From assembly GCF_018143015.1 (NCBI RefSeq), contig NC_054740.1:72065856-72129855 (forward strand): a stretch of 64,000 nucleotides of DNA. Direction: 5' to 3'. Position 1 is the first letter of the stretch, and each line of letters opens with the position of its first letter. Under the pieces are notes generated by a model, which saw only the letters and a list, made by a program, of their open reading frames with translations, made no database searches and had not been told where the DNA came from. The translations under genes were made by a program, and so were the position numbers. Positions 1-64,000 of the stretch are shown piece by piece. The DNA is from Lytechinus variegatus (lineage: Eukaryota > Echinodermata > Echinoidea > Temnopleuroida > Toxopneustidae).

Positions 1-641
1 CATAATCTCCAAGATTGTATAGTAATTTTTTTCGTGCGAGTCGCTATTAAGTGATTATGCTAATTTATGCGTAATTAGTATGCGAAATCATACTTTTTCC
101 TCTAACTCCCTAAATAAAGCTCCAAATGTACTAATTTTTGGTATAGAAACTCTTTGTGGTGTTCTTAGCAAGTGTACATGAAAAAAATTGCAATATCAAA
201 TCATTTTCTTATGTATTTTATTGTTTTTTGCAATTTCTTATGTATTTCTTTGTTTTTTGACCTTTTGTTTTTCATTGTTTTTTCAATGAAATTTGTTGGG
301 GACTCTTCTGTGATCATAAAAAGCATAAAATAAATACATTTAGAGCAGCAAAACTAAAAATAATCATACATTTATGAATTTTGGTTGAAAACACAATTTG
401 CATTGACTTTGTACACAAAATCACGTTTTTGAGCAATTTTCGGTCTGACATGCACTTACATAATGTTGCGTAATTTCGGAACCACGTACCCGGAGGACAC
501 AAAGTTGGTCTCAAAAGTTGCGCAAGACTTGAAAGTAAAAAGTCAGCGAGTGGCGCGGTCAAAAAATTTCGCGCGGCGAAAATATTGCGCGATTTGTTGA
601 GGGGGGGCCTCCGAGGCCCCCCCCGGCCTAGATAGGGTTAA
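1..641 (-). mobile_element. TTAA-bounded piggyBac-like MITE, copy A (runs off the window start)
   Basis: This is a diverged copy of the repeat seen whole at 4993-5757 and 56047-56758. Shared parts are the A/T-rich core with the strings ATACATTTATGAATTTTGG and AAAGTCAGCGAG, and a G-rich palindrome near the end (GGGGCCTCCGAGGCCCC here instead of the GGGCTGATTCAGCCC type). It ends in AGGGTTAA at 634-641. The other end lies outside the window. No coding capacity is visible; the small open frame inside it is chance. Confidence 0.7.
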
Positions 642-923
642 GAAACGCCTACCCGGATCGGTTGGGTTCACCTCCTTCCCTCTAACTCGAGGCTTCCACG
701 TCTTTTATGACCCCTCTTTCTCTGAACCAACTAGCTCAACCCCTTCTAAAAACATGCCCATCATACCTCCCAAGCTGGACTTCTCCCAGTGTACCAAATT
801 TGCTTTCACCAAACCTCTCCTTCCAAACCCCAACATGTACATTAAATTCTTGGCCTTCTTATCCATCTCCTAGACTGAGAACATCTCTCTCTGTCCTCAC
901 AATCATTTTCACTCAAACACAAT
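642..923. other. Unassigned stretch with a short uninterrupted frame
   Basis: No gene is supported. One plus-strand frame (about 652-871) stays open for roughly 70 codons and reads like ordinary protein (for example GFHVFYDPSFSEP and PPKLDFSQCTKFAF), but it has no convincing start or splice partner. It could be a fossil coding fragment of a mobile element. Confidence 0.3.
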
Positions 924-1327
924 GGCCCAAATTCCCAAAGGCGGTTTTGAAAACCATTGATCAAACCATGGTTTACACAGATTTCCTGTATAAATTATGC
1001 TTATTTACCAGTCTATATTAGAAAAATGTCCAATGCTGATGCAAGCTTTTGTCAGTGTGGCAAATTGACGGCTGTTGCCATGGGAAAGTATGTTGTTTTA
1101 TTCACAAGTCCACTGCTTTTGAGTCTACTCTTCAAAACGGTAACTCCTGAATAAAATAGCATACATAAGCAAGCATGGCAAAAGGCGTGAATATGGCGCA
1201 CTGTGACAAGAGCGCGCATCAGCATTAGACATTTTTCTAATAATACGCAGTAAATAACATAATTTATACAGGAAATCTGCATAAACCATGGGTTCAACCA
1301 ATGATTTTCATTTCTTTGGCAATTCTG
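924..1327. repeat. Long foldback element, copy 1
   Basis: The two halves are imperfect inverted copies. TTTCCTGTATAAATTATG on the left mirrors CATAATTTATACAGGAAA on the right, and ACCATGGTTTA mirrors TAAACCATGGGT. A second copy lies at 22188-22593. There is no coding frame. It is probably a non-autonomous DNA transposon of about 400 bp. Confidence 0.75.
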
Positions 1328-2130
1328 GTCATTGTCTCACTCATACCCAGCATCATTAATCTTGCACAACTTATACATTCTCTTCCACTTTAAAGGAAAT
1401 CTTATCCCATGCAAAAACTCTCCATTCTAAATTTTCGCAGATCTTAATCTTGCTCTACCTGTCACAAAAGACTTCAATCGAAAACCACAACCCTAGTCTA
1501 AAATCGAGGCGGAGGCTGCAACTATTTCTTTGCTTATACAAGTCTGCATGATGTTATGCAAAATGTCAGACGCAGCAAGACTACAAGCAGCCACCGCCCA
1601 AACACTAGCCTTGCTTGAGCATTTTTTTCTTCTTCTTTTTGACAATCGTCAATTTCTTTTAAGAAAAACCTGCACCACACTGTAGTTGACAAAAAGAAAA
1701 TGACAATTAAAGCAAGATGGGAGTGTAATAGAGGGTGGTTACCTCGCACTCAATGTAGTCTCCCAGCATCAGATGCATTTAAATGTAACAGTTGAGGTAT
1801 AGCTGTAAATCCGCCTAAACTTCAGGCTACTCGAATCTCTACTCTGGCATCTTCCACACAAAATCTCTTGCAAAACTTTGGGTCACTTGAATTTCACCTT
1901 TGTGCATCTCCAGTGAATCCAATTTCCACACTCCTAACACAACAGAGATTACCGGTAGTCACACAATACTGAACTTGCTTTAGCCCTCTTTCCCCATATG
2001 GCACTTGGGTCGACCTTTAAGTTCGTTTTGAGATCTGATTTGTAAAACACTATTTGCTGTTGCCTATATCATGTGATCCCTAGCAATGTACACACAAATT
2101 ACCAAGTATTTCATCAAATGAATTGTAGTT
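1328..2130. other. Intergenic, no gene seen
   Basis: AT-rich sequence with no exon, RNA gene or clear repeat that I can support. The open frame at 1534-1749 on the minus strand lacks any recognisable domain. Confidence 0.5.
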
Positions 2131-2137
2131 GGTATAA

Positions 2138-2143
2138 TTTATT
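2138..2143 (-). terminator. Candidate polyadenylation signal of RPLP0
   Basis: AATAAA on the minus strand, about 360 bases downstream of the RPLP0 stop codon. It is the first canonical hexamer I noticed downstream. The site is not proven, and a variant hexamer nearer the stop may be used instead. Confidence 0.4.
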
Positions 2144-2501
2144 CATCTCATCACACATTGAAACTTAAATGTTCATCCCATATGCTTGCTATCACAAACA
2201 TGCAGTAAAAAGGGACGAGGAAAAATACTGAGAAATGAACAACTTTGGAATTGAAGCCGTAAGCTCCGTCTTTACCAAAACAAGAGTTCACATGCAGAAG
2301 ATGGACTGCCATCAGTAACTTGCAGAAGATATTTTCTTGAAAGTGTTCATGGAATGATGGTGAGTGGCAAAGCAGACCAAAAGTCTACTAGCCTTCAAAT
2401 GTGCACCAATTTATCATTAACTCATCAGAAGGTTGAGGTTGTTCTTGTCCCATTTTACTGTAAGATAGTGAGTCGATGAGAGAGAGGCCCCCGCAAGTTG
2501 G

Positions 2502-5500
2502 CTAGTCAAAGAGTCCGAATCCCATGTCATCATCGGATTCCTCCTCGGATTCCTCCTTCTTGGGTTCTTCTTCCTTCGTTTCCTCAGCAGCCGCCGGAGC
2601 AGACGCCGCAGCTGCTGCCAAGAATGCTGATGGATCAGCTAGGAAGGCCTTTGCCTATTGAGTGAAAAAAAAAGGACACATTCAAGATGGATGGTTATCT
2701 ACCCTTGGGAAGATGGCCTCATAAGATCTCATACCAACACAACATGGGCAAAATGCCCTTTACATCAAAATCCTGGAGCCGGAGTTACAACAGTTGCAGC
2801 TTTGGCATATGATTATGGCAACTACCTTGGTAAAAGGGCTCTGCAGCCTATCACAATCAAGGTTTCAATGGAAGCTACTATAATAGCAAATTTTGAATTG
2901 TAAGTCTTTATGAAATGGACCGTTCAGAGGGAAAAAATCCACATACGACATGTACTCCCAAGATAAAAAGAGGAAGCATCTCATAAATAACCTGACCACT
3001 TTTCTCCTGGTCAATAGTTCTAGTTGTCAATACACCATCCAACCAAATTGGTCAATTACAACTGCATTCCCCAAGCTTCTCCAAAGGCACAATATCAAAG
3101 GAAAACATAGTTTGATTTCATAACATTACAACAGCTTTAGATTACAGTAGATCAAGCAGTTTGAATGGGATCGTGGGACCATTGCTAAACCCCCAAAGCA
3201 ACTTGATTTTCAATCAGAGACTTGCGTTTCTGCAATGGTCCAAGGAAAGCTACGAGGCCAGGTGCTTACTTGTTCTGCCTGGGGGAATGTGATCTCTGTT
3301 GCCACAGCAATAGCCAGGACGTTCTTGAAGCCATTGACAATGGAGTGAGGTACGCTGGCGAGGGTTGGATAGCCAATCTGCAGGCAGAGTGCGGCCACGT
3401 TGGCGACGCCGGCAATGAACTTTGCATGAATGTCTGCATCGGTAATATCCAAGATGCTGGGGTGGAATACAGAGCCATCCTGGTACACTGCAGGATGTAG
3501 AAATCAAACAAAAAAACAAAATTAAACAAAGAGTGATAATAACGAGCCCAGTCAGCAGGCAGGTTCTCAAAAAGTTACTTCTTTCATTTAAGTGATACGC
3601 ATGACAGTTCTGAAGACTTAATGAGCTTCAAGTTGTGTTTCTGGTTGTCTGCAAAGGGGAATAATTATTTGTTGTCATCTAGTTGATTTATTTGAAGCTT
3701 TCCTAAAACAGGTGGAATCTTGGATCTAAAACATGCTACAAAATTTGTATTTTCTTGTATTTTCACTGGGAAAAATTTGTTTTTGAACAATTTATTTGGT
3801 TTGAGCCCAGATACTGAGGAAAAATGCATATTAAAGAGAAATTCCAGTAGTTGCAGTAAACACTGATTTCACGAGAAAGTCTGTAAAACAAGGCTTAATT
3901 GTCAGTATATCATCGAGGATCTAGATCTGGTAGTCACATTAACTGAACTTTGTGAAATCTTGAAATCTACGCTGAAAAATGTTCACACCTAAGATTCCCA
4001 ACACAGATAGAGCACGTGGGACAATGTATAATTATTGCTTAGAGCGTCGGGCCCCGACGCTCTACCCGAATCCTGTGCTTATTTGCTGATTCCTCAGCAA
4101 TTACACAATTTCTTCCAGAATCCTTTGGCACATGCGTTTTATTTATACAAACAGACACTTTGGTGGTCATTTCATTGGATTCTGTACAAACTCATTTTGA
4201 TATCGTTACCAAAACTAGCATTTACCTTTAAACAAAACAAGTCAGTATAAATAAAGTACTACCTAAATTGCAAATAGGAGGCAATTAACAAGACTACTAA
4301 AAGATTTCACTATAATATCCTCTAAACACTAGTTTATAACAAAAAACAAGCAAGGATCTCAATAGAAATCCATAAAATATTCAATTTATTCTTTTACATG
4401 CGAATACTGGTTTCAACATGCATCTTACTCAAGTATTAGGGAATCCCTGAAGACTCACCTTGGCGAATCTGGAGACCATATGAAAATGGGTAGATCTTCA
4501 ACATCTGAAGCAGGGTAGCCTCAGAAGCTCCTACCTTCTCATCCTTCTTGATCAGATGTACCCTGTTCTGTAGGACAAAATACATTTTCAATAACATAAT
4601 TAAATAACACTATTTCTAAACTAAAGAACTGAACGATTGATTACACTCATCAAGTAACACAGTTTCATGACATTGTTTCAGCAACAACTGCTGGGAAGTT
4701 TGCACAATATACCAAACATTAAGCCTAACCTCCCTGGCCCGTATTCTGAAGTCAGGTTTAACTAACTCTGTGCTAAAATTATGGTAAGCCAAAAGAGTCA
4801 AAATTTTTTAATACATTGTATGTTTCTTATGTTTACTGTGCACTTTCCTGATTCACCGATGGTAAAGACAATCATCTATTTTATACTTCCTAGACAATTA
4901 TGAATGATTCAAGAACCAAATGAGCTGAAATATAATATCTCTATGGTTAGTGATTTATGTAACAATTTGCTATCCATGCTTAAACCACAACTTTAACCCT
5001 AAAAAGACGGGGGGGGGGGGGGCTGATTCAGCCCCCCCTCGACATTTTTCGTGATAAATCCGCCGCGCGAAATTTTTTGACTGCGTCGCTCGCTGACTTT
5101 TTAATTTCAAGTCTCGCGCAACTTTTGAGACCAAAATTGTGACCCCCCAGGTACGCGGTTCCAAAATTACGCAACATTTCGTAAGTGCATGCAGACCCAA
5201 AATTACTCAAAAACGTGAATTTGTGTACAAATCCAATGCAAATAGTGTTCTTAGCCAAAATTCATAAATGTATCATTATTTTTCCTTTTACTGCTTAAAA
5301 TAAATTAATTTTATCTTGTTTATGGTCAAAATAAAGTCCCCGACAATTTCCATTGAAAAAACAATAAAAAACAAAAAGTCGAAAAACAAAGAAATACATA
5401 AGAAATTTAGAAAACAATAGAATACATAAGAAAATAAATGTGATTTTAATTTTTTTTAAAATCAATTTGATCAGATGCCTTTCTAGAGTATGTGAAACAA

Positions 5501-8500
5501 AAATTAGCATTTCAGGGGCATTATTTATTTAATTAGAGCAAACTTATGATTTTATGCATAAATTAGCACAATTAATGAGACATGAGATTTTTTGCAGAAT
5601 TTGATGTTATAGTTTTGTAGATAATGCCATGGGTAACGCGTGTGCCAATTTTCGTCGCGATCGCGCGATCGACGGCCGAGATCATAAGGGGGGGCTGAAT
5701 CAGCCCCCCCCCCCAGTCTTCTTAGGTGTCGAAATAGCCCAGTCTATTTAGGGTTAAACCATACGGGCCCAAGACTACATAAAACCAAAAATCTGTCTGT
5801 ACATTATTCTAAACCAAAAACTATTACAATCTGAACTCAAACCCTGTGCCCTCTGATAAATTACGATCGGAGCAAATGTCGCAGGAGCACTCAAGGGCAT
5901 CCGACTCCATTCCATTGGACGGGAAAAACAAAACTTTAAAAATCTGTTGGTAATCGTGTATAAAGACCACACTAACGTTCCTCTGAAATAGCAAACTATG
6001 TACTGTAACGACAGAAAAAATTCTGCAGTGAACTTGGCCACTCCATTTCAAAAAGCCTCTTGTCAACAAAGGAAACTGGCTCAGACGCATTATCAGGGGC
6101 TGGTTTTTGGTCAATGTGGGATGCGGGCCTTCAGTGGGTTCAGCCATTTCTGGCTCTGATGGCACTTTATGCATCACACTGGCAACTTGCCCCCAGATCA
6201 TCATTACCAGTTACCTCAAGTAAACAGTTGACTCTTTGATGGAGATTGCCTACTTTGCCCCTCCCCCCCGTCTTCAAATTTATGCCTTTTTCCTATTAAT
6301 ATCCCTTTTTCCTTCTTGATAATCAACATCAAGAGACCATATTCTTACCAAGATTTCAATGGTTCCCCTGGCGATCTTGGTGGCGATGGAGAGAGCCTGG
6401 AAGAAGGAGGTCTTCTCGGGTCCCAAACCAGTGTTGTGGCCATCAATGAACACATCGATGGGTGCAAGAGCACCGGCCTTGGCTGGGGCAGCAACCTGTT
6501 CAAGACAACATTGTGGACAAGTGTAAACATTACTTTTATAGGAAGCTATTTGTAAAAAAAAAGAAAGAAAAATCACAATAGCCATTTAAATGTTTAGTTT
6601 ACCAGAACAATGTTCCTCCTGACAATGCAGCCATGCCACTGTTGTTATAAGATTAACGCAAATGGGGCATGAGGCAATTTCTTTCTATGTAGCGACAAGA
6701 GAGAAGAAATCTTGCTTGATAACAATGTGCTTTCATTAGATTTGGGTGTTGTAACACAAAATGGGCAAGCTCAAAATTCATGGCCATATTTCCCGTTTGG
6801 CAGGTTTTTACATTTTGGATTCACTTTGAATGCAATCCATACTCAATATCATATTTGCAGCTCATCTTAGTTCAAACAAATCTATCAAACAACATCTTTT
6901 CTAGCAACAAAACATGGAGCATTTTAAAGATATGCTGTGCTTTGAAACTTTGTGCTGTATTAAAGGTGTTAAAACGTTATTCAATAATCATGTTGCAAAA
7001 TGCCAACTGATTGGCATCAAGAAAAAGCAAATATTTATAAAATTATACCAAAGTCAACAAATTTAAAATATAGGCCTTGGCCTCGAAAGGCCTACAGAAT
7101 TGGTAAGTGGCATCACCTTTTTATGATTCAGACGTAGTGTAAAGGGCTGGTTTTTGGTCAACGTGGGATGCTGGCCTTCAGTGGGTTCAGCCATTTCTGG
7201 CTCTGATGGCACTATATGCATCGCACTGGCAACGTGCCCTTATGTCATCATGATCATAAAACATGGCAACAACCCAAATAATAACCATAACACTCTCCAA
7301 ATCACAAATATTTTCAATACATCAAGTTGACTCCAGAATTATTACTCAAGCACCCCCCTCCCTGAACAGAATTTTTGTAGTGCGTGTTTACCTTGTTTGA
7401 AAGGATCAACTCTCTGACTTCCAACAAGTCTCCCTTGGTGAACACAAAACCAACATTGCCCTTCATGTGAGGAAGGAGTCTGCAGAAAAAGAAGGGAAAG
7501 ATATATAGAAGGTGGAGTTCAAAATGTTTAACACATATTGACTAACAAGACATACATGGATAACCATTTACTATACCAGAAGGGGAGCCCAGTAGCCACT
7601 TCATTTTCTATAACTAGCTCTTCCAACACTCCCAGCACAACACATTGTGAATTGTGTTAATCCCCTTTCTAATAAGCAATTGATTGAAGCGTCTATTACA
7701 GAGACTTTATCTTTCTTCCCACTTGCCAAAAACCACATAACTGAAAACCTGTTAACAAAGCATTGATGTAACCTAATTTACTGGCTAGCAAACCCTATAC
7801 AAGAACATGTGATTTCCTGGTCAATCTTCTACATGAACTTTTTCAATTCATCCCTCATTATAACATGATTTCAACTTAAATTAATCTCAGCAAACCCAGG
7901 AAGACAACATCAATTGAATATACACCTTTTTTCATGTTTTCTAATCAGTCACTGTTAAACTCATCTTTAAAAAGGATTTTACAATAGTAAAAAAATTATC
8001 AAGTTTTTTCTTCTAAGTTGCTAGCTTTTCATTTGCTGGTTTTTTTTTTAAATGAACTAAACCTGTATGAACCTACTTCTCCAGACCGGGATCTTTCTCC
8101 AAGTGTCCTCTGATGGCCTTGCGGATCATGGTGTTCTTGCCCATGAGGACAACACCATGTCCTCGTAGAGAGGCACGGATAGCCTGCATCTGCTTGGAGC
8201 CGACATTGTCAACACCTACGATGAAGCACTTGGGAAACTCATTCAAGTTTTCCTGAAAAGGAGAAAGAGCATGAAATGTATTTTCCACCAGTATTTTTAT
8301 TATGTCTGACTTTTTCTAACTTCAAAAGAAAAATTGAAAATGAAGGGCTCATTTTTGGGAAATCTTCTCAAATACATGTACAAAAGGGTAGATCAAAATA
8401 ATTTATGGACAGTTCAAAAATCAGTTTTACCCTACAATGACCCCCCCATACATATAATATACAAACCACACATTTCAAATTCAAATTGTTCCATAAAAAT

Positions 8501-9045
8501 TAAAACTCATAAATTAAGCTTTATTCCCAACAAATTATATAAACATTTCTCTAAATTTCTCATTTTATATTTCGAACAGCTTATCAAATGATAATTCAAG
8601 CATTTCACTCACTTTGCCTTTTATATTGTTAAGTTACACCCCTACACATATTTCCAAGAGATTGGTCGGCATAATACACTTCCTGCCATTGCAAATGTCT
8701 TCTATTCTGAATGATAACAATTTTTTTTTAAAGTACAATTATCAGGGATCTCACTGCCAGTTTTCCTGATCAATCCCTATTCTTTTCTGAACCTGGGATT
8801 TCTTTTATTTTCCATCGTCACTCACAGCACATGCTTTCTAGGAAAACACTGGCCCTAAGTGGAAAGAACAGTAGGCCTCCAATGCTAATGAACATTGGTG
8901 GCCATGTATTGTGAAATGCTTGAATTACCAAAATGTGGATAGTATTTTCAACAAGTGCTGTAATATGGGATAGCACTAAGTTCATGCTTACAATGAGTTT
9001 GACGAAGTAGTTGGACTTCCATGTGGCCTTGTCTTCCCTGACCAT
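2502..9045 (-). CDS. RPLP0: 60S acidic ribosomal protein P0 (uL10), complete, 7 coding exons
   Basis: P0 anchors the P1/P2 stalk on the large ribosomal subunit, binds 28S rRNA, and contacts translation factors through its acidic tail. Coding exons (minus): 9045-8992, 8252-8077, 7479-7392, 6495-6349, 4567-4459, 3487-3270, 2654-2502. All junctions are GT-AG and phases close exactly to give 314 aa (human about 317). It begins [14 protein letters not shown], the family's [14 protein letters not shown]. Exon 2 carries [17 protein letters not shown] and [15 protein letters not shown] of the rRNA-binding domain; exon 4 has [15 protein letters not shown]; exon 6 has [16 protein letters not shown]. 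The tail is Ala-rich, then acidic, and ends in [11 protein letters not shown], the P-protein signature. A noncoding exon precedes the start: an acceptor sits at about 9072, just upstream of the ATG. Introns hold two snoRNAs (6074-6212, 7120-7260) and a MITE (4993-5757). Nothing is broken. Confidence 0.98.
2785..2890. repeat. Palindromic repeat fragment in the last RPLP0 intron
   Basis: TTATGGCAACTACCTTGGTAA and the following AAGGGCTC..CAGCC resemble the core of the inverted-repeat element at 55703-55860 (GGCAACTACCATGGTAACC, GGCTGCTGAGCCC). It is degraded and has no coding content. Confidence 0.45.
4993..5757 (+). mobile_element. TTAA-bounded piggyBac-like MITE, copy B (whole)
   Basis: The element runs from TTAACCCTAAAAAGAC to TCTATTTAGGGTTAA, so both ends show CCCT inside a TTAA target. 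That is the known piggyBac signature. Just inside each end is a G-rich palindrome of the form GGGGGCTGATTCAGCCCCC. The core is AT-rich with no transposase. It lies in RPLP0 intron 4, between the 6495-6349 and 4567-4459 exons. Classing it as piggyBac-derived is inference from termini alone. Confidence 0.8.
6074..6212 (-). ncRNA. C/D-box snoRNA in RPLP0 intron, copy 1
   Basis: Minus strand, within the intron between the 6495-6349 and 4567-4459 exons. Box C is AUGAUGA (6204-6198) and box D is CUGA (6084-6081). The flanks pair as AACUGG (6212-6207) with CCAGUU (6079-6074), giving the terminal stem expected for a C/D kink-turn RNA. About 98 nt of the interior match the copy at 7120-7260 with roughly eight differences, while the flanking intron does not match. 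Intronic snoRNAs in ribosomal-protein genes are processed from the spliced intron. At about 139 nt it is long for the class. I do not recognise the guide target or a named family. Confidence 0.72.
7120..7260 (-). ncRNA. C/D-box snoRNA in RPLP0 intron, copy 2
   Basis: Minus strand, in the intron between the 7479-7392 and 6495-6349 exons. Box C is AUGAUGA (7251-7245) and box D is CUGA (7131-7128). Outside the boxes, UUUAUGAU (7260-7253) pairs with AUCAUAAA (7127-7120), a perfect 8-bp stem. The stem bases differ from those of copy 1 (AACUGG/CCAGUU), but pairing is kept in both: the pattern expected of two functional paralogues. The interior block including AGCCAGAAAUGGCUGAACCC is identical in both. 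The modification target is unknown to me. Confidence 0.75.
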
Positions 9046-9345
9046 CTTGTGTGACTCAAGGATCGCCGAAGCTGATTTAAAGACAAGACAAACTGGAACC
9101 AACCAGTGGAAAATAGGGGAGAAAAATTTAAAATGAGATAGAGATAAATTAGTAACTTGGCCATTAAAAATGACACAAATTAGAAACTACTGTAGACAGT
9201 TATTCACATCATGAAAGGATTTCAGACTAGACTACTGCAGCTGATCTTCTTTAACATTAATAACTTTTAAATCTAAATTCTCTCTGATGATGCACATACT
9301 TTTTCATGAATCTCCCAACCAAGGCATGGCCAAGGCAATAAGATA

Positions 9346-9455
9346 TATCGCTAATCAGAACCGCAATGCACCATGGGATCGAAAAGGGGGCTGTTAGCTA
9401 GATCAAATGGCCACTTTTCGATCCAATTTTTGCATTGCGGTTCTGATTAGCGATA
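9346..9455. repeat. Short inverted-repeat element
   Basis: The left end TATCGCTAATCAGAACCGC is mirrored at the right by GCGGTTCTGATTAGCGATA. Inner parts also pair (GGGATCGAAAAG with CTTTTCGATCC). The element is about 110 bp with no coding capacity, lying in the presumed 5' UTR intron of RPLP0. Confidence 0.7.
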
Positions 9456-10036
9456 AACCTAACGTCACACCACACAGCATGCATTGGCATTGCATCAACT
9501 CAAAATCAAATTCACACATTTCTCAATAGTCAATCTCATTTGAAATCTGAGACAGAGTCAGACTCAGTCGGCCTAATCATTCATGATATTCACACATTAA
9601 TTGCAATTCAACTTTGCATTCAACATGTTCAACAGCAAGGGCCAAGGCTATCATTTGTGTCCATTCCCATTCCCCAAAGAACCAAAATGTTGCACAATAA
9701 CTTTGCAACTAGGGCCTAGGCCTATCTAACTTTGCTTTGCACATGTTGCATGCGTTTACCCATGCACACAGACAGCTCTCGTCATGATATACCGGTAGGT
9801 TATACACGCGCACACACACTCAGCGAGCGCTACCTACAAATAATGTTCATTTCACAAGGTTCTTTTTTCCAAATGACTTGTTATCATTTCATTACCCATC
9901 ATCTCCCCCTTAAAATATTTTGAATTGGAAATTTCAATCTTCATACATCACAATTATCGCTCATATCAAACATTTTGCATTCAGAAAATACTAATTTAAG
10001 TCAATTTCTGGAGGGTTATTAATACCACATTCTTAC

Positions 10037-10065
10037 AATTTCAGACGAAGATAACGAAAGAGACA
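10037..10065 (-). promoter_or_regulatory. Candidate RPLP0 first exon with 5' TOP start
   Basis: On the minus strand, a pyrimidine-rich run reading CTCTTTCGTTATCTTCGTCT is followed at once by GTAAGA, a good splice donor at 10036. Ribosomal-protein mRNAs usually start with C plus a pyrimidine tract (5' TOP), and P0 genes commonly have a noncoding first exon. The matching acceptor (TTTAAATCAG) lies about 27 bases upstream of the ATG. The start is inferred from pattern only. Confidence 0.4.
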
Positions 10066-10429
10066 GAATTGGCTGGTAACTAGTACACGTGCTTTGTTGG
10101 TGCACGCGACCATACTCCACCTACTCACTGATGAAGCAGCGAAAATCAGTATAGGCGTTGAATGTAAAGAGACATAACTCCGTTGAACAAAGTATACCTC
10201 AACGTAGTATGGGTCAGCGGAATTAATAGGATTGATACGTGAAATAAAATAGATCGAGATAACACATTATGTATCGATCCCTATTGATGATATTTGTGAG
10301 GGTGTGATATAACAACAAGAAAATATAATGATTAGGGGCGGATCCAAGATATTCCAAAAAGGGAGGGGGCACATTTTCCGAGGAAAGTTTGACAATTAAA
10401 TAAGCAAAATAAAAAGTCCTCGTTTTCAA

Positions 10430-10998
10430 GGGGGGGGGGCACCCGGGGGGGCCACTTACATTGACGAGTGGATACCATGCGCGACCAAAAAAACACGTAA
10501 AAAGGATGTCTTTTTCACGACAGGGCACGTTACGTACGTAACGTGATAAGGGTGTCAAAAACACAAAAATTATGAAAAAAGGGTATATTTCGCTAGGAAA
10601 ATTACGTGCTTAGGGTCGAATTTGCGGGGATGATAAAACAAAATTAAAATGTTTTATAAAGGATGTCCTTTTTGCCCCAACACTTCGTGTTTAGAATCCG
10701 ATTTGCGCGAGGTGTAGAAGGTTGGGTTGTACTAAACCAAATAAGGTAAAACCGACGACCGAAGGACCCCTAACAATAAAACATTCCCGTACTTGTTTAG
10801 GGGTTCATTTCATGGAATATTTGCCAATAGTATCGTTTTGTGTCCAATACTTGTTAAGGGTTGGGTTTCACACGCCAATACTTGTTAAGGGGTGCATTTT
10901 CAGAATATGGAAATTACGTGTTGAGGGTGCTTTTCGAGACCCATGGTCGCGCATGGTATCCACTCGTGAATGGAAGTGGCCCCCCGGGGGGGGGGGCA
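10430..10998. mobile_element. G-rich inverted-repeat element of about 550 bp
   Basis: The left end (10442-10486) reads CCCGGGGGGGCCACTT... ACGAGTGGATACCATGCGCG. The right end (10944-10988) is its inverse, CGCGCATGGTATCCACTCGT...AAGTGGCCCCCCGGG. The arms are about 45 bp and nearly identical. The interior holds short degenerate direct repeats of the type ACTTGTTAAGGG. No real gene; overlapping open frames are by-products of the arms. Confidence 0.8.
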
Positions 10999-11039
10999 GT
11001 GATAGAACAGCCATGTTTACATTATAGATTAATTTTGAT

Positions 11040-12280
11040 TATGCTTCTCAAAGGCGGGTTGATCCGCTAGTGTAGGCCTACGGTATATGCATACCAGTTG
11101 GGGTGCACTATTTTTGTAAGGATATAATACAAAGAGATAACAATTTTTTTCAGTTATAGCTATCTTATCAATGGGCAATTTTCAAATCATAGAAGGGCGC
11201 AAGTCCCGTTCGCCCCCACCTGGATCAGCCATTGCCACTGTTTCGTCGAGAACAAGCCTTACAATTAATTCAATTGGCTTCATATATACAGGGATAACAT
11301 ATCCAAGACTTTGCACCCGGGGGGCGGACCTTTCGGGACTCGGGCATTATGAAAAATACGGGACATTTGGCTTCCTCCTGCTCGTACGCACGGGCGTCCG
11401 TCGATATAACACATGATATTTTTATGAAAATATGCACCCTTTTTCTTAAAAGTTGATGGAGAGGGGGAAAAATTAATCGTATCAAGTCGGGGTATTCAGT
11501 AATGAGTACAGGAGAAACTATATTTCACTGATTTTTTATGATTCATTCCATTTGATTAACTCATCTATTCGTGTTTGGGGGCTAATCTTTCCCTTACGCA
11601 TTGCTTTTTGGCAGAAGTTCTATGGAAAATGCACCTTTTTTCACACAAACTTTGAGACACTCTGTATTCATTCCCCCATTGCTCGAGAATGAATGGGCAG
11701 TTAACGACGGGGTTAAATATTTATTGAGGAACGGAATGTATATTTCATGAAAATGAAAGCCATTTTCCCATTGGATATCTTCAATACGTGTTTTTTACTA
11801 GATGAAGTTAGTTGTCGAATAGGCTGTCCTGACATTTGAGGTCTCTATCGGTGACGTCACTCAGGATCGTCATGCTGAACCATCGGCGGGCAGGGGTCGC
11901 AATGGTAGTATGATTTATGGATAATGCACTCGATATATACAATAATCTTGTCCTCCCGTTCAAATGAATGTGAAACTCATATAATTTTCATCAGAGCATT
12001 CAACAGGAGTACTGTAGTACACATTTCTTTGTTATAAGTGAATTAAAGTCCCTCCAGTGAGTTTGATCACACCTATTGCGAAAATGTATCACCCCTACGT
12101 TGTAACACAGTCAGCTGTTTGCACTCAGGGTCACTCCGTGACCTGTGTGTGCGTTCAAGAGTTGTACACGATTTTCTGTCTCATTTAGGCAGAAATCTTT
12201 CATAATGCCCCGGGTCTTAGGAGAAAAAGGGGGTGCCAAAAAGAAAAAAGGGGGAAAGGGGAGGGAAAAGGAGAAGAGAA
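11040..12280. other. Intergenic, no gene seen
   Basis: Nothing supportable. The stretch contains C/G-rich islets such as CACCCGGGGGGCGGACC near 11317 that look like worn pieces of dispersed repeats. Confidence 0.45.
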
Positions 12281-12284
12281 AGAG

Positions 12285-12345
12285 AAAAAGGGGGGGGGGG
12301 GGGGGGGGGAGAAGAAAAAAAAAAGAAGAGGGAAGGGGGGGGGGG
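12285..12345. repeat. Purine/poly-G tract
   Basis: An A/G-only run with G homopolymers of about 19 and 10 bases. Its apparent Lys/Arg/Gly reading frame is an artefact of composition. Confidence 0.85.
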
Positions 12346-12359
12346 TACCGAAAATAAGT

Positions 12360-13160
12360 TCGAAATAGGGACGCCGAATTAGAGTTTGATATAGGGGAAA
12401 ATAGACTTTTCATATTCAAAGTCAGAATGTCAACAATTTTCAGCCCGCGCTTCGCGCTCACATATAATTTGTTAGATAACAATCCTGCTCATGATTACCA
12501 ATCGTGCTTGAGAAAGTAAAAAAAATAGGTCCGAATATGAAAAAAAATCATCTCGCCCTTTGCGCTCGCATCAATATTGATAGGTGATAATCATATTCAT
12601 ATGGTTAGAAAAAATAATGCTTAGAATGTCCAACTTTGGGTCGAAATTTCAAAAATTTCAGCTCGCGCTTCATAAAATGTTTTGCTATATATACTCATCC
12701 TGTTCTTGATTACCAAAATAAGCTTAGAATGTCCAAATTCTAGGTCAGAATATCAAAATTTTCAGCTCGCATCAATTATTCAGATCATATCCATCCTGTT
12801 CTTGAATTCCAAGAGTGTTTTTAGACTTTTCGAATTTTAGGTCAGAATATCAAAAGATTTTCATGTAGCCCTTTACGCTTGCATCAGTTGATATAGGTGA
12901 CGATCCTGTTCATGGTTACGAAAAGTGCTTAGGAATGTCCAGATTTGGGTTGGAAATTCTAAAATTATATGCCGCGCTTTGCGCTCGCATGAAATGTTTT
13001 TTAGATACTTATGCTGTATGATGATCACCAAAATATGCGTCCAGGTCAGAATATCAAAAATTTTCAGCTCGCGTTTTGGACTCGAATAAAATGGTGAGAT
13101 AGATACTGGTACCCACCCTGTTCTTGAATACCAAAAGTGAATTTCAAAATTGTAGGTCGA
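12360..13160. repeat. Degenerate tandem array, period about 105 bp
   Basis: A unit resembling TTTTCAGCTCGCGCTTCGCG, then CTCGCAT, then ATCCTGTTC.TGATTACC, then CTTAGAATGTCCAA, recurs near 12441, 12549, 12659, 12762, 12864, 12971 and 13065 (spacings 94-110). The units are well diverged, so the array is old. Confidence 0.75.
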
Positions 13161-14840
13161 AATCATTTTAAGACACTTATGTTTACCTGTCGGGGGGGGG
13201 GGGGTGACGCCATTTTCCAAAAAGTTCACAGGGGCGCCAAAATTACATCGGGCTCCCGGGATGCAAAATCCTGGATACTCGCCTGCTCCGAGTTGCTGCG
13301 TGTATTATTTTCCAGGCAGCATGCACCCCTATGTATTCTGGGGGGATGCAAAAATAAAAAAAATAACCAAATTGACCTTCATTTTTAGTGAAACTCATTT
13401 TTTTTTTCTTTTTAACAAAAAATTGAAAAAAAAATTATTCCCAGGGCCCTGGGTAGCATCCGGGGAGAGGGTGGAGAGGGGGGGGGGGGCACCTCCAGTC
13501 AAGGTCCTTGCCCCAAATTTTTTTTTCGAAAACTGGAAAAAATGGATGCTAGCATGACCATCTTACTAAGCTGTAAAGTGCCCCGAAACAGCATTATTTG
13601 TATTCTTCAAATTTTGAAAATGTTATCATAAAGTCATAATTAACATTCTAAATTTTTCAGGTCATTGGAAAAAATTCAATATTTTTCTCGCGCTTGCAGT
13701 GGCTGTTGATTGAGACAAATAATAAGATATTTCCAATAGGATAACATAGGGTTTAAAAATCCAGTGTTAAAGTCAATGCACAAATTATTTTTAGCGTGAT
13801 TCGAGTTTTACTTTTTGTTTCAGCGAGATATACAGCGCAATATCATTAAATTTCAGCTCGCGCTACGCGCTCCCATCGATTATTGAGTTATATACCTATC
13901 CTGTTCAGGCATGACCCTATAGGGAGCGAGGGTGCTGACTGCTAAAGCATGTAGTACCCAGCCAAGATTTTCCCGGGATGCTATCATACATTCTTTTATT
14001 GGCTTGCTTGCTTAAATTTCTCGGGAACAAAATTGCGTTCAAGTGAACCGACCCGCTTGTCAAATTTACATCAGCACCCCCTGTAATTTTTTTTCCAAGG
14101 GCCATGCGTTCGTGGTACAATCCACCGAGTCCTGTTAACATCTCAGGAGGTTATTTTTTTTAGCTCGCCCTTGCGCGTGGCTCCCGCATTATTTATATTT
14201 GGTGAAATATCAATTGCAATCCATACGGGTCCATGGGCTGCGGAACCGATTTGAAAACGGAGGGGAAGGGGGGTGACCATGCAAATTCACAATGAGATTT
14301 TTTACGCTTTTTAACGTGATTTTGAAAAAAATGGGGGCTGCATGCATGTGCCAACGCGCTTCTGTGACGACTGAAGAAGCATGGGTCCGTGCACAAGAAT
14401 AATAGATATTGTCCCCATGATTGGGCCCATCAAATTCTTGTAGGATCTGATGCTGGATACGCACCTGCACCCCCCATGCACTATTCCGTAGCCCTAATTA
14501 GGGCCTCATATAGGTCTTAAGGTATATAAAAAAATCAGCTTGCGCTTCTCTCTCGATTTTGCGAAACATGCAAAGCAAACTGTGTCCGCATTTGCCCCCA
14601 CCACAAAAAAATCTTCTCTATCCCTGGGCTGCCACTGCCTCTCATACTGACTGGCCCTATAGCTCGAAGATCCCCCAGAGCAAATTCGCGCTTGAAAAGT
14701 CTACTACGGAGTTCCATTGAAAATATTCGTCTTTTAGAGTTGCGCTCTTTGACTTTATAAATCGGTTACGTGTCGTAAATTGTTCAGTCTTCGACTTCGG
14801 ATCGGATTGTTGTTCAGAATTTCAAATGGTTAAATTGTAG
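13160..14840. repeat. Broken outliers of the 105-bp array plus poly-G tracts
   Basis: Isolated cousins of the array motif (CAGCTCGCGCTACGCGCTC near 13853; TAGCTCGCCCTTGCGC near 14160; CAGCTTGCGCTTCTC near 14536) are scattered between poly-G runs (13191, 13480). I see no gene. The open frames here are low complexity or lie across these repeats. Confidence 0.5.
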
Positions 14841-14849
14841 AAAAAAAAT

Positions 14850-17800
14850 ATGCTGAGGTCTGGCAATCGTTACAGGAAAGGACAAGACCGAAATGGAGAA
14901 CATCTAACTCCGGATGAACGTCTGTCAAATGGTAGAATTGGAATGAAAACAAACGCTGCAGCAGACACACTAGCAGACGGCACTGTGGAGAGAGGGGCTA
15001 TTCATCAAGACGAGCGCGACCGAACCGCCGGGGGAGAGTTTCTAACAAGGGAGATGGAGCTTGAAGTAGAAATTCATCGTGAGAAAAATGAACGGAGGCA
15101 GCAGAAAACAAACGTTAATATGAAAGCAGTGAAAACAGTGATTCTGGTCAATACTTTTCTGTATGCTGTCTGTTTCTGGATACAAACTGGCGTTTTACCG
15201 GTAGGGTTACTGGCGGTTGAAATTAACTGAGTGAATGATTTTGTTGATGTTATTGAATATTATGTTGTGAAGCCATGCATTTTACACTCTATCACTATCA
15301 GTCTATCTACCTTCTTAGTATTAGTAACTAAGTTTAGTTCTTAAGATTTTTTTATGGGAATCTCATTTAAAAAGAGGGAGAACATTTTGAGTCTTTCAGT
15401 CTTCTATACCATGTATACATTTGTGGATTTTAGTCAAATTTTTACCAATATTTTTCTCTATTTTATTTCTGCTTCTAATTCTATTAAAAAGTGATTGTCA
15501 GGGTGAATTTGATCCTCTTGAGTAAGTAGAACATGAAACATTTAAACCTATATCAAATTACATTTTTTTCTACACAACAATGTAATGATTTTTATATTTG
15601 AAATTAACATACCGGTACCTGTCCATTTTTTTTTTGCAAATTTCTATGATTATTCTATGTTTTCAACTTTCCTTTGCTTTTTGTGGTTCCAGTATCTGTC
15701 CAAGAAATTCAATATGGATATGGTGACGTTTGGTTATCTCCAAACTTTCTTTTCTGGCATCATGCTTGTTGGTGGTCCGATATATGGTAGATTTGGGGAT
15801 ATCTATGGAGGACGCGCTGCTCTAGGGCTAGCCTATTTGTCTGCTGCAGCCATATATGGGATACTGGGTGTGGCCAGTTCTTCAATGATGATCTTTGTCT
15901 CCAGAATTCCGTCATTGTTTTTGCACGCTTATCAAGGTTAGTATGAGGTTCTGTTCCTTAGCACATTTTGTAATAAATCAGGGTAGATTTTGGGGTCTCG
16001 GGGTCAAAGTTCAGAGGTCACAAATCTGAAATATGACACTTTTACAATAACTGAAGAAGCGTTTGACATGACTGAGAGTTGAGTGAGTGACAATAATCAG
16101 TTGGGATTTAGGAGTTGCAAAATCAAAGGTCATTAAGGTCAGAGGTCATTATTTTGAATATTTAGAAGTTAGGCGTGTAATATGTCTTTGATCTTGCAAA
16201 ACAGTTTACTGAGAAATAATTATGAAGGTGTGCTGTTCATAAGATCCGTAATGATGATTTTTTGTTATGAGTAAGGATTGCAGAGGATCAAAGGTTTTTC
16301 CCCATCGTTTTTTTTTTAATGTCATAAAAGTAAAGTAGATGTTATCTGAAAAATATATCCCCCTCTCTCATAATTGGTGAAAAAAGACTCACTTTTAACC
16401 CATGAATAGAATCTTTGTCCATGGAAATGATTGGTCTAAATTAATTTGAAAAAAATAAGGACGTCCTTGTAGCCCCTTTTCCTGACACCAAGTTCCCTCC
16501 CTCTGAATTTCAAACTATTTTCTCTTTTTTTGTTGTTGCACACCAGGCGCAGATCCAGAGTCAGACTTATGGGGTGCAAATTTGTCTGAAAAACTTTACA
16601 AAGAATTATGCTTGTTTTATAAGGTGCGCAATGAAGGCAATCTACAGGGAGGATCATTATATTTTCAAATTTTATGAGGTGCACCAGCACTTTCTGCCAC
16701 CCCTACCCTGGATCCAAACCTGAGCACATGTATAACTGTGTTTGTGTCTTTTTATCTCTCTCCAGGAACTCAAATGGTAATATCTGATTTATCAGATGAA
16801 AGTGGGAGAACTGAGGCCTTAGGAAGAGTCAGTATGTGTTATTCCATTGGTATAGTTGTAGGTCCATTGATTGGAGGTTGGATCAGTGTATATATGAGGT
16901 ATGCCTGGCTGGGTTCACATTCATATGGGGGGGGGGGGGGGGAATGTAGGAGGGGGATTTATGGGAGAAAAGTTTAGTATTTAATATGCTTTATCTCTTG
17001 TAATATATATTCCAATACTGGTATATATATGTTCAAATTGTAACCTTAGTGTGTGAATAAAACTAAGATTTGCTCAGATATGCAAGATATTTTTTCCAGA
17101 AAAGTTCTGCCAAAACATCATTTCTCTTGAGGAAAAGTAACAAAATTTATTCATGAAGAGAAACAATCCATTGTCTTACTGGAGCATGATTTTTGCTGAA
17201 ATGAATACGAGAAATGTGTTTTGTCATCATGACACATTTATTGTGTCAAAGAAATGGCTGAAAATTGCTTCAAAAGAAACTCCATCAAATTAACAGTACT
17301 TACTTGAATTTAACAGATGGTTATTGTTTTCTGTTGCAAGTATAAATATTGTAGTATTATTACCTCTTGATGATATATTCATATGATGCAGAGTTGTTCA
17401 ATCTAGCATTTGGTCTTTAATAATGGGGCTCTTTTAAAAGTATTTTTGTTTATAGTTATGCATAATCATAAAAGCTCAACATTAATATAGGCACGAGTCA
17501 AAATTAAAATCAATTCAATTCAGTTGTTATTGCAATCCTTTATAGTAGACAGGAATTTGGAAGAAAGTGTAGTCAATGAACATCAGAAAACCTTTGGGCT
17601 CCCATTTGTTATTATGTGTTCTAGTCCATTACAAACAGCTTCTTGAAACGCCCCCATTTTAATCACATCCATCAATTTATGTTGATTTATTTGGCCTATG
17701 TTTAAATTGGCAACATATATAAATGACAAGAAGACCATTGTGGTTATTAGACTTATTGGTAGTACATGAAATGTGGTTAGACCTTGTGTAATGAAAGCAA

Positions 17801-20800
17801 ATTGACTATTAAACAAATTTAAAACTTTTTAATCATGTTTTTTATCATCTATATTATTCAGTGAACAGTCGGCAGCAGCAGTTGCTTGCATTGGATCGTG
17901 TATCAGCCTGGCACTGACATTATTCTTTATACCAAGCAATACTAAGCCCCCACAGTCTTCAACATCCAAAGGTAATCTTTTTAAAAACTGAAATTACGAA
18001 GCTGGTTCAAAATTAGACATAATTGGTCAAAACAAAGAAATCATAGAGGTGTGGAATAATAGTTTTCATGAATATCAATTTATTTAGGCCACGCTTTGAA
18101 TGTTAATGTACAATGAGGAAATGATTAAAAGAACATGAGACAAGTTGTTCAAACTCGTGATCGCATTAAAAGTGATTTTTCGAAATTCGCTTCTTACTTC
18201 CTTATTAAAAATTTGTCATGTCTCTTTTTCATTTGAATCTAGTTATTGAATATTTTCATTGATTTGTTGTATTTGTAATCTGATATCACTTGGTTATATT
18301 TGTAATTCAACTTCAATAGTTTGACCTACGTAATTTTATCTAGCCAATTTCTTATATTTGTTACTATGATATTTTAAGATATTTCAGGCTTTGCTGCAAA
18401 TCATGCCAATTTTGTATCAATAAACTGTTACAACTACTATCAGGAAAGAATTTTCCTGGTATCATATTGCAATTTGCTCTACTTAAAATAAAACTGAAAC
18501 ACAAAAAAAATATTTTGTGTAGCAGATCAGAATTCAGTCAAGATTAGCTCTCTTATGACTAAAGTTACTACCGGTAATCAAATTCTGTAAGCAAAATTAT
18601 TCTCTGACTACTCTTTAATACTTACTTCTTGCTCAATAAGTTTTTTTTTTCATATTGTTCTTTTCTTTGTCTCTCATCCTTTCATTCTATCTCAAAGACA
18701 AGTCTTCCGATAGTGTGTTCAGCATAAAAAACTTCACCCATCTAATGAGGTCTTCCCCCGGGGCGGCTTTCTTTCTGAGTGTGAACCTACTTGCTGGTCT
18801 TCCAGGGGCCATCTTCAGTTCTATGTTTGCTCTTATCGTCATTGATAAGTTTCAGCTGACTGCCGATGAAAATGGATACTTCCTCTCATTCCAGGGCATT
18901 GTGAGCATAGTAAGTATAGTACACATTCTATAAGTTCAATCTTGCAGTGATTTCTGTTTCTTTGAGGGGTCAGTTTAAACCATCATCTGCCTTAAAAAAT
19001 TGCTTTGAATTTAATAGGCAAAGGATCAACTTATTGAACATCAACGTATGCAAGTTCAACTATAACGTTGACATCATAGTGATTAGTAGCTAATCAAAGT
19101 CATGGTCGCCATAGCAGTCACCATAATGACAAAGTCACCATAAATTCTGAAATTGGTTTTAGGTGTTGACCCTATTATGAATGATTATTAGTTTTCAAAT
19201 ACCTCAACTTTATCATTGATCAGGGGCCTGTTGCAGAAAGAGTTGCGTTTAAACGCAAGCCAAAACATTTAATCGCAAGTCCCAAATGTGCGCTGTTGAT
19301 TGGTTGAAAATCAAGTTGCGCATGATTTTTTGGAGTTGCGATTGATTGCAACTCTTTCTGCAACGGGCCCCAATACATGTACCTTCTATACAGGTATCAA
19401 GTTACAATAAATTACCCTTTGGATTGATCTCAAACATTCATAGTTTTTTATTTTATTTTTTTTTTAACATTTTATTGACAAACACACCTGAGGTTCACTT
19501 TTTTTTACATTTACATTTAAAAAAATTGATTATTGTTTCATACTGAAATGATAATATATCCTTCAGAATATCAAAATAATTTGTATGGAAGCATGTAATG
19601 ACCATCAGTCAGATAAGATGTTTGAAGGCTACTGCCCACCTTGCGAAGATCTATGATCTGGTTTTGGAGCAAATTGTGCTTTATTTTCTGAAAATATGAA
19701 TATAATCTTTTCATTTGAGGTCCAAAATAACTGAGAATACTAATATTATTTTTGTTAATGATTACAAGCTTTTATTTTGAATTTGAAGTGAAGGCCAAAT
19801 TGGTTTTCTATTAAAAACTGATACTATGACGTCATGATTAAATATCGATTTTGTTTTTATTCTTATAAGGAGGGTAGCATACTCATGGATTTGAACCTCA
19901 TTATTTGTATGATAGTTTAGAACTTTGCATTGAAATATTTCCATGTCCAAATATTCGCATCAACTGTAAAAACATTCTAGTTTGAAAATTGGGTCCCAGA
20001 CAGCAGCAGTAAGGTGTACAGTGGCCTTTAAAGAAGAAATTTATCCTCCAAGGAAGAAAAAAAAATCATTACCCTATTAATCTTTCTTGATGGAGTAGTC
20101 CATTCAAAACACATAGTCTCTTTGTATACTCTTTGCTATCAGGACAGTAAAACTTAAATATTTGATGTTATTTGAGGGACTGTGTCATACCCAGATTTTG
20201 CAAGGTCTTTCCTTTTGTGTGAATGTGTAATTCCATCATCCAATTAGTTTTTAAAAAAACCTGATAGATTTAACAACCAACAGGGCATGAAGACAGGCTT
20301 GTTCTAAAGGGGTGCATTTTGTTCAAATATTTGAAATTGTATGGGGTGCACTTCCACCTCCTTTTACCCTGGATCTGCCCCTAAAAGTGTTTGACATTTC
20401 ATCAAGTTTTGTTCATCTCTTTTGCAGGTCGTGCAGGGCATGGTGATAGGACGTCTCACAAAGAAGTACAGTGAAATGAAGTTGCTAAGAGCCAGTGCTG
20501 TATTGTTAGCAGCAAGTTATATGTCCTTGGTAAGATTTATTAAAGTTTCTCTGAATCAGTGATACAGTAGTAGCCACAAGACATGTTTCCTTGATAGGAT
20601 TTATTCTGAATTAAACATGAAACAGGATTGTGTTAGAAAGTTTGTGTTTGATGAGGTTCTCACATTGTTTAAAATTAATTCAAACCAGTGTTAAAGATCT
20701 TGTTATACTTATAATCTGGTCTTTGTCACAAATCTTGTTTCCAAAATCCAATCCAAACTGAAAGTTTGTGATGTTTTATTGTCTGAACGGATCCTGCGAA

Positions 20801-22929
20801 ATTCAAATTTTGTTGCTTGATTCCAGATTGATTTGTAACATCAGGGAAGCGTTTCTTGAAAGTCCTGTCGAACGATTTATCCAACAAAGTCTGTTTTATC
20901 TGTAAGTTATTATAGGAACAGTGTCCTCTGATCAAATTCAAGAAAAGTTGTCAGATCCAACAACTTGTAGGACAAGTTGATGAATGCTCCCCAGAAATCA
21001 ACTGAAATCCATCTTCAGTAGATGTTGTGAAGTTTAGGCCACTTTGATGAAACGGCAATGATTCCTCCTAGGGTTTACATATTACTCTGCAGCTTGGTGA
21101 TTTAAAGTGGACACATTCTGCTTGTTTTACTTGTCTTTCAGTGTCTTGTCCAAGATATATGGCAGCTTGCAGCCGTTCTACTCCCAATGACCTGTGGAAA
21201 TTGTATTACAACTACCGTCATCACCAGCGTACTTACCAAGGCTGTACCATCCTCAGAATCAGGTAACACATGCAGTCATCTCCTGAAGTCAATATTTCAG
21301 TGGTTTTGATTTTTCACATGAAATTTGCTTTAATTCACATACAGGAAAATGATAAGACCTATGCTTTGATAAGCTGGGTTTGGGTTGAAATTCATATTAA
21401 GAAATACTTTGAAGTCCCGTTCTCACTTGAAATAGTGTGCAATTTATATGTTGAACAAAATGTACAATGATATGCAGTGTGCAGAGCTTACGATGACTGC
21501 ATTGAAAAACCTCTGTGCATCAATCTACATGTAGGCATGCTTCATTCTTCTAGGGATAAGTCTAGAATTTTGATAGAATACCTCGCTGAATTCTTGAAAT
21601 AAATACCAGCAATGGTATGACAGGGGTTAAATCAATTCAAGGTTATGGCCCGGGATTCCCTATTGATTGGTTTCAATGTCCATTTCACCAGCCTTGGATA
21701 TTTTTTGTGCCCAATGGCCCCCCCTCAATTTGTGTGGTATAGCTGTCCTTTAACAAAGAAAATATTAAATTCAAAGACTATAAAATATTTTATTGGAAAT
21801 GTAATAAGGAAGCTGATAAGAAATAAAGTTATGTTCATGTAGTGCCCAAATCCACTAAACATGCCTCCAAGGTGCTCCATTATTACCGGTACCCTACTTT
21901 GCCAGGCCATCAAATACTTAGCTTATAGCTTTCAAGGAGTTCTTTTCTGCTGGTATCCACTTTTCTGTATGCCTGGATGTCATATGTAGATTAATCTGTG
22001 TGGTTAGATGAACTGTTTATGAAATTATTTTCATTTAACAAGAAGTAAAGAGAACAAATAAGAAGAAAAGTTGGAAATTGACCAACTTGGCATTTATAGA
22101 CTAAAGGAGAATTAGACACAGTTGGTATTAAACCAAGTATAAAATGGCAATTAGTCCAAATTGATAGTATACCATAGCAGACCAAATAGCCCGAATTCGC
22201 AAAGGTGGTTTTTATACCATTAGTTGGACCCATGGTTTATGATTTATTTATGCAGATTTCCTGTATAAATTACGCTTACTTACCGCATATGTTAAAAAAA
22301 ATGTCCAATTCTGATGCGCGCTTTTGTCACAGTGCGCCAAATTGACGCCTGTTGCCGTAGTTAAGTACGCTTAATCTTATTCATGAGTCCACTGTTTGAA
22401 GAGTTGACTCGCGAATAAAATAGCGTACTTGACCACAGCGACAGGTGTCAATTTGGCATACTGTGGCTAAAGAGTGCATCAGCATCAGACATGTAATGAA
22501 ATATGCGGTAAATAGGCATTATTTAAACAGGAAATCTGTATAAACCATGGGTTCAACCGATGGTTTTGAAAACCACCTTTGTGAATTTGGGCCAATGGGT
22601 TTAACCCATAAGGTATTAGACTATCTGTGAAGTAGAACAACTGCTTATAGCCCAATCAATAAAAACTTCTTTAACTGTTGCTCTCTTGAGCACTCTGTAT
22701 TTGTAAGCACAGTTTCTGTTTTCCAATAATTGATTTTATTTTATCCACTCTCTCCAAACTGCCTTTTTCAGGAACAATCCTTGGTCTCACCCATGCTGGC
22801 ACATCCCTCCTTGGTACCTTGGCCCCAATCATCGGTGCTGAACTCCTGACCAATCTGGGTTTTCCATCTCTAGGTATTACAGGAGCAGTCATCAACATGG
22901 TCTTGCTCCTGGTTCTCACCAAATATTAA
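14850..22929 (+). CDS. SLC22A18: SLC22A18-like major facilitator transporter, complete, 8 exons
   Basis: A polytopic membrane transporter of the major facilitator superfamily; SLC22A18 (ORCTL2/TSSC5) is regarded as an organic-cation-like carrier. Exons: 14850-15200, 15693-15936, 16766-16898, 17862-17971, 18698-18909, 20428-20529, 21142-21262, 22772-22929. All junctions are GT-AG and phases close to 476 aa. Residues 1-90 are hydrophilic, then the first membrane helix begins at MKAVKTVILVNTFLYAV. Motif A lies at about 149-158 (GRFGDIYGGR; human GRFADQRGAR). FGYLQTFF, QMVISDLS, ALGRVSMCYSIGIVVGPL, DKFQLTADENGYFLSF and LLRASAVLL follow the human protein segment by segment. The end is GTILGLTHAGTSLLGTLAP then VLLLVLTKY. 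The acidic/basic N-terminal extension is longer than in human; an in-frame Met at codon 91 is an alternative start. The assignment to SLC22A18 rather than another DHA-type carrier is by recall of the human sequence. Confidence 0.93.
16000..16155 (+). promoter_or_regulatory. AGGTCA half-site cluster in SLC22A18 intron 2
   Basis: Three direct AGGTCA half-sites occur at about 16129-16150 with spacers of 3 and 1 base (DR3 then DR1), plus AGAGGTCA near 16013. These match nuclear-receptor half-sites. The same motif is abundant in the dispersed element at 43077-44172, so this may be a worn repeat copy rather than an enhancer. Confidence 0.3.
19223..19371. mobile_element. GGGGCC-ended inverted-repeat MITE
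   Basis: The left end GGGGCCTGTTGCAGAAAGAG is mirrored by CTCTTTCTGCAACGGGCCCC, and GTTGCGTTTAAACGCAA lies inside. It is about 149 bp, inserted in SLC22A18 intron 5. Relatives are at 24811-24956 and, as a half copy, 49921-50016. Confidence 0.8.
20843..20994. repeat. Worn inverted-repeat element in SLC22A18 intron 6
   Basis: GGGAAGCGTTTCTTGAAAG and ACAACTTGTAGGACAAGTTG...AATGCTCCCC form imperfect mirrored ends, in the style of the TTTCATGAAA families elsewhere in the window. No coding content. Confidence 0.45.
22188..22593. repeat. Long foldback element, copy 2
   Basis: The left half (CAGATTTCCTGTATAAATTA) is mirrored on the right (TTTAAACAGGAAATCTG), and AGCCCGAATTCGCAAAGGTGG is mirrored by CCACCTTTGTGAATTTGGGCC. 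It is the same family as 924-1327 and lies in SLC22A18 intron 7, about 180 bp before the last exon. Confidence 0.8.
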
Positions 22930-23084
22930 GTGTCTTCCATTAAAACCTTGATGTATTAACTAACAACCGTTTACGGGCAAGTCCAAGATGGATGCCAGCT
23001 GAAAGTACAACACAGTAGCTGCCAAGAGTGAAACAGCTCTAATTAACTTATTTATCTGTAGGCAACATGTTCTTAACCACCCTG

Positions 23085-23090
23085 AATAAA
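23085..23090 (+). terminator. Candidate polyadenylation signal of SLC22A18
   Basis: AATAAA, 156 bases after the stop codon. A second AATAAA follows at 23292-23297. Both are plausible; I cannot tell which is used. Confidence 0.45.
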
Positions 23091-23299
23091 AAGGATTTTC
23101 AGGATATAAATGAAGTGATCAATTTAATATCACTTAGTCATCATCATTTCGTTGAGGACATAAGTATATTGGCAAATGAACATTCAATAATTCTTTGTAT
23201 ATAGAAGGTATAAAATGGAGTATATATGCATATATAAGAGAAGGAGCATAAAGCAATATCAATAATCCATGTTTATGGGAGTAGATGGATCAATAAAAA

Positions 23300-24570
23300 G
23301 ACCTTCAAAATGATGCTACCGAAAGTCCTGTTATCAAACAGTTTATCAACTGTTTGATCAAACCTCAGTTGGATAAATGTGGAGTTCGAAAATGGAAGAG
23401 ATCGATGATCAACAAAGACTACGAAGATGATAAGTTATGACGAATAACAAGTATGCAGATGATCAACGACGACCGAGGAATGAGTATGGGAGGATGAAGA
23501 CGCGACTGATGTCATGAGCGAGAACGCAGGTGTCTTTAAAGAACCAGAGTTGAGTTAAGGCTCTGGCATTCTGGCATCAAGTATGAAGAATTAAGATCAA
23601 GTCTGACGAAAAATGGCTTACTGACTGAAGTATGAGTCATTCCCCTTGGATGACCTTGGGACTCATGACCTTGACATAGAAGGTAGGCCCTAGGCTGACC
23701 TACGTTGACTCTACATTGACTTTAATTTGACCCTGGGTTGACAGCTGTAATTCAGCATTGAGAAGAGAGGAACCTGCCAGCACTGGGTTGAGTGGCACAT
23801 GCCCTTTTTCCTTGGGTAAGAAAACACCCTGAATCAGAGACCACCTTCTCTAAAATCAAAATTCAGAGTGAGCTGGCTTAGCTTTTCTTACCAGCACACC
23901 AAACAGAAATATGTAACACAAAGAGTCTGCAATCCTACACACCTGCTAAGCTGTAGTCTACCGGTACTTATTATGACAACCTAGCTTGCTGAAATACCAG
24001 GCAACCAATCATGCCTACAGTCTAATAGTTACTAGGGTTTACATGCCTATTGAAATGCCAGGCAGCCTACCATGACTACAGAATACAAAGGTATACAATG
24101 TACATCTGTACACGGACTTTCACAAAAGAGTTTTCCAGTTTTGAATAAGATCCTACAGTAGCATTTTCATGACACATTTGCGAGGTTTAAATTAATGATC
24201 AATCTCCTGGAAATGGTATTCAAATTGCAAATGATCCATCTTGTGCAATCTGCTGATATCTGGGATTGGTGTGCGGTCATCGTTTTGCATCATTGTTAAG
24301 ATTGATAGGGTTGAGTAATACATGCTTGTAGAAAATTAATCAGGGTATTTTTGATGGAATGCAATAAATTTGATTGGATTTGATTTCATAGTCACTATTT
24401 TTTATGAAAAAATAAAATTATTCTGATATATTGTTTTGTTTTACACATATAATCTTATTTCTGATATGGTTATAAGTGCTGGTAGATACATATACATGTA
24501 CATGTTTTTCATCTAGAAAAGTATATATACTTTTTTGTTTATTTAAGATCTGTTTGACGTAGTATGTCAC
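23300..24570. other. Intergenic 3' flank of SLC22A18, no gene seen
   Basis: No exon or RNA gene can be supported. A TGACC-rich patch at about 23645-23745 repeats TGACCTTG and TTGAC words. Confidence 0.45.
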
Positions 24571-24573
24571 CAG

Positions 24574-24774
24574 GGGAGGGGGGGTGTTTCACAAAGATGC
24601 CGATGGGTATCTGAAATAAAATGCGCAATCTAATTGATCAGTATGCAGTAGTGCGCGTCCTTTTTGCATGATCTGGTTGGATCAATGTGGTTATGCCTTC
24701 TATAACGCACACAAATAGGCGCTTAAGTGCGACTCTAAGTCATACTTAAATCTTTATGAAACATCCCCCCCCGT
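24574..24774. mobile_element. Inverted-repeat MITE ending in TGTTTCA..AAGAT
   Basis: GGGGTGTTTCACAAAGAT at the left is mirrored by ATCTTTATGAAACATCCCCC at the right, about 200 bp apart. No coding capacity. Confidence 0.65.
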
Positions 24775-24810
24775 TCACTAGCTTTCCCCTTCATTGGTTT
24801 GTGTGATCTT

Positions 24811-24956
24811 GGGAGTGTTGCGAAAGAGGTGCATTATATGCAGCTCAAAATATTTAAGTGCAAGTCCCTAAAACATGTACTTCATTGGTCGGATATCAAG
24901 TTGTGTTTGATATTTTGAATTGCGATTAATTGCAATTCTTTCTGCAATGGCCCCCA
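24811..24956. mobile_element. Worn GGGGCC-type MITE
   Basis: GTTGCGAAAGAGGTGCATTA at the left and TTGCAATTCTTTCTGCAATG at the right match the ends of the element at 19223-19371, with more divergence. The interior shares AAGTGCAAGTCCC and ATCAAGTTG. Confidence 0.6.
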
Positions 24957-25432
24957 TAACTTCTCAATGCTATTGCTTTTCCAAAGTCCATAATCCTTCT
25001 GATTATCACAAATCTATTAAAGACAAAACATTACACTCCGATTGATTTTTCAATTATGAAGGCATGATGGGCATGAATCTGAATTTGGATTCATCACATT
25101 TCAGTATTTAATTGCCCTAAACTGGTTTGTAAATATGCTAATGGCAAAAGAATTTCAGTTGGATCTGTGAAATAAAGGCATTCGTTCAAGGATACAACCA
25201 ATTAGTATTCTTTGCACATGTTTTCCCATAGCCTTTAATTGATTTCACAATTGTTTGTTGTCATTCATGATATGGGGTCATTCATGTCATTCATGATATG
25301 AGTCCTGCCCATCGAGCAGAGAGGGGTTGATCTTTCTTTTTTATACAGAGAATGGAATGCTTCTTGTGGTAGTTCGGACAGTCTGAGCCAGCAGAAATAG
25401 GGGAAGGGGCAGGGGATGGTGTTGATGAGGTC

Positions 25433-25655
25433 ATCATCATCAATAATAATAATAATTATGATGATGATAATGATAATACAATAATAATGGTAATAATGAT
25501 ACAATAATGATGGTAATAATGATAATAATAATAATGATGATAATAGCAATGGTAATAATAATAATGATAATAATTATGGTGATAATAATGATGATAATAA
25601 TAATAATAACAATGATGATGATAATGATAGTCATAATGTTGATAATAATCTGTAG
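25433..25655. repeat. ATT/GAT trinucleotide microsatellite
   Basis: About 220 bases of mixed AAT, ATG and GAT triplets. They create spurious open frames of Ile, Tyr or His runs on both strands. Confidence 0.95.
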
Positions 25656-25659
25656 ATTT

Positions 25660-28190
25660 GCAGAGTGCACATATCGTCCGAAGACACTCATTGAACAAGC
25701 TCAGCAACAGTTCTCAGCATATAAAGAAGCTACACTAGTACCAAGAACCTCCCTCCTCCACCCACACCTGATGCATCTCATACCAAAATGTATACTGTAC
25801 ATTTAAATTTTTATACTTATGTGAGTTAAATTGTATTCTAAAATAATTGAAGTCTTCAATCATTATGTATTATTCAATATTACTAGTAAACAAATACTGA
25901 TACTTCTATCTTTCTGAATTATTATGTAAATGTAGTCCACAATATATTACAAATGCTTTCATTACTTCTGGGTGGAAATATTTATACTTTTATTTTGATA
26001 TCCATTATTTATCAAGTTCTCATATATACTTGTATGTTTTCATGTGGATTTGATTTATTTTGTGTGGAAATACTGAGCACTTTCCATATCTATCTATCAT
26101 TCTTGCAAGTAATGGCGCCTGTTTATAAACAATTTATTATTTTAGCAATTTTTGCAATTGTGGTTTGTGATAAAGGGCTCAGCAGCCAATCAAAACCAAG
26201 GAATACAATGGCAAAGTTACTATAATCATTCATTCTTCATGGCATGAGACCCAAGTATATTTCCATTTCTATAAAATCATAAGCAGATTTATGCTGCTCC
26301 GTTTTATTTCAAAGTAACAAATTTCCTTTATAATGAAGTTATATATTGAAGGTTGACAGAAATTTCAATAAAGTGCAATCATTTGGATGCGAAATCAAGA
26401 GTAATTATCTCTTTTGTATTGTCTTACAGAATATACAGCTGCCAAACATTTATTGCGATCAGGGGCGAGCCAGGGTGTTGTTATAGGAAGGGGGGGGGGG
26501 GGGGGGGGAAGGTGGGTGGAGAGCTAGAAGACGTAAAGGTGTGATATTAGGCCTACAGTTCTTCCTCTTTGTCCTTGATTATTTGAAAATAATAACACTC
26601 CTAGGGCCTGTTGCGTAAAACTTTTTACCTGAGAAAACTCTGATAAAAACTGAAAACTAAGGTTAGTCTGATTTCTGCCATTGACTTTAACACAGGGAAA
26701 AATTCTGGTAAAAACAACCTGAGTTTTCTCAGGTTAAAAGTTTTCTTTATGTTGATATCAAATACTTGAGAGCCCCACCAATACATGTCCATTCATTCTG
26801 TTATCAGTATGACACAATGTTTGCTCTGACGACAAATGCTCCATGCTTTATTTCATCCAAGATATAGAGTTACTGTTCGGGTTGTAATAGGGTTTTATCT
26901 TGGGTTTAGGAGAGGGTATATGGTCTTAAATCCAGGGTTGAAGTTGATCATTCCATTAGTGTGTTGAAATTTCAGTGGAGCAATAGTCACAAGAGCAAAT
27001 GTCTTGGAACCATTTTCACTATAGCGGAGATACATCTGAAAATTTAAGTCTTCCGGCCCTTTTCAGAGACTACTTTTATAAATTGATGTGATAATTATGG
27101 CATGCTGCTTTCCTATGCATTTTGTTGTTAGAGGGATTGATTCACATATTTTCCCCAAACGTTAGAGAGCATGAGTGGGGAACTTCTGCATGTATATAAA
27201 TTAATCATTACGATATGTTCGTCACAAATAATGCTAGCTTGATGCGTGAACCAAGATTTATCAACCTGAGAAAGGATGATTTTAAGGACTAGCTGTTTAC
27301 AGAAATTTATGAAATGAATACCTGGCTATTATAGTGCAGAGGGCTGTCTGTAGTGCACGGGTGAGGCTCGAGCTGATTTTTTTTCCCAGACCTGAAAATG
27401 GAATATGACTTTAAAATGATTAGAACAGGCTCTCTAAAAAATCAGATGTAACAAGTCAAAGCACGAAGTTGATGTGATATTTTCTGTACATCGACTGGCT
27501 ATTTATTTAAGTGTCAGTAGGCCTAGTATCTTGAAAATTTTTTCCCACTACCTTTTTCTTTATTTTTCTTCCTCTCATTCCATTTCTTCATCTCGCTTCT
27601 TATTTTTTTCGCTTTCTTTTTTATGCTGCCGGGGGGGGGGGGGTGCCTAGATCATGATGGACCCTTACCCAGCTGTATTGTACATGGGTTGCGAAACAGG
27701 GAGAGGATGATGCCCCATGCACCCCACATACTTACTAAACAAATATAAAAATCACCAAGGCATCCAATTTAACATGGTCAGCCCCCCCCCAGCTCAACAG
27801 GGGGGGGGGGCACTTTTTTTTCAAAATCGTGTACAAAAACTATAAAATTACCATATGATTGTGATTTTTTGCTTGGTCAGCCCCTCCCCCCACTTTTATC
27901 TTGGCACCCCCCCCCCCTTTGAAAACCGTTCAGTGGCCTCTACGACATACTGCCCCTGCTGTATGATATTTGATTGATTGTAAGATTTTATCGACCCTGA
28001 GCCCTCACTGGGTATGAGAGTACGAACATATACAATTCATGAATACAAAAACGTAATGGATGATATATTCATGTACAACCTTTACATGTGTCTTATGGTA
28101 CAAGACCCCCCCCCAAAAAAAAAGAACACCCACACTAACACAAAGAGACGTCTTTATAACAATGCCTTTGAAAGTTAATTTCGTGAATGA
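25660..28190. other. Intergenic, AT-rich, no gene seen
   Basis: No supported gene. It contains an inverted-repeat element (26604-26752), poly-G tracts near 26490-26509, 27631 and 27800, and a CAGCCAATCAAAACCAAGG string near 26185 shared with the element at 62096-62272. Confidence 0.45.
26604..26752. repeat. Worn inverted-repeat element
   Basis: GGGCCTGTTGCGTAAAAC with TTTTTACCTGAGAAAACTC at the left is mirrored by GAGTTTTCTCAGGTTAAAAG at the right. About 150 bp, non-coding. Confidence 0.65.
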
Positions 28191-28199
28191 GCATGCACT

Positions 28200-28625
28200 C
28201 TTCCTAATCTATAGTCTTTGTCAGCTGCTACGGTGACGTGTAGTGAGTATGGGGATTACGAATCGCACGAGTGAGGACTCTCTTCATCGTTACAGTCTTT
28301 AGAACAACGCTGTTATCGTGACAAGTGATTCGCACTCCAATTTTACCGTCAGAAGATCTCAAATTAGACCAGTCCAATGGGAAAGAGAGACACGAGAGTT
28401 GTAAGATAATTTATATATTTTTTCATTTTCTAGTATTTGTCTTGATGCTAGTGCGTTTTTGCACCCGTCTAGACCAACTAAATGAAGCACAATTTTCAGC
28501 TTTCTCAATATCTCGCACTCGCAGCCATCGGAGCGTCCCTGCACGTCCCAGACAGAGCCATAGCCATAGGCCCTAGCGGCAGCGCGGCCGGGCCGCCGGC
28601 GAGCGAATATACGTAGCCTGGACTT
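28200..28625. promoter_or_regulatory. CpG-rich patch, possible promoter of unknown gene
   Basis: CpG density rises here (for example GCGGCAGCGCGGCCGGGCCG near 28575) against an AT-rich background. An open frame runs on each strand but I recognise no domain. This could be a promoter or an unmethylated exon of a gene I cannot identify. Confidence 0.25.
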
Positions 28626-28629
28626 GTGG

Positions 28630-30100
28630 ACTCAATCCATGATATTTTAAAAAATGTTTTGACGTAGGCCTACGGTATACTTCTTCATCATGGAGCCTTT
28701 CACTGTCTGAATCTGTGAAGTTCCTGGTCCTGATCCTCAAGTGGATATTGATGACCAATAAGAACGTTAGCGATCGAGAGAGCTCAATATTTTTAGTAGG
28801 GATAACACACAAAAATCTAAAGAAGATAATATCCTTTCAAAAACCATTCTGTCTTACAGAGCTTTATGAGAGCTTTATTTTAAAACAAACCTCAAGTAAA
28901 ATGACCAATGTATTGCAAAGTTATGGCCGATTTAAGTTATCCGGAAAAGGGCAAAAATCTGCCGGAAATCATCAAAATTGCCCTAAAAGGCAAAAAAACG
29001 GCTTTTTGGGCAATTTCAAGGATCTGTTATATCACAAATATGAATATATAATATCTAAAAACACTTGTCCATAGCTACAGCACTTGTGTTCTAGGGAATC
29101 TGCTCAAATGGGATCATCAGAGTAAGTCGCCGCCATATTACAGTCTCCGGAACGGGACCAATTATTCAAAATCACTCATCCGCAACGTAAGAAAACACTT
29201 CGAAATATGCAAATTAGACCTAATTAATATGCATAAATGCAATAACTCAAGTTATATTAGGTTTCATGCCATGAAACTTGGCATGATGTCTTCTTGCACT
29301 AAAACCTTTCATTTTGACCACATTTTATTAATCTATCATCAAGAATATGCAAATTAGCTCATTAATTATTCAAATTAGACATTTTATGCACATAAAATAT
29401 TACATAATTCATGAAATGTTCAATGACAACCAAAGCGCCATCACATGGTTTGTCTTGTTCACATGGATTAAATATAGAAGGTAAACTGTAACATTTGAAC
29501 ACTTCTATTTTTACCTATACAGTGTTGAACATGTTTGCTTTTGTTTTGCAGATGGGCTTGTCCATTAATTGGCACGGAGTCACTACCAAGGGGATCAGAT
29601 CGAGAAAGTGGAACTTGAAACCAACAATGAACTGACGACCTGATGGGAAAAAGATGAGGCCATTCAAGGCATATTCATAAATTTCCTGATAAGTTTTGAA
29701 GGTCTGGTAGTTGAACACATTGGACATACAATTTAAAACTAGCGGCATATGTCTATCTTATCTCATGTACACTGAGATTTGTTTCAAGCATCAAAATAAT
29801 ATTCCAGATATATGCTATTTTATGTTCAGACTTTTACTAAGACTATGCCCAGTATATATTTGCAGACCTGTATATTTGTACAAACTGTAATGTAATTGTA
29901 AACTTAGTTCACAAGGTGGAATGTTGCATTAGATTGAAAGACATTCATACCAAAACTTTAAAAGCGAGTCTGTTGGTATGACAAGTAATATTGCAAATGC
30001 CAAGCTTGTTATTATTATTATTGTGTACATAAAAATGAAAAGAGAATGAAATAACATATATTTGTAGTAGATCAACTCAAATCTTTCCAAAATGGAAAGT
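28630..30100. other. Intergenic, no gene supported
   Basis: AT-rich, with ATGCAAATTAG and TTAATTAT strings repeated around 29210-29380 that look like a dispersed repeat. A 77-codon minus-strand frame (29748-29515) has natural composition but no recognisable family. Confidence 0.4.
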
Positions 30101-30105
30101 AAAGT

Positions 30106-30246
30106 GGTATGACTTTGGACACAATAGAAAACAAGTATTATTTCATTTAATAATAGCGCTTCATACATTGGTATCTAGGCACTATAAATGTAACTATTAT
30201 TATCATTATTAAATGAAACATTTTTTCTGTTGTGTCCAAAGTCACC
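30106..30246. repeat. 140-bp foldback beside the decayed 3' copy
   Basis: GACTTTGGACACAATAGAAAA at about 30110-30130 is mirrored by TTCTGTTGTGTCCAAAGTC at about 30225-30243, and TTTCATTTAATAATAG by TATTATTAAATGAAA. This is a hairpin-forming inverted repeat. Confidence 0.65.
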
Positions 30247-30575
30247 CCAGTTTACGGTACATTTGTACACATACCTCTTCGCCTGCCACATCTCCAGATA
30301 ATCATCCTCCAATTCTTTTTCCAGAAGATATTTGTACAAGTCCTTAGCATTGTCACACATGTACATAAAGGTGTGAAATGTACATGTATATCATTTGTCC
30401 AAATAAAGTTCATTTGATCCATCAAGTCTCCACTTCAATGTCCATTAGTACTGTTAAGTAAATTTTCTCAAAAATCTGCCACGATATGTGACAAGATGTT
30501 AACCACCTTCTGGAATAAAGTTGTCTCTTTATAATCTCTTGTGTAGAATGCAGTTTCAAGAAAGGGCTATATTCC
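30246..30575 (-). pseudogene. Decayed tandem copy of the 3' end of the large gene
   Basis: On the minus strand the reading DLYKYLLEKELEDDYLEMW mirrors DLYTYPLEKEWEDNCLEIM at the end of the intact gene about 320 bases away. Nucleotide similarity continues further: CTGCCACGATATGTGACAAG here against CTGCCATGGTATGTGACGAG there, and CCACCTTCTGGAATAAAGTT against CCACCTTCTGGAAGAAACTT. Frame is lost along it. This is a partial tandem duplication of roughly the last 330 bp. Confidence 0.7.
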
Positions 30576-30601
30576 CTTTTCTGTTCTATGATTATAAATG
30601 T

Positions 30602-33600
30602 TTACATAATCTCCAGACAATTATCCTCCCATTCCTTTTCCAGAGGATATGTGTACAGGTCCTCATCACTGTCGTACATAAGGGTGTAGAAAGTATACCC
30701 TTTGTCCAAATATTCCTGATCACTTGATTCCATCAATTCTTCAATGTCCTGCTGAGTACTTTTTCTCAAAACTCTGCCATGGTATGTGACGAGACGTTTG
30801 CCACCTTCTGGAAGAAACTTGTGTTTAATTCTCTTGTGTAAAATGGCAGTCTCAGGAAAAGGTTCCTTTCGTTTTCTTCCTTTCACTTTTGATAGCAATT
30901 TTTCTCGTAAGGATTTCCTTTCTTCTTGAAGAGTATCACTATCAGAGAATATAACAGATCTACCAGATTCTGACTGACTGATGGGAGCTAAATTAACAAC
31001 TCTTATTATCTCCTTTAGGTTGTTACTTAGGTCAGATGAGCTCAGGGGTTTACCAGCCTTTGATTTAAAAAACAAAGCACCTTTTACCAATCCTTTGTTC
31101 ACAGATTTGTAGTAGTCGATCTGTGCCAACAGAGCCTCTCTTTGATCAGACGGAGCCTTCATAGACATCATGGACTCCACATCAGCACTTGAAGTACAAG
31201 GACCATCACACAACTTATTTACCATCTCAGTTGCTCGGACGGTTGCTGCAACCAATTTTCTTTTCTTTTCCTCTTTAGCTTGTTGCTGTCTGTCCATAAT
31301 CTCTTGCCTTTCCTTCTTCATTTCCTTCACCTTGTCCTGGTAACTCTTCAAAACAATTCTTTTATTCTTGGTGGCAGCTTTGATCAGTTTGGATTTTTCT
31401 TCCTCAGAACACTTATCAAGATATTCCATGGATTTGTTTTGGGACCACAGCAATATGCCTTGCATCGCAAGCACTGTCAAGTTTGGTCTTGATCTTTTGA
31501 GGTAATCCAACCCAGCAAACATTCTCTCAGCTGCTATGTTGTCTCTTGGGCATGTCTCAGTTTCCTCATGAACTCTATTATCCACATTATGGTGTTTGCC
31601 TCCAGGTAAGTGATCTTCAAGCTGTCGTTTGATACACACAAAGATGTTGTGTAAGATGATGATGATTGACTGCTTTGCGTAGAAGTCTACTTCTTCGTTC
31701 ACTTCACTGTACAAACCTTTGTGTACTTCATTCTCTTTCGGTGGATATTCAGGAAACAATACTGCACTATCATTCAAGAGATCAGTAGGGTCTTCCATTT
31801 GCTCATACACAAAGTCATGAAGCCTAGTGTAGTATCTGTCAGTATCCATTACATGACCTCTGCTCTCAATCATATGCATGAGTGGAGTCGAAAGATGAAC
31901 ACATAGGATGCCCATTGCCCTAATGCCTCCGAGAATGATGTTGTCTTCAAGATCCCACATGACAGACTTTATCAGAGTATTGCTTTGTTTTCTGGCAGGC
32001 AAAGTGTTGCAAACATCCTTGAAATGGTTGTTGACGTAATGATAATAAGTGGCAGCTGAATTTTCAAATGGAACATTAAACCTATTACCCCTGTAAGCTC
32101 TCAGATAATTCTGCTTGGTGAAGGCTTTGAACTCCTGGGGACAACCTGCCTGTGGATGTGCATCTGGTCCAAATGCTTCACAAACAGTTCTAACTGCCAG
32201 CATTGCTGCAGATTCTGACTTTTTATTCCATGGGATGTGCGACTCTCGTCCCAGCTTCCTTCCAGCAGATTCAACAGTTTCCCATGCTTGTAGTGCTGCT
32301 GTAGCATACTCTTGGAAATTCAGCACCAGATGTTTTCCGCAATACAAATCATTGACGCTTGCCATTTTTTCCTTTACTTGGGTAGACAGTTCCTCCCAAT
32401 TATCAATGACAGATGGCAGAAATTTCTGTCGCCACTCCTCCAACAGCCTTATGAACTTCTTATTTACAATGCACCGATCAGTCATGGTGTTCTTAACTTT
32501 TGCAAGTAGTAGTTCTGCCCTTTTTTCAGTTTCAGCACTGATGACTTCCAGAGACAGAAGTTCTCTCATGGCTGACACAGCTTCATTCAGGAGTGTATCG
32601 GCATCTTCTGTTAAGACTTCAGTGAGGCTAAGTCCATTAAGTACCGTATTCTGTGGCTGTTAACATTGTGACATACGACTGATGTTTTTTAGTTGTGCCA
32701 TCTGTTTGCAGAGTAACAGGACATGAACTCTTCTCTACAGCATCCTTTGCTACATGTTTAGCAAGAAGGGCTTGTTCATATGTCATATAACGGATGCATG
32801 ATGCTTTTGGAAGTCTTCCACAATTTAGGCCTGTAAGCCTCTTCAGAACCAGACGTATGATGTCAGATATGTGTCGTGGACTGATTCCCTTCGCCAATAA
32901 TTCATAACACACAGTTCTGATGTCAGATGAAAACGCTCCGTTTTCGTAACACGATATCTCTTTGTCACCCATTATTTCGTCTAACTGACTTCGCAGTGTA
33001 TCATTTTGCCTCTCAATTTCCCTCAGCTGTTCCTTCAATTGTACATTCTCTGCATCCATTTTGTTCTCAATCTCCGTTCGCTTCTTTGTGTTGTACCTCA
33101 CTTGTTCTGTTCTGTTCTTTTTCAGCCTCATAAGCTCATCAACTTCATTATTAAGCTTTATGATCTCATCTTGCAGCTCAGACACATGTCCCTTTTCTCT
33201 GTCAAGTTGCTTCTCTTTAGTTGCTAAGCGACGAACAACATTGCTTCTGGAAAGCGAACAAATTTCTTTCTCTAACTGCTTACACAGTTCGTCAGCCTTC
33301 TTCAACTTGATCTGGTATTTGGAACATTCCTTTTGGTGGCTCTTCATCATTTCCATTACAACTCCTTCTGCCTTATTGACTTTTGCTGCATTCTCTTCAT
33401 TCAATTGTTCTGCTTTGTTTCTTTCACTTGTCACTTCAAGCAACTGCCTTTTTTTCTTTTTTCTCCCTTTTTTCTCCCTTTTTTCAGTCTCCAAAAGTTC
33501 ATGAAGAACAGCAAGTGTATCCCCATGCTTTCTTAACATGTAAGGAGACGAAACTTCATGACATGCGTTCAAAGTGTCATCCCCACTGTTGCTGTGAGTC

Positions 33601-35475
33601 ACAAGGGGAGGCTCATTTTCATTGGTAGGGTCATCTTCCAGTTGCTCTTCTTTGGTGGGTTTTTTGGTTGGATAGCTGTAGGGAGTTCTTAAAAATTCCT
33701 CCAGCAATTCTCTGCTTGAATCCCTACTTAAAGTTTTTTTCTTTTCAGCTACGCTTTTCCAGCTGCTTTGGACAGTTCCCATTGATGGCACGTGTACTTC
33801 ATCAGCTTTCTCTGGAAACAACCCACACCACCACTTATCAAGAACAGTCTTCCAAGGAATGGAATTTTGTCTGCGATAGTGAAATAGCTCCGCAATGATC
33901 CCATTTGTGATCTCTCCATGTAAAGCACTGCATCCTTCTGTTAGCCAAATGGGCATAATTCCCAACTGTTGACATGATGAACCAATAACATCCTTAGGCC
34001 CCAAAAATTCTGTAAATTCTTCACAAAGGGATGCTAAATTATTTGCAGTGATTGCTTTCAGAGCAGTGCGTTTTACTTTATACAGGATTCCAGGTAATGT
34101 GCATTTAGGTTCTTTGATACCCATGTTCTTCAAAATGGGAATAAAGTCCTTCCGATAGCTCAATCTGTCACTGTCATCAACGGTTTTTCGAATGATTTCA
34201 ATGAGTCCATATGTTGGCCTTGGGTCTTTCCACCAGTGATCTGTGATTTAAAAAGAAAGAAATTATAAAAAAATAAATTGTACTTAATTGAACAAGGGAA
34301 AAAATAAACACAACATATAGAACAGGAATATGGGGGGGGGGGGCCTAAAAAAATGACATTCATTATGACTATGTTCTTCACTCAATTTTTAATTGAACAA
34401 AATTACTTAATTGATTAATACTTTGCTTACTTTGATATTAAAAGGTATTGATGTACTTGCGAGCTTTAATAGTAATCTATTGAAGGAAAATATATTTTCA
34501 AGAAAATTAAATCAAACTAAGAAATAAGCGAAGAACAGAATTATATTGTGTATAATATCACAGACTAGACCTAGAAACATTAAACTTGGGGGTGGGGGTA
34601 CTGCCATAAAAAAGGTAGAAAACTGTACACAATACTTATTAAAAGCATTTAAAAAGGTTGTTGTTCATGATTGTGTAAGCCTGCAAAGTTATTTTTGTGA
34701 CTGGGCACTGAATGTCATACAAGGAAAAGGATTTTAAAATTGCCAAAATAAAGGGGAAAAGGTGTTATACAAATCATTATAAAATTATACTCATCAAATG
34801 AATTCAGAGAATGAGGGATAATTGAGGGATAATTATTTGTTTAGGATATGTTTTGGAAGTCAAATTTGCATCCTATTGTAATGGCATGTAACCCCCCCAC
34901 ACTGCTTTTGGCAGCAAATGATGGAAAGGCAACATAAGAGCTTTGCAGTGTGCACAATTAATACAACAAAATTAAGTATCTATGACAATAAAGAAGCAAT
35001 GTCAGATTTCAAATTTAAATCTTGTTTTTTTTTAATTTCCGGGTATCAAAAAAGGCTTTCACCACTATCGAATTGACAAAGAAAGCGTAGAAAAGCTCAT
35101 TACATGAAAAGCTTTAATTTTCAGAGGGAGGTAATCGAATTGCCGGCATTCGTACTGCGCATGCGCAGTAAAAAATAAAATTGGTCGGGGAACGTGGACG
35201 ACGATACATTGGCTGTGTAATTCTACGCGCGCTCCCCCCTGGAAAATCATGGCAAAAAAAATCACGACAAGTCTGAAACAGGTCGATTATTTTCACATTT
35301 CAAGTCACTTTCACACCATTTCACGATAAAAATCAATCAAAATAGGTACTGAAAATATATAATCGACACAAATCTACTCACCAGGACATGTCCTTTCGTG
35401 TACAAGAGAGTGAATTTCTTCGGCGGTCCATCCAGTGTGGTGGAGTATTCGTTCGTATGCCGCGGCAGAAGCCAT
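30602..35475 (-). CDS. Large coiled-coil / hAT-like RNase H-fold candidate protein, spliced, with one frame offset
   Basis: I do not recognise a named family. Exon 1 (35475-35382) begins MASAAAYERILHHTGW and ends at GTGAGT. Exon 2 starts at 34240 after TTTAAATCACAG, joining in phase to give ERTCPDHWWKDPRPTYGLIE. The frame runs about 565 aa to a TAA at 32639-32637, then continues in another frame (from about 32642) as VLNGLSLTEVLTEDADTLL and some 675 more residues to 30602. The first part is followed by a Lys/Glu-rich coiled coil of roughly 150 residues. Then come CPVTLQTDGTTKKHQSYVTM, MTDRC, YCGKHLVLNFQEYA and, late, NIAAERMFAGLDYLKRSRPN. These sit where hAT-type transposases have the first Asp, second Asp, C..H.LNL and the C-terminal ER.FS helix. 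The C-terminus is basic. Function as a transposase, or a domesticated relative, is inference. The single offset may be a mutation, an assembly error or programmed +1 shifting. Confidence 0.7.
34241..35381 (-). other. Intron 1 of the large gene
   Basis: AT-rich intron with a poly-G run (34331-34342). The donor is GTGAGT and the acceptor AAATCACAG. I see no other feature inside it. Confidence 0.6.
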
Positions 35476-36140
35476 CGTGACAGCTGAGAACGTCGTACCG
35501 CGTATCGAGCAGTGTTTGGATGAAAAATTAATTTGCACTGTTCAAAGTCATTTTCGCGGGTGTTACACTCAGGTTCAGCAAAAAACTTTTACATGACTGA
35601 AAAATATAGGTTCCAACCGTCAAGAAGCTATATTCTAACTTCCAAAATACGTTTCGATTGTGGAGATATGACGGATCTACGCTACGCGGTGAAATCGGCC
35701 ATAACTCGACTCAAACTTGGTTTCCAAGGAAGTAGAACCCAGGGTCATATTCAGAAAGGTCAACATGTCCTTATATGGAATTTTCATGAACATATTTGGA
35801 GTGTAACATGAAAGGAACGTCGATTTTCTGGAGGGATGTTTTTAGTTTTTTCAGTGCGCATTGGAAAAGACGCCGAGTCATACGCCCAGCGTCTCAGTCA
35901 GGTATGTGCACTGGCAGTCTGTTAGAGTAAAATATTGATTTAAAATGCTCATTCTTCGTGAAAAAGAGTGAAAATTGAGACAGAGTACATTGACAGATAC
36001 AAGAAACTGGAGGTGAAGTAATCAATTGAAAATGATTATTTAAAAAAACACAGGAATGTTTTTAAAAGGTACAATAATTATGTTTGCACATGCATTGATG
36101 AATTTAAGCGTCTCAAGCAGACTCTTAGCGCACACTCTGT
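35476..36140. other. 5' flank of the large gene, no gene seen
   Basis: Moderately CpG-containing sequence just upstream of the exon 1 ATG; it probably includes the promoter. An open frame at 35533-35811 has no recognisable domain. Confidence 0.35.
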
Positions 36141-36153
36141 GCGATGCCTATTT

Positions 36154-37530
36154 TTAGTACATTTTGGAGTTGAGTCCCACCACTTTGCAATTGACTGGAG
36201 GGACTATAGTAATTATTCCTTTCACGATAGTATCCCACAGTTTATTTTTGAATGTCTCAGGGGTCTTGGAGCAAATAACATCAGGAGGAAGAAGGTTCCA
36301 AGCCCGGATGGTTTTCGGGAAGAATGAATGACGGTAGATGTCGGTGTTGCATCTGATGTTGGAGAGGGAGAGTCTATGGTGACCCTTTAGGGCCCTCCTT
36401 GGTTGAGTAATGTACTCAGGTCTGGGTATAGCGACTCGGTCATGGATGGACTTGTAGAGCAACGTCTGTCTGGATACAAACCGTCTGTGTTGAAGCGGCT
36501 GCCAATCCAATTCTCTCTTTAGGTCAGATACATGCACATCCATGCCATATTTGCCTGTGACAAACCTCGCTCCTCTGTTTTGGACAGCCTCCAATTTGTT
36601 GATGTGTTTAGATAAGAATGGATCCCATATGCTACAGGCATATTCCAGATGTGGTCTAACTAGGCAGGTAAAAGCTGCTTCCCTGATTTTCTTAGTAGAA
36701 AAGCCAGATAGATTACGACGAATCATTCCAAGCATACAGTTCGCTTTTGTTGCTACTTTGTCCACTTGACTCTCCCATGACATGGTTTGAGTAAGTTCTA
36801 TTCCGAGGTAAGGATGCTGTTTGACCTCTTGCAGAGTAGTACCATTTATCGTGTACGCTTGGGGGATCAGATTCCGTCTCTTCTTTGCAATTCGTAGTAT
36901 ATAGCATTTGGACACATTGAATTCCATTTGCCACCTGTCTGCCCAGTTGGAAAGCCTGTCAAGATCAGACTGGAGGATTTCTGAGTCAATTCTGGAATTG
37001 ATTGTCCGGTAGAGGATGCAGTCGTCCGCAAATAACCTCAAATTCGAAGATATGTTTGACGAGATGTTGTTGATATAGATGAGGAAGAGTAACGGGCCGA
37101 GAACGGACCCTTGCGGCACGCCTGATAATACCTTTGCCGAGTCCGAGCTCTCCCCATCAACTACTACCCTCTGTGTTCTAGTTGTCAGCCAGATCTCAAT
37201 CCAACGTAAGAGTTGGCCATGGATGCCACACTTTCGTAGTTGAAGGAGAAGCCTTTGATGAGGTACCTTATCAAAGGCTTTGCTGAAGTCTAGTATCAAA
37301 ACATCTTGCTGTGATCCTTGGTCCAGTGACCGTGACAAGTCTTCAATGGTCAGGACAAGTTGACTCTCACAGCTTCGGCCTTTCCGAAATCCATGTTGAT
37401 TTACATTCAGGAAGTTGTTACTTTCAAGGTGCTTGATGATGTGCTTGTAGATGAGATGTTCCATTATCTTACAGGATTGAGAAGTAAGGGAAACCAGGCG
37501 ATAGTTTTCTCCCATATATGCCCCCATATT
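36154..37530 (-). mobile_element. 5'-truncated LINE with open reverse transcriptase frame (CR1/Jockey-like)
   Basis: The 457-codon frame starts inside the RT domain (NYRLVSLTSQSCKIMEHLIY). It continues through QHGFRKGRSCESQLV, DVLILDFSKAFDKVPHQRLL, SGVPQGSVLGPLLFLIYIN and the catalytic RLFADDCILYRTI, then the thumb and C-terminal region (RPHLEYACSIWDP, LEAVQNRGARFVTG). This order is that of CR1/Jockey-group non-LTR retrotransposons. ORF1 and the endonuclease are missing, as expected of 5' truncation during target-primed insertion. The frame has no stop over 1.37 kb, so the insertion is probably recent. No gag-like upstream frame is seen. The exact clade is uncertain. Confidence 0.9.
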
Positions 37531-37539
37531 GATTATAAG

Positions 37540-38450
37540 TTAAGAGACAAATCATAAAAGATGGATTTCCCTAGATAGGAAATCCATCTTTGTCTTTGAA
37601 GATAGAAATTTAGAATTAGAAATCACGTAAGTTTGTGATTTTAAGTTATTTTTAAACCTTCATTCGCCCACTCATTCAATGAACAAGGTTATAATATATT
37701 ATAACCTTGTTCTCAGTTATATCTCCATGTGTGGCAAAATTAGGGTGGCAATGTTTGGCTTATTTTCTCTTTTTCTTTGGGGCAAGTCATGTTTGATTTT
37801 TTGACACTGTCAGGTTCCATTACACCTATTATTCATACACCTTGGCTCTTATTGAAATTTGATTCTTTAAATCATTTTTTCTTAATTAGAAATAGGGATC
37901 AAAAAATGAAAATTTTCTTGCCATATTACTTTCCACCAATAGAGGGCGTACACAAAAATATGCCAAAAATTCAAGTTTTTGAGCGCTCTGGTGAATACAA
38001 AAATTATGCCTAAGTTACTAATGAGAAATCAATTGCAACTGTTTGGAAATTAGTAATTTTGGTCACAAAAGTGATATTTTAATGATTTTTTGAAGTGTGT
38101 GCTCTGTACAAAATTGGCATACCATTGGCCTACCTGTAGATTCCCTACAGGCAGGGTGGTAGCAGTGAACAAGTGCATTCGCCAAACGTTAATGCGTATG
38201 AAGGTCAAACAATTTTTGATAAAATTAAAAAGGTGATAAATTGAATGTTAGTTACTTATCAATACTATTACAAGTGTATACCAGACTGATCTCGTGTCTT
38301 CCCTCGATCCATTTGTCAACAAAGCAAATACAATAGGTCTGACCCTTGAACCGCTTCGTTATGATGTACCATTCTTCGATTAGCGATGATACAAAATGCT
38401 GTTTTGAAGAGTAATTTATAGTTCTAGATAAAAATTATTATTTAACAAAT
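37540..38450. other. Intergenic with small hairpins, no gene
   Basis: GATGGATTTCCCTAGA...TAGGAAATCCATC at 37559-37590 is a perfect-looking short palindrome, and ACAAGGTTATAATATATTATAACCTTGT near 37683 is another (28 bases in two mirrored arms). No coding region is supported. Confidence 0.55.
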
Positions 38451-38455
38451 AGGCT

Positions 38456-39906
38456 CAGGGTGCTACATAACTTTTTAGAAGCACTTGCCCAGTCGGGCAA
38501 GTACCGTAAGTAACGGTGTATTAACCGCACCTTTTTCTCGGCGGGGTAGAAGCAAAAGTCGGGGGTGCGGTTTATACACGGTGACGGGTCTGAGCCAGCC
38601 CGCCGTAACCCCTCCCGTACATGTACGATGTCTGCCAGTTCACAACACATCGAGTGGCCGGGCGTAGCCGCCCAGGCAATGTCGTTTAGAGGGGTATGAG
38701 CCGCGGGTAATGGGAAGCGATTATTGCAATATTATTCCATAACAAACGCACCCACCTTCATGACACTAATTTTGACTTTATTCTCGATCCAAAGTAGTGA
38801 AGTTCCCTGGCTAATTTAAAAGAGACGCCAAGCATACTCGGTAATATTTTGTCACCGCTGAGCGAGAGTTGAGTGAGCTTAGATTATAGATTGCGTTGTA
38901 ATGTGGTTATAGTGCGACTTAAGCTGGCGCTATTCAAAGTCTCGTTTCGCGCCAGCTTGTTTTTTTTTCCTTCCTGTTTGCTTTTCATAAGATACCATGT
39001 AAACCACGCACGAGAGAGACGGCACAAAGCCGTAAAAAACAACTGGAAAAAATGCTAATTTCTTTGTTTCTTGAACCTTCCTATAATCCCGTATCCAAAA
39101 TTCATGCTAAGACATCAAATTTCTGAAAGTGATTGTGAGATTGTGATGCAAGAAATGTGAATGTTTCTTCCTCCTACGCTGGGAAAGACACAGATCATAA
39201 TTTGATAAGATGTACTGGCATGACTTGTACTGTATCGTAGTTTGCAATATAATGGCAGTGCTACATGTATGTGTGTACACTGTGACTGTGAGGTGAGCGA
39301 GTGTGTAAGTTGCCAATATTGTCGGGACCGTTCTTTCTTTCTGACATTTGTAGATGAATTGATCAAGAACAGCATACCGGTATTTCTGCATACCGGTAAT
39401 CTCTTTGGATACTTTGAACTCTTAAAAACTTAGATTTTGTTTCTTCGTACCTCAAATATGCATGTAAATGTGAGAAGATTTTTTTTTTTTTTTTTTTTAG
39501 TCCGAAGTTGGGGGTGCGGTTAATACACGGGTGCGGTTAATACACCGTTACTTACGGTAAATTTTTAAATAGTTTGAATATATAGCCTACTTGTCAAAAA
39601 ATCTATTTCACTTGCCCGAAAAATCATTGAAATTTACCTCTCCAAAAGAAAGTTTTGCGGTTTTATAAACCGTTGTCCTTGTTCTCTCTTTTGACATGAA
39701 CTTATCTACTGTGTTATTGCATTTCTTTTTCAAAAGTGATTTTATCTTGCCTGCCATGACCAAAATTAGGGTCAATATATCATATCGACCCTAATTGTTG
39801 TCGTTCTACTTTGAGATTTATGCTTGCCCAATTTGGGCAAGTACTTTTGGTCTTTACTTCATAACACTTGCCCCAGGCAATCGGGCAAGTGCCTATGTAG
39901 CACCCT
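38456..39906. mobile_element. Outer inverted-repeat element ending AGGGTGCTACATA, split by an insertion
   Basis: CAGGGTGCTACATAACTTTT at the left is mirrored by TATGTAGCACCCTT at the right. Both ends share CACTTGCCC..GGGCAAGT. The element is interrupted by the element at 38502-39559. No transposase is visible. The ends resemble hAT-type CAGGGTGC termini, but I find no clean 8-bp target duplication. Confidence 0.65.
38502..39559. mobile_element. Nested element with perfect terminal inverted repeats
   Basis: The left end TACCGTAAGTAACGGTGTAT, continuing TAACCGCACC, is matched exactly in inverse at 39530-39559, about 30 bp perfect. The right end also has the unit GGGTGCGGTTAATACAC twice. The interior is about 1 kb without a transposase. 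The perfect arms suggest a young insertion. Confidence 0.85.
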
Positions 39907-40452
39907 TAGGTTATATTACAACTGATATGCCAAAATTGGACTGATTTTATAGTAACTACAGTGTATACAAAATAGACACTTTTTATTTTCCGAAATTGTC
40001 ATCAACTTATCAAAGTAGAAATTCTCTGCTTTCCAGCAATGCCAATTTCTAAAAGCTTTTATGTGTTCTTGACAATTTCAGTAATGTACATGTATCATAT
40101 TATGACATACTCCACTACCCAGAACCTCTCTCTCTCTCTGTTTTGATCCTTCGCTCTTTGGAGATTAGCGATAAATCGCAGTCAATAGTATAGATAGATG
40201 AGATGATCATGCACTGAGATGGAATCTACATGTAGCTCATTAGTTAGCATGTGAAGAGTACAGGCGATGGGCATGAATTTTATATGAAGATTCATCTTCA
40301 GGATGGAATCGTTAATGAGGAAGGGAAGGGTCATACGGCAAAAGAATGGTGGTGTTGAGTAGAATAATTCTTGGAGAGGGTTGAAGAGCATCTCATAAAA
40401 GTTTGCTCACTTTGGCATGCTTGTTTGCACTGTGAGCTGTTATCTAGAACCC

Positions 40453-40942
40453 TTAAAGGAGAATGAAACCTTTGGAACAAGATAGATTGTGTAAAAACAG
40501 AAAAATCAAAGAAACAGATCAGCAAAAGTTTGAGAAATATCAGACAAATAACGAGAAAGTTTTGAGCATTTTAATATTGCGATCACTTTATATTGCCTCT
40601 TTTATCCCATCCATTAGTACATCATGTGTTCTTTCTAAAGGAGGGCATGTAAAGAATACATCATGGATAAAGAGTTTGTATCACCATGAGAAAAAGCAAA
40701 AAGAGAAATTTTGAGGGTATTTTATAGTCCATCAAAGGGAAAGTGTTCACATGTGACATCACACATCCTTGTCGCATTGCCAATGGGAGGATCACCATAG
40801 CATTAATTGCAATATTCAAATGCTCAGAACTTTCTCATTATATGTCTGATTTTTCTCAAACTTTCTTTGTTCTTACATGTATTCTTTGATTTTTCTGTTT
40901 CGACACAAGCCTACTTGTTCCAAAGGTTTCATTTCCCTTTAA
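40453..40942. mobile_element. TTAAAGG-ended foldback MITE, copy 1
   Basis: TTAAAGGAGAATGAAACCTT with GGAACAAG is mirrored at the right by CTTGTTCC and AAAGGTTTCATTTCCCTTTAA. The interior arms are also mirrored (AAAACAGAAAAATCAAAG; CTTTGATTTTTCTGTTT). It is 490 bp, non-coding, and the target looks like TTAA. Confidence 0.85.
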
Positions 40943-41092
40943 TGTGGGAACAATATGAATTTCCAGTATTAAGCATTTACATGTATGACCAATGAAAAGA
41001 AATCTACATCTGAATTGAAAAGTAAATTGTTTAAAGCATGGTACATGTGTATGATGATTTCGTTAATTCATAAGAATCAATTTTCTCATTAA

Positions 41093-51303
<10,211 letters not shown>

Positions 51304-51845
51304 ATTTCTTTATCACGTTGTGTGGTACTGCCTTTATTTGTGAATACAGTATGTTATTACCCTGCCAAAATATTTTGATACAAATGAAATGGCATGAAGA
51401 GGTACTTCTAGACAATTATATATATATATACAAGTGTTAAAGAGATGAAGGGTACCAAAGTGTGACGTCACAAAAACAAATTTTGCAATTACCCGTAATT
51501 GTTTTGTACATGTATACTCCCGAGTATGTTGGAAAACATCCAAATCCCAAATTGGTAGGAATAGGTTCAAAATGGCACCAAGATTACACCAAGTGAATAC
51601 CGAATAGGCTCTACTGAAGTAGATGTATTATTGGCCTTGTTATAACCATTTAGATCCAGGCCAATATAACATTGACTTTAGGACGTAATCACTTTGGTAA
51701 TCGATTCTTGGAATCTTTATTAATAGCAGGTCACTGAAGAATGTTTACAGTGTCCATGCAGGAAAACTAAATATTTTGTGTGTAATGAATAGTCTCCATG
51801 TGATTGGCTTTGAGGGAGATACCATATACCATGTGAGTTCCCCAA

Positions 51846-52535
51846 AAACTTTTGACACCTCACAAATCCCCATTTCAAGGAAAAAATATGACATGGGGCC
51901 CGTAACGCAAAGCTTAGCAATGATCGTAGAACATTTTTCTAAGATTGCTTGCATTGACTATAATGTACAATCAATCATGAAAATCAAGTCTACGATTTAT
52001 CGCTAACCTTTGTGTTATGGGACCCAGAACGCATAATCTTTACATGTGGTTAGAAAGAGTATCTTCTCCCAAATAATTTGATAACATATTTATGTGATAT
52101 GTCTTCACGCTTGGATAATCAGTAGGTATTCTTTGCAGTGATGTAAATTTTGACCTGCGCCCAAATAAGGAAGGACTGCAATGAATGTATACAGGTGCCA
52201 ATGATGTCATAACCCTACTTGAGTTAGTAAACTTATTTGCATATCCCTTTTCAATGAAATAATACTAAAAAGTGTTTATTAAACAAATATGATGTAAATT
52301 ATTGAAAAAGTGTTTTGAAATGGATTTTTAATGCAACTGTTGTAGGATTATTTCATCATTGACATCTGGATTCATTCTTTGCGGTCATGCCTTACTTTGG
52401 CACGAATCAAAATTTACATTACTGCAAAGAGTACCTCCTGATCATCCAAGCATGAAAAAGACCACATAAATATGGTATCAAATTATTTGGGAGAAGATGC
52501 TCATTCCAACCATTGTGAGGTGTCAAGTTTTTTTT
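51846..52535. mobile_element. Foldback element with ACACCTCACAA ends, carrying a nested MITE
   Basis: ACTTTTGACACCTCACAA at the left is mirrored by TTGTGAGGTGTCAAGTTT at the right. Inner arms mirror each other (TATTCTTTGCAGTGATGTAA; TTACATTACTGCAAAGAGTA). The left arm is interrupted at 51895-52025. Confidence 0.75.
51895..52025. mobile_element. Nested GGGGCC-type MITE
   Basis: GGGGCCCGTAACGCAAAG at the left is mirrored by CTTTGTGTTATGGGACCC at the right, and TTAGCAATGATCGTAGA by TCTACGATTTATCGCTAA. About 130 bp. Confidence 0.75.
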
Positions 52536-52799
52536 ACATGTTGTTTGAAGGTTTGCATGGTGGCATGTACAATTGCTGATGTGGTTTACGGTACACCATG
52601 TGGAGTGTTATAGAAGCAGCGGATAGAAGAAGAGAGGAAGTGGATAGGCGAGAAAGTGGAGATTTTTGAGAATAGAGTATTCTTTCTTGAGAATAGTCCT
52701 GAAAAGGACTGTAAACCAGAAGGAATGTTGAGTGAGAACAGCTTGAGTAGTAGAGCTGATGAGGAGATGCTGGCTTGCGTCGGCGAGTAGAGATGATGA

Positions 52800-52865
52800 G
52801 TAGTAGAGAGACTCGACGTTTCGGACAGGTTGACTGTCCGTCTTCAGGAAGACGGACAGTCAACC
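52800..52865 (-). ncRNA. Hammerhead-ribozyme-like motif / perfect 18-bp hairpin
   Basis: Bases 52828-52845 and 52848-52865 are perfect inverted copies (GGTTGACTGTCCGTCTTC), with a 2-base loop. On the minus strand the order is CUGAAGA, a GGACAG/CUGUCC stem, then GAAACGUC, which resembles the CUGANGA-stem-GAAA core of hammerhead ribozymes known from Penelope-like retroelements. The base next to the stem does not pair ideally, so activity is doubtful. Confidence 0.35.
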
Positions 52866-53428
52866 AAAATTACTCAAAAACGTGAATTTGTGTACAAATC
52901 CAATGCAAATAGTGTTCTTAGCCAAAATTCATAAATGTATCATTATTTTTCCTTTTACTGCTTAAAATCAATTAATTTTATCTTGTTTATGGTCAAAATA
53001 AAGTCCCCGACAATTTCCATTGAAAAAACAATAAAAAACAAAAAATCGAAAAACAAAGAAATACATAAGAAATTTAGAAAACAATAGAATACGTAAGAAA
53101 ATAAATGTGATTTTGATTTTTCTTTAAAAATCAATTTGATCAGATGCCTATCTAGAGTATGTGAAACAAAAATTAGCATTTCAAGGGCATTATTTTATTA
53201 ATTGGAGCAAACTTATGATTTTACGCATAAATTAGTATAATTAATGAGACATGAGATTTTTTGCAGAATTTAATGTTATAGTTTTGTAGATAATGCCATG
53301 GGTAAGGCGTGTGCCAATTTTCGTTGCGATCGCACGATCGACGGGCGAGGTCATAAGGAGGGGCTGAATCAGCCCCCCCCAGTCTTCTTAGGTGTCGAAA
53401 TAGCCCATATGGGTCTATTAAGGGAAAT
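52866..53428 (+). mobile_element. TTAA-bounded piggyBac-like MITE, copy C (left end lost)
   Basis: It starts abruptly at AAAATTACTCAAAAACGTG, directly after the 18-bp hairpin, so about 200 bp of the left end are absent. The rest follows 4993-5757 closely, including GGGGCTGAATCAGCCCC and CAGTCTTCTTAGGTGTCGAA. The right terminus is worn. Confidence 0.8.
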
Positions 53429-53829
53429 ATATGAATGGTATCTCTCAAAACCTAATGCCAGTCAATATTGTTATTACCCCATCAGTATAAAGTGTAATTC
53501 AAGCTGTTATTCGTAGCAATGAATGTATAGGCCTGTTTGCCTGCCAGTACTTGTTCATTTCAGGTTATTTATGAACTTATGAAGTAATCCTGGCCAGGTG
53601 ATTGAGACAGTAAAGTGTTGACATGTAACTTATGAACTTAACACCTACACTTGAGTTTGATCAGCTGGGAATTCTGGATGTACAGAGGCCCAGTAGGAAA
53701 GAGCAAATATCGTGGAGGAAGTGTGTATGGATATTATGATGCCTAGTTGTACAGCTGTACACTGGCTGGGTCATTGCGATGTATCATTGTATCTCGTCCA
53801 AAATGCCTCATTTAGGTAGTAATGCTATT

Positions 53830-54135
53830 ATGCCAGGGTTTTGTCCTCGGGGGAGGGAGGGGGGGGGGGGGCGGGAGGGGTCTTCCTCTTCAAAGTTACC
53901 ATCTGAGTGATTCCCCTAAGGAGAGTGGTCCCTGTGAGAGCTGACCTGTGGGTGCATTTCCCGCTTAAAGAGCTGATCTCCGGGCCGGGGGTACTTTGGG
54001 GGAGGGAGATGTCAGGTGGAGTTGTCAAAGGGGGAGGGGTGCCATGTGGGAATCATCCCAGGGGGAATTGTCGCGTGGGAGTTATCCCGAGGGGAGATGT
54101 CAGGTCGGAGTCATCCCTTGGGACTTTGTCCTGAA
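53830..54135. repeat. G-rich degenerate minisatellite, period about 30 bp
   Basis: Units such as GGGGGAATTGTCGCGTGGGA (then GTTATCCC) and GGGGAGATGTCAGGTCGGAG (then TCATCCC) follow each other around 54000-54120. A long poly-G run precedes them (about 53852-53872). The apparent open frames here are repeat artefacts. Confidence 0.7.
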
Positions 54136-54139
54136 ACCC

Positions 54140-55080
54140 AGATTTTGCGATCTACTTTTCAGAATTATGTATCAAAGAATTTAAACATAATTGAAGATAT
54201 GACTAGATGTGAACAGAGAGAAGAATTATAGATGAGTTTTTCTTAAACTTTCTCTTTTATTATTTTTTTAGTAATACCATTTTCCTGAATCTGATGTACA
54301 TAATTTGGCACTGTATCAAGTGTTCTTGGGTATCATATTCATAGCAAAGCTGAGTCATTAGATGTTCAAATCACATCAAAAACATATGTCATGTAATGTC
54401 TGCTTATCTTCAAATTACAGCATTCTGACTACATTGACATCAAAGGTGAATTATTCTATTTCTTTAATGTAGTGTGAATGGTTTATTTTTGACAATTGAC
54501 CAACATGAGATGTACCCCAAATGCTGTAAAATAGTAGCAGATATCACAGACTATTTTTGCAATCAACACCCTTTAAATGTCTTTATAGAATATGCTTTGG
54601 CATACCAATGGAAACAATGTTGTATCCGGATTGTAAAACGAAGAGTTTCACAGCAGGCTATCCATAGTTAAACTGCATCTATGGACCAGGGTTTTGATAT
54701 TAGTAAACGTGTCAGGTTATTATTTGTTTTCCCCATGCAAAGTCGGTCACAGAATTTGACTAAACTGATTTTTGAATATTTATTTATTTTTCCTGGTAAA
54801 TAGATTTGTGCAACAGAAACTATGTAATTCCATCATAGTTCTTAAGAAGACCTTCCAAATCCTATTAGAACGAAGCAAGTTTCTGTCAAGTGTAAATTGA
54901 TTATACCAGGCCTAGGATAACCAGGTTTGGTCTGATCTTGGAATATTTCATGAATTGGTTAGTAAAGTTACAACTGACTTTGCGCATGATTGGAACTTGT
55001 TTTGAGGTGCTAAGTCATTGACATAGGGATATATTGTACCACAAGAAAGGGTCGCCAGTCATGCTTGAAATCATTGGTAA
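54140..55080. other. Intergenic, no gene seen
   Basis: AT-rich. Nothing beyond short chance frames. Confidence 0.4.
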
Positions 55081-55087
55081 CTTATAC

Positions 55088-55242
55088 CTAGGTCACATTT
55101 ACTCTACAGCAGTATGGCGAGTCGAAAACAGCCGTTTTAACATTTTTTTACCAGCTATACATTGATGACTTGAATTAAATGAATAAAACTGCGGTTTTCG
55201 ACTTGCAGTAGTGCCGCCATAGATCAAATGTGACCGAGGTAT
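55088..55242. repeat. Inverted-repeat element
   Basis: AGGTCACATTTACTCTACAG and GGCGAGTCGAAAACAGC on the left are mirrored by GCGGTTTTCGACTTGCAG and ATCAAATGTGACCGAGGT on the right. About 155 bp, non-coding. Confidence 0.7.
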
Positions 55243-55702
55243 TAAGAGTTGCTTTATGAAATATCCACCAAGCATTCTGTAGGATATATATTGACTTGGA
55301 ACCAGTTGGAGATCTCTGTAAGGCATTGGTGTGCAATTTTAGCATTGGTAATTGTAAATCTATACATGCATCTAGAAACAGCTACTGATAATGCAAGGAT
55401 ATGGTTTGGGAAAAACACAGCAGAAGATGTACATATATTTGCAAAGAAAGTCGTTTTTCTTGTAGATATTAATATTAAATCTATTCTCTATATTCATTGT
55501 ACAGAGGTGTGTTTTTTTAATTTAAGTGTAAATATTATGGCAAAGCACGATTTGAAAAGAAAAACATGAAGGATTAAACCTGGGTTGTAAGCAGAATGTG
55601 AAACGACAATGCCCTGTATAAAACGGTAAAAGAAATCATGATGCGTTTAATCATCCTTTATTTTCTTTGCATTCTTTTGGTGTCCATCGTCTACATACAT
55701 AA

Positions 55703-55860
55703 GGGACCCGTTTCATAAAGTGTTACAACTGGTGTAACTTTGACATTATGGCAACTACCATGGTAACCTTGATTTTGATTGGCTGCTGAGCCCTGTTGCC
55801 ATGGTAGTTGCCATAATGGCAAAGTTACAACAGTTCTAATTCTCTATGAAACGGGGCCCC
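55703..55860. mobile_element. GGGGCCCGTTTCATA-type MITE
   Basis: GGGACCCGTTTCATAAAG at the left is mirrored by CTCTATGAAACGGGGCCCC at the right. The core GCAACTACCATGGTAACC is mirrored by GTTGCCATGGTAGTTGCC. 158 bp. A worn core is in the RPLP0 intron at 2785-2890. Confidence 0.8.
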
Positions 55861-56046
55861 AGATATTCATTTACTTATACAGCACTTGGCTTCCATGGGG
55901 CGCGGGGGGGGGGGGGGGGTTAAGATTTGTGGAAATTTAAACTTGAATGTTGAAATAATGCATTTGGAGTTATTTATTACTCTCTTAAATGGAAAAGTCC
56001 ACCTCCACAAAGAGTTGATTTTGATGAAATATTTTTAAAAGCTGAC

Positions 56047-56758
56047 TTAACCCTAAATAGACTGGGCTATTTCGACGCCTAAGAAGACTGGGGGGGGGGG
56101 CTGATTCAGCCCCCCCTTATGATCTCGGCCGTTGATCGCGCGATCGCGACGAAAATTGGCACATGCGTTACCCATGGCATTATCTACAAAATTGTAACAT
56201 CAAATTCTGCAAAAAAACTCATTAATTATGCTAATTTATAATGCCCCTGAAATGCTAATTTTTGTTTCACATACTCTAGATAGGCATCTGATCGAATTGA
56301 TTTTCAAAAAATTTCAAAATCACATTTATTTTATTATATTCTATTGTTTTCTAAATTTCTTATGTATTTCTTTGTTTTTCGACTTTTTGTTTTTGTTTTT
56401 TTCAATGGAAATTGTCAGGGACTTATTTCTACCTTAAAAAAGATAAAATTAATTGATTTTAAGCAGTAAAAGGAAAAATAATGATACATTTATGAATTTT
56501 GACTAAGAACACTATTTGCATTGGATTTGTACACAAATTCACGTTTTTGAGTAATTTTGGGTCTGCATGCACTTACGAAATGTTGCGTAATTTTGGAACC
56601 GCGTACCTGGGGGTCACAATTTTGGTCTCAAAAGTTGCGTGAGACTTGAAAGTAAAAAGTCAGCGAGCGACGCGGTAAAAAAATTTCGCGCAGCGGATTT
56701 ATCGTGAAAAATGTCGAGGGGGGGGGGCTGAATCAGCCCCCAGTCTTTTTAGGGTTAA
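56047..56758 (-). mobile_element. TTAA-bounded piggyBac-like MITE, copy D (whole, reverse)
   Basis: It runs from TTAACCCTAAATAGACTGGG to CAGTCTTTTTAGGGTTAA, with the same GGGCTGATTCAGCCC palindrome inside each end as copy B. It sits inside a worn relative of the 45914-48139 family (GGAAAAGTCCACC before it, TTGGGTGGATATCCCC after it), so it is a nested insertion. Confidence 0.85.
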
Positions 56759-57269
56759 AGCTTAACGCTGAAATTTGATATAAAATGAAAATATTTGGAT
56801 GTTTCAAAGTGCTGGTTGATAAAACCATTATATGCATATTCTGGTAAGAATGAAAATGAGGAAACTGATGACACATTCTCCACTAACCCCTTTGTATTTT
56901 GTAGTGAAATGTATTTTGATTTTCTCCTCATGTGAAACATTGATTCCTCTCAGAATTATGTTGAATATCCATTGATGTAACATATCTTGATATCATGAAG
57001 AGTCTCCTCATTGTCAAAGCTACAAATGGAAATATTTCACAATTTGAATACCCCCCCCAAAAAAAAATGAAAAAAATAAGTGACTTTACCATTGTCTCTC
57101 CTTTTGGCATATCACATCTTCTGTCTTTTTTAAAAATAATTAAGCAACAATTTAGAGTAACATAACTTCTTTTTTTCATATCCTATTTCTATTAAATTTT
57201 CAGCATTATATATCTTTGATTTTTCTATTTTTATTCAAACCAGCTTTTTATTTGGGTGGATATCCCCTG

Positions 57270-58480
57270 AACAATTTTGAATTGTAATTTCAACATTCAC
57301 AAATATGTCATCTTCCTTAAATAGGACTGAAAGACAAACAAGTAATCAAATGTTGTGCCCTGCACATGTCTGGAATGTATTTCATTTATGTCTACTGTGT
57401 AGAATTTGAATGTATAATATCTGTGTCATGTGGTTTTGCATTTGACAAATAAATTTAAATAGATATAATTATATTTTGTGAGATTGATTCTTAGGCCTAT
57501 TGTACTAAACACAATCTTGCAGGTTTCTGCTTTTCATTTTTGTCTCTTCTTCTTTACTGCAAAAAAAATTAACCATCTTAAATCATTTTAAACATACTTT
57601 GTATAAATATATTTGTGTGTAAATTATATCAGAAAATAATATTTCAATCTGAAAATTTCGGGATCTGCTGTTCAGAGTGGATTTCCTTGGTCTTAGAAAA
57701 AACGATAGAAATGTCTTTTTTGTATACATTCATCAACCTTTTTTAATGTTTGAGGTATTTCCATTTTCATTTTTAAGAGAGCATCATTCATATTCTCTAC
57801 GATGTGATGTCTTGCAAGGAAAAAAGATCTATCCTTAAATTCGAAATCCAAATTTAAATCAATATCTTTGACACTATGAGTTCTTGACCATTATTTTTCA
57901 GCGAATACTTCCAAATGCATCGAATATTGTTGAAAATTTTGAGTATCTTTTCTATTTCAAAACGTTCTAAACCAATTTTGAAAAGGTCAAAATAGACGTT
58001 ATCATCTTTATCTACGATGATGGAGTTTGTAAAAAAAAAACATTTCATCATGATAGTTATGTTTGTTCATCCAGACGAATAAACATTAAGAATGATCTCA
58101 TTTATTTTATACCTCTCTTTTTAAAGAAAAAAATACAGTATTTTCTGTAAATCCTATTACATTCATTGTGAGGTTACTGAAGGAAATTAGCAATCCCTAC
58201 ATCCCATGCTAAATATCTTAATTATTGTGTCCATTTCATGTTTTTTCGTTCTCCCAATATAAGTAGGTTGATCAACATAATTCTTTGTGCCTTAATGGAT
58301 AACCGAACATCTGTAAGACCCGGCCAGCATTATCATAATCTAAATAAACAAATATTACTCTTGAACTGATCTTTGCCACTCCATAAAAGTTCAAAGATCA
58401 ATTTGTTAAGTTTCTACCCATTCACTGGACAAGCGTAAGAGAACACTCTTAAAACAACTCAGTCAAATTGACTATACCAA
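57270..58480. other. AT-rich intergenic, no gene seen
   Basis: No exon, RNA gene or clear repeat end is supported. Confidence 0.45.
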
Positions 58481-58507
58481 TAATCAGCTGGGTGCAACTG
58501 ATATATA

Positions 58508-60199
<1,692 letters not shown>

Positions 60200-60496
60200 T
60201 ATAGTCACATTTCTGACTATATCTAGTCAGAAATGACTCTGTTCTTGTTAAATACGACTAAAATAGTCGAATGTGACTAGTATAACAGTTGTATCCAGCC
60301 CCGGCACCCAGCTGACCCTACCTATTCATTTTTGACTCATTTGTGTTTAGAGTGAAGAAATATCAATTTCGATAATACAAATGTTTTAATTATATTATAC
60401 CCATCAATGCTAAATCCCGTTTCTTCTATAACATCAAAGATATTCTTTATTCTACCATGCCCCCGTTCCCCAATCTGTTCGCCAGTAGGACAAATC

Positions 60497-61814
60497 CTAA
60501 TTGCTTGGGGTGCAATTGTTGATAATTCTGATCGCGCCTTTATTTTCCAGGTCCAAGAGAAACTGATATTCTTCCGGCATTTTGTGGGCATTCGTTGTAT
60601 AGTTCACGTATACCTCCGGCTCATAATAATGATGTAGAATTGTCCGATTGTACGGGTCCGTGTGGAACGGGTAGAATCCAAACAACGATACCTCGTCACA
60701 CAGTTGAAACATGGGGGCGAGAAGGGTTAAGCCAGACGATGGCGCCCTAAAATGCCACAACCTGTAAACAAATAAATTCAAATTGTTGTAAATCATGGAG
60801 TAGTACTTCGATCCTCATTAAAATGGATGTGCGTATAAGTCAACATCCATTGGCAATTATGATAATTATAAACATCATATCAGACACGGGGCCTTTTGCT
60901 AAGATCCAAGCTCTTATTTTTTCCAATTCATGGGTACAAAAATGTTGGCTTTTGTCCCCCATATTCCATCCCCATCAAGTGAAGCCAATGTATTTCAGCA
61001 GAACAACCAAACCAATGGTACAGAGACTGGCGCTTTTAGTTTACTAGTAATGAATGATTTGGTCGTATATTGTGCTATATTATCAATTTGACTAAATGGA
61101 AACGTGATAGAATTTCGATCAAAGTATAAGAAGGTGAAAGCTTGCGACGTCATTCTTTCACTCAACTTCATATCGCCACGCAGGTGCACATTGTTTGAAA
61201 GATATCTAAAAACAATTGGTATTTTTGTTGACATTTTGAACAATATGTAAGATTTCACCCCCATCTACTGGAATCGGTATTGGGAATGAATGAATTACCG
61301 GATTGCGGGTGAAATTAAAGATTTATAATTGATCCCGTGGCTGAAGAAAAGATGAAACCGTTCTCTCAGATGAGGGAGAAGAGGAGTTATCTTGTCCGCA
61401 TGGCCCCTGGATGTCCAAAGGACACTATCATTCTTTAGTAGCTTCAGCCTGTTGATCGTAGTGCCGCACTCTGCAGGTATTCTTGTCAACCACTCAGAGG
61501 CTGATTCATTTTCTTTCTTTTTATTTGTGAAGCACGCTTTCAAGAGTCTGCACTGTTCCCCGTTGATGGTCATAAAGGATACCTTCGAACCCACGTCGGG
61601 GGAGTACTCGTGACCAAACTCGGCCAAATTCATCCTGATAACCAGGTCGGATTCGTCTATCAGATGGCCACAACCGCTGTTCAAAAGTATTCCCGAATTC
61701 CCCACAAGAGCGCAAGACTCCACTCGCTCTGGTATTTCACTGATGGCTGTCTTGTTGTTGCCATAGAATATCTTTATTGGCTTTCTTTGATGCATTTGCG
61801 TCCCGACTGTCTTT
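60497..61814 (-). CDS. Alpha-2,8-sialyltransferase-like (ST8Sia), last two exons
   Basis: A Golgi type II enzyme family (GT29) transferring sialic acid from CMP-sialic acid to glycans. Two exons: 61814-61299 and 60761-60497, joined GTAATT / TTTACAG in phase (PAI-R-LWHF), giving about 260 C-terminal residues. Sialyl motif L begins ESCALVGNSGILLNSGCGHL and runs to DVGSKVSFMTIN. Motif S is APSSGLTLLAPMFQLCDEVS then LFGFYPF, motif III is HHYYE, and motif VS is HKMPEE. The last Cys (NNCTPSN) fits the family's C-terminal disulphide. The upstream exons with the membrane anchor and stem are not found in the remaining 2.2 kb and are presumably beyond the window. MTIN with weak NPS context is unlike vertebrate ST8SIA1-6, so I cannot choose a subfamily. 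Confidence 0.9.
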
Positions 61815-61854
61815 CTGCAGGTTTAGACGAATGGGGAAAGAAAGCATCAAAATC

Positions 61855-61970
61855 ATAATAAAGATAATAATAATGATGATGATGATGATAATAATAATGA
61901 TGATGATAATAACAACAGCAACAATAACAACAAAATGTTGATCATCATAATAATGATAATAATAATAAAT
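61855..61970. repeat. GAT/AAT microsatellite
   Basis: Mixed AAT, GAT and AAC triplets ahead of a SINE head. Confidence 0.85.
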
Positions 61971-61972
61971 GT

Positions 61973-62412
61973 GGGGGCGTCGTGGTCGAGTGGTTAAGGC
62001 TGTCGTCTTTCAATCTGAAGGACGTGAGATCGATTCCAAGCCAGGCGTGTTTTCCTTCAGCAAGAAATTTACCCACACTTTGCTGCTCGACCCAGGTGAC
62101 CATTTCATGAAAGTTGTCAGCACTGAAAAGTTGTCTTTCTTCGACAGTTACCAGAGTAACAGTCAGAAGCCAGTGCCTTTCAGCCAATCAAAACCAAGGA
62201 TTTCACTGACCTGACTGAAATTGTCAGCACTGACAATTTAGTCCGTGTTGACAACTTTCATGAAACACCCACCTAGATGCGTACCGGCAGGAAGTAATTC
62301 TTCAAAATCGGAATCGGTAGACTCGCTTAGCCGGGGTACTCGAGCGCCTTGAGCGCTATATATACAAATCCCATATTATTATCGTTATTGATAATAATGA
62401 TAATAATAAAGA
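61973..62412 (+). repeat. tRNA-derived SINE with an internal MITE insertion
   Basis: The head GGGGGCGTCGTGGTCGAGTG, then GTTAAGG, and B-box-like GAGATCGATTCCAAGCC are RNA polymerase III promoter elements. The tail GTACTCGAGCGCCTTGAGCG, then CTATATA and ATT repeats, looks like sea urchin SINEs as I recall them. The body is split by a foldback at 62096-62272. Confidence 0.75.
62096..62272. mobile_element. TTTCATGAAA-ended MITE nested in the SINE
   Basis: TTTCATGAAAGTTGTCAGC at the left is mirrored by GTGTTGACAACTTTCATGAAA at the right, and ACTGAAAAGTTGTC by GACTGAAATTGTCAG. The SINE body resumes after it (ACCCACCTAGATGCG). Confidence 0.75.
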
Positions 62413-62429
62413 TATACTTTAACTATTTA

Positions 62430-62590
62430 TTGCAGGGAACCCATACTAACAAGCTTTGCTTTCCAGTGGGTTCCCTTTTTTTTCATTTCTGTATATGATA
62501 TTTTTGTGTTATGCTTTACTTTGTAACTTTTGTTAATTTTTTGGAATGAAAAAGAATAAATGCAATCAATCAATCAATCAATCAACTAAT
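62430..62590 (+). repeat. LINE 3'-tail fragment with hairpin and CAAT repeat
   Basis: GGGAACCCA...TGGGTTCCC at 62437-62475 forms a 9-bp stem. It is followed by an AT-rich tail ending in GAATAAATGCAATCAATCAA. A 3' stem-loop plus short tandem tail is typical of CR1/L2-type LINEs. No coding part is attached. Confidence 0.5.
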
Positions 62591-62599
62591 CAATCAATC

Positions 62600-62631
<32 letters not shown>

Positions 62632-62705
62632 CAATAATAATAATGATAATAATAATAATAACAATAGTGATAATAATAATAATATTGATAATAATAGTAG
62701 GATTT
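62560..62705. repeat. CAAT then AAT microsatellite
   Basis: CAAT repeats grade into about 110 bases of AAT/AAC/GAT triplets. This gives Asn-run and Tyr-run pseudo-frames. Confidence 0.95.
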
Positions 62706-62789
62706 ACAAAGGGCTTTTTGCCTGCGGATACAATGTGCTTCTATTACTACTCCGGCTGTATAGCTGTGGTGCCATATAGGAGCTGAAGC

Positions 62790-62935
62790 ATTCAAGGAAT
62801 TTCTGCCTATACCTGGTACCCATTCACTTCACCAGAGTTGAGTGCTGAAGGAAAACACGCCATGGCTGGGAATCTAACCCACGTCCCTCATATTGAGAGA
62901 CGAAGTCATAACCACAAGACCACGACGCCCCACAT
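62790..62935 (-). repeat. tRNA-derived SINE, reverse orientation
   Basis: On the minus strand the head reads GGGGCGTCGTGGTCTTGTGG, then TTATGACTTCG, then GGACGTGGGTTAGATTC, closely matching the head at 61973. The body includes TGGGTACCAGGTATAGGCAG. Confidence 0.75.
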
Positions 62936-63082
62936 GAATATAGTGTTCGTGCGTGGTAACATGTTTAATAGGGTTTTTTGTCTTTCTTTCTAATTGTTGT
63001 CTCTAGTGAAGGAAGTAGGTGGTTAATAAAATGGTGATGTTTGGGGTATTGGTGTTTTATATAATTCCTATCTAAAAAAATG

Positions 63083-63540
63083 GTCCTGCTCAAAATCCTG
63101 GAAATTATCGAGGGATCTCGATCCTTAGCTGCATTGGAAAACTGTTCACTTTATTCTAAATGAGAGATTAACAAAACATATTGATTACTTTGGTATCTTA
63201 GGAGGGAACCAAGTGAGATTCATGCACAAATACTCATCCATTGACCATTATATTCCCTTTGAAATGCATTGTTGATATTGTACAATGTTCCTAAATGAAA
63301 TTCTAAAGGCAAAATCAGGAATATCCCTGAATTCACTTTTCTAAATGTGGCGATTGAAGTGACCTTCGAGTATAAATGTTTAGGTTTTGTATTCAACTAT
63401 AATGGTAATTTTAGCAAGACAAACAAGCTTCTTTATGATTAAGCTACAGAGGTGCACTTATAAGCAAATCTAGGAGACTGCATCTCTCAATGGACATTCA
63501 GTTTTATTTTATGTCTTTAATCTGTCCTTTTTATTGTTAT
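63083..63540 (+). pseudogene. Decayed LINE reverse transcriptase fragment
   Basis: Plus-strand readings NPGNYRGISILSCIGKLFT and NERLTKHIDYFGILGGNQ, then further on IRNIPEFTFLNVAIEVTFEY, KCLGFVFNYNGNFSKTNKLL and ISKSRRLHLSMDIQFYF, are RT and post-RT segments of a non-LTR element. They lie in different frames with stops, and the catalytic core between them is deleted. It is a different family from the LINE at 36154. Confidence 0.7.
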
Positions 63541-63779
63541 TTCTTGTAAATTCCACGATTTTTGAAAATCTTGTAATTGTTAATAATTTGTTTTTTAATC
63601 ATTCATTTTGATAAAAACTTAAAATATTAAAAGAAAGTTATTTGGCAAACCATCCTCATCTCAAAATTATGACAATTCATCAGATCTAGTCAAATACCAG
63701 TCTTTTTGTTTAACCCCCTCCCACTTACTTTAATTTGTTGAAGACCCCTTTTTTCTCTCTCTTTCTCTCTCTCTCTGTC

Positions 63780-63804
63780 ATTTTTTTTTTTTGGGGGGGG
63801 GGGT
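63780..63804. repeat. Poly-T / poly-G tract
   Basis: About 13 T followed by 10 G. It is typical of the many homopolymer runs in this window. The rest of 63540-64000 shows no gene. Confidence 0.85.
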
Positions 63805-64000
63805 ACGAAACGACCTCAAATTTTGTTGTGAAGATCTTTTTTTCCGTGTCAACTTTTCATTCTGCTTGACCCCCCTTCCATTCCGCCAAAACTGGTCCTT
63901 AGATATCTATACAAAATTCCAACGACGATTGCTGTAATTCGTTATCGAATTTTTAAAACCACTCATGATTCGTGAACTTGAAAATTACCTGATTAAACTA

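Follow-up and report, generated by a model that had tools for sequence, protein, structure and literature searches.

A probable hAT-like DNA transposon of Lytechinus variegatus and the Spindlin-like C-termini of its relatives

The two longest open reading frames of the window, the 64,000-nucleotide stretch of Lytechinus variegatus DNA analysed here, raise the question of whether they belong to a host gene or to a mobile element and, if the latter, to which kind. Both are on the minus strand, ORF1 encoding 536 aa (32637–34247) and ORF2 encoding 685 aa (30602–32659). A sequence-only reading took them to be parts of one spliced gene at 30602–35475, encoding either a divergent hAT-like transposase or its domesticated descendant. 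That span lies within an element, the true unit being larger, at 28797–36150. The genomic copy count that the same reading had suggested finds relatives in at least 51 places in the 870-Mb genome, the copy in the window included.

The proposed splice sites are present. Exon 1 (35382..35475, minus strand), of 31 codons plus 1 base (MASAAAYERILHHTGWTAEEIHSLVHERTCP), would be joined in phase to ORF1 across a phase 1 GT-AG intron (34241..35381, minus strand) with the donor GTGAGT from 35381 and the acceptor CACAG ending at 34241. The acceptor position is the same in the C12 and C15 relatives. The C15 and C9 copies have a similar exon in the same phase, ending in CCAG at a phase-1 donor GTATGT (local BLOSUM62 score 39, against 31 for a chance-like alignment at that locus); in the C12 copy, 1.5 kb of sequence ahead of exon 2 was read and showed none. 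The intron segment 34242–35081 is missing from the C5 relative (~80% DNA identity), which keeps the donor region. Since ORF1 and ORF2 overlap in different frames (32637..32659, minus strand), the expected product of ~1,245 aa does not lie in a single unbroken frame in the window copy, unlike in the relatives that cover this point, which are continuous across it. The coding frame of this copy is interrupted once in this assembly, between the first and second catalytic Asp. The 3' coding end is repeated in degenerate form at 30290..30524 (minus strand), as 82–83% DNA repeats of 30609–30822, with a protein match of 52%.

The four motifs on which the hAT assignment was originally based, LQTDGTTKKHQ, MTDRC, YCGKHLVLNF and AAERMFAGLDYLK, occur in that order, each in conserved columns of alignment A1. 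Counting only the rows that reach each column, the first catalytic Asp (LQTDGTT; 32700..32702, minus strand) is Asp in 14/14 rows and corresponds to D116 on a core strand of the C15 model, the second (NTMTDRC; 32477..32479, minus strand) is Asp in 14/15 and Asn in L014, the C..H motif (CGKH; 32330..32341, minus strand) has C in 17/17 and H in 16/17 (L021 begins there), and the catalytic Glu (AAERMF; 31526..31528, minus strand) is Glu in 17/17. Structure prediction, suggested as a check by the sequence-only reading, was applied to the C15 relative rather than to the window copy itself. The AF2 model of this relative (pLDDT 85.1, pTM 0.73) has the predicted fold of a hAT transposase, an RNase H-like core carrying D, D and E with an all-helical insertion, and D116, D188, C234, H237 and E504 lie at or next to the strands and helix where they would be expected. 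Every one of the 11 Foldseek matches of this model to the PDB with E <= 0.001 is the hAT transposase Hermes (probability 1.00, E 8.7e-6 to 1.3e-4), with TM-scores of only 0.25–0.46. Pfam also matched the C15 relative weakly to RNase_H_2, under the cut-off (E 0.035). The predicted fold of this relative, the positions of the catalytic residues, the inverted ends beginning TAGG.. and the short target duplications together support a family of divergent hAT-like cut-and-paste transposons, as had been proposed, with a probability of roughly 85%.

The end of ORF2 encodes a C-terminal domain (30605..30844, minus strand) standing where other lineages have the Spindlin-like one, and its own likeness to Spindlin varies from one comparison to another. 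A nine-row profile of the C-termini of other lineages, with the window clade left out, has Spindlin in all of the first 17 of its 31 rows of matches (E 1.5e-6 to 1.3e-5); with three window-clade rows added, the Spindlin values are 5.8e-12 to 1.9e-9. Searched singly, L032 and L034 have Spindlin as their first match (E 0.0084 and 0.027), and L014 has no Spindlin match. Pfam identifies Spin-Ssty in 4 of 12 members (best E 0.025, weak) and Agenet in 5 of the 12 (best 1e-7). Profile comparison places the Spin/SSTY repeat in the other lineages of the family and indicates that these relatives end in a Spindlin/Tudor-like domain. The window C-terminus alone had no useful phmmer match in the PDB, and a window-clade profile matched Spindlin-1 at no better than E 1.8 (rank 8 of 10). 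Compared with the other-lineage profile, the window C-terminus scored E 0.014, better than all 996 scored shuffles, the full ORF2 scored E 0.19 with 4 shuffles above it, and its sisters L031 and L004 scored E 5.6 (31 shuffles above) and E 18 (115 above). For the window clade, hhalign gave E 0.0046 but a probability of 7.7%, over 28 columns. C-termini of this kind can be aligned across several of the family's deep branches, so the Spindlin-like domain is probably old within the family. Neither these C-termini nor the frame break featured in the sequence-only reading.

A match between the family and known hAT sequences was sought in several ways. The Pfam search of each half that had been suggested returned no hAT model among the matches listed, and no transposase family of any kind was among the matches listed for the two halves and the relatives (for the C15 relative, 25 of 62 families). 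For this reason, existing annotations may well list copies as uncharacterised host proteins. Comparison by hhalign with three resident hATs, using a thin hAT profile, gave a probability of 1.2%; its single short alignment places the first Asp on a hAT Asp. The hAT C-terminal dimerisation domain, PF05699, was found at 21 places in a genome search (E <= 1e-8, 150 of 187 candidates scored), none of them among the 64 relative rows listed, and phmmer of the 685-aa half against the PDB gave nothing useful. Similarity to hAT sequences, including this domain, is thus absent with respect to the three resident hATs and the Pfam matches listed. It is possible, if unlikely, that this is a conventional, already catalogued hAT family too divergent for Pfam, its Spindlin-like end an incidental capture. 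The available text of one study describes hAT families with duplications of 5, 6 and 7 bp, named hAT5, hAT6 and hAT7 (PMC12730594), which speaks for such an account. Against it are the proteins of ~1,240 aa, the lack of a Pfam hAT domain among the matches listed, and the alignment of similar C-termini across deep branches, which makes the domain probably old. A broader proposal, which we put forward tentatively and hold to be doubtful, is of a superfamily-level lineage with a hAT-like fold in which a Spindlin-type reader predates the deep branches and would select active or methylated chromatin; the animal Spindlin genes may then share an origin with it by way of such transposons.

Six near-identical relatives have an exact 15-bp inverted repeat at both ends (TAGGGTGTCTGGACG), and five of the six have clean 7-bp duplications, the exception being C7:4898433. 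The C9 copy is flanked by the 7-bp duplication CTGATAG, and when its flanks are joined the reverse-transcriptase frame of a LINE becomes unbroken again; the end scan there gave a further pair as well, a chance one matching at 7/14. The duplications are therefore 7 bp long in five of these six copies and also in the C9 and window copies, rather than the 8 bp usual for hAT. The target consensus of hAT is nTnnnnAn. Read on the coding strand, the seven duplications have T at position 2 in 6/7 and A at position 6 in 5/7, a pattern that resembles a shortened hAT target and was spotted after the fact. Ends of hAT elements begin YAGNG or similar, and short inverted ends of this sort are present here as TAGGGTGTCTGGACG in the six copies and as TAGG.. 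in the window copy. No 3' end was recognised for the C15 copy where one was looked for, and the L005/L006 pair, alike over more than 10 kb, had no convincing ends, with one 6/14 candidate in one copy and none in the other. Seven pattern-matching stretches were found in viral contigs scanned with one relative, none of which encodes a relative.

Duplications of 7 bp fit other superfamilies too, those of P and Dada having compatible lengths. Taken with the lack of a sequence match to hAT among the Pfam matches listed and the three resident hATs, this would suit membership of P, KDZ, RAG/Transib, Mutator or Dada, the resemblance to hAT then being no more than that of RNase H folds in general. We regard this as improbable: only Hermes is under E 0.001 in the Foldseek search, with Mos1 at rank 18 (E 0.05) and RAG at rank 19 (E 0.06), and the best 50 of 781 matches of the C15 model do not include the P element. 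The C..H, GNRFN and C-terminal ER.F motifs follow the layout of hAT, of which they are a part, and no Pfam model of these other superfamilies is among the matches listed. The P superfamily is marked by a THAP domain and a GTP-binding insertion, and models of neither are among the Pfam matches listed, the N-terminal domain itself matching no PDB fold at E <= 0.001.

The element in the window extends from inverted end to inverted end over 7,354 bp (28797..36150, minus strand), between two copies of the target site duplication TTTTTAG (28790..28796 and 36151..36157, no strand). Its 3' terminal inverted repeat, TAGGGATAACACAC (28797..28810, plus strand), is paired with the 5' repeat TAGGCATCGCACAG (36137..36150, minus strand). 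The pair is imperfect, matching at 10/14 bases, and both ends begin TAGG..; the 3' end resembles that of the C9 copy, TAGCCATAGCACAC. This was the sole candidate from a scan of 22001–45000 for 7-bp repeats adjoining TAG..CTA. An initial search of the gene's surroundings for inverted ends had given six matches, about the chance level, and was superseded by the duplication-anchored ends; a pair from that search, TAGGGAATCTAC at 38148 and 29104, is without a duplication and was dropped. An Rfam search of the window gave zero matches. The sequence of the empty site runs unbroken through other copies of the LINE that the element interrupts, the best being 100% identical over 334 bp. Because of the duplication, the empty site and the multiple copies, the element is a DNA transposon and not a host gene. 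Uninterrupted LINE copies up to 100% identical across the junction also make the insertion look young. It is thus very improbable that such a transposon has here been domesticated into a gene serving the host, as was once suggested: the frames are long and mostly open and the sole DNA-level relative found, C5, is just 79–82% alike, but the duplication and both ends are still recognisable, the insertion looks young and the frame is broken between the first and second catalytic Asp.

For the hAT-like transposase of this family, the layout would be a small N-terminal helical domain, a long coiled coil, a hAT-type RNase H domain and a C-terminal domain. The compact helical domain (33672..33989, minus strand) is from an AlphaFold model of 33492–34241 with a mean pLDDT of 63.3, in which ten-residue means are 74–95 over residues 81–190. 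This domain had no match with E <= 0.001 among PDB folds, and a role in binding DNA, perhaps the transposon ends, is therefore a guess. The long Lys/Glu coiled coil noted previously (32958..33482, minus strand; ORF1 residues 256–430) is confirmed in composition (32% K+E) and in heptad periodicity, equalled in 28 of 2000 shuffles, and may serve oligomerisation. Excision and insertion would be catalysed as in Hermes, with a 7-bp stagger in place of the 8-bp one. Spindlin (Spin/SSTY) binds H3K4me3 by means of an aromatic cage; in those elements that carry it, the Spindlin-like domain may bind methylated histone tails and so bias insertion. Chromodomain retrotransposons choose their targets through chromatin marks (cited in PMC12477816). 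If a histone reader is built into a cut-and-paste transposase, chromatin-guided target choice by a DNA transposon becomes directly testable. By predicted fold the enzyme of the element is hAT-like, though unrecognisable by sequence, and relatives elsewhere in this genome have a histone-reader-like domain that might steer insertion.

Compared with Hermes and other hAT transposases, the family shares the predicted RNase H core with an all-helical insertion, the order D, D, C..H, E with ER.F, the TAGG.. ends, and short, AT-rich duplications in which T and A mirror each other in position. It differs from hAT in its 7-bp duplication, its size of ~1,240 aa, the long coiled coil at its N-terminus and the Spindlin-like C-terminus of other lineages, and no sequence similarity was detected to the three resident hATs or in the Pfam models listed. 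The 7-bp duplication is shared with hAT7 of rust fungi, which the available text describes as classed with hAT by transposase sequence similarity and as partly linked to TET/JBP genes (PMC12730594); in our tests the present family lacks such similarity, and a TET/JBP domain is absent among the Pfam matches listed. The C-terminal repeats of other lineages match those of the Spindlin (Spin/SSTY) histone readers, but number one or two and are joined to a transposase, whereas Spindlin has three alone. A literature search of titles and abstract openings gave, among the matches listed, no DNA transposon carrying either a Spindlin or a Tudor domain. A Gypsy element of Ectocarpus is, to its authors' knowledge, the first TE reported to carry a Tudor domain (PMC12477816). 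Both are mobile elements with a C-terminal Tudor-class domain; on the account given in that source, the Ectocarpus element is an LTR retrotransposon (PMC12477816), whereas the present family is a DNA transposon with a domain of apparent Spindlin type.

The window gene is a transposon, and the whole element occupies positions 28797–36150 of the minus strand, as delimited by a duplication, its ends and the empty site found in other LINE copies. Similarity to the C5 relative, a family member elsewhere in the genome, ends near 36161, beside TAGGCATCGCACAG with CTAAAAA outside. The sole occurrence of TTTTTAG within 20001–31000 is at 28790, followed by TAGGGATAACACAC. When 22001–45000 was scanned for any 7 bp repeat beside TAG..CTA around the gene, this pair alone was found, its ends agreeing in 10 of 14 bases. 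In the equivalent scan of the locus of the C9 copy, the true pair agreed in 8 of 14 and was accompanied by a single chance pair with 7 of 14. Both window flanks were rejoined as a 449 bp empty-site query, which returned 57 rows in all, two being the window's own halves. The last 334 bases of the query, including the joint, are present at ten other places at 97–100%, each in a single alignment, with an eleventh place spanning the joint over those 334 bases at 95% and further places over shorter lengths. These near-identical, uninterrupted LINE copies indicate that the element entered a LINE having many near-identical copies and that the window insertion itself is probably young.

The LINE reverse transcriptase ORF (RVT_1, 1.4e-34) lies on the minus strand at 36154–37539, with its other piece at 28706–28796. 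Its 3' part is split by the transposon, and some of its many near-identical genome copies are found as adjacent inverted pairs. Also on the minus strand are a 356 aa Tc1/mariner-type transposase ORF at 58748–59818 (HTH_Tnp_Tc3_2, 1.8e-23; DDE_3, 8.1e-15) and a piece of a sialyltransferase gene at 61295–61822 (Glyco_transf_29, 1.7e-21). At 43149–44108 there are tandem arrays, for which periods of 192, 163, and 315 bp were reported. Long tandem arrays of similar sequence are found at two unrelated places downstream of family members, the C19 copy (L036) and the C4 copy (L032/L040), lying either right where the stretch in common with the paired copy stops or some 1–4 kb beyond.

A count of genomic copies, proposed in the sequence-only reading, placed at least 64 rows matching the 685 aa half of the protein at no fewer than 51 places in the 869.6 Mb genome, the window's own included. 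Six relatives have 99.0–100% protein likeness over the parts compared, with frames of 1,240–1,244 aa in five and 787 aa in one. Each is bounded by an exact 15 bp inverted repeat, TAGGGTGTCTGGACG, giving copies of 8,073–10,587 bp. Of the 13 genomic occurrences of this pattern, 12 form the six pairs, and the reversed control does not occur. Clean 7 bp duplications flank five of the six pairs (CTAATTA, CTCATTT, CTCAATG, TTCTGAT, and TTTAAAG), the copy at C7:4898433 having no clean 7 bp duplication. The C9 copy is flanked by two CTGATAG, and its rejoined flanks give an unbroken LINE reverse transcriptase frame. In coding-strand orientation the seven duplications have T at position 2 in six and A at position 6 in five, a post hoc observation on few cases (n=7) that resembles a shortened form of the hAT target consensus.

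The closest long relatives of the window copy are of the C15/C9 type, with 47% identity over the 685 aa half and 31% over the 536 aa half. The C12 copy is closer (46–56%), yet more fragmented. The C9 and C15 copies share 98–99% DNA likeness where aligned, and the C15 copy has its own frame break close to the C-terminus. A second clade (L022, L026–L030) has shorter single frames of 648–699 aa that begin upstream of the first catalytic Asp; other exons may encode the N-terminal part of these proteins.

The two long minus-strand frames described from the sequence are the longest pair in the window, of 536 aa (32637–34247) and 685 aa (30602–32659). They overlap at 32637–32659 in different frames, where the frame of relatives is continuous, so that the window copy has one frame break, between the first and second catalytic Asp. 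The protein was searched as two separate pieces with this break unmended. Directly downstream of the stop codon, 30290–30524 is a degenerate second copy (82–83%) of the 3' coding end. The proposed exon 1 (35475–35382, minus strand) is joined to 34240 by a phase-1 GT-AG intron. This splice is supported by comparison with relatives, since C12 and C15 have the acceptor at an identical position, both C15 and C9 contain a similar exon, ...SGWSDHDLTDLVTKRVVP, that ends in a phase-1 donor (alignment score 39; a chance-like alignment reached 31), and the donor region is retained in the C5 relative (~80% DNA identity). No such exon was found in the C12 copy within the 1.5 kb preceding its exon 2. Within intron 1, 840 bp (34242–35081, up to the splice acceptor) are missing from the C5 relative, through either insertion in the window copy or deletion in the relative.

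Motifs that recur across the family are DGTT, NTMTDR, C..H, GNRFN, and ER.F. Among alignment rows reaching each column, the first Asp is present in 14 of 14, the second in 14 of 15, the Cys in 17 of 17, the His in 16 of 17 and the Glu in 17 of 17. The exception at the second Asp is L014, a 1,187 aa open frame with Asn in its place. An AlphaFold2 model was made of the C15 relative rather than the window copy (664 aa, 20-row alignment; pLDDT 85.1, pTM 0.73). Strands at 111–120, 123–131, 136–144, 182–187, and 230–233, with helices between, precede a long, entirely helical part. D116 is within the first strand, D188 directly follows strand 182–187, C234 and H237 directly follow strand 230–233, and E504 is inside helix 501–516. 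All 11 PDB matches at E ≤ 0.001 are to the hAT transposase Hermes (8.7e-6 to 1.3e-4), in agreement with the hAT-like assignment, with TM-scores of 0.25–0.46 reflecting loose overall superposition. Of the other transposases listed, Mos1 comes first at rank 18 (E 0.05), ahead of RAG at rank 19 (E 0.06).

In lineages of the family other than the window's own clade, a C-terminal domain resembles the histone reader Spindlin; for the window's clade the indications are mixed. The family-core profile matches Spindlin-4 and Spindlin-1 at 2e-8, and the first 17 rows for a profile of twelve C-termini, three from the window's clade, are Spindlins (5.8e-12 to 1.9e-9), as they are once that clade is removed (1.5e-6 to 1.3e-5). 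When the clade is included, the Spindlin score climbs from 31 to 49 bits, which favours the likeness there too. Searched singly, L032 (0.0084) and L034 (0.027) rank Spindlin first, the L014 C-terminus has no match and the window C-terminus has no Spindlin match; the window-clade profile reaches Spindlin-1 at a mere E of 1.8. Against the profile of other lineages, the window C-terminus gives E 0.014, scoring higher than all 996 scored shuffles. Whole ORF2, the 685 aa half, gives 0.19 (4 shuffles higher), and the sisters L031 and L004 give 5.6 and 18 (31 and 115 higher). Profile-profile comparison of the clade with other lineages gives E 0.0046 but a probability of 7.7% over 28 columns, in register; the shared position of the domain in both speaks for the likeness. 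Mutually alignable C-termini are spread over several deep branches of the tree, a distribution that speaks for an old domain. Given its likeness to Spindlin, it may read histone marks.

A mechanism is proposed on the basis of what is shown here: the ends, the duplications of 7 bp, the empty sites, the copies and, for a relative, the predicted fold. The transposase would bind the transposon's ends, and the N-terminal helical domain might do this binding; the model of that domain has a mean pLDDT of 63.3 (better over residues 81–190) and no PDB match at E ≤ 0.001. The transposase would assemble through the coiled coil, then cut and insert in the hAT manner with a 7 bp stagger. In lineages with the Spindlin-like domain, this may guide the transposase.

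The family may already be catalogued in Repbase or Dfam. A Tudor-domain Gypsy element is described as the first reported transposable element with a Tudor domain to its authors' knowledge (PMC12477816). No paper on a DNA transposon carrying a Spindlin or Tudor domain was among the literature matches listed. Published hAT families in which the duplication differs from 8 bp, among them some with 7 bp, are described in PMC12730594. A link to hAT at the sequence level did not emerge from profile searches: hhalign against three hATs of the same genome, a thin profile, gave a probability of 1.2%, no hAT model was among the Pfam matches listed, and the C15 relative had a weak RNase_H_2 match below the cut-off (E 0.035).
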